A stretch of DNA of 64,000 bases from Plumapathes pennacea (lineage: Eukaryota; Cnidaria; Anthozoa; Antipatharia; Myriopathidae), in NCBI GenBank assembly GCA_964036295.1, contig OZ038472.1, positions 12,520,068-12,584,067 of the forward strand, read 5' to 3'. The position numbers and the translations under genes are program-made. Every line of letters starts with the position of its first letter. Position 1 is the first letter of the stretch. The notes under the pieces are model-generated. The model saw nothing but the letters and a program-made list of their open reading frames with translations. It searched no databases and was not told the DNA's origin. This document shows positions 1-64,000 of the stretch, piece by piece.

Positions 1-546
1 CAGGATTAACGCCGGAAATTCTTTCTCTCGACCTCTCTGCCAATTAACTGGAAGGTTTCGTTCGAAGATGGATTGAAAAACCTTTGTTCCAGCTTAAAAT
101 ATATCAAGGAAGTCGCTGTTGACGAAACCTTCACATTTTCATGCTTACAAATGACAAGAAGGTTTAGACCTAATCTTGCAGGATTGGCCTAGTACTGTTG
201 CTTTTAAAAACCGGGCCCTGGCCCTCAGGGACCAGGGTAGCCAATACACAACACTGGCACGAAATACGTCGTACTTTGAACTACGTACATCAATCGGTTA
301 TGAGCTGCATAGAACGGCTGATATTGCCTACATGCATTACTTACCTTTTTTGCTGTTACCAAACAATCGAGAGCCGTGTACAAGTATGTTACTCGCGTCT
401 GAACTTATTTTCTTTTTTCACTGTTGCGGGGCTCAGGTGGATCTGCTCTTTCGGAGTGAAAACGAAACGCGTTCAGGCTTGCACGCTATTGGTATAAATT
501 CTAAAAGGTTGACACAAAAATGGTACACCATTGTCACTGATGTTTG
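1..546. other. Unit start, no gene recognised
   Basis: This stretch is conserved in all three units (29176-29721 and 58233-58778). A stop-free frame of about 123 codons runs through it in each copy, but it starts at a non-ATG codon, matches no family I know and changes amino acids between copies as freely as the flanks. I see no promoter or RNA gene. Confidence 0.5.
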
Positions 547-666
547 AACGTGAGGCTGGTGTGGATCTGGGTCACTCGCCAAAGAATGTTGTCTGACGTT
601 TTGTGTGTTGGATGAGCACATTCCTAACGCCGTTCGACACTTGTTTGTACACACCAACCTCACGTT
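547..666. mobile_element. 120 bp MITE with ~17 bp inverted termini
   Basis: Begins AACGTGAGG and ends with the complement CCTCACGTT. The termini are inverted over about 17 bp (GTGAGG[C/T]TGGTGTG). No transposase is present. This is the unit A copy nearest the window start. Confidence 0.7.
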
Positions 667-944
667 TATCCACTATTATACGTTTAATTACTCTGCCATG
701 CCGACACAGGGGCAAAACTGTAGCTCTCCGAGGGGCTAGACGCATTCCATTGTACGTATATATGAGTTATAAGACCTGGTTCAAACTTCACCAGCGTCGA
801 CTACAATGTAAATTAACTGAAACAATAGATTATGCTCATTGCTCGTGGCCAAGTCGACGAGCTTAGGACTGCAAGTGAATGATATTTTTTTTCTGGATGT
901 GTATGTGGTATATCTTGAAAAATGTACCAGTTGGAGTGATATAA
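667..944. other. Spacer between MITE and satellite array, no gene
   Basis: AT-rich spacer conserved at 29842-30126 and 58899-59178. No coding signal or motif is recognised. Confidence 0.4.
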
Positions 945-1880
945 ATTGCCCAGCAACTAGTTGGACTAGACGAAAGTGTGAAGAATATCGATACATTAGC
1001 ATATTATAGGTAATGGCATAAGAAAATGAAAATGTTACTATTTAAGGTTCCTGTGCTTGTTCATATTCCTCTTGTAAAAACCAACTTTAAGTGTGCCAGG
1101 TTAAATATTTTGTAAAGAGACAGCTTTCCAAAACATCACACACTGAAAAAACTTTCTGAATGACCCAAGCGTTACAAATAAGGCACCAAGCCAGAGAAAG
1201 GTGTTCCAATATTGTTCCTGAACTAGTTGGACAAGATGCCGGAAAGTGTAAGAATGTCGAGTTATGCATTAGCATAAGGAAATGGAAATTGTTTTTATTT
1301 TCCTATAATCCTGCATAAAGTTCCTGTGCTATGCGCATGTTTACAGCGAAAACCAGGCTTAACTGTGACAGAAAAGGTTTTATTTATAGAGATAGCTGTC
1401 CCAAACATCACACACTGAAGTAAAACTTGCTGAATAACCCAAGTGTTTAGCGACTGTTGAACAGCACTACAAATATGGCACCAAACCAGAGAAAGGTTTT
1501 CAATTTCAATACTGCTCGTGTAAGAACTTCCATACATAAGCATATAAGCTTTAACAAAAAATAGATGAAACCTTTTCCATTTTCTTATGCTTCAGCATAC
1601 TGAAAGTTCTTGTGCTTCCACTTCCGTCGCGTTAGTTTTCAATACTGAGCGCATTTAATTCTTTTGTGCCTTCTGCTTACGTCGCTATAGTGAAGGCCAA
1701 AATCAATGATGACTAAAATTTCGGCTTTAGGGAGATAGTTCTCCAAAACCATCGCCAATCAAGTAACTTGCTGAAAGAGACCAATTAAAGTAACTGTGGG
1801 CCATTGCATCGTTAGAAATACATGGCCAAGGCAAAGAAAGGCGTTTAAATTGCCTAGCAACTAGTAGGCACTGAAATACC
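945..1880 (-). repeat. Satellite-like tandem array (~290 bp monomers)
   Basis: The landmark GCAACTAGTTGGACTAGA and its variants recur near 950, 1215, 1500 and 1855. Monomers share a block reading 'catcacacactgaagtaacttgctgaataaccc' in diverged forms. Short open frames across it are chance products of the repeat. Confidence 0.7.
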
Positions 1881-2201
1881 AATAAGAGAGCTGTGAATTG
1901 CTTCTACCCAAGTTTTATTTTTGCGTAAGTTAATGATATTGGTGCCAATGAACTGTTCCCAGTGCATGCTGGTCTTTTTCTATTTATTTGCCTGGATCGG
2001 TGAGGAGGCGGGAAACACAAACGTGATATTACTGTGGTTATGCTGAATGGTGCAAAAAATTGTCTGACTCGTATTGTGGGGCACATTATTTATAAAGAAC
2101 ACAATCATTTTGGCACTCGATATATCCATATTAACCTCAAGTTGAAAACAATGGTGTACAATTTTGTGTCGATCTTTCTTTTTCGGAATAACCAATAGGA
2201 C

Positions 2202-2329
2202 GCCAGGTTGACCTCATAAATATAACGCCCTGATTACTCTCTTTACCATTTCTGGACCGACCGCGAAGCTGCATATCCTGCACCCGAGAAGACTTCAATC
2301 AAAAAGAAACCAAACGAAGAAACTAAACG
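2202..2329 (+). promoter_or_regulatory. Promoter plus non-coding leader exon, upstream of the CBM14 exon
   Basis: A CCAAT box at 2202-2206 is followed by a TATA-like CATAAATATA at 2215-2224. A leader exon then starts near 2240 and ends at 2329 before a GTGAGA splice donor. The same block stands upstream of most defensin-like genes here. The next plus-strand coding exon is the CBM14 exon at 3524. The exon that would carry a start codon between the two was not found. Confidence 0.55.
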
Positions 2330-2436
2330 GTGAGAACTGAATTTATTTTTTTAATCTATGGCTATCGCAATTTCGAGAGTCGCTTTGTTTGACTTAAAAC
2401 TGATATGGTTTATCCCCCAGCTTCTCTTTGTAAATT

Positions 2437-2960
2437 AACTGGTTCGCATATTAAATTCTCTGTCCTCCGCAGAGGCCTCATGGGGGAGGGGGAGAGGAAA
2501 GAGGAACAGTCGGCGTGCGGGGGATGGCGGGCGCTTGATTAATCTCTCCCCTTGGTTCCCGCGTGCTTTTCATTCCCCACGCAAAATTAACCAAAAATCG
2601 AAGACAGAAACCTGTGCAGAGAAGAGTCTTCTGTGTCCAGCCTCTAAATGAGTGAGAACCTCAAATTGGTCCTATCTATCTTAATAAAGGTGGCATCTTC
2701 AAAAGAGTTTTTTAGCGGTGCGTGTGGTTATAGTTTTGACAGACTTATTTATCGTTCGGAAAAACTGGAAAGCTGGGTAAAAAACCGACAACAAGTGAGC
2801 CTTGGGTCTTGGAAACGGTGCAGAATATAACGTGTGTCAGATTGTACACCCCAGGGAGATTAAAGTGTATGAGTTTCATTTTTACTGTTTTACAGTAAAC
2901 AAAAGGCCGAAAGGCGGCATTGTCTTTATCACATTAAGTATAGGACAACTGAATCATTGG
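2437..2960 (+). repeat. Dispersed GC-rich block, copy 1
   Basis: Starts at a sequence like AAATTAACTGGTTCGCATA. It has a purine-rich stretch, a 'gcttgattaatctctcccc' core and a conserved tail containing 'ccccagggagattaaagtg'. Other copies are at 4262-4790, 8215-8760, 31617-32190, 60668-61210 and 62460-63010. It looks like a duplicated non-coding module. No reading frame is shared between copies. Confidence 0.6.
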
Positions 2961-3190
2961 GAACACCAGCTTGATGATGCAACTGATGTTTATAGGATTT
3001 TGCGAGGTTGCTGAGCGGGACGGACGCTTCATTTTTTCTCCGCTACCATCTCGACTTTTCAACCCTTTTCTATCCCTTGGTTCGCTCATCTTTATTTCAA
3101 GGGACATTAGCAGCCGTGTTATGTAAGACTATACAAAGAGAGGCGACCATATGGTATTTTTGATGTTTTGACGAGCCACGGAAATTCAAA

Positions 3191-3478
3191 ATGGCCTCTG
3201 GTACAAGATCTAGAGCAAGTTCAGCAGCAGACCTCGATGTCAAGGAGCTCCTGAAACAAGAACTACAGGACTATTTGTCTTCACGTAAATTCAAAGATGT
3301 TCTTATAGAGGCGCTGAGAGATTCTCTGAAAGATGCTATTAGCGAAGCAGTCAATGTCAGTTGTAGTCAAACCTCTGCGTGATGAAATCAGCCAGCTCAA
3401 GAAGGAACTTGCCGAAGTCCGAGAAAAAGCAAACGACAAAAGTCATTTAAGGCCGAGCGGCACACTTCCACCCAAAAT
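3191..3478 (+). pseudogene. Coiled-coil ORF fragment, frameshifted (retroelement ORF1-like)
   Basis: A start codon at 3191 opens a charged alpha-helical frame. It begins with a Ser/Ala-rich leader and continues into heptad-like Leu/Lys/Glu sequence. An extra four bases near 3357-3360, relative to the copy at 61415, break the frame after about 57 codons. The layout (short low-complexity N-terminus, then a coiled coil) resembles the start of ORF1-type proteins of cnidarian non-LTR retrotransposons as I remember them, but no RNA-binding domain or reverse transcriptase follows. It is probably a truncated insertion and not part of the CBM14 gene. Confidence 0.4.
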
Positions 3479-3523
3479 TATGTCGCAGTATTTCATTCTG
3501 TATCTGATTGTTTATCATTTCAG

Positions 3524-3720
3524 CCAACTTCTGCGTAGGTAAACTGGGTGGTGTGTACGCTGACCCGAATGACTGCACCGGGTTCATCAGTTGCGCCAAC
3601 GATCAAACATACTTTATGCGCTGTCCCAGCGGTCTCCTCTTCAACCCCCCACATCTGGTCTGTGATTGGCCGCGGAATGTAGACTGTGATAGTGGCAGCG
3701 GCGTCGTTCCACAGTTGTAA
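3524..3720 (+). CDS. CBM14 (peritrophin-A) chitin-binding exon, terminal coding exon
   Basis: The exon follows a pyrimidine-rich acceptor (tttatcatttcag) and runs 64 codons to TAA. Six cysteines are spaced C-x13-C-x5-C-x9-C-x12-C-x7-C with aromatic residues between them, the standard CBM14 pattern. Such domains bind chitin in extracellular matrix proteins, and single-domain forms such as tachycitin are antimicrobial. A GTAAGT donor at 3723 lies just after the stop, and an acceptor at 4085 suggests an intron in the 3' UTR. AATAAA at 4151 is a likely polyadenylation signal. The signal-peptide exon was not found, so the protein is incomplete here. The leader exon at 2202-2329 is the best candidate promoter. 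The domain is certain; the gene structure is inferred. Confidence 0.75.
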
Positions 3721-4261
3721 CTGTAAGTTCTGAGCAGGCGACACCGCAGATATACGTTCTAGACGTCACTTCCGTTAGTCAGCGTTCGTCTTGACGTCAC
3801 TTCCGTTAATCTGCGTTCGTCGTCATTAGCTAGTTTAACTCGGTCTGGCTCGAGTTAAAATTTCACCCCGTGTGCAAGGCTCGTTCTTTTTTTGTGTGCA
3901 CAACTATACATCATAGAAAAGTGCATCGGACTAACTTATAGTTGAGTATCGAGTCCAAGACCCGACTAAGAAAGATCCGTCAATTTTCGTGTCGGTACAG
4001 GCAGAATTGTCGCACTCCGTAATTGGCTTGACAAGTTCTCGATTTTATTTTAATTGTTTGTGATTGGTCGTTCTCTCCTTTGCAGGATTACATGCACTGG
4101 CACCATGAAGACCAGCTTTAATTTCATATTATGACCGCTGCTTTGACCGAAATAAAATTATATAAGCCAATATAGCAATAGCAAGCCTTGGTTGTGTAAT
4201 AAATAAAAAGTTCTCTAAATGACCGTTTGGTTCCCTCGTACACGGTTCTTTGTTATCCTCG
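3721..4261 (+). other. 3' UTR and downstream region of the CBM14 gene
   Basis: Contains the inferred 3' UTR intron (3723-4085), a short final exon and AATAAA at 4151-4156, with a second AATAAA cluster near 4199. A short direct duplication of a sequence containing 'gacgtcacttccgtta' lies at about 3763-3810; unit C has it once. Confidence 0.5.
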
Positions 4262-4790
4262 TCAGTAAAGCATAAATTAACTGGTTATCACATTATAGAG
4301 GAGGGGGGAGGGAAGAGGACACGTGGGCGCGCGGGGGACGACGGGAGCTTGATTAATCTCTCCCCAAGTCTCTGCGCGCTTTTCATTCCCCACGCAAAAT
4401 CAACCAGAAAACGAACAAAGAAACGTATGCAGGGAAGAGACTTTTGTGTCCAGCCTTTAAAGAGCGAGAACCTCAAATTTGTCCTATACATCTTAGGGCG
4501 ACGTATCTTGAAGAGTTAAATTTTAGCGGTGCGTGTGAACTTATTAAAGCAGACATTTACGATTTGACAGACTTATTCATCTTTCAGAAAATCTGGGTAA
4601 AAAGCCGACAACAAATTCTTGGGTCTGGGAAACGGTGCAGAATATAATATGTGTCAGATTATACACCCCAGGGAGATTAAAGTGCATGAGTTTCATTTTT
4701 ACTGTTTCAATAGTTGTAACTCTATAAAAGGCCGTAAGACGGCATTGTCTTTGTCACATTAAGCACAGGACAAAAAATTACTGGGAACAC
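4262..4790 (+). repeat. Dispersed GC-rich block, copy 2
   Basis: Left partner of the inferred recombination that produced unit C. It carries 'cttgaagagttaaat' and 'gaacttattaaag', which also occur in the hybrid copy at 62460. No gene. Confidence 0.6.
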
Positions 4791-5048
4791 CCGCTTGATG
4801 ATGCAACTGATGTTTATTGTACTTCACATTCAATCAAATCCTTTTTCGATTTGTGTCTCTATACGTCGAGGCATCTGGTTTCATTCATGTCCCTTCCTCA
4901 ATTTCAACCTGAAAAGTGGAAAGAGTAGAAATGTTTTTCTCACTAGTAATAATAATTGTGAATATTCTTTTTTGATGCATTTAACCTCCATTTGACACTG
5001 TAGATGTCCAGGTTCATTTGTGTGTCTGTAATTAACTGTATAAAGAGG
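4791..5048 (-). other. 3' flank of the broken gene at 5.6 kb
   Basis: Matches 37600-37880 in unit B and, inverted, 19000-19250 and 48150-48400. It is the conserved ~0.7 kb tail that follows each lineage G gene. The candidate third-exon acceptor at about 5390 lies beyond the MITE. Confidence 0.5.
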
Positions 5049-5360
5049 TTATTACACGGGAAGGAGTGCAATACGGCGGAGTATTTTTACGAGTCGGTTT
5101 TATTTTTTCGAGCCTGCTTCAGGTGAGAAAAAATAAAACTGACGAGTAAAAATACAGCCATATTGCACGACTTTTCGTGTAATAAATTGTTTATTACACG
5201 ACAAACGAAGCAGGGCAAACATTTGTAAACTTTGCTTGCGAAAAATGATCACGTAAGCTAATAAACCAGTTGATCTGGTTCCTGACGAGTGCAATACGCT
5301 CCCATCTTTGCACTCGTTTTGGCCCATATTTGCACTCGAAAATGTGAAGTCGTGTAATAA
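5049..5360. mobile_element. MITE with TTATTACACG inverted termini
   Basis: Terminal inverted repeat TTATTACACG/CGTGTAATAA, with a nested ~35 bp hairpin at about 5071-5160. The unit B homologue (near 37870) lacks it, so this is an insertion in the downstream intron of the broken gene. Confidence 0.7.
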
Positions 5361-5427
5361 AGTTAAGTATTCTTGAGCCATCAAATGAGACTTATAAAAG
5401 AAGAAGAAGACTTTTAATTAAGCAACA

Positions 5428-5644
5428 TTACCAGCAAATTGGACTGTCACTTTTGCAACACAGGGGAAGGTCATCCCTGCAGTATTTGGGGTAGGATCCA
5501 ATCAGGTCATCACCCTTGCGACCTGCAGCACCCAGGAGACCTGCAGCACCCACCAGCCTGATTACATGTTGTATCAAACCTACATATTACGGCAGGAGTC
5601 TCTACAAAAACCAGCAGCAGGCAGATGAAAATCCTTGTATTCAT
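5428..5644 (-). pseudogene. Broken defensin-like peptide gene (lineage G, unit A)
   Basis: A signal-peptide start matching the family lies at 5644 on the minus strand (Met-Asn-Thr-Arg-Ile-Phe, then a Leu/Val core). The usual ~96 bp intron is reduced or missing, so signal and cysteine parts run together. An 18 bp internal duplication lies in the cysteine region. A frameshift then separates the first cysteines from the distal C...CC part, and an early stop (TGA) falls in the original frame. The distal part in the other frame still resembles the gene at 38.2 kb. No copy of the shared promoter is found upstream, and a MITE sits in the downstream intron. No intact copy of this exact sequence exists in the window. 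Confidence 0.7.
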
Positions 5645-6280
5645 TTTGAAGAACTATTAAATAATATGAAAAAATAAATTTATCAGTCAAACAATTGATA
5701 TTAAGTCTACTTGTAAAATTGTTTAATGTATAATGTCACTTTTTGATTCAAAACTACACTGTTACTACTAAGAAATCACAGGAAAATTCTTCACCAATGG
5801 AGGGAGAGCAGTAGGGGAAACTCAAATCTCACTTAGGAATAACTCCTGTTAAAACAGGCTATATATAGAGTACCATGCTAAAAATCATTTAAACATAAAT
5901 AACATATATAGAACAATAACTAATAAATGTGGTCAGTCCCACGAAACAGTCTAACAAAATAACAAAACAGTACATACACTGAAATCCCCGTGAATATAAT
6001 CTAGTGTATATGTGACTTCTTTTAAACGGCCTTTTATGTGGATTTTTTATTGCACGCGCTTGGAATGCATGCTGGGAATAACCAACGCCTGATAGCGATG
6101 TTTTCAACCCTTTCAACCTTTCTGTTTTCATTCTCTCACAAGAAAGATAAATCATATTTTGCTCTGATTGAACTAAAATGTTCTTCAAATTCCTATTGCG
6201 AGCAAAATAATGAGAGAAATGATTAAACACCGCATTCCCCAAGTTGTCAACCTATATCCCCTGAAAGTAAAAATGAGATG
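5645..6280 (-). other. 5' flank of the broken gene, lacking the leader exon
   Basis: Matches the proximal intron-1 sequence upstream of other lineage G genes (10030-10700, 33170-33850, 50330-51000). Homology ends near 6280, before the point where the promoter/leader exon would lie, so the promoter appears lost. Confidence 0.5.
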
Positions 6281-8025
6281 ACGTACGTATAGTAACGTAC
6301 TCTGTCAAAACGGGCCTAGAACAGGGTCCTATAGGGTAAGGACAAAACGGAGAGCGGATAAAATCCAAGGTATTAGGACCGGGACTACCACAGAGAATGT
6401 CTGCCGCAACACAGTTTCAAATCTTCCGCATTTCTTTGAGGTAAGACCGCAAAATTTGTTGGGGCGATGTCTGTTAAATGAAGACGGCTGTTTGATTTGT
6501 AATAAAGGAAGAACAGCAGACGCGTCTGCTACTGAAAGAAATTACTTTCGTTATGCATGGACGGTAATTGCTGTCCATCTGCAACTTATCTCCAAAACGT
6601 GTTGACCATTGACGCTCCCTGACCACCGTCATATTATATAAGTTAAATATTTTGAATTCTACAATTCCTCTAGTATATACCACACAAGTGAATAGCCATT
6701 TTCGCGCATTCTAACTGGCTCCTCGATACTATTCACCTCCAGGGGGCGTACGGTGTATCAGTCTAACGGGCCAACCCGATTTTTGTCCGTTTTTATCAAA
6801 AATAGAATAAATATTTAGGAACTGGCTATTAAACTTGTGTAATATGTTCTAAAACAAGCAGCTCGGTAAACATTTACTTCCGTTTCGGCGAATAGTTGTT
6901 ACTTATTTCAGAAAAAAAAAGGTTTAGTTGTGACGTCATAACTTTCCACTGTTCTCTTCTCTGATTTGTCAGTAATTCCCGTTGTCTGTATTCTTATTGG
7001 TCGCTGATAACGTCATAAAAATGCTAAAAACTTTACAGTGAAACATTTTACGTTTTGTTTTAAAAAATAAGACACCCGTTTTCAAGCGTGGACGGGACGT
7101 TTGCCGGAAAACGCATCGGGAAAAAAAAAAAAAAAAAAAAAAAAAACATTTTCAAAAGAAAACGTATTAGTGTGACCATAGCCGTAACTGTAACTGGTGT
7201 ATAATAAAGTTCTTTCTCGTTTTGGATTGGTCCGTTGACTCATTCTGTCAAGCGTCGTGGCAAGAAAACGTGCAACAAGAAACCTCTGACTTGTCACAGT
7301 CTGTCTGATTTACAAACATGAAGGCCGTTTTCAGTCATCATGATCCATCAAACAATATCAGGTTGTGACTACTCTTTGATAAATTACATACAATGATAAT
7401 GACCATAAATGTAAAAAAATTAATAAGAGGAAACAAATCTGAATAACAAAACAAATGGCTTACCTCTGGAACGTCGGCCCGTGTTTCGAGAGAAAACTGC
7501 AGAGAAATATGAAACAGTTGTTAGCGTTAGTACAACGTACAAAGTAATTTTAACGAACAGGATCAAAGTAGCTGTATTTATTACAAGAGTGCAATCTATT
7601 AATAATAGCATTAAATAATTAAGAAGACGCAAAACGTTTTTTCCAAGCCATAACAGCACTGTCACCCTAAAATTAAGCGCGCGGGGACGGCTAAACAATT
7701 AGACTCCCGGTAGATCAGCTAAGTATTGCTACGCGCTATAAACAATTACCCGTAAACCTATCAACCGTATAGGGTTACCTAACTCTGAAACTGGTACTTG
7801 TACCTTCTGGCCAATCCGCCAAGGCAACGACATCTGGTTTAACGCTACCAGTAATTTTTCACCTGTACTTTTGCGGCGGGTATCAGCAAATACTGTAATG
7901 AAACGTTAAATTACGTAAACGAACTCTCCGGGCTAAATTTGTCTTGACTTTAGAACTTTGTTTCCCTAGCTGTTACAAACAAACCCTGCATGAGCCCATG
8001 AATGTAAAAGAAAAACCTTTACGGT
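6281..8025. other. Unit A private segment without a recognised gene
   Basis: Not found in units B or C. Contains a ~27 bp poly-A tract at 7120-7146. A 33 bp stretch at 7464-7496 (minus strand) has a strong acceptor (ttctctgcag) and donor (gtaagc) and stays open as 11 codons, so it could be a micro-exon of an unidentified gene. No longer coding region is seen. Confidence 0.35.
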
Positions 8026-8102
8026 AGTTTCTAGTATCTCGTTTGTGTTCAGTAAGTCTTGTGTTCAAGTTTCTGTCAGTTTCGCTGTGCAGTCAGTACC
8101 TT
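8026..8102 (-). mobile_element. Penelope-like element relic (GIY-YIG fragment)
   Basis: About 75 bp reads, on the minus strand, as a diverged copy of the GIY-YIG endonuclease segment of the element at 20290-20370. It keeps Asn-Thr-Arg-Leu-Thr-Glu-His-Lys-Arg. It is too short to be functional. Confidence 0.6.
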
Positions 8103-8214
8103 GTGTTGCACACTGATATCTGTGAGTCGTGAGATTTGCTGTGAAGTAGCCAGACCTGGGCGTTAAACATACTAGTGAATTACTTTGAAAAACCTGAAAA
8201 AACAAGAGAGGCTA

Positions 8215-8760
8215 GAGGCGAAGGAGAGGGGAGGGGGAGGGGGGAAGAGGACACGTGGGCGAGCGGGGGACGACGGGAGCTTGATTAATCTCTCCCCAAG
8301 TCTCTGCGCGCTTTTCATTCCCCACGCAAAATCAACCAGAAAACGAACAAAGAAACGTATGCAGAGAAGAGCCTTTTGTGTCCAGCCTTTAAAGAGCGAG
8401 AACCTCAAATTTGTCCTATTTATCTTAGTTAAGGCGACGTATCTTTACAAGAGTTAAATTTTAGCGGTGCGTTTGAACTTAAGCAGACATTTACGATTTG
8501 ACAGACTTATTCATCTTTCAGAAAATCTGGGTAAAAAGCCGACAACAAATTCTTGGGTCTGGGAAACGGTGCAGAATATAATATGTGTCAGATTATACAC
8601 CCCAGGGAGATTAAAGTGCATGAGTTTCATTTTTACTGTTTCAATAGTTGTAACTCTAAAAGGCCGTAAGACGGCATTGTCTTTGTCACATTAAGTATAG
8701 GACAAATGAAACATTGGGAACACCCGCTTGATGATGCAATTGATGTTTATTTTACTTTCC
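8215..8760 (+). repeat. Dispersed GC-rich block, copy 3
   Basis: Right partner of the inferred unit C recombination. Its distal part ('gtataggacaaatgaaacattgggaacacc') equals the distal part of the block at 62460-63010. Confidence 0.6.
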
Positions 8761-9755
8761 CATTACATAACTGCGGCCACAGTTTAAAGTTTATAACCCT
8801 TAAATTTCTATCCACTTCTTCAATCAAATCGTTTTGATTTGTGTCCATGCGTCACGGTTTGTACCATATTCCTTGTTTCTGTGAGGGAGGTGGCACCCAT
8901 ACTGCCGGTTTGAGAACTGAAGAGTAAAATGTCAGTAGCTGAAAAGGTTTAACACTGGTAATAATAGTATATGTGAATGTTCTTTTTTGATGCATTTAAC
9001 CCCCATTTAACACTGTTGATGTTCAGGTTTATTTGTGTGCCTTTAATTAATTGTATTAGCCGAGCCATAAATACAACTAAAAGAAGAAGAAGAGTTTCAA
9101 TTTAACAAATTGACGTTAATTTTTTATGTTTGTCTTCTTACTGGTGATGCTTTAATCCACAACCTTTTTGACAATGTTACGACGCGTTTCATCATCATTA
9201 AGAGGACAGACACATAAAACTGACGACAATCTGTTTTTTAAAATAACTCAAGCAATGAAGCGGGTAAAACACGCAAGAAAACTAGATTTTGTTCGATTTG
9301 ACCAAAATATTGTAAACAGCTTTTTCTCGCTTTCTTATTGGTTGAGTTTAAGATTCAAGACATTTCATTGGCCAAAAAGCGACAGCTTGATGTGAGCATT
9401 TGCGCACGCAAACTATATTTCTGTCAAAGAAGTTGGAAAGAAAGGAAACTAGACGTTTTTCAGCTGCGGTTTCCTCGACAATTTCAAGACAAAGCCCAAG
9501 GAGTTTTGCCCTGGGCACTTCTGGTTATCTACTTGAATTGCCAAAGGTCGCCTGTTAGCAGGAATTGAGGTAAAATTAAAGTTGAATCCACCTTCTCCGT
9601 CTAAATCACTGTCGTCAACGCTCAATCTTATTGATGATGAAAAGTAGACAATCAGAAAAGCGGGAAATGACATGTTATTGTAAAATAAGCATTCTCAAAA
9701 AAGAAAAAGAATTAAGTCATTGTGTATTTGAAAAAAGAAGAGAAATCGACCTTAC
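8761..9755 (-). other. 3' flank of the 10.0 kb gene
   Basis: Holds the conserved tail of lineage G genes plus about 440 bp (9090-9530) absent from unit C. The inserted part includes a decayed hairpin element near 9130-9230, related to the intact one at 32524. A third-exon acceptor is possible near 9075 or near 9560; I cannot choose between them. Confidence 0.4.
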
Positions 9756-10019
9756 CGCAGCACGTGGGAATTTGGGGATCCTTGCATAAAGAGGGGCCTG
9801 AGTCTCCAATCTGACCATTCGGGCAGGGTACTAAAGCAGAGCAGTACCCACCTTTTTTTACACATTTTTTATCTGTTGGCGGCGGAGAGAAGATAATATT
9901 GTCAACATATTGTCAACTTATAATTACCGCCAATATTTTCGTATATACAAAGTACCTTTTTGCGCGGCAATAGTCCCCACAAAAACCAGAAACAGGCAGA
10001 TGAAAATCCTTGCATTCAT
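9756..10019 (-). CDS. Secreted beta-defensin-like cysteine-rich peptide (lineage G, cationic)
   Basis: Exon 1 (10019-9956) encodes a 21-residue signal peptide: Met-Asn-Ala-Arg, a Phe/Leu/Val core, then Ala-Ala-Gln. A phase-1 intron of 83 bp (GT..AG) leads to exon 2 (9872-9756) with six cysteines, C-x6-C-x5-C-x12-C-x7-CC, close to the beta-defensin pattern. Six Lys against three Asp make the mature part net positive. The donor GTAAGG after exon 2 shows that a short third exon follows, but its position is unresolved. The 5' UTR acceptor at 10029-10030 joins the leader exon at 11209. Secretion and a possible antimicrobial or toxin-like role are inferred from family features; cysteine spacing cannot separate the two. 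The copy at 63592-63855 differs by one Ser/Pro change. Confidence 0.78.
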
Positions 10020-11208
10020 TTTGATGTACTATTGAATAAAGTGAAAAGATAAATTTATCAGTCAACAATTGGTCTACATTTGGTAAAATTGTTGAATGCA
10101 TAATATCACTTTTCGATTCAAATCTACACTACGACTAAAAATCACAAAGGAAATTTCTTCACCAATAGAGGGAGAGCGGTAGGGGAAACTTCCCACTTAA
10201 AAACAACTCCTGTTAAAACAAGCCATATAATAACACGCTAAAATCACTCTAACATATGTAATAAATAGAAATCAATAACTAAAAAATGTGCTTAATCCAA
10301 CAAAGCAGTCTATCACATAACAAAATACATACACTGCAGTAAATGATAACTAGTGCGTGCATGTTTTTTTTTTTTTTGTTTTTTTTTTTTGTTTTTTTTT
10401 TTTTGTTTAACAATCCTCATACACATGTGCATTTTTTGCACGCACTTGCTATGCATACTGGGAATAACCAAAGCCAGAGGGCTGGTACTGAGATGATGTA
10501 TGGTAGACTCAAAATGTACAGAGGCAAAATCAACAGTTTCATTAAAAGAAACGAAGCTCAAACTTTAAAAACCTTTGGTCCTGGTAGCGATGTTTTCAAC
10601 CCTTTCAACCCTTCTGTTTTCTTACTCACAAGAAAGGTACATTATATTTTGCTCTGATTAAACTAAAAGATTGTGAAAATTCCTATTGCGAGTAAAAGAG
10701 GGAAATGATTAAATATCGCATTTCCAAAGTTGTCAACCTGTATCCCTCTGAAAGTAGAATAAAATGACGTAAGTGAAGTGATCGCAACTACAAGAGTCGC
10801 TCGTCAAGCCCCAGCCGCGTTTCTTTAATAAAAAAACTTGGTTTTCTTTAAAATCAGGAAACCCGCAGTTGTTACCGGTTAGGGTGGTACAAATAAATGT
10901 TCAATATACTTGTTCAAACAAAAACGCTCGAAATTAAAGTATCAGTAATAACAAAATTATAACGACAATAAAATACATAGGAGAGAGGCTCTGTTCATAA
11001 AGTCAAGTTACGTCTAAAAGGCGTGGGAAGTTTTGGGCCGAAATTCATGTGTCTTCCACAGAAGTAAAGGAGTTTTCTGATAGTGTCCAACTAAATACAA
11101 AAGTACTTTATACCTGACTGAAAACCGTTCTGCCGCCTGCCACTGATAGCGGGCACAATAAATTTAGTGCATAGAACACAGTCTAGAAATTGTGATAGTT
11201 ATTCTTAC
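10020..11208 (-). other. First intron (5' UTR) of the 10.0 kb gene
   Basis: Runs between the leader-exon donor at 11208 (GTAAGA) and the acceptor at 10029. Contains a T-rich tract at 10361-10408. No gene is seen in it. Confidence 0.55.
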
Positions 11209-11346
11209 CGTTTGGTTTCTTCGCTTGGTTTCTTTTTGATTGAAAGCTTCTTGGGTGCAGGATATGCAGCTTCGAAGTCGGTCCAGAAATGGTAAAGAGA
11301 GTGATCAGGGCGTTATTTTTATGAGGTGAATCTGGCGTCCTATTGG
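11209..11346 (-). promoter_or_regulatory. Promoter and leader exon of the 10.0 kb gene
   Basis: On the minus strand a CCAAT box (11342-11346) precedes a TATA-like CATAAAAATAA (11313-11323). The leader exon ends at 11209 with donor GTAAGA. The gene start lies 1.18 kb further along the same strand. Confidence 0.6.
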
Positions 11347-11654
11347 TTATCCCGAAATAGAAAGATTGACACAAAATTGTACACAGTTGTTTTCAACTTT
11401 AGGATGTGGATATATCGAATGTCAAAATGAACGTGTTTTTATAACTAACGTGCCCCAGACTATAATACGAGTCAGCACATTTTTAGCAACATTCAGCATA
11501 TCCACAGTAATGTCGCGTTTGCGTTTCCCGCCTCCTCACAGATCCAGGCAAATAAATAGGAAAAAACTAGCATGCACTGGGAGCAGTCCATAGGCACCAA
11601 AATGTTATTATCTTACGCGAAAATAGAATCCTCAGTCTCCTTACTGACATTTCA
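11347..11654. other. Promoter-proximal spacer
   Basis: Conserved between all promoter copies and their satellite arrays, for example inverted at 17270-17760. Contains a 'gatatatcgaatg' stretch and an 'ataatacgagtcag' stretch. No coding sequence. Confidence 0.4.
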
Positions 11655-12640
11655 GTGTCTTGACTAGTAGCTAAGCAATTAACCACCTTGTTTTGCCTTG
11701 GCGCCTCATTTGTAATGCTGCTTTGGCCTAGAGGTAATTGAGTGTGTGATGTTTTGGAGAAGTATCTCCATATAGCCGAATATTCAGTCACCTTTAATTC
11801 TGGTTTTCACTATCGGCAGAAGGCACAGAAGAACTAGTGAAAACCAACGCGACGATAGTGAAAGCACAAACACAAGAACCTAATGGCGGGAGCATAAGAA
11901 AATGAAAATGTTTCATTTTTTTTTATGCCAAAGCTTACATGCTTGTGTATCGAGATCCTTACACTTTCATCTGGTCCAAGTAGTTGCTATAGCCAGTATT
12001 GGAACACCCGGCTTTCTCTGGCTTGGTGCCTTATTTGTAACGCTGTTCGGCAGGCGCCAAACACTTGGGTTCACCAGCACGTTTTACTTCAGTGTGTGAT
12101 GTTTGGGACAGCTATCTCTATAAAACAGCCTTTTCTGTCACATTTAAGCCTGGTTTTACCTGTAAACATGCGCACAGCACAGGAACCTTAAATAAAAACG
12201 TTTCCTTTTCTTGTGCCATTGCCTATAATATGCTAATGTATCGATATTCTTATAATTTCATTTAGTCCAACAACTTGCAGGGCAGTATTGGAACACCTTC
12301 CTCTTTCTTGGTGTATTTGTAGTGCTGTTTGACGATCGCCAAACCCTTGGGTTATTCAGCAAATTACTTCAAGGTGTGATGTTTTGAAAACTATATCTCT
12401 ATACAAAAAAAACTATTATTCTCTCTCGCTTAATCCTGTTTATTTTGCTAGAGACATATGCACACGTATATAGGAACCTCGTGCAGGAGCATAAGACTAT
12501 AAGAACATTTCCATTTTCTTATGCTAAATTGTCTCAATATTTTGTATACTTCTATCTAGTCCATTTAGTTGCTGGGAAATTGGAGTGTCTTTTCTTTGTC
12601 GCCAAACGTTTTGATTATTCAGCAAGTTACTTCAGACCTC
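11655..12640 (+). repeat. Satellite-like tandem array (~290 bp monomers)
   Basis: Landmarks at about 11665, 11975, 12265 and 12556 give steps of about 290-310 bp. Orientation is opposite to the array at 16.1 kb, and a degraded further monomer lies near 13065. Confidence 0.7.
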
Positions 12641-13263
12641 CATTATAAATATTCAGTCGCCTTTATAATAGATAAATTCCTTTTTGCCATCATTGATACG
12701 GATCATGGAATAACACAAGAACGTATACGTAATGCAAGACATTTTAGCGTTTCCGCGATGCAATGAAAAATACTTGTCATTTGTGAACAGCGAATTTTCG
12801 ACAAATTTCTCAACCCAGTTGATTTCACTGAAAAAAAAAATAGATATGGCCTTACAGAAAAACAAAAAAATTAGATATGGTACAGAGCGCACGTGCCAGG
12901 CATCAAACCTGATTCTTAATATTAGTTATTGCGGCTTTTTCTATTTCGTATGAAAGAAATAAGAACACTTGTTGGCCAGTTATGCGGAATCATATCAGCA
13001 CTTGGGAATTTCAACGAACGCTCCAGATGCATGACTGTAGAAATATTATATTTGGATATATGAACTTGCCAGTTTTCACTGTTGCTGGGCAATTCATTTG
13101 CGCGTTTTCTCTTGTTTTATGCAGTATACGTGATCACTTTTCAAAGTCGCCAAGCGTAGATCTGTTATATATTTATACGTACAATGGAATACGCCTAGCC
13201 ACTCGGAGAGATACACAGTTTTGCCCCCATGTCGGTGTGGAGGAGTAAAACGTATAATGTATA

Positions 13264-13377
13264 AACGTGAGGCTGGTGTTTACATGCCGATCAGCTTTAA
13301 GAATATTCGCATACAACACGCAAAACGTCAGACCACATTCTTTAATGAGTGACCCAGATCCACACCAACCTCACGTT
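13264..13377. mobile_element. 114 bp MITE
   Basis: AACGTGAGG...CCTCACGTT termini, with an interior shorter than the 120 bp form. Confidence 0.7.
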
Positions 13378-14540
13378 CAAACATCAGTGACAATGGTGCG
13401 CCATGTTTGTGCAGAAAAACATATCAATACCGAAATACATATTACTCGTTGATTGTTACAAGTATCCCCACATACAAGGTTTTCTTTGGTTTCCAACAGA
13501 GAGGAAACAACTCATTCTGAGGAGAAATTAATCCATTTCCTTATTATTATTCGCGCGCATGCTGAGTCAGCATCTGATAAACTATTTCCGTATGTATACG
13601 TATGCCAATTTTCGCGGGTACAAATACAAGTTTTCTTATTCCACACTTGATTTCATTATTAAACTATTTTCATCGCCAGCTCTTCTATTTGCCAGTTTTT
13701 AGGAAATAAAATTCAGTGCACGATCAAAATAAAGATATATTTTTATTATTATCTTCGCCCAGTTTATATGCAGAGTATCTGCAACAGCTGCGAGTCAATT
13801 ACTGCGGGTATTCACTAGTACTGCGGGATATTTGGTTGCGTCGTCAGCGGTTCTTTTACGTCCCCGTGCTTATTATTAGAGACGGGCCCACCATTTACGG
13901 GATCATCCGAGCCACGAGTAGAGAACCAGGTTTTTACACCAGTTTTTTTACTGACCCCCCGAGTCACCTGCGCCCTCGGCGTGCAAGGCGATCGTGCTGA
14001 CCGCCGTCTGGCCTCGGTGTATTTCACCGATGTATTGCAAATATACTTAGAACTTTCTAGAAGCATCAACATAGATAATATTCATCCCAACAGACGTCTT
14101 TTTGACCGAGACATGTTGGAAAGAAGCTGAAAATGGAAATTGCAATATTCACTTTCACCCTTTTACTCCCAAGCTCAAAGTACAGACTTTCCCAAATTTT
14201 TAAGGAGAAAATATATTGGCGGTGTAGTGAGAATTGTGACAGCTAAATCATTTTTTTTATATACCTGAGCAACTATTAGGTGGCAAATCCTTCATACTGT
14301 AGATATTATCTGGTGAAGGACCGAAGGAGAAATTTGAAGTTGATCACTCTTGGGAGTGAGATGTTTAAAATAAAATATTACTATTCATCGAATTCACTGA
14401 TAAACAAGGGTGTAAACTAGATGGTACTTTGACAACAAGTGATCTGCTTCTGAAGTTGGAATGCCGGTAAGAAGCACTCAAAAGTCTTAGGTATCTCTTA
14501 ATAACATCATACATTATTACTAGCTCAACTACCCAAGCGA
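13378..14540. other. Repeat-rich spacer, no gene recognised
   Basis: Contains a GC-richer segment at about 13850-14010 that resembles interspersed repeats and recurs at 26150-26370, 42950-43130 and 55240-55430. A segment at 14150-14350 ('actcccaagctcaaag', 'agtgagaattgtgacagctaaatc') recurs near 26480, 29000, 43260, 55560 and 58050. No promoter or exon is supported. Confidence 0.4.
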
Positions 14541-14965
14541 ATTTAGAGTGACTCCGTTGTAACTTCGGGCGCGCTCGTTCTTGACAAACTTTGGATCATA
14601 CCTTTTTGGATTTAACGCGGTTCCTATAAAACAATTAGCATCATCTTTTGCGGCCGTATATGGCTTTGAATTGGAGAAATAGTTGTTAGAATATAAGCTA
14701 CTCAAACAACTTAGGCGAAGCTGACGAGCTGTGTTGTTTATGAATACGAAATGAGCACGTATGGCCTTTCTTCGAAGAATTCGAACCCCAGAAGGAAGCC
14801 GAGTGATATGCGAGCCGGCGTCCCCAGGAGGAGAGAGAAGTTGTTGGATGCATTAGGGCAATGTTTTGAGCCACTTTCTTGGGATGTCCCAGAGCACCAC
14901 CAACTCCAACACGAACACCACACAGCATGCACGAACATGAACCGCCTCAATGACTTTTTTGCCAA
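14541..14965 (-). other. Unidentified exon-like frame, frameshifted in unit A
   Basis: Same sequence as the 114-codon frame at 43639-43983. Here a small insertion in 'ctcaaacaactt' (unit B has ctcagcaactt) shifts the frame near 14709. No family recognised. Confidence 0.3.
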
Positions 14966-15025
14966 ATGGTGATTTGTGTCATCGTAAGAAACTTATATCT
15001 TGTCATTTTATTGCAGTTCATCAAA

Positions 15026-15654
15026 ATGAATATGAAGTCTTTGTTTGTCTGCCTGTTGATGGTTTTTGCAGTGAGGGGATGATTTGTGTCCGACACTATG
15101 GCAAGGTATACTTCGTCTCCTTTGAACGTAAAAATATATTGACGATAATTTTTAGGTACAACACTAATTATTAAATGAACAATACTTTACATCTTTTCTC
15201 AATAAACAGATAAAGACTGTTATTTTGCTGGGGGCGGATGTTGTGTGGAAGTTAATCAGTGCCCGCCGAAAATGCGCATTGACGATCTTTGTGACAAAAA
15301 CAGGCCCCCGCAATGCTGTTATGGTAATATCAGTTTTCTTTGGGAAATTTTATTTGAGAATACCTGTATCTCTTTCTTTATTTCTTGGGACCCATTTGAT
15401 GGCTTGATCACAGTTTAACCATTTTTGACCCCCAAGCACAAAGTCCAACTACTCCCGGTTTTTTAAGATGAAACAAAGAAACTGAACGAGTGATGCAGTG
15501 AGAAACTGAAGGAGAAAATTAGTGTTGGTCACTCTTGGGAGGCCAATAAATGATCGAACCTGGGCCGTCACTATCATTACTGATCGACTAGCGCCGTAAG
15601 AAAATTATTACATGAAACCTTTGATTCTCTTTTCCTTTTACAGGCATCTCATAA
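15026..15654 (+). pseudogene. Frameshifted defensin-like peptide gene (lineage H, unit A)
   Basis: Same three-exon layout as the intact gene at 44145: exon 1 15026-15105, exon 2 15210-15323, exon 3 15644-15654. Exon 1 is 80 nt against 79 nt in the intact copy. The extra base lies just after the signal-peptide core and brings an in-frame TGA before the first mature cysteine. The downstream exons keep good splice sites and cysteine codons. Compared with the intact copy, exon 2 has six substitutions that change four amino acids and none that are silent. Loss looks recent. Translation from a later ATG would lack the signal peptide. Confidence 0.75.
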
Positions 15655-16139
15655 GAGCACCGCGACCTCACGTTACACCTCGAAATTTAAGGCCGGTCAA
15701 AATTTAAATGAAGCTGTTCTCCACAGTTTAATGTTATGGAAATTAAAGTAGAATGTTTTCTGTTACCAGACTTTGTACTATATAGTTTGTTCTACTTAAC
15801 GTCTTTTTAGGCCTTCTTGTGTTTCTTTCCTTTTCTGCTGTTTAAAAAACCACACTTGCATGGGGTTTATAATATGATACATCATCGTTACCAGGCTCAA
15901 TAATCTCTTGTCCGGCTTTACCCAGCCCCACACCCTCCCCCCCTCCCTTCCCCCACCCCCACCCCCTCCACTTTTGCACTGAACTGAAATGCCAAAGAAG
16001 AATTAAGACGTGCATGTGGTGCATCTTGAAAAGTGTACCACTGAATTTTCTGATAGAAAAATGCATACATTGATTAACAGATCTACGTTTGGCGACTTTG
16101 CAAAGTGATCATGTATTCAGCACAAACAAGAGGAAACGC
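15655..16139. other. 3' flank of the lineage H gene
   Basis: Includes a C-rich low-complexity tract at about 15927-15969 and no further gene. Confidence 0.4.
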
Positions 16140-17260
16140 GCAAAATGAATTACCTAGCAACGATGAAAACTGGCAAGTTCATATATCCAGTATAATATAA
16201 AAGTGATTCAGTATTTTTAATAGAAATGGCTGGCCAAAACACAACACAGTGAAGTACTGAACTTGCTGAATTATCCAAGGGTTTGGCGACAAAGAAAAGA
16301 CACTCAATTTGCCCAGCAACTAATTGGACTGGATGAAAATATACAGAGTATTGACACAATTTAGCATAAGGAAATAGAAATGTTTCTATTTTCTTATGTT
16401 CTTACATAAGATTTCTGTGCTTGTGCGTTTGTCTCTGGTAAAAAAACAGGATTAGGTTGAGAAAATAGCATTTCTTTTTGTACAGAGATAGCTTTCCAAA
16501 ACAGCACACACTTGAATAACTTGCTGAATAACTCAAGCGTTTGGTTGCTGTCGAACAGCGTTACAAATAAGGCCACCGAGTCAGGGAAAGGCGTTCCAAT
16601 ATTGCCCAGCAACTAGTTGGACTAGATGAAAGAGTGAGAATATTGAGACATGCATTAGCATAAGAAAGTGGACGTTGTTTTTATTTTCTTATAATCCTGC
16701 ATAAGATTCCTGTGTTTGTGCGCATGCCAATAGCAAAAACCAGCCTTAACTGTGCCGACAGAATAGGATTTTTTATAGAGATAGGTTTCCAAAACATCAC
16801 ACACTGAAGTAACTTGCTAAATAACCTTAAGCGTTTGGCGCCTGCCGAACAGCATTACAAATAAGGCACCAAGCCAGAGAAAGGTGTTCCAATATTGCCA
16901 AGCAACTAGTTGGACTAGATGAAAGTGTAAGAACTTAGTTCGATACATAAGCTTTGGCAAAAAGGGATGAAACTTTGCCATTTTCGTATGCTCCGGCATA
17001 CTAAAAGTTCTAGTTGTGCTTGTGCTTCCACTTGCGTCACGTTGGTTTACACTACTGAGCGCATAAAGTTTTTTTGTGCCTTATGTCACTAGTGAAGGCC
17101 AAAATCAATGGTGACTTAAATTTTGGCTATATGGCTATACAGTCTCCAAAAACATTGTAACTTGCTGAAAGACCAAAGTAACTGTGGGCCACTGCACCGT
17201 TACAAATAAAGCGCCAAGGCAAAGAAAGGCGTTTAAATTGCCTAGCAACTAGTAGGCACT
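16140..17260 (-). repeat. Satellite-like tandem array (~293 bp monomers)
   Basis: The clearest array. 'GCAACTAGTTGGACTAGATG' or variants lie near 16310, 16602, 16895 and 17238, with an internally deleted monomer starting near 16150. Confidence 0.75.
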
Positions 17261-17777
17261 GAAATACCAATAAGAGAGCTGTGAATTACTTCTACCCATT
17301 TTTTATTTTCGCGTAAGTTAATGATATTGCCAATGAACTGTTTCCAGTGCGTACTAGTTTTTCTATATATTTGCCTGGATCGGTGAGGAGGAGGGAAGCG
17401 CAAATGTGACAGTACTGTGGATATGCTGAATGTTGCTAAAAATGTGCTGACCGTAGTCTGGGGCTTCATTTTGGCATTCGATATATCCAGGATTCTATTT
17501 TCGCGTAAGATAATAACATTTTGGTGGCTATGGACTGCTCCCAGTGCATGCTAGTTTTTTTCTATTTATTTGCCTGAATCTGTGAGAAGGAGAGAAACAC
17601 AAACGTGATATTACTGTGGATATGCTGAATGTTGCTAAAAATGTGCTGACTCGTATTATAGCCTGGGGCCCACTAGCTATAAAAACACATTTATTTTAGC
17701 ATTCGATATATCCATATTAACCTAAATTTGAAAACAATGGTGTACAATTTTGTGTCAATCATTCTATTTCGGGCTAA
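17261..17777. other. Promoter-proximal spacer with duplicated segment
   Basis: The segment around 17300-17480 is repeated at 17500-17730 (both with 'gatatgctgaatgttgctaaaaatgtgctgac'), a local tandem duplication upstream of the promoter. The same duplication is present at 46420-46830. Confidence 0.5.
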
Positions 17778-17916
17778 CCAATAGGACGCCAGACTGACCC
17801 CATAAAAATAACGCCCTGATTACTCTCTTTACCATTTCTGGACCGACTGCGAAGCTGCATATCCTGCACCCGAGAAAACTTCAATCAAAAAGAAACCAAA
17901 CGAAGTAAACCAAACG
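17778..17916 (+). promoter_or_regulatory. Promoter and leader exon of the 18.6 kb gene
   Basis: CCAAT box 17778-17782, TATA-like CATAAAAATA 17801-17810, leader exon from about 17835 to 17916, donor GTGAGA at 17917. The 651 bp first intron ends at the tcaatag acceptor at 18567, nine bases before the start codon. Confidence 0.65.
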
Positions 17917-18576
17917 GTGAGAACTGAATTTTGATTTTTTTAATCATTCTATAACTATCGCAATTTTGAGAGTATTCCTTGCAATTTCTTGTGTGTACCA
18001 AGACCCGGCTATTAATGGCAGGCGGCAGTTCTAATGTCCATAATCAAAGCAAGGGCTCGTCTTGTGAATTACATTCAAAGTTGAACATTACCCACTAAAA
18101 TTACTTGTGTCGTGGTCATAGAGAGTGAGTATTTAACAAGTTTTGAAGGTAGTTGCAGATGGACAGCAGTTCTAAATAAATAAATAAATAAAAAGTCGTT
18201 CAAAACAAGTCACGTATACACTAGATTTTATCCACGGGGATTGCAGTCTTTGTACTGTTTTGTTATATTTTTTAGACTGTTTCGTGGGACTGACCACATT
18301 TATTAGTTATTATTCTATATATATTATTTATGTTAGAGTGATTTTAGAGTGTTATTCTATAGCTTGTTTTAACAGGAATTGCTTTTAAGTGGGATTTGAG
18401 TTTCCCCTACTGCTCTCCCTCTACTGGTGAAGAATTATCCTTTGTGATTTTTTAGTAGTAGTAACTCGTAGTTTTGAATCGAAAAGTGATAATAAACATT
18501 AAACATTTATAAGCAGACTTTGCCAATTGTTTAACTGATAAATTTATCTTTTCACATTATTCAATAGCTCATCAAA

Positions 18577-18984
18577 ATGAATGCAAGGATTTTCATTTAC
18601 CTGTTGCTGGTCTGTGTGGGTACTACTGCCGCACAAGGTACAGTTTCTCCATACGAAAATATTGGCGGTAATTATAAGTTTGAACACGTTGATTATTGCG
18701 TTAACAATATTGCATCTTCTCTTCGCCGGCAACAGATCAAGAATGTCAAAGTGAAGGTGGGTGTTGCCAATATGCTGGTACATTCTGCGGGAATGGTGAG
18801 ATTGGATATGGGTTCCCTCTTTGCCAAGATCCTCAGAGGCCCCTGTGCTGCGATGGTAATGTTGCCTTTATAATTATATTCTTGTTATACTCAATGACGT
18901 AATTGTCTTTGTTTGAGAACTCTTAATTGAAACTTTTCTTCTTCTTTATTAGTCTCATTTGATGGCTCAGCAATAACTTACTAG
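18577..18984 (+). CDS. Secreted beta-defensin-like cysteine-rich peptide (lineage G, acidic)
   Basis: Exon 1 (18577-18637) encodes a 20-residue signal peptide ending Thr-Thr-Ala-Ala-Gln. A 98 bp phase-1 intron leads to exon 2 (18736-18855), where the cysteines are C-x6-C-x6-C-x11-C-x7-CC plus one extra Cys just before the second, seven in all. Exon 3 (18953-18984), after a ttctttattag acceptor, adds a ten-residue tail and TAG, giving about 70 residues. The mature part is rich in Asp/Glu and net negative, unlike the minus-strand cationic relatives. Reading on through intron 1 changes the frame, so splicing is required. The orthologue at 47723 has identical exon 1 sequence but 15 of 39 exon 2 residues changed. 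Role inferred: secreted defence or venom-type peptide. Confidence 0.78.
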
Positions 18985-19783
18985 TTGAACTATATGGTTA
19001 ATTACAAACACACAAATGAACCTGGGCATCAACAGTGTTAAATGGGGGTTAGTGCATCAAAAAAGAACATTCACAAATTTTATTACCAGTGGTTAAAACT
19101 ATTCTACTCTTTCCACTTTTCAGGATGTAATTGAGGAGGACATGACTAAAACCAGATGTCTCGACGTATAGAGACACAAATCGAAAGGATTTGTTGAAAA
19201 AGCGGGTAGAAATTTAAGGGTTATAAACTTGAAACTGCGGCCGCAGTGTGTAATGGGAAAAAGAAATAAATGATTATCATCAGTTGAAAATCAAGGAGAT
19301 GTTTCCTTTGATGTGTCCTACTTAATATAACAAAGACAATGCCGTCTTACGGCCTTTTAGAGTTACTGTTGAAACAGTAAAAATGAAACTCGTACACTTT
19401 ATTATCCCTGGGGTGTATAATCTGACCACATATATTCTGCATCGTTTCCCGTATCCAGGTTCAAGACTCTTTTGTCAGTTTTTTACCCAACTCTGCACGT
19501 TCCTGATAATAGAGGAAGTCTGATAAATTAAATATTCCGTACGTATCCCAAGCCAGGGGTCTGAAACCCTTCGTCTTACACAGCTTATTAGCCAATCAGA
19601 ACGCGCGCAGTATCATAGTTGTTTTATAAAACGCCTTAATGAATTCCAGCTGCGATCACCCTCACACTTCCCGCAAAACCCTGAGCTTTTTACCTTTTTG
19701 AGGTAAAATAAATAAATGAATAAAAAATACAGTCTAATACCTAACCATGCGGAAAGCACTGTCACGTGGGCTTCTGAGCCCAC
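18985..19783 (+). other. 3' flank of the 18.6 kb gene
   Basis: Inverted counterpart of 37330-37900. Contains the tail conserved after all lineage G genes. No further gene. Confidence 0.4.
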
Positions 19784-19988
19784 AATGGCAAATGGTTTGA
19801 ACCCAGGAGTGTGAACAGTAGGTTGGTTGTGATCGTCCGGGTTAGAGTAGTCTCCAGAAAGACTGTTGTTGGTGACTGACGTTTCGACTACCTGAGCGGA
19901 AGTCATCTTCAGAGTCAAGTGAAAAGTATTCGTCAGATGGCGGTATATATGTCTCTGGTTGTAGAAGTGATTGGTCCGTTACGTCGGT

Positions 19989-21170
19989 CTATGGTTGGTC
20001 GAGTCGGCTTGGTTGTGTTTCGTTATTGGTTAGTTGATGTTCTTTTGTCCTGTTGATTAGTCTATTGTTCGTTCGGTTGCGTTTGATGTCATCTATCAGT
20101 CGTTTGTAAGGTGCCGGTAGTTGTTGGCATCTGTTGAGTGGTTTCCGTTCTAGGTTTGTGTACCAGCTTTCCAGTGTAAGTCGTTGGTAGTAGTTGGTAC
20201 TGTGGCTGATGCATTCAGCAGAGTCCCAGTTGATGTCGTGTTTAGTCTGTCGGTGGTGTTCAGAAATGTGATTTCTGATGTCGCCGTTTCTGGTAGCTCG
20301 TTTGTGTTCAGTAAGTCTCGTGTTCAGGTTTCTGCCAGTTTCACCGATGTAGGTGGCTTTGCAGTCAGTACAAGATATTCTGTATACTGTTCCCTGTCTG
20401 TTGATGGGTTCGTCTTTGTCCTTTACGTTGGTCAGTAAGTCGCGTAGAGTCGTGATGGGTTTGTGGGCTACCCGGATGTTGTAGGGTCGTAGAATACGTG
20501 CTATCGTCTCAGAGGTGCCTCTGATATACGGTAGTGTGGCCAAGGTCAATGGAGTTGTGTCGTTAGCGGTTTCGTTGTCGGTAGTCTCGTTGGGTGCGGT
20601 GTTCTTGTGAGTGTTGCGTTTGACAAAGTTAGGGTCGTAGTCGTTCTTCTGGAAAACGCGTTCCAGGTGTCGGGTCTCGTTAAGTAAGTCGTCGGGAGAG
20701 TCACAAAGTAGTTGCGCTCGTTTCGTCAGCGTTCTGATCGTGGTGGCCTTGTGTGAAGTAGGGTTGTAAGAAGTCTGGTCAAGTAGTCTGTCAGTGTGCG
20801 TTGGTTTTCTGTAGACTGTAGTTCGTAGCCTGTCGTTGTCGTGGCTCACGAGGCAATCTAATAACGGAAGTTTTCCGTTGTCTTCGATTTCCTTAGTGAA
20901 CTGTATGTCAGGGTTTTGGTCGTTCAGGTGTTTGTGGAAGGAGTCAATGTCGTCTTTGTGTACAGCAGTAAACGTATCGTCAACGTATCGTAGCCAGAGA
21001 GGCAGCGTTTGTTCGTAGGCTGCAAGGGCGCGTTCTTCGATGTGTTGCATCACAATTTCTGCTACAATAACAGAGACCGGTGAACCCATTGCTGTTCCGT
21101 GTAGTTGTCGGTAGTGTTTTCCGTTGTACTGGAAGTACGTGGAAGTCAAGCATAGAGTTAGTAACTCCAT
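19989..21170 (-). CDS. Penelope-like element: RT palm/thumb and GIY-YIG endonuclease
   Basis: 393-codon frame. Residues 22-33 (Gln-Leu-His-Gly-Thr-Ala-Met-Gly-Ser-Pro-Val-Ser) and Tyr-Val-Asp-Asp at 62-65 are RT catalytic blocks, and Arg-Lys-Pro-Thr-His-Thr-Asp at 121-127 is typical of Penelope elements. The GIY-YIG domain starts near 261 (Thr-Val-Tyr) with Tyr-Ile-Gly-Glu-Thr-Gly-Arg at 274-280, and a Cys-x2-Cys at 267-270 fits the zinc-binding linker of endonuclease-bearing Penelope elements. The frame opens abruptly in mid-RT, because part of the palm between this frame and the next is deleted. Confidence 0.9.
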   Translation of the reverse strand: MELLTLCLTSTYFQYNGKHYRQLHGTAMGSPVSVIVAEIVMQHIEERALAAYEQTLPLWLRYVDDTFTAVHKDDIDSFHKHLNDQNPDIQFTKEIEDNGKLPLLDCLVSHDNDRLRTTVYRKPTHTDRLLDQTSYNPTSHKATTIRTLTKRAQLLCDSPDDLLNETRHLERVFQKNDYDPNFVKRNTHKNTAPNETTDNETANDTTPLTLATLPYIRGTSETIARILRPYNIRVAHKPITTLRDLLTNVKDKDEPINRQGTVYRISCTDCKATYIGETGRNLNTRLTEHKRATRNGDIRNHISEHHRQTKHDINWDSAECISHSTNYYQRLTLESWYTNLERKPLNRCQQLPAPYKRLIDDIKRNRTNNRLINRTKEHQLTNNETQPSRLDQP

Positions 21171-22224
21171 GACGTCTTTGCCAACTGAAGTGGAATACTG
21201 GTGAACAGTGATTTCACATCAAAGGACACGAGTTTGTAGTCGTTAGGTATCTGTATAGTCTTGATCGCGTCGATGAAGTTCTCAGTAGATTGTAGTTTGT
21301 GTTTAGAATTGTTTGTCAGCGGTTTCAGTATGGTCGTTAAGTACTTCGAGAGTTCGTACGTCGGGGACCCACAGAACGAGACTATGGGTCGCATCGGTAT
21401 GTTAGGTTTGTGCAGTTTGGGTAGTCCGTAGAGTTTCGGTGACTGTGGCACCGAAGATCTCAGTCGGTAGTAACGTTGAATGTCAATAGCGTCAGTCTTT
21501 CTCAGTGAAAAGACTTTGGCGTTCAGTTTCCGTTGTAGAGCCGGTGAGGGGTCTCGAGTGAGTTCTTTGTACGTCTGCTTGTCGTTGACAAGTGCGTCCA
21601 TTTTGTCGTGGTATTCTGTTTTGTTCATGACAACAGTCACTCGTCCTTTGTCGGCTGGCAGTATGACAATGTCTTTGTCGTTTTGTAGTCGTTTCAGTGC
21701 TTGTTTTTCGTCTTTGGTCATGTTGTTGTCATGTATAGAGGCTGATTGTATCGTAGAAGCAATTCTGCTCCTGATGTTATCCTTGGCCGTGTCAGGTAAA
21801 TCTCTGTTACGAGACAAGGCGGCCTCAACGCTGGATACAATAGTCTCTGTCGGTATTCGTTTTGGCGTTATGGAGTGTTTCAGTCCGTAAGACAGTACTT
21901 GAGTTTCAGTTTGGTCCAAAGGGCGAGAAGAAATGTTTCTCACCCAGGTGGCGTCCGGTTTAGGTCGGTTGCGGTTTTTGGTCTGTTGTAGGCGTTCCAG
22001 TTTTTGTCGGTGTTGTTTGCGGTAGTTGTCGGTAGCTTTGTCGGCTCGTTTGTCGGTAATTGTCAATAGGGTGTTAAGTAGGTCGGTCGGTATTCGTTTC
22101 TGTAGTTGTTCGTGTTTACGTACCTGTTTGGTCTTGTAGTGGTTGAGTCTTCTGTGACAGTCGTTGATCCGTGCTCTGATCAGTCGTCTGCTGGCGGTTT
22201 TGACGATCTGGATGGCCTCTTGCG
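21158..22224 (-). CDS. Penelope-like element: N-terminal region and RT fingers
   Basis: About 355 element-derived codons. The frame stays open a little further upstream (to 22258), but those codons are host sequence. A Lys/Arg-rich N-terminal part leads to RT blocks: Leu-Pro-Ala-Asp-Lys-Gly, Pro-Lys-Leu-Tyr-Gly-Leu-Pro-Lys-Leu-His-Lys, and Phe-Asp-Val-Lys-Ser-Leu-Phe-Thr-Ser-Ile-Pro. It then runs out of frame and overlaps the downstream frame by 13 bp. The stretch normally lying between this last block and the next (about 30 residues in relatives) is missing, so this copy cannot make an intact RT. Confidence 0.88.
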
Positions 22225-22405
22225 TGGTTACGTGGTAGAACGCAGTGGGAATATGCATCAGATCCTCCCTTGCAAAACATGTGTTAATTTCGCTTTGTTG
22301 CAGCGAGATTACAAATTCTGTCTCTACCTTATTTTACACATGGAGATGTTTTTTGGTATTGGTCATTTGTATCATAAATATGAATCAGATTGTATCTCAT
22401 GACAG

Positions 22406-22460
22406 ATTTCAAAAGAAGAATTTGATGCACAAGCAAGGCAATCTCTTGGAAATGATAACA
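22406..22460 (+). pseudogene. TADA1: Orphan TADA1 exon 3
   Basis: An 18-codon exon between acceptor catgacag and donor gtgagt reads Ile-Ser-Lys-Glu-Glu-Phe-Asp, matching the same block of metazoan TADA1 as I remember it. It is identical to exon 3 of the unit B fragment. The two preceding exons are absent here, replaced by the Penelope-like element, so nothing functional remains. Confidence 0.75.
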
Positions 22461-23455
22461 GTGAGTACTATTTAATATTTTAGTTTATCGTACATATTAG
22501 CAGTAGTTTATTTTCTAAAAAGTAAAGTAAAAAGTAAAGTATCTTTATTTATACACGGTAAGTAATTCAGCAGAGCTGGTGGGGCCGTGTTTTAAACTCA
22601 ACGTAAATCTGTTAAAAATCCCAACTGGTCGAAGGCTAATCAGTTGGCTATTTACATAGTGTGTAGCTGAGGATTTGAATATTGCCGAAGGTCGCTTTAG
22701 CAAGATATGAGATAAAATTGAAGTTGAATTCACCTTCGTCCAAATCACTGTCCTCAGTGATAGAGGTTATGTGTCTGTCCTCTTATTGATGATGAAAATT
22801 AGCCAATCAAAAAGAGGGGAAAGTGACTTGTTATTGTAAAATAAGCATTCTCAAACAAAATAGAATTAGGTCATTGAGTATTTGAAGAATATCTGAAATG
22901 ATTAAACATCGCATTCCCAAAGTTGTGAACCTGTATCCTCTGAAAGTAGAAATAAAATGACGTAAGTGAAGTGATCGCAGCTACAAGAGTCGCTCGTCAA
23001 GCCCCGGCCGCGTTTCTTTAATAAAAAACTTGGTTTTCTTTAACTATGCACATTTATCAAAGTTGCAGATAACACGACTGAAACGTTGATACGGTACCTT
23101 TCAGGAAACTTGCAGTTGTTACCGGCTAGGGTGGTACGAATAAATGTTCAATATACTTGTTCAAACGAAAACGCTCGAAATTAAAGTATCAGTAATAACA
23201 AAATTATAACGTAAATAAAATACATAGGAGAGAGGCTCTGTTCATAAAGTCAAATTATGTCTAAAAGGCGTGGGAAGTTTTGGACCGAAATTCATGTGTC
23301 TTTCACAGAAGTAAAGGAGTTTTCTGATAGTGTCCAACTAAATACAAAAGTACTTTATGCCTGACTGAAAACCGTTCTGCCGCCTGCCACTGATAGCGGG
23401 CACAATAAATTTAGTGCATAGAACACAGTCTAGAAATTGTGATAGTTATTCCTAC
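22461..23455 (-). other. Scar of a deleted defensin-like gene
   Basis: At about 22885 the sequence passes directly from the 3' flank (equal to 50015) to the 5' flank (equal to 50980). The unit B gene at 50041-50322 and part of its first intron are therefore missing, about 955 bp, with a few filler bases at the join. The orphan promoter remains at 23456. Confidence 0.7.
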
Positions 23456-23593
23456 CGTTTGGTTTCTTCGCTTGGTTTCTTTTTGATGGAAAGCTTCTTG
23501 GGTGCAGGATATGCAGCTTCGAAGTCGGTCCAGAAATGGTAAAGAGAGTGATCAGGGCGTTATTTTTATGAGGTGAATCTGGCGTCCTATTGG
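23456..23593 (-). promoter_or_regulatory. Orphan promoter and leader exon (gene deleted)
   Basis: CCAAT box at 23589-23593 (minus strand) and TATA-like element are kept. The leader donor reads GTAGGA, where the live copies have GTAAGA, consistent with relaxed constraint after gene loss. Confidence 0.6.
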
Positions 23594-23879
23594 TTATCCC
23601 GAAATAGAAAGATTGACACAACTTTAGGATGTGGATATATCGAATGTCAAAATGAACGTGTTTTTATAACTAATGTGCCCCAGACTACAATACGAGTCAG
23701 CACATTTTTAGCAACATTCAGCATATCCACAGTAATGTCACGTTTGCGTTTCCCGCCTCCTCACAGATCCAGGCAAATAAATAGGAAAAAACTAGCATGC
23801 ACTGGGAGCAGTCAATAGGCACCAAAATGTTATTATCTTACGCGAAAATAGAATCTGAGTCCCCTTACTGGCATTTCAG

Positions 23880-24980
23880 TGCCTTGGCTACAGTTGCTAA
23901 GCAATTGACCACCTTTACTTGCGGCAGAAGGCACAGAAGAATTAGTGGAAACCAACACGACGATAGTGAAAGCACAAACACAAGAACCGAATGGCGGGAG
24001 CATAACAAAATGAAAATGTTTCATTTTTTTATGCCAAAGCTTACATGCTTATGTATCGAAATCCTTACACTTGGGTTATTCAGCAAGCTACTTCATTGTG
24101 TGCTGTTTTGGACAGCTATATCTTCAAGTAATTCTTATTCTATCACACTTTAACCTGGTTTTTGCTAGAGAAATACGCACAAAAATAGGGACCTTAAAAA
24201 ACAACATTTTCATTTTCTTATGCCGTATTGATTATAATATGCTAATGTTCGGTATTCTTATACTTCCGTGTGTGATGGTTTGGAAAGCTATCTTTATACA
24301 AAAAATTCTTTTTCTATCACACTTTAACCTGGTTTTGCTAGAGAAATACGTGCAAGCAGAGGAACCTTAAATAAAAACACTTTCTGTTTTTATGTCATTA
24401 CCTATAATATGCTAATGTATCGATATTCTTATAATTTCATTTAGTCCAACAACTTGCAGGGCAATATTGGAACACCTTCCTCTTTCTTGGTGTATTTGTA
24501 GTGCTGTTTGACAGTCGCCAAACCCTTGGGTTATTCAGCAAGTTACTTCAAGGTGTGATGTTTTGAAAACTATATCTCTATACAAAAAAATATATATTTT
24601 ACCACAACACACTAGTTTCTCGCTCTCTGATTGGTCGATTTACCGTGGTAAATAAGAGTCCAGACAACGATGCTGACGCCAGCATGTCACGTTTTGCAGC
24701 GAAATACAACAAGTTTTCTGTATATTTCTAAATGTTGTGGTAAAAAACAAATTTCCACTGGTTTGCCGTGGTGTGGACTCCTGTTTATTTTGCTAGAGAC
24801 ATATGCACACGTATAGGAACCTCGTGCAGGAGCATAAGAAAATAAGAACATTTCCATTTTCTTATGCTAAATTGTCTCAATATTTTGTATACTTTTATCT
24901 AGTCCATTTAGTTGCTGGGCAATTGGAGTGTCTTTTCTTTGTCGCCAAACGTTTTGATTATTCAGCAAGTTACTTCAGAC
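23880..24980 (+). repeat. Satellite-like tandem array (~290 bp monomers)
   Basis: Landmarks near 23890, 24450 and 24905. The array is interrupted by an inverted-repeat insertion at 24597. Confidence 0.65.
24597..24745. mobile_element. 149 bp inverted-repeat element (TTTTACCACAACA)
   Basis: Termini TTTTACCACAACA and TGTTGTGGTAAAA are perfect inverted repeats. It is absent from the related array at 12400 and present in unit B at 53658-53806, so it inserted before the last unit duplication. Confidence 0.65.
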
Positions 24981-25568
24981 CTGCATTGTAAATATTCAGT
25001 CGTCTTTATAATAGATAAATTTGCTTTTTGCCATCATTAATACGGATCATGGAATAACACAAGAACGTATACGTAATGCAAGACATTTTAGCGTTTCCGC
25101 GATGCAATGAAAAATACTTGTCATCTGTGAACAGCGACCCATTTGATTTCACTGAAAACAAACAAACAAAAAAAATTAGATATGGCCTTACAGAGCGCAC
25201 GTGCCAGGCACCAAACCTGATTCTTAATATTAGTTATTGCTTTTTGTATTTCGTGTGAAGGAAATAAGAACACTTGTCGGCGAATTATGCGGAATCATAT
25301 CAGCAGTTGGGAATTTCAACGAACGCTCCAGATGCATGACTGTAGAAATATTATATTTGGATATATGAACTTGCCAGTTTTCATTGTTGCTGGGCAATTC
25401 ATTTGCGCGTTTTCTCTTGTTTTATGCAGTATACGTGATCACTTTTCAAAGTGGCCAAGCGTGGATCTGTTATATATTTATACGTACAATGGAATACGCC
25501 TAGCCCCTCGGAGAGATACACAGTTTTGCCCCCGTGTCGGCGTGGAGGAGTAAAACGTATAATGTATA

Positions 25569-25682
25569 AACGTGAGGTTGGTGTTTACATGTCGATGAGC
25601 TTTAAGAATATTCGCATACAACACGCAAAACGTCAGACCACATTCTTTAGTGAGTGACCCAGATCCACACCAACCTCACGTT
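25569..25682. mobile_element. 114 bp MITE
   Basis: Inverted AACGTGAGG/CCTCACGTT termini, short-interior form. Confidence 0.7.
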
Positions 25683-26646
25683 CAAACATCAGTGACAATG
25701 GTGCGCCATGTTTGTGCAGAAAAAACATATCAATAACGAAATTAATATTATTCGTGGATTGTTACAAGTATCCCCACATACAAGGTTTTCTTTGGTTTCC
25801 AACAGAGAGGAAACAACTTATCCTGAGGAGAAATTAATCCATTTCCTTATTATTATTCGCGCGATGCAGAGACAGCATCTGATAAACTATTTCCGTATGT
25901 ACACGTATGCCAATTTTCGCGGGTAAAAATACAAGTTTTCTTATTCCACACTTGATTTCATTATTAAACTATTTTCATCGCCAACTCTCCTATTTGCCAG
26001 TTTTTAGAAAATAAAATTCAGTGCACGATCAAAATAAAGATATATTTTTATTATTATCTTCGCCCAGTTTATATGCAGAGTATCTGTAACAGCAGTGAGT
26101 CAATTACTGCGGGTACTTGCTAGCATTGCGGGATATTTGGTTGCGTCCTGAGCGGTTCGTTTACGTCCCCGTAGTGCTTATTATTAGAGACAAATACAAT
26201 TTAAAATTTTTTTCAACACCATTTACGGGATCATCCGAGCCACGAGTAGAGAGCCAGGTTTTTAGACCTCTTTTTTACTGACTCCCCGAGTCACCTGCGC
26301 CCTTAGCGTGGAAGGCGATCGTGCTAACCCGCTGTCTGGCCTTAGCGTGTATTTCACCGATGTATTGCAAATATACTAAGAATTTTCTTGAAGCATCTAC
26401 ATAGATAATATTCACCCCAACAGACGTCTTTTTAACTGAGACATGCAAATGAAATGTAAATTACAATATTCACTTCCACCCTTTCACTCCCAAGCTCAAA
26501 GTACAGATTTGCCCAAAATTTTAAGAAAAAAATGTATTGGCGGTGTAGTGAGAATTGTGACAGCTAAATCAATTTTTATATACCTGAGCAACTATAAGGT
26601 GGCAATTACTTTATATTGCACATATATATCTGGTGAAAGACCGAAG
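25683..26646. other. Repeat-rich spacer, no gene recognised
   Basis: Parallels 13378-14350. Same interspersed repeat pieces, no exon supported. Confidence 0.4.
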
Positions 26647-26780
26647 GAGATATGTGTATCACGGAGGTCATGGGTTCGATTCCCGTTAAAGCTCGGATCT
26701 TTTTTCCCGGGCTATATTTGCAACTGCTTAAGTTGCTTCATAACTGTGAAGGTCGCTTTCACTGTCATTCTCTATCTACA
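26647..26780 (+). mobile_element. tRNA-derived SINE, 5'-truncated
   Basis: A B-box-like GGTTCGATTCC at 26673-26683 is followed by a body with 'caactgcttaagttgc' and 'cataactgtgaaggtcgc', resembling a SINE body I remember as common in corals. No clear A box. Homology to the parallel region at 14330 breaks at about 26650, marking the insertion edge. Confidence 0.6.
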
Positions 26781-27775
26781 GTTGATATTTGGTCATTATT
26801 GAGGGGAAAGAAGTCCACATACTCGCTTGACTGTACCCTTATTTGTTGCTAGGCAACTGGATCGCCTTTCTCTTGTTTGGTACACACGGCAAAACCCATG
26901 AGTCTTTTGACATTATGTTTTGGCCAGGTATCTTCACACAGGAAATTCAGTGGGATCTTTCTTAAGGCCCGCGCCAACAAACGCAACATGTTGAAGTCAG
27001 TGGGCTACCCTCCCTGTATATGATCGCAGAGAAGCCATCACAACCAAAGTTCTTTCAGGAAATATGCAATAACACGAGCCACACAAGCTACACCACTTAT
27101 TGACCGATCCCAACGAATCCTCTGTTAATCTAAGAAACAGGCAAGAATTCAACATCCCTGTTTGTAAGACTGTTTGTACAAAATTCAGCTTTTAAGCTGC
27201 AATGTTTATACTTAATAAACTATCTATCTATCTAACACCCTTTGCGAACCGTAAGTGTTGTTGGAGTCCGCAATAATGAGCCGATGAAAATAGAAAATGG
27301 AAAGTCATCGCAATTGCTGCTCTACCGTCGCATGGAGCATTCAGTGCACACTGTTAGGCGATGTTGTGCCAGCAATCATGTTGCGTTCGTTTGCACGGAC
27401 ATTTAAGCGACCACCTCACCAAAGTATCGATTGGTTTCTGGCAGTCAAATTACTATTGGTAAAACTTCTCGTACGTAAGCGACCATTTCAGACTGTAAAA
27501 TTCCAACAGCTTCTTGGTAGAAACTGCACCCGTAGCGTGTGTAGAAAGCACAATTGATTGTTTTGAACTAAATTTATATCAATTTAGGGAATAATGGATA
27601 AATGTATGTATGAATTATGCAACAGTAAAACATCTGCTTGGTTTGCCAACTGATATTTTATTTTACTTTCCTACGCTGAACTGTGAAGAACATTTTTATG
27701 TTTACAACCGCTAAAATGTTTACCAGCTTTTGGTAAACAAGTCTGTGGTCCATTTGTCGGGGTGATCCAGTTTTA
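26781..27775. other. Spacer downstream of the 28.4 kb gene
   Basis: Contains a short (CTAT)n tract near 27222 and a GC-rich open stretch (27297-27557) whose frame is not kept in unit B. No recognised gene. Confidence 0.4.
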
Positions 27776-28474
27776 TCATACACCTGTAAAATGAAAAGGT
27801 GCCATTTGATTTTAATATTCTATAATAGTAATAATTGTAGTTGGTGGGGGGAGGGGGGGGGGGGGGGGGAGCGGGGGAGGGGCGGACAAGGAAGAAAGAG
27901 GGCGCGCGGGGGACGACGGGACCCCGTGCGCTTGATTTTCTCTCCTCCATGCCTCCGCGCACGTTAAACGCAATAACCAGTGTACTCTGATACTCTGAGA
28001 AGCCTTTGCGGAGGAGAGAGGGCATTCTGAATTTAACCGTGATCAAACAGGTAGTAATAAAAGAAGACACAGATCAATCATTCTCCATCACATAACCACG
28101 CCGACTTGGGTAAAAAGTACTTTTGCGACTTGTGTGTGAAACCATTCAATATAAAGTAAGACAAAAAAAAAAAAAAGGATATTACCATAGCAGCATATCG
28201 GACGTGTTTTGTTGTGACAACTGTCTACAATCCGCATAGTGCACGGGCAGCCCCTTGCGACAGTGACACAAGATCCCCCGGCTTGGTTGCACTGAATATC
28301 TGTCCATGGATGAAAGAAATGTAATTTATCGCTCATTGCAGTTGAAACTGAAATACATTACTGCTAAAAAGTTTTAAATTTCAAAGGAGACGAAGTACCT
28401 GCTGGGTCCCACTGTTGAGCAATACTTAACACCACATAAAGCATCAACAGGCAGATGAAAGTCTTCATATTCAT
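27776..28474 (-). CDS. Secreted beta-defensin-like cysteine-rich peptide (lineage H)
   Basis: Exon 1 (28474-28399) encodes a 25-residue signal region starting Met-Asn-Met-Lys and ending Gln-Gln-Trp-Asp-Pro-Ala. A 99 bp phase-1 intron leads to exon 2 (28299-28186) with C-x6-C-x6-C-x9-C-x7-CC and one extra Cys two residues after the third. Exon 3 (27783-27776), after a cattttacag acceptor, adds Gly-Val and TGA, giving about 65 residues. The 402 bp second intron holds a G-rich run. The 5' UTR acceptor (cattctacag) lies 14 bases before the start codon, so a leader exon lies upstream but is not identified. Mature charge is near neutral. The unit B copy differs in exon 2 by one silent change. Role inferred as for the other family members. 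Confidence 0.78.
27843..27885 (+). repeat. G-rich run in intron 2
   Basis: An almost pure G tract able to form a G-quadruplex. The unit B homologue (about 56916) is much shorter, so length is unstable or hard to assemble. Confidence 0.7.
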
Positions 28475-29175
28475 TTCGATGAACTGCACTGTAGAATGAC
28501 ACATCATCATTGATTGTTTGGGAAAAACAAAAGCTTCAGATGATATTAAGAGATCACTTGTTATCAAAGTACCATATACTCTCCTGTGAGTTCGATAAAT
28601 ATTCAATTTTAAAACTATAGTGAAGAATGTAATTTACTTCTCGGCTTCTCTCCAACATGTCTCGGTCTCTGCTGGTATGGATATCTACTTTGATGTTTCA
28701 AGAAATTATAAGCAGTATTTCAGGGGTGAATATTATTTGTGTTGTACTTAAGAAAATGAGTATACCCAATACCCCATGGAAATAGTTTATCAGCTGCTAA
28801 CTATCACCGCGCGAATAATTGAAAGAAATTGTCTAATTGCTTTACATCTCCAAACCAAAGGAAAACCTTGTATGTGGGGATACTTGTGTCAATCCACGAG
28901 TAATACATAATACGGTATTAATATATATTTCTGGGCCCGGTTGCTCGAAAGCCGATTAACCCTTTCGTTCCTAATAGTCAGATCCATTTCGATTTTCTCT
29001 TTCAGTTTCTCACCAGAAACATATGATACAGTAGAGAGAACTTAGCTTTTGATATCTTGCTAAGATGAAAGCTGATTAAAACTATCAATTCTCACTACAT
29101 TACTCATAGATTTTGCTCCTAAAAGGTTGGGAGAATCTGCACTTTGAGCTTGGGAGTGAAAGGGTTAAGCTAATC
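28475..29175. other. 5' flank of the 28.4 kb gene and unit end
   Basis: Upstream sequence shared in part with 14400-14460 and 43520-43580 ('atggtactttga.aacaagtgatct'), the 5' region of the other lineage H genes. The promoter is not identified. Confidence 0.4.
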
Positions 29176-29721
29176 CAGGATTAACGCCGGAAATTCCTTC
29201 TCTCGACCTCTCTGCCAATTAACTGGGAGGTTTCGTTCGAAGATGGATTGAAAAACCTTTGTTCCAGCTTAAAATATATCAAGGAAGTCGTTGTTGACAA
29301 AATCTTCACATTTTCATGCTTACAAATGACAAGAAGGTTTAGACCTAATCTTGCAGAATTGGCCTAGTACTGTTGCTTTTAAAAACCGGGTCCTGGCCCT
29401 CAGGGACCAGGGTAGCCAATACACAACACTGGCACGAAATACGTCGTACTTTGAACTACGAACATCAATCGGTTATGAGCTGCATAGAACGGCTGATATT
29501 GCCTACATGCATTTCTTACCTTTTTTGCTGTTACCAAATAATCGAGAGCCGTGTACAAGTATGTTACTCGCGTCTGAACTTATTTTCTTTTTTCACTGTT
29601 GCGGGGCTCAGGTGGATCTGCTATTTCGGAGTGAAAACGAAACGCGTTCAGGCTTGCACGCTATTGGTATAAATTCTAAAAGGTTGACACAAAAATGGTA
29701 CACCATTGTCACTGAAGTTTG

Positions 29722-29841
29722 AACGTGAGGTTGGTGTGGATCTGGGTCACTCGCCAAAGAATGTTGTCTGACGTTTTGTGTGTTGGATGAGCACATTCCT
29801 AACGCCGATCGACACTTGTTTGTACACACCAATCTCACGTT
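29722..29841. mobile_element. 120 bp MITE (unit B)
   Basis: Same long-interior form as 547-666. Confidence 0.7.
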
Positions 29842-30126
29842 TATCCACTATTATACGTTTAATTATCTGCCATGCCGACACAGGGGCAAAACTGTAGCTC
29901 TCCGAGGGGTTAGACGCATTTCATTGTACGTATATATGAGTTAATAAGACCTGTTTCAAACTTCACAAGCGTCGACTACAATGTAAATTAACTGAAACAA
30001 TAGATTATTTTCATTGCTCGTGGCCAAGTCGACGAGCTTAGGACTGCAAGTGAATGATATTTTTTTTTCTGGATGTGTATGTGCATGGTATATCTTGAAA
30101 AATGTACCAATTGGAGTGATATAAAT

Positions 30127-31045
30127 TGCCCAGCAACTAGTTGGACTAGACGAAAGTGTGAAGAATATCGATACATTAGCATATTATAGGTAATGGCATA
30201 AGAAAATGAAAATGTTACTATTTAAGGTTCCTGTGCTTGTTCATATTCCTCTTGTAAAAACCAGCTTTAAGTGTGCCAGGTTAAATATTTTTGTAAAGAG
30301 ATAGCTTTCCAAAACATCACACACTGAAAAAATTTCTGAATGACCCAAACGTTACAAATAAGGCACCAAGCCAGAGAAAGGTGTTCCAATATTGTTCCTG
30401 AACTAGTTGGACAAGATGCCGGAAAGTGTAAGAATGTCGAGTCATGCATTAGCATAAAGAAATGGAAATTGTTTTTATTTTACTATAATCCTGCATAAAG
30501 TTACTGTGCTATGCGCATGTTTACAGCGAAAACCAGGCTTAACTGTGACAGAAAAGGGTTTTTTTTATAGAGATAGCTGTCCCAAACATCACACACTGAA
30601 GTAAAACTTGCTGAATAACCCAAGTGTTTAGCGACTGTTGAACAGCACTACAAATATGGCACCAAACCAGAGAAAGGTTTTCAATTTCAATACTGCCCGT
30701 GTAAAAACTTCGATACATAAGGATATAAGCTTTGACAAAAAATAGATGAAACCTTTTCCATTTTCTTATGCTTCAGCATACTGAAAGTTCTTGTGCTTCC
30801 ACTTCCGTCGCGTTAGTTTTCAATACTGAGCGCATTTAATTCTTTTGTGCCTTCTGCTTACGTCGCTATAGTGAAGGCCAAAATCAATGATGACTAAAAT
30901 GTTGGCTATATGGAGATAGTTCTCAAAAACCATCGCCAATCAAGTAACTTGCTGAAAGAGACCAATTAAAGTAACTGTGGGCCATTGCATCGTTACAAAT
31001 ACATGGCCAAGGCAAAGAAAGGCGTTTAAATTGCCTAGCAACTAG
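30127..31045 (-). repeat. Satellite-like tandem array (unit B)
   Basis: Direct counterpart of 945-1880 with only scattered differences. Confidence 0.7.
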
Positions 31046-31372
31046 TAGGCACTGAAATACCAATAAGAGAGCTGTGAATTGCTTCTACCCAAGTTTTATT
31101 TTTGCGTAAGTTAACGATATTGGTGCCAATGAACTGTTCCCAGTGCATGCTGGTCTTTTACTATTTATTTGCCTGGATCGGTGAGGAGGCGGGAAACACA
31201 AACGTGATATTACTGTGGTTATGCTGAATGGTGCAAAAAATGTTCTGACTCGTATTGTGGGGCACATTATTTATAAACAACGCAATCATTTTGGCACTCG
31301 ATATATCCATATTAACCTCAAGTTGAAAACAATGGTGTACAATTTTGTGTCGATCTTTCTTTTTCGGAATAA

Positions 31373-31510
31373 CCAATAGGACGCCAGGTTGACCTCATAA
31401 ATATAACGCCCTGATCACTCTCTTTACCATTTCTGGACCGACTCCGATGCTGCATATCCTGCACCCGAGAAGACTTCAATCAAAAAGAAACCGAACGAAG
31501 AAACTAAACG
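31373..31510 (+). promoter_or_regulatory. Promoter and leader exon without an identified gene
   Basis: CCAAT box 31373-31377, CATAAATATA, leader exon ending at 31510 with donor GTGAGA. In units A and C this copy faces the CBM14 exon, which unit B lacks, so it may be orphaned. Confidence 0.55.
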
Positions 31511-31616
31511 GTGAGAACTGAATTTATTTTTTTAATCTATGGCTATCGCAATTTCGAGAGTCGCTTTGTTTGACTTAAAATTGATATGGTTTATCCCCCA
31601 GCTTCTCTTTGTAAAT

Positions 31617-32190
31617 TAACTGGTTCGCATATTAAATTCTCTGTCCTCCGCAGAGGCCTCATGGAGGAGGGGGAGAGGAAAGAGGAACAGTCGGCGTGCG
31701 GGGGATGGCGGGCGCTTGATTAATCTCTCCCCTTGATTCCCGCGTGCTTTTCATTCCCCACGCAAAATTAATCAAAAATCGAAGACAGAAACCTGTGCAG
31801 AGAAGGGTCTTCTGTGTCCAGCCTTTGAATGAGTGAGAACCTCAAATTGGTCCTATCTATCTTAGTAAAGGTGGCATCTTCAAAAGAGTTAATTTTTAGC
31901 GGTGCGTGTGGTTACAGTTTTGACAGACTTATTCATCGTTTCATCGTGCAGAAAAGCTGGAAAACTGGGTAAAAAACCGACAAGAAATGAGCCTTGGGCC
32001 TTGGAAACGGTGCAGAATATAACGTGTGTCAGATTATACACCCCAGGGAGATTAAAGTGTATGAGTTTCATTTTTATTGTTTTACAGTAAACAAAAGACC
32101 GAAAGACGGCATTGTCTTTATCACATTAAGTATAGGACAACTGAATCATTGGGAACACCCGCTTGATGATGCAACTGATGTTTATTTTAT
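31617..32190 (+). repeat. Dispersed GC-rich block (unit B)
   Basis: Matches 2437-2960, then continues directly into sequence equal to A 8740 and skips the CBM14 region. Confidence 0.6.
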
Positions 32191-33160
32191 TTTCCCATTA
32201 TATAACTGCGGCAACAGTTTATAACCCTTAAATTTCTATCTGCTTCTTCAATCAAATCGTTTTGATTTGTGTCCATGCGTCACGATTTGATCCGGTTTCA
32301 GTCAAGGACTTCAATCGGCCCAGTCTAAAGTAGCTGAAGAGTAAAAAGCCAGTGGCAGAAAAGTTTTAACATTGGTAATAACAGTAAATAAATGAATGTT
32401 CTTTTTTGATACATTTAACCCCCATTTATCTCTGTTGATGTTCAGGTTTATTTTGTGTGCCTTTGATAGAGTGTATTAGTCGGCCATAAATAGAACTAAA
32501 ATATCAAGAAGAGTTTTAAGTTAACAAATCGACGTCAGTATTTTATGTGTCTGTCATCTTATTGATGATGAAGCACGTCATAGCATTGTCAAAAAGCTGT
32601 GGATCCACTCGGCGAAACGCCTCGTGTATCCACAACTTTTTGACAATGTTATGATGCATTTCATCATGAATAAGAGGACAGACCCAAAAAACCGACGTCA
32701 ATTTGTTTTTTTTTACAATAACAAACTCAAGCGATGAAGTGGGGAAAACTTTTCTCGCTTTCCTATTGGTTGAAGTTAAAATTCAAGACATTTCATTGGC
32801 CAAAAAGCAACAGCTTGACGTGAGCATTTCGCGCATGCAAAATATATTTCTGTCAGACTAAGTTGGAAGGAAACGAAACTAGACGTTTTTCTGTTGAGGT
32901 TTCCTGGACAATTTCAAGACAAAGCTGGAGTTTCGCCTTGGGCACTTCTGGTTCTCTACTTTAATTACCGAAGGTCGCTTTAGCAAGAATTGAGGTAAAA
33001 TTGAAGTTGAATTTATCTTCATCCAAACCACTGTCGCCAGCGCTCAATTTTGTGTCTGTCCTCTTATTGATGATGAAAATTAGCCAATCAAAAAGGGGGG
33101 AAACTGGCGTGTTATTGTAAAATAAGCATTCTCAAACAAAATAGAATTAAGTCATTGAGT
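32191..33160. other. 3' flank of a deleted defensin-like gene
   Basis: Equal to A 8760-9730. It retains the gene tail but no cysteine exon. Confidence 0.45.
32524..32706. mobile_element. ~183 bp near-palindromic hairpin MITE
   Basis: Two ~85 bp arms (ACAAAT[C]GACGTC... and ...GACGTCAATTTGT) fold on a GC-rich centre near 32615. The unit A counterpart near 9130 has lost the centre and one arm. Confidence 0.7.
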
Positions 33161-34364
33161 ATTTGATGAACTATTGAATAATGTGAAAAGATGCATTTAT
33201 CAGTCAAACAATTGGTCTACAATTGGTAAAATTGTTTAATGCATAATATCACTTTTCGATTCAAATCTATACTGTTACTACTAAAAACCCCAAGAGAAAT
33301 TTCTTCACTAATGGATGGAGAGCAGTAGGGGAAACTTAAATCCCACTTAAAAACAATTCCTGTTAAACATGCTATAGAATAACACGCTAAAAATTTCTCT
33401 AACATATGTAACAAATATGAAAAAATAACTAAAAATGTGCTCAATCCCACGAAACAGTCTATCACATAACAAAATACATATACTGCAGTAAATAAAAATC
33501 AGTGCGTGCATGTTTTTTTTGTTTAACGATCCTCATAACATGTGCATTTTTTGCACGCGCTTGCTATGCATGCTGGGAATAACCAAAGCTAGAGGGCTGG
33601 TACTGAGATGATTTACGGTAGACTCAAAATATACAGGAGGCAAAATCAACAGTTTCACTAAAAGAAACGAGGCTCAAACTTTAAAAACCTTTGGTCGTGA
33701 TAGCGATGTTTTCAACCCTTTCAACCCTTCTGTTTTCTTTCTCTCACAAGAAAGGTACAATATATTTTGCTCTGATTAAACTAAAAGGTTGTGAAAATTC
33801 CTATTGCGAGCAAAAGACGGAAATGATTAAACACCGCATTCCCAAAGTTGTGAACCTGTATCCTCTGAAAGTAGAAATAAAGCGACGTAATTGAAGTGAT
33901 CGCAAAGAACTACAAGACTCGCTCGTCAAGCCCCGGCCGCGTTTCTTTAATAAAAATACTTGGTTTTTTTAACAATGAACATTCATCGAAGTTGCAGATA
34001 ACACGTTTGAAACGTTATATAGCCTTAAAGGAAACCAGCAGTTGTTACCGGGTAGGGTGGTACGAATAAATATTCAATATATTTGGTCAAACGAAAACGG
34101 CTCGAAATTAAAGTATCAGTAATAAAATTTTAACGACAATAAAAATACATAGGAGAGAGGCTCTGCTCATAAAGTCAAGTTACGTCTCAAAGGCGTGGGA
34201 CGTTTTGGGCCGAAATTCATGTGTCTTCCACAGAAGTAAAGGAGTTTAGTGTCCAACTAAATACAAAAATACCTGCCTGACTGAAAACCGTTCTGCCGCC
34301 TGCCATTGATAACGGGGTTTTTGTAGAAATTGTTATAATAATAATGGATTAAATTAAATTCTCA
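33161..34364 (-). other. Scar of a deleted defensin-like gene and its intron 1
   Basis: At about 33165 the 3' flank joins directly to the 5' UTR (tgatgaactattg), removing everything from the start codon through exon 2. In unit A the same interval holds the intact gene at 9756-10019. The remaining sequence equals intron 1. Confidence 0.75.
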
Positions 34365-34500
34365 CCGTTTGGTTTCTTTTTGATTGAAGTCTTCTCGCCG
34401 ACTGTTCCTCTTTCCTCTCCCCCTCCCCCATGAGGCCTCTGCGGAGGACAGACAATTTAATATGCAAACCAGTTAATTTACAAAGAGAAGCTGGGGGATA
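34365..34500 (-). other. Truncated leader exon joined to an inverted GC-rich block
   Basis: The leader exon (donor GTGAGA on the minus strand) breaks at about 34403 and continues into the complement of the 2440-2510 block. This is the junction of an inverted duplication. Confidence 0.55.
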
Positions 34501-34581
34501 AACCATATCAATTTTAAGTCAAACAAAGCGACTCTCGAAATTGCGATAGCCATAGATTAAAAAAATAAATTCAGTTCTCAC

Positions 34582-34719
34582 CGTTTAGTTTCTTCGTTTG
34601 ATTTCTTTTTGATTTAAGTCTTCTTGGGTGCAGGATATGCAGCTTCGCAGTCGGTCCAGAAATGGTAATGAGAGTGATCAGGGCGTTATATTTATGAGGT
34701 CAATCTGGCGTCCTATTGG
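34582..34719 (-). promoter_or_regulatory. Inverted promoter and leader exon (gene deleted)
   Basis: CCAAT at 34715-34719 on the minus strand, TATA-like element, donor GTGAGA after 34582. It points toward the gene scar at 33165. Confidence 0.55.
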
Positions 34720-34814
34720 TTATTCCGAAAAAGAAAGATCGACACAAAATTGTACACCATTGTTTTCAACTTGAGGTTAATATGGATATATCGAGTGCCA
34801 AAATGATTGCGTTG

Positions 34815-36310
34815 TCCCCGAACGAAGTGAGGGAAATATTTACGACGCTAATGCAGCATAGTCGGCTCATCTGAAGACTCCAAGCGCGTCGCCATCTCGA
34901 AATCTAATGTTCGTGTGTGTGTGTGTTTGTTTGTTTGTGCGATGCGACCTTTTTAGGCCAGGTGCCTAAGGCAATGTCCAAATAAGGCAATGACGTAATC
35001 ATTATCGACTAGCGTCACCGCCATGTTTTTGAGAAAGATTTGAACGAAGCAACAATTGTACGTAACTGCGTTCACGAAAATGAATTTGAAAGCTAGAAAA
35101 CTTGAAACAGAACGGTCTCGCGAAGCTCGTCTTCAAAAGAGAAGCGAACAGGCACTTCAAGAGCAAAAGCGGACCGAAGAGAAGACTCCGCAAAGACAAC
35201 AGCGCATGAATGCCGACCAAAAGCGACATGAACAGAAGCGGGCAACACAGACAACTCCGCAAAAAGAACAGCGCTTGAAAGCGAATCGGGACCTTCAGGA
35301 GAAAAAGCGGGCCGAAGAGAAGACTCCGCAAAGACAACAGCGCATGAATGCCGACCAAAAGCGACATGAACAGAAGCGGGTAACACAGACAACTCCGCAA
35401 AGGGAACAGCGCTTGAAAGCAAATCGGGAGCTTCAGACGCCGTTTTGTGTTAAACTCAGATACTTATTTAGAAAGGACAAGCAACAAAGGTTAGTCAGTG
35501 GAAACCGAACAATCACCGTGACAAATATATTGTATCCCGTATAGCTTGTAACTTGATCACTTCAAGAATGTATTAAAATCTGTATGCTGATCATTTTCCC
35601 TCGAAGTATTGTTTTACTACGCTTCTGTCGCCAGTTTCGGCTACCGTATTCGCTCAGAGCAATCGGAACTTGGAGCCTTGAATGATTTAGTCAGATGTCT
35701 TATGTTTCTGTAATCTGACACGCGGTGATTGCAGCGAGAATCGTTCACAAGCCCTTAGAAGTATTACTGGGTCTGAAGCCCGTGTATAATTTGAAGTAAA
35801 CTGTTCAAGTTTTGCTTTGATTCTGGGGAAAATCTTGCTGTTTTGAGTGGGTTCACATACAAAACAATTCGAGCCTATTAAATATGCATGTCTGAATCTG
35901 GTGCATGCAGTCCAGAGTAAAAACAAATCGCACAGGAAGACTATTTAATTGTACTGCCTATGAATTCAAAATTGGAAAATCAGTGTTCCTTTTTTCCCGT
36001 ACTACGACGGCCGACCAACTTCAAACTTTGAGTATTAAATTTTGAGAACGTGCTTGGCAGACTGCATGAATTAATTTGACGTGCCGACCGTGGGAAATAC
36101 GTACTTCGTCACGCAATCGATTCTCTTTTCAACGCAAAAGTATAACACACACCATTCTTTTTCTCCTTCCTTTGCGTGTAGCACTTGACTTCGAAGAAAA
36201 GATCGAGTCAACATTTCGGTAAAACAAAGGCTACTCTTGTTGGGAGTTACCAAAGTAAAAGTCCCATCAATGGCAGAGTGAGGGGGTATCTGCGATTATC
36301 GTATTTCTAG
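34815..36310 (+). mobile_element. Helitron-like insertion, 1496 bp
   Basis: It starts TC (TCCCCGAACG) and ends CTAG with no target-site duplication. The empty site is visible in homologous copies (gcgttg|tttataaataatg, complement of 31260-31285), so both edges are exact. A GCAGA/TCTGC stem with an 11-base loop lies at 36273-36293, 17 bases before the end, as expected for a Helitron 3' hairpin. No Rep/helicase is encoded, so it is non-autonomous. The insertion point is not the classical A^T dinucleotide. Confidence 0.65.
35080..35544 (+). CDS. STPR-repeat protein carried by the Helitron-like insertion
   Basis: The first ATG of the frame, at 35080, gives 154 residues. Residues from about 30 to 120 are four tandem 23-residue Lys/Arg/Gln/Glu-rich repeats, each beginning Lys-Arg and containing Thr-Pro-Gln and Gln-Arg. 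This matches the score-and-three-amino-acid peptide repeat (STPR), a helical DNA-binding module known from silkworm FMBP-1 and vertebrate ZNF821. Repeats 1 and 3, and 2 and 4, are nearly identical, so the DNA has a 138 bp direct duplication. The C-terminal 30 residues are basic and unlike the repeats. It could be a DNA-binding accessory of the element or a captured gene piece. No intron or promoter identified. Confidence 0.55.
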   Translation: MNLKARKLETERSREARLQKRSEQALQEQKRTEEKTPQRQQRMNADQKRHEQKRATQTTPQKEQRLKANRDLQEKKRAEEKTPQRQQRMNADQKRHEQKRVTQTTPQREQRLKANRELQTPFCVKLRYLFRKDKQQRLVSGNRTITVTNILYPV

Positions 36311-37275
36311 TTTATATAAATAATGTGCCCCACAATACGAGTCAGAACATTTTTTTGCACCATTCAGCATAACCACAGTAATATCACGTTTGTGTTTCCC
36401 GCCTCCTCACCGATCCAGGCAAATAAATAGTAAAAGACCAGCATGCACTGGGAACAGTTCATTGGCACCAATATCATTAACTTACGCAAAAATAAAACTT
36501 GGGTAGAAGCAATTCACAGCTCTCTTATTGGTATTTCAGTGCCTGCTAGTTGCTAGGCAATTTAAACGCCTTTCTTTGCCTTGGCCATGTATTTGTAACG
36601 ATGCAATGGCCCACAGTTACTTTAATTGGTCTCTTTCAGCAAGTTACTTGATTGGCGATGGTTTTTGAGAACTATCTCCATATAGCCAACATTTTAGTCA
36701 TCATTGATTTTGGCCTTCACTATAGCGACGTAAGCAGAAGGCACAAAAGAATTAAATGCGCTCAGTATTGAAAACTAACGCGACGGAAGTGGAAGCACAA
36801 GAACTTTCAGTATGCTGAAGCATAAGAAAATGGAAAAGGTTTCATCTATTTTTTGTTAAAGCTTATATGCTTATGTATCTAAGTTCTTACACGAGCAGTA
36901 TTGAAATTGAAAACCTTTCTCTGGTTTGGTGCCATATTTGTAGTGCTGTTCAACAGTCGCTAAACACTTGGATTATTCAGCAAGTTTTACTTCAGTGTGT
37001 GATGTTTGGGACAGCTACCTCTATAAAAAAAACCTTTTCTGTCACAGTTAAGCCTGGTTTTCGCTGTAAACATGCGCATAGCACAGGAACTTTATGCAGG
37101 ATTATAGGAAAATAAAAACAATTTCCATTTCTTTATGCTAATACATGACTCGACATTCTTACAGTATTAATTTTGGCAAAAAAGGATTTGTATCTATTAT
37201 AAAGGTGACTGAATATTTATAATAGAGATCTGAAGTAACTTGCTGAATAATCTAAACTTTTGGCTACAAAGAAAA
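36311..37275 (+). repeat. Inverted satellite array, continuation after the Helitron
   Basis: Reverse complement of 30430-31260. With 34430-34814 it forms an inverted copy of the unit start. Monomer landmarks near 36545 and 36890. Confidence 0.65.
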
Positions 37276-37993
37276 GACACTAAGTAACTATGTAATATGA
37301 AGGGTTTTCGGACCTCTGAATTGGGATACTTATGAAATATTTCCCCACTTATCAGGAAACTGTAGAGCTGGGTAAAAAACCGACAACAGATTCTTGAGCC
37401 TGGATACTGGAAACGGTGCAGAATTTATGTGTCAGATTGTAACACCCCAAGGTTATTAAAGTGTACGAGTTTCATTTTTACTGTTTCAGCGGTAATAAAA
37501 AGCATAAAAGCATAAAACGGCATTGTTTTTGTTATATTAAGTATAGGACACACTAAAGGAAACATCCGTTTGGTTTTCAACTGAGGATTATCATTTATTT
37601 CTTTTTCCCATTACATACTGCGGCCGCAGTTTCAAGTTTATAACCCTTAAATTTCTACTCGCTTTTACAAACAAATCCTTTCGATTTGTGTCTCTATACG
37701 TCGAGGCATCTGGTTTCAGTCATGTCCTCCTCAATTATTCTCTGAAAAGTGGAAAGAGTAGAATAGTTTTAACCACTAGTAATAAAATTTGTGAATGTTC
37801 TTTTTTGATGCATTTAACCCCCATTTAACACTGTTGATGCCCAAGTTCATTTGTGTGTCTGTAATTAACTGTATAGTTAAGTATTGTTGAGCCATCAAAT
37901 CAGACTATAAAAGAAGAAGAAGAGTTTCAATTAAGCATTCTTAAACAAAGACAATTAAGTCATTGAATCTAACAAAAGTATATAAAGGCAACA
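37276..37993 (-). other. 3' flank of the 38.2 kb gene
   Basis: Matches A 4600-5420 without the MITE. The third-exon acceptor position (minus strand, near 37905) is followed at once by TGA. Confidence 0.5.
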
Positions 37994-38275
37994 TTACCAT
38001 GGAATAGCGCAGCACCAGGGCGAATGAGGATTACAAAACTCGGGGTATTTTCCAATAAGTTCGCCACAAAAACCAACATCAAATTCGCAACGCCCACCCA
38101 TTTCCTCACATGTTGGCACTGTTGCCGGCGGAGAGAAGATGATATTGTTAGCGCAATAATCAGAGTGTTCAAACTTATAATTACCGCCAATATTTTCGTA
38201 TGGAGAAACTGTACCTTGTGCGACAGTAGTACCCACACAGACCAGCAACAGGCAGATGAAAATCCTTGTATTCAT
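37994..38275 (-). CDS. Secreted beta-defensin-like cysteine-rich peptide (lineage G, acidic)
   Basis: Exon 1 (38275-38215) encodes a 20-residue signal peptide. Intron 1 is 38214-38119, 96 bp with GT..AG. Exon 2 (38118-37994) has six cysteines, C-x6-C-x6-C-x10-C-x6-CC, and ends Trp-TAA: the bases that form the donor in relatives (G|GTAATG) here also make a stop. The spliced product is about 61 residues. Because the intron is a multiple of three without a stop, the unspliced mRNA also reads through as 93 residues with an extra segment between signal and cysteine parts. The mature part has six Glu/Asp against two basic residues. Intron 1 of the 5' UTR (38285-40483) is filled with insertions. Confidence 0.75.
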   Translation of the reverse strand: MNTRIFICLLLVCVGTTVAQGTVSPYENIGGNYKFEHSDYCANNIIFSPPATVPTCEEMGGRCEFDVGFCGELIGKYPEFCNPHSPWCCAIPW

Positions 38276-38431
38276 TTTGATGAACTATTAGTGAATAATG
38301 TGAAAAGATAAATTTATCAGTTGAACAATTGGTAAAGTCTACAATGTTTAATGTTTATTATCACTTTTCGATTTAAAACTACGAGTTACTACTAAAAAAT
38401 TACAAAGGAAATTCTTCACCAATGGAGCAAT

Positions 38432-38433
<2 letters not shown>

Positions 38434-38498
<65 letters not shown>
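38434..38498. repeat. (TA)n array 1
   Basis: Pure TA dinucleotides at the left edge of the insertion in the 5' UTR intron of the 38.2 kb gene. Confidence 0.9.
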
Positions 38499-38500
<2 letters not shown>

Positions 38501-38652
38501 GCATATAAGGGAAAAAACCAAAGAGACTACGCTTTCATCCCTACAAGCCTGTTTCGTGATGAACTCACTCTTCAAGGGATTTAATAGAAAGAATGCTCTC
38601 GACCATCACATTTATACTATAGATTTGGCGGCGGTAAATTTGAATGTATTGT

Positions 38653-39010
38653 TCAGGTGTTACGTAGTAATGCTTTGTTTCTATGGCGGCATGAAGAAAG
38701 TTCATTACGTTTGTTAAGCGATGATAATTCAGGTCGGCAGATTATTAGAAATTTTTCTTTGAGGCAGAGGTTACATCTTTTACTTGAGCTGTTATAAGGC
38801 GAGCTAGATGAAAGAATACGCCAGGAAATAGAATAGTTGATGTTACTGTCCTTAAGCGTCCAGATGTGTTTGCTAAGTTCGGTGGAGTTTCTGTGCTTTA
38901 CATGGCGGAATGATGCAGTGTGATTTCTGTATCTTGTCTTGAACTGGTTTTCTGTGAGTCCGATGTATGTTTCAGTGGTGTTATGTATCGAACACTATAC
39001 CACGGGAAAA
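38653..39010 (-). mobile_element. Second Penelope-like element, C-terminal GIY-YIG fragment
   Basis: The minus strand reads Tyr-Ile-Gly-Leu-Thr-Glu, then Glu-Leu-Ser-Lys-His-Ile-Trp-Leu-like and Cys-Asn-Leu-Cys, then Leu-Asn-Lys-Arg-Asn-Glu-Leu and Cys-Arg-His, ending at a stop at 38653. These are endonuclease-domain signatures of a Penelope lineage different from the element at 19.8 kb. It is frameshifted near its upstream end and cut off by the TA array. Confidence 0.7.
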
Positions 39011-39025
39011 TCGGAACACAGACCT

Positions 39026-39034
39026 TATATATAT

Positions 39035-39110
<76 letters not shown>

Positions 39111-39128
39111 TATATATATATATATATA
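39026..39128. repeat. (TA)n array 2
   Basis: Near-pure TA with a single GA interruption, flanking the MITE at 39129. Confidence 0.9.
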
Positions 39129-39683
<555 letters not shown>

Positions 39684-40483
39684 TATGTATATTTGAACGG
39701 TCTTTTATGTGTGTTTTTTGCACGCGCTTACAATGCATACTGGGAACAACCAAAGTCTGATAGCGATGTTTTTAATCGTTTCAGCCCTTCTATTTTCATT
39801 CTCTCGCAAGAAACATACATCATAATTTGCTCTGATTGAACTAAAAGGTTCTGAAAATTCCTGTTGCGAACAAAAGATAGAAGTAATTAAACACCTCATT
39901 CTCAAAGTTTTCAACCCGTACCCTCTGAAAGTAGAAATAAAATGACGTACGTAAAGTGATCGCACAGAAAAGTCACTCGTCAAGCCCCGCGTTCCTTTAA
40001 TGACAAAAAAAAAAAAGAAAAAAAGAAAAAAGAAAAAAACTGTTTTCTTTCACAATGCCACAATGCACATTTATCGAACTTGCAGATAACACGTTTGAAA
40101 CTTTTATATAACCTTTCATTAAACCCGCAGTTGTTACCGCCATGGGGGTTGTACGAAAAGTATTTTCTTCAATATACTTGTTTAAACTAAAACCTTTGAA
40201 ATTAAAGTATCAGTGATAACAAAATTATAACGACGATTAAAATAAATAGAAGAAAGGTTCTGCTCATAGAATCATGATACGTCTAAAAGACGCCCAAAGT
40301 TTTGGGCCGATATTCCACATGAGTAAAGGAGTTTTCTGATAGTGTCCAACTAAATACAAACGTACTTACCTGACTAAAAACCGTTCTGCCGCCTGCCATT
40401 GATAGCAGGGTCTTGGTACGTACAAGAAATTGCAAGGAATACTCTCGAAATTGTGATAGTTATAAATTAGATTAAATTCTTAC
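39684..40483 (-). other. Distal part of the 5' UTR intron of the 38.2 kb gene
   Basis: Matches A 10430-11205. Contains an A-rich AAAAAG tract at about 40003-40038. No gene. Confidence 0.5.
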
Positions 40484-40622
40484 CGTTTAGTTTCTTCGTT
40501 TCGATTTCTTTTTGATTGAAGTCTTCTCGGGTGCAGGATATGCAGCATCGGAGTCGGTCCAGAAATGGTAAAGAGAGTGATCAGGGCGTTATTTTTATGG
40601 GGTCAGTCTGGCGTCCTATTGG
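40484..40622 (-). promoter_or_regulatory. Promoter and leader exon of the 38.2 kb gene
   Basis: CCAAT 40618-40622 on the minus strand, TATA-like CATAAAAATAA, leader exon ending at 40484 with donor GTAAGA. The first intron would be about 2.2 kb because of the TA/retroelement insertions. Confidence 0.55.
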
Positions 40623-40929
40623 TTAGCCCGAAATAGAATGATTGACAGAAAATTGTACACCATTGTTTTCAAATTTAGGTTAATATGGATATATCGAATG
40701 CTAAAATAAATGTGTTTTTATAACTAATGGGCTCCAGACTATAATACTATAAGTCAGCCCATTTTTAGCAACATTCAGCATATCCACAGTTATGTCACGT
40801 TTGTGTTTCTCTCATCCTCACAGATCCAGGCAAATAAATAGAAAAAGAACTAGCAAGCACTGGGAGCAGTCCATAGCCACCAAAATGTTATTATCTTACG
40901 AGAAAATAGAATCCTGAGTCTCCTTACTG

Positions 40930-41830
40930 ACATTTCAGTGCCTTGACTAGTAGCTAAGCAATTGACCACCTTTTTTTGCCTTGGCGCCTTATTTGTAATG
41001 CTGCTTTGGCCTAGAGGTAATTGAGTGTGTGATGTTTTGGAGAAGTATCTCCATATAGCCGAAATTTCAGTCACCTCAAATTCTGGATTTTTCTAGCGGC
41101 AGAAGGCACAGAAGAATTAGTGGAAACAACGCGACGGAAGTGGAAGCACAAACACAAAACCCCAATTGGTGGGAGCATAAAAAAAATGAAAATGTTTTAT
41201 TTGTTTTAATGCCAAAGCTTACATGCTTATGTATCGAAATCCTTATACTTGGGTTATTCAGCAAGTTACTTTATTGTGTGCTGTTTTGGACAGCTATATA
41301 TATACAAAAAATCCTTATTCTATCACACTTTAACCTGGTTTTGCTAGAGAAATACGTGCAAGCAGAGGAACCTTAAATAAAAACACTTTCTGTCTTTATG
41401 TCATTACCTGTAATATGCTAATGTATCGATATTCTTATACTTTCATTTAGTCCAACAACTTGCTTGGCAATATTGGAACACCTTCCTCTTGCTTGGTGCC
41501 TTAATTGTAATGCTGTTCGACAGTCGCCAAAAGCTTGGGTTATTCAGCAAGTTACTTCAGGGTGTGATGTTTTGGACAGCTACATCTCTATACAAAAAAA
41601 ATATTATTCTCTCTCACTCAAGCCTGTTTCTTTTTTGCTAGGGACAAGTGCACATGTATGCAGGAGCATAAGATAAAAAAGAACATTTCCATTTTCTTAT
41701 GCTAAATTGTCTCAGTATTCCGTATACTTTTATCCAGTCCATTTAGTTGCTGGGCAATTGGAGTGTCTTTTCTTTGTCGTCAAACGTTTAGATTATTCAA
41801 CTAGTTACTTCAGACCTCTATTATAAATAT
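40930..41830 (+). repeat. Satellite-like tandem array
   Basis: Counterpart of 11655-12640. Landmarks near 40950, 41455 and 41740; one monomer is shorter than in unit A. Confidence 0.65.
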
Positions 41831-42389
41831 TTAACCTTTATAGTAGATACGTTTCCTTTTTTGCCATCATTAATACGGATCATGGATGAACACAACAACG
41901 TATACCTAATGCAAGACATTTAGTGTTTCCGCGCGATGCAATGAAAAATACTTGTCATCTGTGAACAGCGAATTTTCGGCAAATTCTCAACCCATTTGAT
42001 TTCACTGAAAACAAGAAACAAAAAATAAATAAATAAATAAATATTGCCTTACAGAAAAACAAAAATATTAGATATGGCGTTACAAAACGCACGTGCCGGG
42101 CACCAAACCTGATTCTTAATATTAGTTATTGCTTTTTGTATATCGTGTGAAGGAAATAAGAACACTTGTCGGCCAGTTATGCGGAATCACATTAGCAGTT
42201 GGGAATTTCAACGAACGCTCCAGATGCGTGAATGTAGAAGTATGATATTTGGATATATGAACTTGCCAGTTTTCACTGTTGCTAGGCAATTCATTTGCGC
42301 GTTTTCTCTTGTTTTACGCCTAGTCCCTGGGAAAGATACAGTTTTGCCCCTGTGTCGGCGTGGAGTAATACTTAAACATATAATGGAGA

Positions 42390-42503
42390 AATGTGAGGTT
42401 GGTGTGCACATGTCGATCAGCTTTAAGAATATGCGCATCCGACACGCGAAACGTCAGACCACATTCTTTAGTGAGTGATCTAGATCCACACCAACTTCAC
42501 GTT
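42390..42503. mobile_element. 114 bp MITE, diverged terminus
   Basis: The left end reads AATGTGAGG instead of AACGTGAGG; the right end has ACTTCACGTT. Confidence 0.65.
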
Positions 42504-43638
42504 CAAACATCAGTGACAATGGTGTACCATTTTTGTGCAGAAAAACATATCAATACCGAAATACATATTACTCGTGGATTGTTACAAGTATCCCCACATA
42601 CAAGGTTTTCTTTGGTTTCCAACAGAGAGGAAGCAAGTCATCCTGAGGAGCAATTAATCCATTTTTTTATTATTATTCGCGCGATGATGAGTTAGCATGT
42701 CTGATAAGCTATTTCCGTATGTATATACGTATGCTAATTTTCTCGGATACAAATACAAGTGTTCTTATTCCACACTTGATTTCATAAACTATTTTCGTCG
42801 CCACCTCTTCTATTTCCCAGTTTTTAGAAAATAAAATTCAGTGCACGATCAAAATAAAGATATATTTTTATTATTATCTTCGCCCAGTTTATATGCAGAG
42901 TACCTTCAACAGCAGTGAGTCAATTACTGCGGGATATTTGGTTGCGCCCTCAGTGGTTCTTTTACGTCCCCGTAGTGCTTATTATAATAGACGGGCCCAC
43001 CATTTACGTGGTCATCCGAGCCACGAGTAGAGAGCCAGGTTTTTACACCTCAGTTTTTTGCTGACTTCCCGAGTCACCTGCGCCCTCAGCGTGAAAGGTG
43101 ATCGTGCTGACCGCCGTCTGGCCTCGGTGTATTTCACCGATGTATTGCAAATATACTTAGAACTTTCTAGAAGCATCAACATAGATAATATTCATCCCAA
43201 CAGACGTCTTTTTAACTGAGACATGTTGGAAAGAAGCTGAAAATGGAAATTACAATATTCACTTTCACCCTTTTACTTCCAAGCTCAAAGTACAGATTTT
43301 CCCAAATTTTTAAGGAGAAAATATATTGGCGGTGTAGTGAGAATTGTGACAGCTAAATCATTTTTTTATATACCTGAGCAAACTATTAGGTGGCAAATCC
43401 TTCATACTGTAGATATATATCTGGTGAAAGACCGAAGGAGAAATTTGAAGTTGATCACTCTTGGGAGTGAGATGTTTAAATAAAATATTACTATTCATCG
43501 AATTCACTGATAAACAAGGGTGTAAACTAGATGGTACTTTGACAACAAGTGATCTGCTTCTGAAGTTGGAATGCCGGTAAGAAGCACTCAAAAGTCTTAG
43601 GTATCTCTTAATAACATCATACATTATTACTAGCTCAA
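42504..43638. other. Repeat-rich spacer, no gene recognised
   Basis: Parallels 13378-14540 in unit A. Confidence 0.4.
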
Positions 43639-43983
43639 CTACCCAAGCGAATTTAGAGTGACTCCGTTGTAACTTCGGGCGCACTCGTTCTTGACAAACT
43701 TTGGATCATAACTTTTTGGATTTAACGCGGTTCCTATAAAACAATTAGCATCATCTTTTGCGGCTGTATATGGCTTTGAATTGGAGAAATAGTTGTTAGA
43801 ATGTAAGCTACTCAGCAACTTAGGCGAAGCTGACGAGCTGTGTTGTTTATGAATACGAAATGAGCACGTATGGCCTTTATTCGAAGAATTCGCACCCCAG
43901 AAGGAAGCCGAGTGATATGCGAGCCGGCGTCCCCAGGAGGAGAGAGAGGTTGTTGGATGCATTAGGGCAATGTTTTGAGCCAC
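43639..43983 (-). CDS. Unidentified 114-codon open frame
   Basis: Starts at an ATG on the minus strand and ends at TAG before the lineage H 5' region. The frame also extends upstream of this ATG. Composition is Ser/Asn/Lys-rich with no signal peptide, membrane segment or recognised motif. It lies inside a segment (43590-44100) that interrupts sequence otherwise conserved upstream of lineage H genes, so it may be a fragment of another gene carried in by insertion. The unit A copy has a frameshift. Coding status is doubtful. Confidence 0.3.
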   Translation of the reverse strand: MAQNIALMHPTTSLSSWGRRLAYHSASFWGANSSNKGHTCSFRIHKQHSSSASPKLLSSLHSNNYFSNSKPYTAAKDDANCFIGTALNPKSYDPKFVKNECARSYNGVTLNSLG

Positions 43984-44144
43984 TTTCTTGGGATGTCCCA
44001 GAGCACCTCCAACTCCAACACGAACACCACACTACATGCACGATCATGAACCGCTTCAATGACTTTTTTTTCCAAATAGTCAATGGTGATTTGTGCATGT
44101 TATCGTAAGAAATTTATCTTGTCATTTTATTGCAGTTCATCAAA

Positions 44145-44772
44145 ATGAATATGAAGTCTTTGTTTGTCTGCCTGTTGATGGCTTTTGCAGTGAGAAGTGA
44201 TTTGTGTCCTACACCATGGCAAGGTATACTCCGTCTCCTTTGAACGTAAACATATATTGACGATGATTTTTAGTTATAACACTAATTATTACATAAATAA
44301 TACTTTACATCTTTTCTCAATAAACAGATAAACACTGTTATTTTGCTGGGGGCGGATGTTGTGTGGAAGTTAGTCAGTGCCCGCCGACTATGCGCATTGA
44401 CGATCTTTGTGACAAAAACAGGCCCCTTCAATGCTGTTATGGTAATATCAGTTTTCTTTGGTAAATTTTATTTGAGAATACCTACATCTCTTTCTTTATT
44501 TCTTGGGACCCATTTGATGGCTTGATCACAGTTTAACCATTTTTGACCCCCAAGCACAAAGTCCAACTACTCCCGGTTTTTTAAGATGAAACAAAGAAAC
44601 TGAACGAGTGATGCAGTGAGAAACTGAAGGAGAAAATTAGTGTTGGTCACTCTTGGGAGGCCAATAAATGATCGAACCTGGGCCGTCACTATCATTACTG
44701 ATCGACTAGCGCCGTAAGAAAATTATTACATGAAACCTTTGATTCTCTTTTCCTTTTACAGGCATCTCATAA
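44145..44772 (+). CDS. Secreted beta-defensin-like cysteine-rich peptide (lineage H, intact)
   Basis: Exon 1 (44145-44223) encodes Met-Asn-Met-Lys, a hydrophobic signal core, then a short mature start with one Cys and Trp-Gln. A 104 bp phase-1 intron leads to exon 2 (44328-44441) with C-x6-C-x6-C-x9-C-x7-CC and an extra Cys beside the second, so eight in the mature peptide. Exon 3 (44762-44772) completes Gly-Ile-Ser-TAA, 67 residues in all. The 5' UTR acceptor (attttattgcag) lies ten bases before the start codon; the leader exon is not identified. The 320 bp second intron includes an interspersed repeat. Mature charge is slightly negative. The unit A copy at 15026 is inactivated by a one-base insertion. 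Confidence 0.8.
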
Positions 44773-45260
44773 GAGCACCGCGACCTCACGTTACACCTCG
44801 AAATTTAAGGCCGGTCAAAATTTAAATGAAGCTGTTCTCCACAGTTTAATGTTATGGAAATTAAAGTAGAATGTTTTCTGTTACCAGACTTTGTACTATA
44901 TAGTTTGTTCTACTTAACATCTTTTTAGGCTTTCTTGTGTTTCTTTCCTTTTCTGCTGTTTAAAAAACCACACTTGCATGGGGTTTATAATATGATACAT
45001 CATCGTTACCAGGCTCAATAATCTCTTGTCCGGCTTTACCCAGCCCCACACCCTCCCCCCCTCCCTTCCCCCACCCCCACCCCCTCCACTTTTGCACTGA
45101 ACTGAAATGCCAAAGAAGAATTAAGACGTGCATGTGGTGCATCTTGAAAAGTGTACCACTGAATTTTCTGATAGAAAAATGCATACATTGATTAACAGAT
45201 CTACGTTTGGCGACTTTGCAAAGTGATCATGTATTCAGCACAAACAAGAGGAAACGCGCA
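44773..45260. other. 3' flank of the 44.1 kb gene
   Basis: ATTAAA near 44861 is a possible polyadenylation signal. A C-rich tract lies at about 45045-45087. Confidence 0.4.
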
Positions 45261-46375
45261 AAATGAATTACCTAGCAACGATGAAAACTGGCAAGTTCAT
45301 ATATCCAGTATAATATAAAAGTGATTCAGTATTTTTAATAGAAATGGCTGGCCAAAACACAACACAGTGAAGTACTGAACTTGCTGAATTATCCAAGGGT
45401 TTGGCGACAAAGAAAAGACACTCAATTTGCCCAGCAACTAATTGGACTGGATGAAAATATACAGAGTATTGACACAATTTAGCATAAGGAAATAGAAATG
45501 TTTCTATTTTCTTATGTTCTTACATAAGATTTCTGTGCTTGTGCGTTTGTCTCTGGTAAAAAAACAGGATTAGGTTGAGAAAATAGTATTTCTTTTTGTA
45601 AAGAGATAGCTTTCCAAAACACCACACACTTGAATAACTTGCTGAATAACTCAAGCGTTTGGTGGCTGTCGAACAGCGTTACAAATAAGGCCACCGAGTC
45701 AGGGAAAGGCGTTCCAATATTGCCCAGCAACTAGTTGGACTAGATGAAAGAGTGAGAATATTGAGACATGCACTAGCATAAGAAAGTGGACATTGTTTTT
45801 ATTTTCTTATAATCCTGCATAAGATTCCTGTGTTTGTGCGCATGCCAATAGCAAAAACCAGCCTTAACTGTGCCGACAGAATAGGATTTTTTATAGAGAT
45901 AGGTTTCCAAAACATCACACACTGAAGTAACTTGCTAAATAACCTTAAGCGTTTGGCGCCTGCCGAACAGCATTACAAATAAGGCACCAAGCCAGAGAAA
46001 GGTGTTCCAATATTGCCAAGCAACTAGTTGGACTAGATGAAAGTGTAAGAACTTAGTTCGATACATAAGCTTTGGCAAAAAGGGATGAAACTTTGCCATT
46101 TTCGTATGCTCCGGCATACTAAAAGTTCTAGTTGTGCTTGTGCTTCCACTTGCGTCACGTTGGTTTACACTACTGAGCGCATAAAGTTTTTCTGTGCCTT
46201 ATGTCACTAGTGAAGGCCAAAACCAATGGTGACTTAAATTTTGGCTATATGGCTATACAGTCTCCAAAAACATTGTAACTTGCTGAAAGACCAAAGTAAC
46301 TGTGGGCCACTGCACCGTTACAAATAAAGCGCCAAGGCAAAGAAAGGCGTTTAAATTGCCTAGCAACTAGTAGGC
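45261..46375 (-). repeat. Satellite-like tandem array
   Basis: Counterpart of 16140-17260, almost identical. Confidence 0.75.
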
Positions 46376-46912
46376 ACTGAAATACCAATAAGAGAGCTGT
46401 GAATTACTGCTACCCATTTTTTATTTTCGCGTAAGTTAATGATATTGCCAATGAACTGTTTCCAGTGCGTACTAGTTTTTCTATATATTTGCCTGAATCG
46501 GTGAGGAGGAGAGAAGCGCAAATGTGACAGTACTGTGGATATGCTGAATGTTGCTAAAAATGTGCTGACCGTATTATAGTCTGGGGCTTCATTTTGGCAT
46601 TCGATATATCCAGGATTCTATTTTCGCGTAAGATAATAACATTTTGGTGGCTATGGACTGCTCCCAGTGCATGCTAGTTTTTTTTCTATTTATTTGCCTG
46701 AATCTGTGAGAAGGAGAGAAACCCAAAACGCGATATTACTGTGGATATGCTGAATGTTGCTAAAAATGTGCTGACTCGTATTATAGCCTGGGGCCCATTA
46801 GTTATAAAAACACTTTTATTTTAGCATTCGATATATCCATATTAACCAAAATTTGAAAACAATGGTGTACAATTTTGTGTCGATCTTTCTTTTTCGGAAT
46901 AACCAATAGGAC

Positions 46913-47040
46913 GCCAGGTTGACCTCATAAATATAACGCCCTGATCACTCTCTTTACCATTTCTGGACCGACTTCGAAGCTGCATACCCTGCACCCGAGA
47001 AAACTTCAATCAAAAAGAAACCAAACGAAGAAACTAAACG
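46913..47040 (+). promoter_or_regulatory. Promoter and leader exon of the 47.7 kb gene
   Basis: CCAAT 46913-46917, CATAAATATA near 46926-46935, leader exon ending at 47040, donor GTGAGA at 47041. The 673 bp first intron ends at the tcaatag acceptor at 47713 and contains an (AAAT)n tract longer than in unit A. Confidence 0.65.
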
Positions 47041-47722
47041 GTGAGAACTGAATTTTGATTTTTTTTTAATCATTCTATAACTATCGCAATTTTGAGAGTA
47101 TTCCTTGCAAGTTCTTGTGTGTACCAAGACCCGGCTATTAATGGCAGGCGGCAGTTCTAATGTCCATAATCAAAGCAAGGGCTCGTCTTGTGAATTACAT
47201 TCAAAGTTGAACAGTACCCACTAAAATCACTTTTGTCGTGGTCATAGAGAGTGAGTATTTAACAAGTTTTGAAGGTAGTTGCAGATGGACAGCAGTTCTA
47301 AATGAATAAATAAACAAATAAATAAATAAATAAATAAAAAGTCGTTCAAAACAAGTCACGTATACACTAGATTTTATCCACGGGGATTGCAGTCTTTGTA
47401 CTGTTTTGTTATATTTTTTAGACTGTTTCGTGGGACTGACCACATTTATTAGTTATTATTCTATATATATTATTTATGTTAGAGTGATTTTAGAGTGTTA
47501 TTCTATAGCTTGTTTTAACAGGAATTGCTTTTAAGTGGGATTTGAGTTTCCCCTACTGCTCTCCCTCTACTGGTGAAGAATTATCCTTTGTGATTTTTTA
47601 GTAGTAGTAACTCGTAGTTTTGAATCGAAAAGTGATAATAAACATTAAACATTTATAAGCAGACTTTGCCAATTGTTTAACTGATAAATTTATCTTTTCA
47701 CATTATTCAATAGTTCATCAAA

Positions 47723-48145
47723 ATGAATGCAAGGATTTTCATTTACCTGTTGCTGGTCTGTGTGGGTACTACTGCCGCACAAGGTACAGTTTCTCCATAC
47801 GAAAATATTGGCGTTAATTTTAAGTTTGAACACGTTGATTATTGCGTTAACAATATTGCATCTTCTCTTCGCCGGCAACAGATGGAGAATGCGAGAATCA
47901 TGATGGGTGTTGCCAATATGTTGGTGGGGAATGCAGATATGGTGAGATTGGATATGGGTCCCCTCTTTGCAAAAATCCTGCGATGCCCCTGTGCTGCGAT
48001 GGTAATGTTGCCTTTATAATTATATTCTTGTTATACTCAATGACGTAATTGTCTTTGTTTGAGAACTCTTAATTGAAACTTTTCTTCTTCTTTATTAGTC
48101 TCATTTGATGGCTCAGCAAACTTACTAGTTGAACTATATGGTTAA
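47723..48145 (+). CDS. Secreted beta-defensin-like cysteine-rich peptide (lineage G, hypervariable exon)
   Basis: Exon 1 (47723-47783) is base-for-base identical to exon 1 at 18577. A 98 bp intron (two differences) leads to exon 2 (47882-48001), spacing C-x6-C-x6-C-x11-C-x7-CC with an extra Cys before the second, seven in all. Compared with the unit A copy, exon 2 has 25 substitutions in 120 bases, changing 15 of 39 residues with one fully silent codon. All cysteines and a Gly-Glu-Ile-Gly-Tyr-Gly core are kept. Exon 3 (48099-48145) lacks two bases relative to unit A, so the tail is longer (15 residues) and the protein about 75 residues. The mature part is net acidic. Confidence 0.78.
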
Positions 48146-48847
48146 TTACAAACACACAAATGAACTTGGGCATCAACAGTGTTAAATGGGGGTAGTGCAT
48201 CAAAAAAGAACATTCACAAATTTTATTACTAGTGGTTAAAACTATTCTACTCTTTCCACTGTTCAGGATGTCTTTGAGGAGGACATGACTAAAACCAGAT
48301 GTCTCGACGTATAGAGACACAAATCGAAAGGATTTGTTTGTAAAAGCGGGTAGAAATTTAAGGGTTATAAACTTGAAACTGCGGCCGCAGTGTGTAATGG
48401 GAAAAAGAAATAAATGATTATCATCAGTTGAAAATCAAGCAGATGTTTCCTTTGATGTATCCTACTTAATATAACAAAGACAATGCCGTCTTACGGCCTT
48501 TTAGAGTTTCCCGTATCCAGGCTCAAGACTCTTTTGTCAGTATTTTAACCAACTCTACACGTTCCTGATAATAGAGGAAGTCTGATAAATTAAATATTCC
48601 GTACGTATCCCAACCCAGGGGTCTGAAACCCTTCGTCTTACACAGCTTATTAGCCAATCAGAACGCGCGCAGTATCATAGTTGTTTTATAAAACGCCTTA
48701 ATGAATTCCAGCTGCGATCACCCTCACACTTCCCGCAAAACCCTGAGCTTTTTACCTTTTTGAGGTAAAATAAATAAATGAATAAAAAATACAGTCTAAT
48801 ACCTAACCATGCGGAAAGCACTGTCACGTGGGCTTCTGAGCCCACAA
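48146..48847. other. 3' flank of the 47.7 kb gene
   Basis: Matches 18985-19783 except that part of the block near 19360-19450 is missing. No gene. Confidence 0.4.
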
Positions 48848-48897
48848 TAATAAAAACTTTGAGCAGCGGCTTCACAAACTAGCCGATAAAATCCAAG

Positions 48898-49439
48898 ATG
48901 GCGGTCGATCTGGCAGTTGCTCGTCGCCAACTTGTGGAAGCTCTTGGAGACAACGTGCAATCGTAAGGGGCACAACAGTCAAATTCGTCGCATAAATTGT
49001 TTCTCTTCTAACGCGTACTAACGCTTTCTCTTTGAAAGGTATTGGAATAACATGAAGTTATGGTATAAACAAAAGGTACGGTACTGCGTTTTGTCGGGAC
49101 AAGCTGGTTCACATTAGAAAGCAGATAACTTTGCTGACATATGCTAAGCCACCAGAATTGATTATTCTGTGAGCTACAATCTTCATCGAGGCTCTTTACA
49201 TATTGGTTACGTGGTAGAACGCAGTGGGAATATGCATCAGATCCTCCCTTGCAAAACATGTGTTAATTTCGCTTTGTTGCAGCGAGATTACAAATTCTGT
49301 CTCTACCTTATTTTACACATGGAGATGTTTTTTGGTATTGGTCATTTGTATCATAAATATGAATCAGATTGTATCTCATGACAGATTTCAAAAGAAGAAT
49401 TTGATGCACAAGCAAGGCAATCTCTTGGAAATGATAACA
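48898..49439 (+). CDS. TADA1: TADA1 5' fragment, exons 1-3 (SAGA-Tad1 domain start)
   Basis: Exon 1 (48898-48962) starts Met-Ala-Val-Asp and ends in Glu-Ala-Leu-Gly-Asp-Asn-Val. Exon 2 (49039-49075) reads Tyr-Trp-Asn-Asn-Met-Lys-Leu-Trp-Tyr-Lys-Gln-Lys. Exon 3 (49385-49439) reads Ile-Ser-Lys-Glu-Glu-Phe-Asp. Joined in phase, these follow the N-terminus of metazoan TADA1 (transcriptional adapter 1, a structural subunit of the SAGA coactivator complex) as I know it. All junctions are GT..AG. Exons after the gtgagt at 49440 are not found before the next gene, so only the first ~52 codons are present. It is most likely a duplicated, truncated piece carried in the array and expected to be non-functional. 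Confidence 0.75.
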
Positions 49440-50040
49440 GTGAGTACTATTTAATATTTTAGTTTATCGTACATATTAGTTCGATAAACTAAAATATCCC
49501 CATAAAAGACAACTTCCCCCCTCCCGCCTTCGTCTGTTAAATGTTGAGGTGGCCTGAACCTGTTTTTCCAAACACATGCAAAATATTGTACAGAGGGGAG
49601 GGGGGGAGACAAATGGTTTCACATATTAGTAGTAGTTTATTTTATTTTCTAAAAAGTAAAGTAAAAAGTAAAGTATATTTATTTATACACGGTAAGTAAT
49701 TCAGCAGAGCTGGTGGGGCAGTGTTTTAAACTCAACGTAAATCTGTTAAAAATCCCAACTGGTCGAAGGCTAATCAGTTGGCTATTTACATAGTGTGGCT
49801 GAGGATTTGAATATTGCCGAAGGTCGCTTTAGCAAGATATGAGATAAAATTGAAGTTGAATTCACCTTCGTCCAAATCACTGTCCTCAGTGATAGAGGTT
49901 ATGTGTCTGTCCTCTTATTGATGATGAAAATTAGCCAATCAAAAAGAGGGGAAAGTGACTTGTTATTGTAAAATAAGCATTCTCAAACAAAATAGAATTA
50001 GGTCATTGAGTATTTGAAGAAAGAAGAAAATTAACATTAC
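49440..50040 (-). other. 3' flank of the 50.3 kb gene
   Basis: Contains a short segment (about 49480-49620) with a G-rich run that unit A lacks. No downstream TADA1 exons are seen. Confidence 0.4.
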
Positions 50041-50322
50041 CGCAGCACGTGGGAAAACGAGGATCCTTGCATAAATCCTTGCCTTTACGTATTTCATAAC
50101 CCTGCTGGCAGGGTAATATCTGAGTGCAATACCCACAAAGTTTCTTACACCCTTTATCTGTTGCCGTCAGAGAGAAGATGCAATATTGTCAACGCGATAA
50201 TCGAAGTGTTCAAACTTATAATTTATTAACCGCCAATATTTTCGTATAGAGAAAGTACCTGGTTGCGCGGCAGTTATCCCCACACAGACCAGCAACAGGC
50301 AGAGGAAAACCCTTGTATTCAT
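50041..50322 (-). CDS. Secreted beta-defensin-like cysteine-rich peptide (lineage G, strongly cationic)
   Basis: Exon 1 (50322-50259) encodes a 21-residue signal region (Met-Asn-Thr-Arg-Val-Phe ... Ala-Ala-Gln-Pro). Phase-1 intron 50258-50158. Exon 2 (50157-50041) has C-x6-C-x5-C-x12-C-x7-CC plus one extra Cys in the first loop, seven in all. Eight Lys/Arg against four acidic residues make it the most basic member. The donor GTAATG points to a third exon that is not resolved. The 5' UTR acceptor at 50332-50333 joins the leader exon at 51547. Unit A has lost this gene at about 22885. Antimicrobial activity is a reasonable but untested inference. Confidence 0.78.
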
Positions 50323-51546
50323 TTTGATGAACTGTTGAATAATGTGAAAAGATACATTTATCAGTCAAACAATTGGTCTACAATTGGTAAAATTGTTTAA
50401 TGCATAATATCACTTTTTGATTCAAATTTACACTGTTACTACTAAAAATCACAAGAGAAAGTTCTTTACTAATGGATGGAGAGCAGTAGGGGAAACTTAA
50501 ATCCCACTTAAAAACAATTTCTGTTAAAACATGCTATAGAATAAAACGCTAAAAAATTATCTAACATGTGTAATAAATATAAATCAATAACTACAAAATG
50601 TGCTCAATCCCACGAAACAGTCTATCACATAACAAAATACATACAGTGCAGTAAATGAAAATCAGTGCGTGCATGTTTTTTTTATTAACGATCCTCGTAT
50701 GCATGTGCATTTTTTGCACGCGCTTGCTATGCATGCTGGGAATAACCAAAGCCAGAGGGCAGGTACTGAGATGATGTACGATAGACTCAAAATGTACAGA
50801 GGCAAAATCAACAGTTTCACTAAAAGAAACGAGGCTCAAACTTTAAAAACCTTTAGTCGTGATAGCGATGTTTTCAACCCTTTCAACCCTTCTGTTTTCT
50901 TTCTCTCACATAAAAGGTTCATTATATTTTGCTCTGATTAAACTAAAAGGTTGTGAAAATTCCTATTGCGGGCAAAAGAGGGAAATGATTAAACATCGCA
51001 TTCCCAAAGTTGTGAACCTGTATCCTCTGAAAGTAGAAATAAAGTGACGTAAGTGAAGTGATCGCAGCTACAAGAGTCGTTCATCAAGCCCCGGCCGCGT
51101 TTCTTTAATAAAAAAACTTGGTTTTCTTTAACAATGCACATTTATCAAAGTTGCAGATAACACGACTGAAACGTTGATACTGCACCTTTCAGGAAACCCG
51201 CAGTTGTTACCGGCTAGGGTGGTGCGAATAAATGTTCAATATACTTGTTCAAACGAAAACGCTCGAAATTGAAGTATCAGTAATAACAAAATTATAACGT
51301 CAATAAAATACATAGGAGAGAGGCTCTGTTCATAATTAAGTCAAATTATGTCTAAAAGGCTTGGGAAGTTCTGGGCCGAAATTCATGTGTCTTTCACAGA
51401 AGTAAAGGAGTTTTCTGATAGTGTCCAACTAAATACAAAAGTACTTTATACCTGACTGAAAACCGTTCTGCCGCCTGCCACTGATAGCGGGCACAATAAA
51501 TTTAGTGCATAGAACACAGTCTAGAAATTGTGATAGTTATTCTTAC
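50323..51546 (-). other. First intron (5' UTR) of the 50.3 kb gene
   Basis: 1215 bp from donor GTAAGA to acceptor caacag. No gene inside. Confidence 0.55.
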
Positions 51547-51687
51547 CGTTTGGTTTCTTCGCTTGGTTTCTTTTTTATTGAAGTCTTCTTGGGTGCAGGA
51601 TATGCAACTTCGAAGTCGGTCCATGGTAAATGGTAAAGAGAGTGATCAGGGCGTTATTTTTATGAGGTGAATCTGGCGTCCTATTGG
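51547..51687 (-). promoter_or_regulatory. Promoter and leader exon of the 50.3 kb gene
   Basis: CCAAT 51683-51687 on the minus strand, CATAAAAATAA, leader exon ending at 51547 with donor GTAAGA. A few extra bases (about 51623-51630) are inserted relative to other copies. Confidence 0.6.
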
Positions 51688-52306
51688 TTATCCCGAAATA
51701 GAAAGATTGACACAAAATTGTACACAGTTGTTTTCAACTTTAGGATGTGGATATATCGAATGTCAAAATGAACGTGTTTTTATAACTAATGTGCCCCAGA
51801 CTATAATACGAGTCAGCACATTTTTAGCAACATTCAGCATATCCACAGTAATGTCACGTTTGCGTTTCCCGCCTCCTCACAGATCCAGGCAAATAAATAG
51901 GAAAAAACTAGCAAGCACTGGGAGCAGTCCATAGGCACCAAAATGTTATTATCTTACGCGAAAATAGAATCTGAGTCCCCTTACTGGCATTTCAGTGCCT
52001 TGACTACAGTTGCTAAGCAATTGACCACCTTTACTTGCGGCAGAAGGCACAGAAGAATTAGTGGAAACCAACACGACGATAGTGAAAGCACAAACACAAG
52101 AACCTAATGGCGGGAGCATAACAAAATGAAAATGTTTCATTTTTTTATGCCAAAGCTTACATGCTTATGTATCGAAATCCTTAAACTTGGGTTATTCAGC
52201 AAGCTACTTCATTGTGTGCTGTTTTGGACAGCTATATCTATACAAGTAAGTCTTATTCTATCACACTTTAACCTGGTTTTTGCTAGAGAAATACGCACAA
52301 AAATAG

Positions 52307-53074
52307 CATCGCCAGAAATTTCAGACATCCGGTTGCGCCATCTCGGAAGAGGCATCAGGTTTCACGCTGACAACCGCTCAAGAAATAACAAAGAAATGTA
52401 TGGGATCTGATAATAAATTGTGCTTTTCACTTAACTGAAGCACGTTCGTAAAAATGTCTGGGCAGCATTCGGAAGAGGAAAGCTTCCTAAACACAACAGT
52501 ACAAAAAATATTTATCTCCGGTAAAATTCGATGTGTACTTTTTTGAATTTAAAATTTCGGCCGACGTAAGAAGGGATTGATAGCAGAATACGCTCAAAAC
52601 CGGCTACTGTCACTTTTTAAGCTGCATTTAATACAAGAACCTTGGGTAAAACGCAAAATGTCTACCCCGTACCTGATTGTCGAAGGATTGAACATCTCCT
52701 GTGAAGCCTCAGTCAGTCCCCTGGAGCAAATTCGATGTGTACTTTTTGTGTTTGAATTTGCAGTTCACAGCCAGCCATGGCGAATACCTCCCGTGAAATA
52801 CGCTGACTTCGGATGTTGATATTTTGGGCTGGGAAGCTCCAAATCGCATGAAAATTGTACCAAACGAAAGCTAATTTCAACTAGGTCGTTCAGCGGCACG
52901 TCTCCTAAACGTAGCAGTCTCTTTTTGAACCGGAGAAACCCATCCCTCCCCCACCCCACTGAGGCAAAGTACGTAACAATGTTGAATGTGTGAATGGCGC
53001 ATGCTCATACCGCACGCCGCTGGGAAAGACCGGAAGCAATCGTGGACGCAAAATGTCCGGAATTTCTGGCGATG
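52307..53074. mobile_element. 768 bp non-autonomous DNA transposon
   Basis: Ends are inverted: CATCGCCAGAAATT at the left, AATTTCTGGCGATG at the right. The uninterrupted site is present in unit A (near 24187). No target duplication longer than one base is evident. An ~80-codon open frame inside has no recognised function. Confidence 0.75.
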
Positions 53075-53422
53075 GGGACCTTAAAAAACAACATTTTCAT
53101 TTTCTTATGCCGTATTGATTATAATATGCTAATGTTCGGTATTCTTATACTTCCGTGTGTGATGGTTTGGAAAGCTATCTTTATACAAAAAGTTATTTTT
53201 CTATCACACTTTAACCTGGTTTTTGCTAGAGAAATACGCACAAAAATAGGGACCTTAAAAAACAACATTTTCATTTTCTTATGCCGTATTGATTATAATA
53301 TGCTAATGTTCGGTATTCTTATACTTCCGTGTGTGATGGTTTGGAAAGCTATCTTTATACAAAAAATTCTTTTTCTATCACACTTTAACCTGGTTTTGCT
53401 AGAGAAATACGTGCAAGCAGAG
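53075..53422 (+). repeat. 174 bp tandem duplication
   Basis: Two adjacent copies beginning GGGACCTTAAAAAACAAC; unit A has one. Confidence 0.75.
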
Positions 53423-53657
53423 GAACCTTAAATAAAAACACTTTCTGTTTTTATGTCATTACCTATAATATGCTAATGTATCGATATTCTTATAATTTCA
53501 TTTAGTCCAACAACTTGCAGGGCAATATTGGAACACCTTCCTCTTTCTTGGTGTATTTGTAGTGCTGTTTGACAGTCGCCAAACCCTTGGGTTATTCAGC
53601 AAGTTACTTCAAGGTGTGATGTTTTGAAAACTATATCTCTATACAAAAAAATATATA

Positions 53658-53806
53658 TTTTACCACAACACACTAGTTTCTCGCTCTCTGATTGGTCGAT
53701 TTACCGTGGTAAATAAGAGTCCAGACAACGATGCTGACGCCAGCATGTCACGTTTTGCAGCGAAATAAAACAAGTTTTCTGTATATTTCTAAATGTTGTG
53801 GTAAAA
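53658..53806. mobile_element. 149 bp inverted-repeat element (unit B copy)
   Basis: Same element and site as 24597-24745. Confidence 0.65.
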
Positions 53807-54671
53807 AACAAATTTCCACTGGTTTGCCGTGGTGTGGACTCCTGTTTATTTTGCTAGAGACATATGCACACGTATAGGAACCTCGTGCAGGAGCGTAAGA
53901 AAATAAGCACATTTCCATTTTCTTATTCTAAATTGTCTCAATATTTTGTATACTTCTATCTAGTCCATTTAGTTGCTGGGAAATTGGAGTGTCTTTTCTT
54001 TGTCGCCAAACGTTGTGATTATTCAGCAAGTTACTTCAGACCTCCATTATAAATATTCAGTCGCCTTTATAATAGATACATTTCCTTTTTGCCATCATTA
54101 ATACGGATCATGGAATAACACAAGAACTTATACGTAATGCAAGACATTTTAGCGTTTCCGCGATGCAATGAAAAATACTTGTCATCTGTGAACAGCAAAT
54201 TTTCGACAAATTTCTCAACTCATTTGATTTCACTGAAGAAAAAAAAATTAGATATGGCCTTACAGAAAAACAAAAAAATTAGATATGATACAGAGCGCAC
54301 GTGCCAGGCACCAAACCTGATTGTTAATATTAGTTATTGCGGCTTTTTGTATTTCGTATGAAAGAAATAAGAACACTTGTTGGCCAGTTATGCGGAATCA
54401 TATCAGCACTTGGGAATTTCAACGAACGCTCCAGATGCATGACTGTAGAAATATTATATTTGGATATATGAACTTGCCAGTTTTCATTGTTGCTGGGCAA
54501 TTCATTTGCGCGTTTTCTCTTGTTTTATGCAGTATACGTGATCACTTTTCAAAGTCGCCAAGCGTGGATCTGTTATATATTTATACGTACAATGGAATAC
54601 GCCTAGCCCCTCGGAGAGATACACAGTTTTGCCCCCGTGTCGGCGTGGAGGAGTAAAACGTATAATGTATA

Positions 54672-54785
54672 AACGTGAGGTTGGTGTTTACATGTCGACC
54701 AGCTTTAAGAATATTCGCATACAACACGCAAAACGTCAGACCACATTCTTTAGTGAGTGACCCAGATCCACACCAACCTCACGTT
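54672..54785. mobile_element. 114 bp MITE
   Basis: Perfect AACGTGAGG/CCTCACGTT ends. Confidence 0.7.
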
Positions 54786-55735
54786 CAAACATCAGTGACA
54801 ATGGTGCGCCATGTTTGTGCAGAAAAACATATCAATACCGAATTACATATTACTCGTGGATTGTTACAAGTATCCCCACATACAAGGTTTTCTTTGGTTT
54901 CCAACAGAGAGGAACAACTTATCCTGAGGAGAAATTAATCCATTTCCTTATTATTATTCGCGCGATGCAGAGACAGCATCTGATAAACTATTTCCGTATG
55001 TACACGTATGCCAATTTTCGCGGGTAAAAATACAAGTTTTCTTATTCTACACTTGATTTCATAAACTATTTTCATCGCCAACTCTCCTATTTGCCAGTTT
55101 TTAGAAAATAAAATTCAGTGCACGATCAAAATAAAGATATATTTTTATTATTATCTTCGCCCAGTTTATATGCAGAGTACCTTCAACAGCAGTGAGTCAA
55201 TTACTGCGGGATATTTGGTTGCGTCCTCAGCGGTTCGTTTACGTCCCCGTAGTGCTTATTATTAGAGACAAATACAATTTAAAATTTTTTCAACACCATT
55301 TACGGGATCATCCGAGCCACGAGTAGAGAGCCAGGTTTTTAGACCTCAGTTTTTTACTGACTCCCCGAGTCACCTGCGCCCTCAGCGTGGAAGGCGATCG
55401 TGCTAACCCGCTGTCTGGCCTTAGCGTGTATTTCACCGATGTATTGCAAATATACTTAGAATTTTCTTGAAGCATCTACATAGATAATATTCAACCCAAC
55501 AGACGTCTTTTTAACTGAGACATGTAAATGAAATGTAAATTACAATATTCACTTCCACCCTTTCACTCCCAAGCTCAAAGTACAGATTTTCCCAAAATTT
55601 TAAGAAGAAAATGTATTGGCGGTGTAGTGAGAATTGTGACAGCTAAATCAATTTTTATATACCTGAGCAACTATAAGGTGGCAATTCCTTTATATTGCAC
55701 ATATATATCTGGTGAAAGACCGAAGGAGATATGTG
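54786..55735. other. Repeat-rich spacer, no gene recognised
   Basis: Parallels 25683-26646. Confidence 0.4.
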
Positions 55736-55870
55736 TATCGCGGAGGTCATGGGTTCGATTCCCGTTAAAGCTCGGGTCTTTTTTCCCGGGCTATATTTGC
55801 AACTGCTTAAGTTGCTTCATAACTGTGAAGGTCGCTTTCACTGTCATTCTCTATCTACAGTTGATATTTG
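55736..55870 (+). mobile_element. tRNA-derived SINE (unit B copy)
   Basis: B-box-like GGTTCGATTCC at 55752-55762. Same site and truncation as 26647. Confidence 0.6.
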
Positions 55871-56846
55871 GTCATTATTGAGGGGAAAGAAGTCCACATA
55901 CACGCTTGACTGTACCCTTATTTGTTACTAGGCAACTGGAGCGCCTTTCTCTTGTTTGGTACACACGGCAAAACCCATGAGTCTTTTGACATTATGTTTT
56001 GGCCAAGTTGGCTTCACACAGGAAATTCAGTGGGATCTTTCTTAAGGCCCGCGCCAACAAACGCAACATGTTGAAGTAAGTGGGCTACACTCCCTGTATA
56101 TGATCGCAGAGAAGCCATCACAACCAAAGTTTTTTCAGGAAATATGCAATAACACGAGCCACACAAGCTACACCACTTATTGACCGAGCCCAACGAATCC
56201 TCTGTTAATCTAAGAAACAGGCGAAAATTCAACATCCCTCTTTGTAAGACTGTTTGTACAAAATTCAGCTTTTAAGCTGCAATGTTTATACTTAATGAAC
56301 TATCTATCTATCTAACACCCTTTGCGAACCGTAAGTGTTGTTGGAGTCCGCAATTATGAGCCCGATGAAAATAGAAAATGGAAAGTCATCGCAATTGCTG
56401 CTCTACCGTCGCATGGAGCATTCAGTGCACACTGTTGGGCCAGCAATCATGTTGCGTTCGTTTGCACGGACATTTAAGCGATCACCTCACGAAAGTATCG
56501 ATTGGTTTCTGGCAGTCAAATTACTATTGGTAAAACTTCTCGTACGTAAGCGACCATTTCAGACTGTAAAATTCCAACAGCTTCTTGGTAGAAACTGCAC
56601 CCGTAGCGTGTGTAGAAAGCGCAATTGATTGTTTTGAACTAAATTTATATCAATTTAGGGAATAATGGATAAATGTATGTATGAATTATGGAACAGTAAA
56701 ACATCTGCTTGGTTTGCCAACTGATATTTTATTTTACTTTCCTACGCTGAACTGTGAAGAACATTTTTATGTTTACAACCGCTAAAATGTTTACCAGCTT
56801 TTGGTAAACAAGTCTGTGGTCCATTTGTCGGGGTGATCCAGTTTTA
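55871..56846. other. Spacer downstream of the 57.5 kb gene
   Basis: Parallels 26781-27775. The open stretch at 56335-56628 is not frame-conserved with unit A. Confidence 0.4.
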
Positions 56847-57523
56847 TCATACACCTGTAAAATGAAAAGGTGCCATTTGATTTTAATATTCTATAATAGT
56901 AATAATTGTAATTGGTGGGGGGAGGGGCGGACAAGGAAGAAAGAAGGCGCGCGGGGGACGACGGGACCCCGTGCGCTTGATTTTCTCTCCTCCATGCCTC
57001 CGCGCACGTTAAACGCAATAACCAGTGTACTCTGATACTCTGAGAAGCCTTTGCGGAGGAGAGAGGGCATTCTGAACTTAACCGTGATCAAACAGGTAAT
57101 AATAAAAGAAGACACAGATCAATCATTCTCCATCACATAACCACGCCGACTTGGGTAAAAAGTACTTTTGCGACTTGTGTGTGAAACCATTCAATATAAA
57201 GTAAGACAAAAAAAAAAAAAAAAAAGGATATTACCATAGCAGCATATCGGACGTGTTTTGTTGTGACAACTGTCTACAATCCGCATAGTGCACGGGCAGC
57301 CTCTTGCGACAGTGACACAAGATCCCCCGGCTTGGTTGCACTGAATATCTGTCCATGGACGAAAGAAATGTAATTTATCGCTCATTGCAGTTGAAACTGA
57401 AATACATTACTGCTAAAAAGTTTTAAATTTCAAAGGAGACGAAGTACCTGCTGGGTCCCACTGTTGAGCAATACTTAACACCACATAAAGCATCAACAGG
57501 CAGATGAAAGTCTTCATATTCAT
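56847..57523 (-). CDS. Secreted beta-defensin-like cysteine-rich peptide (lineage H, unit B copy)
   Basis: Exon 1 57523-57448, 99 bp intron, exon 2 57348-57235, exon 3 56854-56847; about 65 residues. The protein is identical to that of the gene at 27776-28474; exon 2 differs by one silent Arg codon. This near-identity contrasts with the strong divergence between the lineage G pair at 18.6 and 47.7 kb. Intron 2 is shorter because the G run is contracted. A poly-A tract lies just after the exon 2 donor. Confidence 0.78.
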
Positions 57524-58232
57524 TTCGATGAACTGCACTGTAGAATGACACATCATCATTGATTGTTTGGGAAAAAAAAAAGCTTCAGATGATATTAAGA
57601 GATCACTTGTTATCAAAGTACCATATACTGCTCCTGTGAGTTCGATAAATATTCAATTTTAAAACTATAGTGAAGAATGTAATTTACTTCTCGGCTTCTC
57701 TCCAACATGTCTCAGTCTCAGCTGGAATGGATATCTACTTTGATGTTTCAAGAAATTATAAGCAGTACTTTGTATTTCAGGGATGAATACTATTTGTGTT
57801 GTACTTACGAAAATGAGTATACCCAATACCCCATGGAAATAGTTTATCAGCTGCTAACTATCACCGCGCGAATAATTGAAAGAAATTGTCTAATTGCTTT
57901 ACATCTCCAAACCAAAGGAAAACCTTGTATGTGGGGATACTTGTATCAATCCACGAGTAATACATAATACGGTATTAATATATATTTCTGGGCCCGGTTG
58001 CTCGAAAGCCGATTAACCCTTTCGTTCCTAATAGTCAGATCCATTTCGATTTTCTCTTTCAGTTTCTCACCAGAAACATATGATACAGTAGAGAGAACTT
58101 AGCTTTTGATATCTTGCTAAGATGAAAGCTGATTAAAACTATCAATTCTCACTACATTACTCATAGATTTTGCTCCTAAAAGATTGGGAGAATCTGCACT
58201 TTGAGCTTGGGAGTGAAAGGGTTAAGCTAATC
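57524..58232. other. 5' flank of the 57.5 kb gene and unit end
   Basis: Equal to 28475-29175. A plus-strand open frame (57707-57967) is not kept in unit A. Confidence 0.4.
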
Positions 58233-58778
58233 CAGGATTAACGCCGGAAATTCTTTCTCTCGACCTCTCTGCCAATTAACTGGAAGGTTTCGTTCGAAGA
58301 TGGATTGAAAAACCTTTGTTCCAGCTTAAAATATATCAAGGAAGTCGCTGTTGACGAAACCTTTACATTTTCATGCTTACAAATGACAAGAAGGTTTAGA
58401 CCTAATCTTGCAGGATTGGCCTAGTACTGTTGCTTTTAAAAACCGGGCCCTGGCCCTCAGGGACCAGGGTAGCCAATACACAACACTGGCACGAAATACG
58501 TCGTACTTTGAACTACGTATATCAATCGGTTATGAGCTGCATAGAACGGCTGATATTGCCTACATGCATTACTTACCTTTTTTGCTGTTACCAAACAATC
58601 GAGAGCCGTGTACAAGTATGTTACTCGCGTCTGAACTTATTTTCTTTTTTCACTGTTGCGGGGCTCAGGTGGATCTGCTCTTTCGGAGTGAAAACGAAAC
58701 GCATTCAGGCTTGCACGCTATTGGTATAAATTCTAAAAGGTTGACACAAAAATGGTACACCATTGTCACTGATGTTTG

Positions 58779-58898
58779 AACGTGAGGCTGGTGTGGATCT
58801 GGGTCACTCGCCAAAGAATGTTGTCTGACGTTTTGTGTGTTGGATGAGCACATTCCTAACGCCGTTCGACACTTGTTTTTACACACCAACCTCACGTT
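58779..58898. mobile_element. 120 bp MITE (unit C)
   Basis: Same form as 547-666. Confidence 0.7.
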
Positions 58899-59178
58899 TA
58901 TCCACTATTATACGTTTAATTACTCTGCCATGCCGACACAGGGGCAAAACTGTAGCTCTCCGAGGGGCTAGACGCATTCCATTGTACGTATATATGAGTT
59001 ATAAGACCTGTTTCAAACTTCACAAGCGTCGACTACAATGTAAATTAACTGAAACAATAGATTATGCTCATTGCTCGTGGCCAAGTCGACGAGCTTAGGA
59101 CTGCAAGTGAATGATATTTTTTTTCTGGATGTGTATGTGGTATATCTTGAAAAATGTACCAATTGGAGTGATATAAAT

Positions 59179-60090
59179 TGCCCAGCAACTAGTTGGACTA
59201 GACGAAAGTGTAAGAATATCGATACATTAGCATATTATAGGTAATGGCATAAGAAAATGAAAATGTTACTATTTAAGGTTCCTGTGCTTGTTCATGTTCC
59301 TCTTGTAAAAACCAACTTTAAGTGTGCTAGGTTAAATATTTTGTAAAGAGATAGCTTTCCAAAACATCACACACTGAAAAAACTTTCTGAATGACCCAAG
59401 CGTTACAAATAAGGCACCAAGCCAGAGAAAGGTGTTCCAATATTGTTCCTGAACTAGTTGGACAAGATGCCGGAAAGTGTAAGAATGTCGAGTCATGCAT
59501 TAGCATAAGGAAATGGAAATTGTTTTTATTTTCCTATAATCCTGCATAAAGTTCCTTTGCTATGCGCATGTTTACAGCGAAAACCAGGCTTAACTGTGAC
59601 AGAAAAGGTTTTTTTTATAGAGATAGCTGTCCCAAACATCACACACTGAAGTAAAACTTGCTGAATAACCCAAGTGTTTAGCGACTGTTGAACAGCACTA
59701 CAAATATGGCACCAAACCAGAGAAAGGTTTTCAATTTCAATACTGCTCGTGTAAGAACTTCCATACATAAGCATATAAGCTTTAACAAAAAATAGATGAA
59801 ACCTTTTCCATTTTCTTATGCTTCAGCATACTGAAAGTTCTTGTGCTTCCACTTCCGTCGCGTTAGTTTTCAATACTGAGCGCATTTAATTCTTTTGTGC
59901 CTTCTGCTTACGTCGCTATAGTGAAGGCCAAAATCAATGATGACTAAAATGTTGGCTATATGGAGATAGTTCTCAAAAACCATTGCCAATCAAGTAACTT
60001 GCTGAAAGAGACCAGTTAAAGTAACTGTGGGCCATTGCATCGTTACAAATACATGGCCAAGGCAAAGAAAGGCGTTTAAATTACCTAGCA
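59179..60090 (-). repeat. Satellite-like tandem array (unit C)
   Basis: Counterpart of 945-1880. Confidence 0.7.
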
Positions 60091-60422
60091 ACTAGTAGGC
60101 ACTGAAATATCAATAAGAGAGCTGTGAATTGCTTCTACCCAAGTTTTATTTTTGCGTAAGTTAATGATATTGGTGCCAATGAACTGTTCCCAGTGCATGC
60201 TGGTCTTTTTCTATTTATTTGCCTGGATCGGTGAGGAGGCGGGAAACACAAACGTGATATTACTGTGGTTATGCTGAATGGTGCAAAAAATTGTCTGACT
60301 CGTATTGTGGGGCACATTATTTATAAAAAACGCAATCATTTTGGCACTCGATATATCCATATTAACCTCAAGTTGAAAACAGTGGTGTACAATTTTGTGT
60401 CGATCTTTCTTTTTCGGAATAA

Positions 60423-60560
60423 CCAATAGGACGCCAGGTTGACCTCATAAATATAACGCCCTGATTACTCTCTTTACCATTTCTGGACCGACCGCGAAGC
60501 TGCATATCCTGCACCCGAGAAGACTTCAATCAAAAAGAAACCAAACGAAGAAACTAAACG
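60423..60560 (+). promoter_or_regulatory. Promoter and leader exon upstream of the unit C CBM14 exon
   Basis: CCAAT 60423-60427, CATAAATATA, leader exon ending at 60560, donor GTGAGA at 60561. Confidence 0.55.
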
Positions 60561-60667
60561 GTGAGAACTGAATTTATTTTTTTAATCTATGGCTATCGCA
60601 ATTTCGAGAGTCGCTTTGTTTGACTTAAAACTGATATGGTTTATCCCCCAGCTTCTCTTTGTAAATT

Positions 60668-61210
60668 AACTGGTTCGCATATTAAATTCTCTGTCCTCCG
60701 CAGAGGCCTCATGGGGGAGGGGGAGAGGAAAGAGGAACAGTCGGCGTGCGGGGGATGGCGGGCGCTTGATTAATCTCTCCCCTTGGTTCCCGCGTGCTTT
60801 TCATTCCCCACGCAAAATTAACCAAAAATCGAAGACAGAAACCTGTGCAGAGAAGAGTCTTCTGTGTCCAGCCTTTAAATGAGTGAGAACCTCAAATTGG
60901 TCCTATCTATCTTAGTAAAGGTGGCATCTTCAAAAGAGTTTTTTAGCGGTGCGTGTGGTTACAGTTTTGACAGACTTATTTATCGTTCGGAAAAACTGGA
61001 AAGCTGGGTAAAAAACCGACAACAAGTGAGCCTTGGGTCTTGGAAACGGTGCAGATTATAACGTGTGTCAGATTGTACACCCCAGGGAGATTAAAGTGTA
61101 TGAGTTTCATTTTTACTGTTTTACAGTAAACAAAAGGCCGGCATTGTCTTTATCACATTAAGTATAGGACAACTGAATCATTGGGAACACCCGCTTGATG
61201 ATGCAACTGA
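60668..61210 (+). repeat. Dispersed GC-rich block (unit C, first)
   Basis: Matches 2437-2960 with a short deletion near 61139. Confidence 0.6.
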
Positions 61211-61414
61211 TGTTTATAGGATTTTGCGAGGTTGCTGAGCGGGACGGACGCTTCATTTTTTCTCCGCTACCATCTCGACTTTTCAACCCTTTTCTACCCC
61301 TTGGTTCGCTCATCTTTATTTCAAGGGACATTAGCAGCCGTGTTATGTAAGACTATACAAAGAGAGGCGACCATATGGTATTTTTGATGTTTTGACGAGC
61401 CACGGAAATTCAAA

Positions 61415-61762
61415 ATGGCCTCTGGTACAAGATCTAGAGCAAGCTCAGCAGCAGACCTCGATGTCAAGGAGCTCCTGAAACAAGAACTACAGGACTGTTT
61501 GTCTTTACGTGAATTCAAAGATGTTCTTATAGAGGCGCTCAGAGATTCTCTGAAAGATGCTATTAGCGAAGCAGTCAATGTTGTAGTCAAACCTCTGCGT
61601 GATGAAATCAGCCAGCTCAAGAAGGAACTTGCCGAAGTCCGAGAAAAAGCAAACGACAAAAGTCATTTAAGGCCGAGCGGCACACTTCCACCCAAAATTA
61701 TGTTGCAGTATTTCATTCTGTATCTGATTGTTTATCATTTTAGCCAACTTCTGCGTAGGTAA
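61415..61762 (+). CDS. Coiled-coil ORF fragment, frame intact (retroelement ORF1-like)
   Basis: 115 codons from an ATG. A Ser/Ala-rich start is followed by helical heptads (Leu-Leu-Lys-Gln-Glu-Leu, later Glu-Ile-Ser-Gln-Leu-Lys-Lys-Glu-Leu) to about residue 85. The last 20 or so codons run into the CBM14 intron and its acceptor and are probably not coding. The frame lacks the four-base insertion of unit A. No signal peptide, so joining to the secreted CBM14 exon is unlikely. Confidence 0.4.
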   Translation: MASGTRSRASSAADLDVKELLKQELQDCLSLREFKDVLIEALRDSLKDAISEAVNVVVKPLRDEISQLKKELAEVREKANDKSHLRPSGTLPPKIMLQYFILYLIVYHFSQLLRR

Positions 61763-61940
61763 ACTGGGTGGTGTGTACGCTGACCCGAATGACTGCACCG
61801 GGTTCATCAGTTGCGCCAACGATCAAACATACTTTATGCGCTGTCCCAGCGGTCTCCTCTTCAACCCCGCACATCTGGTCTGTGATTGGCCGCGGAATGT
61901 AGACTGTGATAGTGGCAGCGGCGTCGTTCCACAGTTGTAA
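61744..61940 (+). CDS. CBM14 chitin-binding exon (unit C)
   Basis: Same exon as 3524-3720, with the same six-cysteine pattern and stop. It has a Pro-to-Ala change between cysteines 4 and 5. The acceptor is tttTAG instead of ttCAG, still functional in principle. The start exon is again not found. Confidence 0.75.
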
Positions 61941-62459
61941 CTGTAAGTTCCGAGCAGGCGACACCGCAGATATACGTTCTTGACGTCACTTCCGTTAGTC
62001 AGCGTTCGTCGTCATTGGCTAGTTTAACTCGGTCTGGCTCGAGGTAAAATTTCACTCCGTGTGCAAGGCTCGTTCTTTTTTTGTGTGCACAACTATATAT
62101 CATAGAAAAGTGCATCGGACTAACTTATAGTTGAATATTGAGTCCAAGACCCGACTAAGAAAGATCCGTCAATTTTCGTGTCGGTACAGGCAGAATTGTC
62201 GCACTCCGTAATTGGCTTGACAAGTTCTCGATTTTGTTTTAATTGTTTGTGATTGGTCGTTCTCTCCTTTGCAGGATTACATGCACTGGCACCATGAAAA
62301 CCAGCTTTAATTTCATATTATGACCGCTGCTTTGACCGAAATAAAATAATATAAGCCAATATAGCAATAGCAATCCTTGGTTGTGTAATAAATAAAAAGT
62401 TCTCTAAATGACCGTTTGGTTCCCTCGTACGCGGTTCTTTGTTATCCTCGTCAGTAAAG

Positions 62460-63010
62460 CATAAATTAACTGGTTATCACATTATAGAGGAGGGGGGAGG
62501 GAAAAGGACACGTGGGCGCGCGGGGGACGACGGGAGCTTGATTAATCTCTCCCCAAGTCACTGCGCGCTTTTCATTCCCCACGCAAAATCAACCAGAAAA
62601 CGAACAAAGAAACGTATGCAGAGAAGAGACTTTTGTGTCCAGCCTTTAAAGAGCGAGAACCTCAAATTTGTCCTATTCATCTTAGTTAAGGCGACGTATC
62701 TTGAAGAGTTAAATTTTAGCGATGCTTGTGAACTTATTAAAGGAGACATTTACGATTTGACAGACTTATTCATCTTTCAGAAAATCTGGGTAAAAAGCCG
62801 ACAACAAATTCTTGGGTTTGGGAAACGGTGCAGAATATAATATGTGTCAGATTATACACCCCAGGGAGATTAAAGTGCATGAGTTTCATTTTTACTGTTT
62901 CAATAGTTGTAACTCTAAAAGGCCGTAAGACGGCATTGTCTTTGTCACATTAAGTATAGGACAAATGAAACATTGGGAACACCCGCTTGATGATGCAATT
63001 GATGTTTATT
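62460..63010 (+). repeat. Hybrid GC-rich block (recombination junction)
   Basis: The proximal part follows the variant at 4262-4700 ('cttgaagagttaaat', 'gaacttattaaag'). The distal part follows that at 8600-8760 ('gtataggacaaatgaaacattggg'). The switch lies between about 62760 and 62960. Confidence 0.7.
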
Positions 63011-63591
63011 TTACTTTCCCATTACATAACTGCGGCCACAGTTTAAAGTTTATAACCCTTAAATTTCTATCCACTTCTTCAATCAAATCGTTTTGATTTG
63101 TGTCCATGCGTCACGGTTTGTACCATATTCCTTGTTTCTGTGAGGGAGGTGGCACCCATACTGCCGGTTTGAGAGCTGAAGAGTAGAATGTCAGTAGCTG
63201 AAAAGGTTTAACACTGGTAATAATAGTATATGTGAATGTTCTTTTTTGATGCATTTAACCCCCATTTAACACTGTTGATATTCAGGTTTATTTGTGTGCC
63301 TTTAATTAATTGTATTAGCCGAGCCATAAATACAACTAAAAGAAGAAGAAGAGTTTCAATTTATCTACTTGAATTGCCAAAGGTCGCCTGTTAGCAGGAA
63401 TTGAGGTAAAATTAAAGTTGAATCCACCTTCTCCGTCTAAATCACTGTCGTCAACGCTCAATCTTATTGATGATGAAAAGTAGACAATCAGAAAAGCGGG
63501 AAATGACATGTTATTGTAAAATAAGCATTCTCAAAAAAGAAAAAGAATTAAGTCATTGTGTATTTGAAAAAAGAAGAAAAATCGACCTTAC
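63011..63591 (-). other. 3' flank of the 63.8 kb gene
   Basis: Matches A 8760-9090, then A 9530-9755. Confidence 0.45.
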
Positions 63592-63855
63592 CGCAGCACG
63601 TGGGAATTTGGGGATCCTTGCATAAAGGGGGGCCTGAGTCTCCAATCTGACCATTCGGGCAGGGTACTAAAGCAGAGCAGTACCCACCTTTTTTTACACA
63701 TTTTTTATCTGTTGGCGGCGGAGAGAAGATAATATTGTCAACATATTGTCAACTTATAATTACCGCCAATATTTTCGTATATACAAAGTACCTTTTTGCG
63801 CGGCAATAGTCCCCACAAAAACCAGAAACAGGCAGATGAAAATCCTTGCATTCAT
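63592..63855 (-). CDS. Secreted beta-defensin-like cysteine-rich peptide (lineage G, unit C)
   Basis: Exon 1 63855-63792, phase-1 intron, exon 2 63708-63592 with C-x6-C-x5-C-x12-C-x7-CC. Differs from the unit A gene at 9756-10019 by one Ser-to-Pro change before the fourth cysteine. The third exon is unresolved. Promoter and leader exon lie beyond the window end. Confidence 0.78.
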
Positions 63856-64000
63856 TTTGATGTACTATTGAATAAAGTGAAAAGATAAATTTATCAGTCA
63901 ACAATTGGTCTACATTTGGTAAAATTGTTGTATGAATAATATCACTTTTCGATTCAAATCTACACTACGACTAAAAATCACAAAGGAAATTTCTTCACCA

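Follow-up and report, generated by a model that had tools for sequence, protein, structure and literature searches.

Results

A tandem array of small cysteine-rich genes

The window, which is the whole stretch of 64,000 nucleotides that we analysed, spans C11:12520068-12584067 of a 290-Mb assembly with 24 contigs. The assembly size and the spliced genes point to a eukaryote. It harbors a tandem array of duplicated segments with a period of about 29 kb; segments 24089-32193 and 53148-61225 match to about 96%. The small cysteine-rich genes of the array belong to types G, F, D, E, H, and R and are located on both strands. The GC content of the window together with 40 kb downstream is 39%, and the CpG observed/expected ratio is 0.90. 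The duplicated blocks that contain the two G genes of the window and the exons of types D, E, H, and R are located as follows.

13190..19364, plus strand: duplicated block with G18577; partner 42315-48508, offset 29.1 kb, 95.6% identical
42315..48508, plus strand: duplicated block with G47723; partner 13190-19364
9754..9873, minus strand: D-type exon 2, six cysteines with beta-defensin spacing
63590..63709, minus strand: D-type exon 2, second copy of the window
50039..50158, minus strand: E-type exon 2, a relative of D
15209..15325, plus strand: H-type exon 2; further copies at 44327-44443 and outside the window
28184..28300, minus strand: R-type exon 2; also present at 57233-57349 and upstream of the window

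A third G copy was found at window-equivalent position 72444 (C11:12592511), 8.4 kb past the window.

At position 5644 of the minus strand, reading downward, a family signal exon is followed by a cysteine-rich stretch, with no clear intron between them and no long frame spanning both; this is probably a decayed copy. Two long overlapping open stretches of 409 and 391 codons (19992-22333, minus strand) look like an insertion of a Penelope-type reverse transcriptase into the array. An open frame at 35044-35541 (plus strand) is repetitive, with many R, E, Q, and K residues, and has a relative in L018; it resembles a fragment of a mobile element. At C4:5724463-5765292 and L023, at least 11 GFP-like matches, nine of them with equal score, lie in tandem. 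These have 34-35% identity to an anthozoan red fluorescent protein, and their open frames of 183-243 codons suggest that the genes are intronless.

Structure of the G and F genes

The G genes have a signal exon, an exon for most of the mature peptide, and a short predicted last exon. The inverted paralogue F38275 ends its frame within exon 2.

47723..47783, plus strand: G47723 exon 1, signal peptide MNARIFIYLLLVCVGTTAAQ and first base of codon 21; identical to 18577-18637
47784..47881, plus strand: G47723 intron 1, 98 bases, GT..AG
47882..48001, plus strand: G47723 exon 2, encodes seven of the mature cysteines; differs from G18577 at 25/120 sites
48002..48266, plus strand: G47723 intron 2, 265 bases; 3 differences to G18577
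48267..48277, plus strand: G47723 exon 3, predicted coding part; completes G, then C, L, stop; eighth cysteine
18577..18637, plus strand: G18577 exon 1
18736..18855, plus strand: G18577 exon 2
19124..19134, plus strand: G18577 exon 3, predicted coding part; C, N, stop
38215..38275, minus strand: F38275 exon 1, inverted paralogue; 4/61 differences to 18577 and 47723, 7/61 to 72444
37994..38118, minus strand: F38275 exon 2, six cysteines; own stop ends the frame

The open frame of G47723 exon 2 continues beyond a good donor (gtaatg) at 48002, and a pyrimidine-rich acceptor (cag ending at 48266) follows 265 bases after the donor. Behind this acceptor, all three G copies have the codon for an eighth cysteine, one further residue, and a stop (GCL, GCN, GCN). 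F38275 has neither the extra cysteine of exon 2 nor a cysteine codon at the exon 3 position. This joint lack of both cysteines in F38275, which has its own stop, speaks for the third exon of the G genes and for a fourth disulfide. The third exon is probable; its splicing and the disulfide partner of the eighth cysteine are predictions from the sequence.

The R-type (28184-28300) and H-type (15209-15325) exons 2 encode seven cysteines each, and the best-looking predicted exon 3 of these types has no cysteine. The odd number suggests a dimer or a missed exon.

Divergence between G18577 and G47723 is concentrated in the mature coding sequence

The initial annotation had claimed that the genes at 18577 and 47723 share exon 1, intron 1, and the upstream sequence almost fully and diverge in the cysteine-rich exon, and our counts agreed with its numbers. 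Exon 1 showed no difference over 61 bases, intron 1 two differences over 98 bases, and the 5' flank one difference over 400 bases. Exon 2 showed the 25 differences in 120 bases, by which 15 codons change their residue and one is changed only silently; the cysteines are retained. Intron 2 (3/265) and the 3' flank (3/204) are also highly similar, as opposed to the coding part of exon 3 (2/9). When the 42 mature codons were scored (residues 21-62, the last residue omitted), 15 of them changed the residue. The last residue, encoded in exon 3, is N in 18577 and L in 47723.

The value of 25/120 for exon 2 compares to 171/6371 in the remaining aligned duplicated block (binomial p = 1.8e-15). No other window of 120 sites in the block is as divergent; the runner-up, at the left edge of the block, has 20 differences. 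The two differences in the nine coding bases of exon 3 also stand out against intron 2 plus 3' flank (6/469, p = 0.008). Since the predicted exon 3 differs in its last residue, the divergence follows the coding sequence.

Near-identical array units are difficult to assemble, and the differences could in principle stem from an assembly or haplotype-collapse artefact in the repeated array. The open frame, the cysteines, the splice sites, and the exon limits are kept in the three G copies and in F, unlike what random errors would produce, and we consider an artefact highly improbable.

The excess in exon 2 is restricted to some lineages of the array

The exon 2 divergence was not limited to the two G genes of the window. 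The third G copy, 72444, and the inverted copy F38275 showed the same excess. The differences in exon 2 compared to the introns were 25/120 vs. 5/363 for 18577-47723, 28/120 vs. 27/348 for 18577-72444, and 27/120 vs. 25/348 for 47723-72444. For F against the three G copies, they were 52-53/114 vs. 26-32 of 346-348. Every one of the six pairwise comparisons among the G copies and F thus gave a divergence of exon 2 that was 3 to 15 times that of the introns (Fisher p 2e-5 to 5e-19).

Copies of the R type showed no exon 2 excess (1-2/111), and neither did the two D copies of the window (D9757-D63593, 1/126). Exon 2 of the H copies (5-7/115) was not more divergent than the sequence just beside it. 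The upstream D copy differed in exon 2 at the level of the flanks (8/117 and 45/642), and its exon 1 plus intron 1 was unusually similar (1/145 vs. 45/642 in the flanks, p = 0.001). In this comparison of the D copies, the exon 1 end was set one base short, which shifts at most one site between adjacent features. The similarity of D exon 1 and intron 1 is another sign of local homogenisation. D and E, in turn, differed at 41/117 sites of exon 2 compared to 63/326 sites of intron 1 and 3' flank combined, again an excess (p = 9e-4). Given these mixed controls, with R, D, and H lacking the pattern, the effect is not common to all array genes. With the R and D genes lacking the pattern, the case for the initial interpretation is weaker than proposed.

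On the minus strand of C11, at a distance of 1.2 Mb (11278641-11305614), lies a second small cluster with part of the signal exon in common and with exon 2 peptides of six cysteines. Within this cluster (C11 11.279-11.306 Mb), far1 and far2 differed at 20/98 sites in exon 2 vs. 5/94 in intron 1. As the 3' flank is not alignable between these two (156/299), and as far3 equals far2 in exons 1 and 2 and intron 1, this cluster is a weak replicate.

Selection on the mature peptide

In the mature peptide, dN/dS was above 1 in one class of codons, and not significantly so in the average. Average omega of the mature part was 2.07, 2.40, and 1.67 for the three G pairs (p 0.22-0.36 vs. 1) and 1.72 for the three copies jointly (p 0.22 vs. 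1), i.e., not significantly above 1. The comparison of site models M1a and M2a on the three alignable G sequences supported a selected class (2dlnL 13.8, 2 df, p = 0.001), with 31% of the codons at omega of about 13; with three sequences, chi-square p-values are approximate.

By the counting method, replacement changes exceeded the expectation from the intron rate in all three G pairs (p 8e-17, 9e-6, and 3e-5), although conversion of introns would lower intron divergence and so inflate this exon/intron contrast as a sign of selection. The mature codons fell into two kinds. At 22 codons the residue is the same in all three G copies, and at 21 of these, which include seven of the eight cysteine codons, not even the third base differs. 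In the variable codons, two or even all three bases are often different. Exon-targeted hypermutation as the source of variation would fit the synonymous changes that the variable codons also carry. It does not account for a silent change in only one of the 22 same-residue codons, nor for the few differences in the introns adjoining exon 2, and there is very little chance that it is correct.

We compared synonymous with intron divergence. Equality was rejected for 18577-47723 (p = 0.0045), and was not rejected for 18577-72444 (p = 0.2, which leans on a free fit at the boundary with dS 0) or 47723-72444 (p = 0.11). For 18577-47723, 4.2 silent changes were counted on 25.2 sites. Since most of them lie within codons that also change the residue, multi-nucleotide mutation could inflate dS.

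These data bear on the view of a recent burst without exchange, in which the roughly 25 exon 2 changes were all fixed by positive selection following the 29-kb duplication, against about 1% of change at neutral sites. The changes track the coding sequence including exon 3, 15 codons with replacement stand against one purely silent codon, and a silent change in only one of the 22 codons with unchanged residue points in the same direction. The rejection of a dS equal to the intron rate (p = 0.0045) speaks against this view, as does the strength of selection that it requires, with omega of about 24 on average or 118 in about one third of the codons.

Exon 2 and its surroundings differ in age

The exon 2 distances among the three G copies are about equal (25, 27, and 28), and the flanks group 18577 with 47723 as close sisters. 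Outside exons 2 and 3, eight sites were unique to 18577 or 47723 compared to 74 unique to 72444; inside these exons, the ratio was 23 to 14 (p = 6e-9). These counts omit the sites at which each copy has its own base (1 and 4) and take the 5' flank from 47323 on. Thus, exons 2 and 3 do not share the close grouping of the flanks. Forcing the intron genealogy on the mature codons was significantly worse than free branches (2dlnL 19.8, 3 df, p = 2e-4) and needed an omega of 118. An equal star was not rejected for the mature codons (2dlnL 1.8, p = 0.62). As the exons 2 are about equidistant while the flanks of two copies are near-identical, exon 2 appears older than its surroundings, and we infer exchange between copies. 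We read this as old mature exons that now lie in recently equalised surroundings.

The same results make selection alone after the duplication unlikely; the exon 2 distances to the much older third copy are hardly larger (25 vs. 27 and 28), and the unique-site contrast also speaks against it.

The two bases of intron 1 at 47814 and 47820 are T and T in both 47723 and 72444, and G and A in 18577 and F. The D and E genes, read by eye, also have the other state, and we judged the bases common to 47723 and 72444 to be derived.

These bases, together with the star genealogy and the age discordance, would also fit a single replacement, in which conversion placed the exon 2 of a diverged donor, now lost or on another haplotype, into one of the two copies, with little or no recent selection. 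The phase 1-1 exon lies between near-identical introns, which would mask the ends of a tract. According to the initial annotation, an unlinked paralogue with a match to exon 2 at 47.7 kb would favour conversion and count against its reading; a search of the assembly revealed none. The search with G exon 2 in its own genome gave three matches at the DNA level and three at the protein level, all of them array copies; with the exon 2 of F, the search retrieved this exon alone. Such searches score no more than the top candidates of a first look and might overlook a donor that has diverged. As no donor was found, no conversion tract was demonstrated outright. Apart from the donor absent from the DNA and protein matches, neither copy is clearly closer to the third copy (28 vs. 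27), and a single event leaves unexplained both the exon 2 excess in the other five pairs and the exon 3 differences beyond the conserved intron 2. We regard such a single replacement as quite unlikely.

Nature of the encoded peptides

The consensus of 12 exon 2 peptides shows four single cysteines, GG before the second of them, and then a CC pair. This is the cysteine order of beta-defensins, for which PMC6627431 gives six cysteines, four single ones followed by a C-terminal CC pair. Exactly six cysteines with a final CC are present in the D types and in F38009; types G, H, E, and R have one or two cysteines beyond six.

A search with Pfam PF00711 detected no member at the cut-off, and one of the 12 peptides matched with an E value of 0.19. 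The unrelated family Tsg was also matched by one of 12 (E 0.11). All Pfam matches stayed below the threshold (Haemocyan_bet_s E 0.17, Tsg E 0.11, Defensin_beta E 0.19). In a large protein collection, no homologue was found for one protein or for the alignment of the 12 members. The PDB profile search with the 12 exon 2 peptides (E up to 10) retrieved only crotamine (E 0.19) and gallinacin-11 (E 8.5); a weak PDB match to RPGR (E 0.3) was also seen. Neither of the two profile matches is a SCRiP, and the searched set may lack the SCRiP entries 7LX4 and 5LAH (codes from PMC10892658).

The model of a D-type peptide had low confidence (pLDDT 65). Twelve of its 13 Foldseek matches were defensins or crotamine, the other one was unrelated, and every E value lay above 0.7. 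The G47723 structure model (pLDDT 46) was dropped. The net charge of the G peptides is -5, -5, and -2, and that of D and E is +2 and +4. No exon 2 or exon 3 peptide that we read contains the CCC triplet that SCRiPs have near the C terminus. We use the term beta-defensin-like for a resemblance, membership being unproven; a beta-defensin fold, with a short helix or turn and a small antiparallel sheet, is weakly supported.

Discussion

Probable selection and exchange in the G/F lineage

The initial annotation had suggested diversifying selection or exon replacement. Both were supported, selection by the site model and exchange by the star genealogy as opposed to the flanks, and neither alone fits well. 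We therefore favour, as the probable explanation, a defensin-like array in which diversifying selection and gene conversion act together. The array would consist of tandem genes for secreted, disulfide-rich, beta-defensin-like peptides, with a signal exon, a mature-peptide exon, and a short last exon. The mature exons of the G/F lineage would have been pushed apart by diversifying selection at about one third of the codons, while a set of glycines and most of the cysteine codons stayed fixed. Separately, recombination between array copies, as non-allelic gene conversion or unequal exchange, may have either equalised the signal exon, introns, and flanks or moved the mature exon between copies. 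The outcome would be 18577 and 47723 as an old pair of mature exons in near-identical surroundings. The exchange events are deduced from the sequence of one haplotype, with which either direction, exon moved or flanks overwritten, would agree. The peptides may be used for defence or as venom.

A more far-reaching version, which we think improbable, is that the short introns act as homology arms and that frequent short conversion tracts swap whole mature exons between near-identical gene shells. If this were true, germline cassette exchange would diversify one defensin-like lineage while other lineages of the array stay constant.

The two G copies offer a clean natural test, since the divergence is confined to an exon of 120 bases, is nearly absent from the adjoining introns, and is back in the coding remnant of nine bases. 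With a few more haplotypes, the G locus could separate selection from gene conversion. The defensin-like family, for which no relative was found, is offered for functional work.

Comparison with known systems

No title or abstract opening among the literature matches listed describes this array; subscription journals were mostly outside the scope of the search, and this is not evidence of absence. Beta-defensins pair their cysteines as C1-C5, C2-C4, and C3-C6. In vertebrate beta-defensin clusters, the signal is conserved and the mature peptide is diverged. The array shares with these beta-defensins (PF00711) the arrangement of signal and mature exon, the clustering of genes, and, in the D and F types, six cysteines with a final CC. 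In contrast, the G types have eight cysteines when the predicted exon 3 is counted, and a net charge of -2 to -5.

The cysteines of conotoxins show position-specific codon conservation. According to PMC3862624, introns are conserved within a conotoxin superfamily, and three exons are present in eight of nine superfamilies studied, similar to the G genes. The introns reported there are longer than 3 kb, compared to 98 and 265 bases here.

The SCRiPs of corals and sea anemones are also small, secreted, and often anionic, and have been linked to the beta-defensin motif (PMC2652719, PMC10892658, and PMC6627431). They have eight cysteines, like the G types, and C-x6-C and CP motifs, which occur in the D, H, and R types. 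They differ by the CCC triplet; the G types have CC-x2-C. SCRiP subfamilies are described in PMC10892658 as mainly under purifying selection, with one of the four under diversifying selection.

Myticin-C of mussels is probably encoded by two tandem antimicrobial peptide genes, the mature peptide is the most variable part of the cDNA, and recombination or conversion has been invoked (PMC3164099). However, its introns vary more than its exons, the reverse of our array. Among the SA8 genes of one sea anemone species, one exon is highly variable, as stated in PMC10210398.

The likeness to venom and defence peptide arrays that the initial annotation had pointed out is borne out by snake three-finger toxins, in which exon-restricted divergence with conserved introns is known. 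In this process, termed ASSET, profound differences are restricted to exons, introns are more than 85% similar, and the signal exon is conserved (PMC2711939). Exon-limited divergence is thus already known in kind, and here it occurs in genes for which no relative was found. In ASSET, segments are switched inside exons, and the authors of PMC2711939 judge recombination to be unsatisfactory as an explanation. In our array, unlike in ASSET, the differences extend across the mature coding part, and the star genealogy points to exchange.
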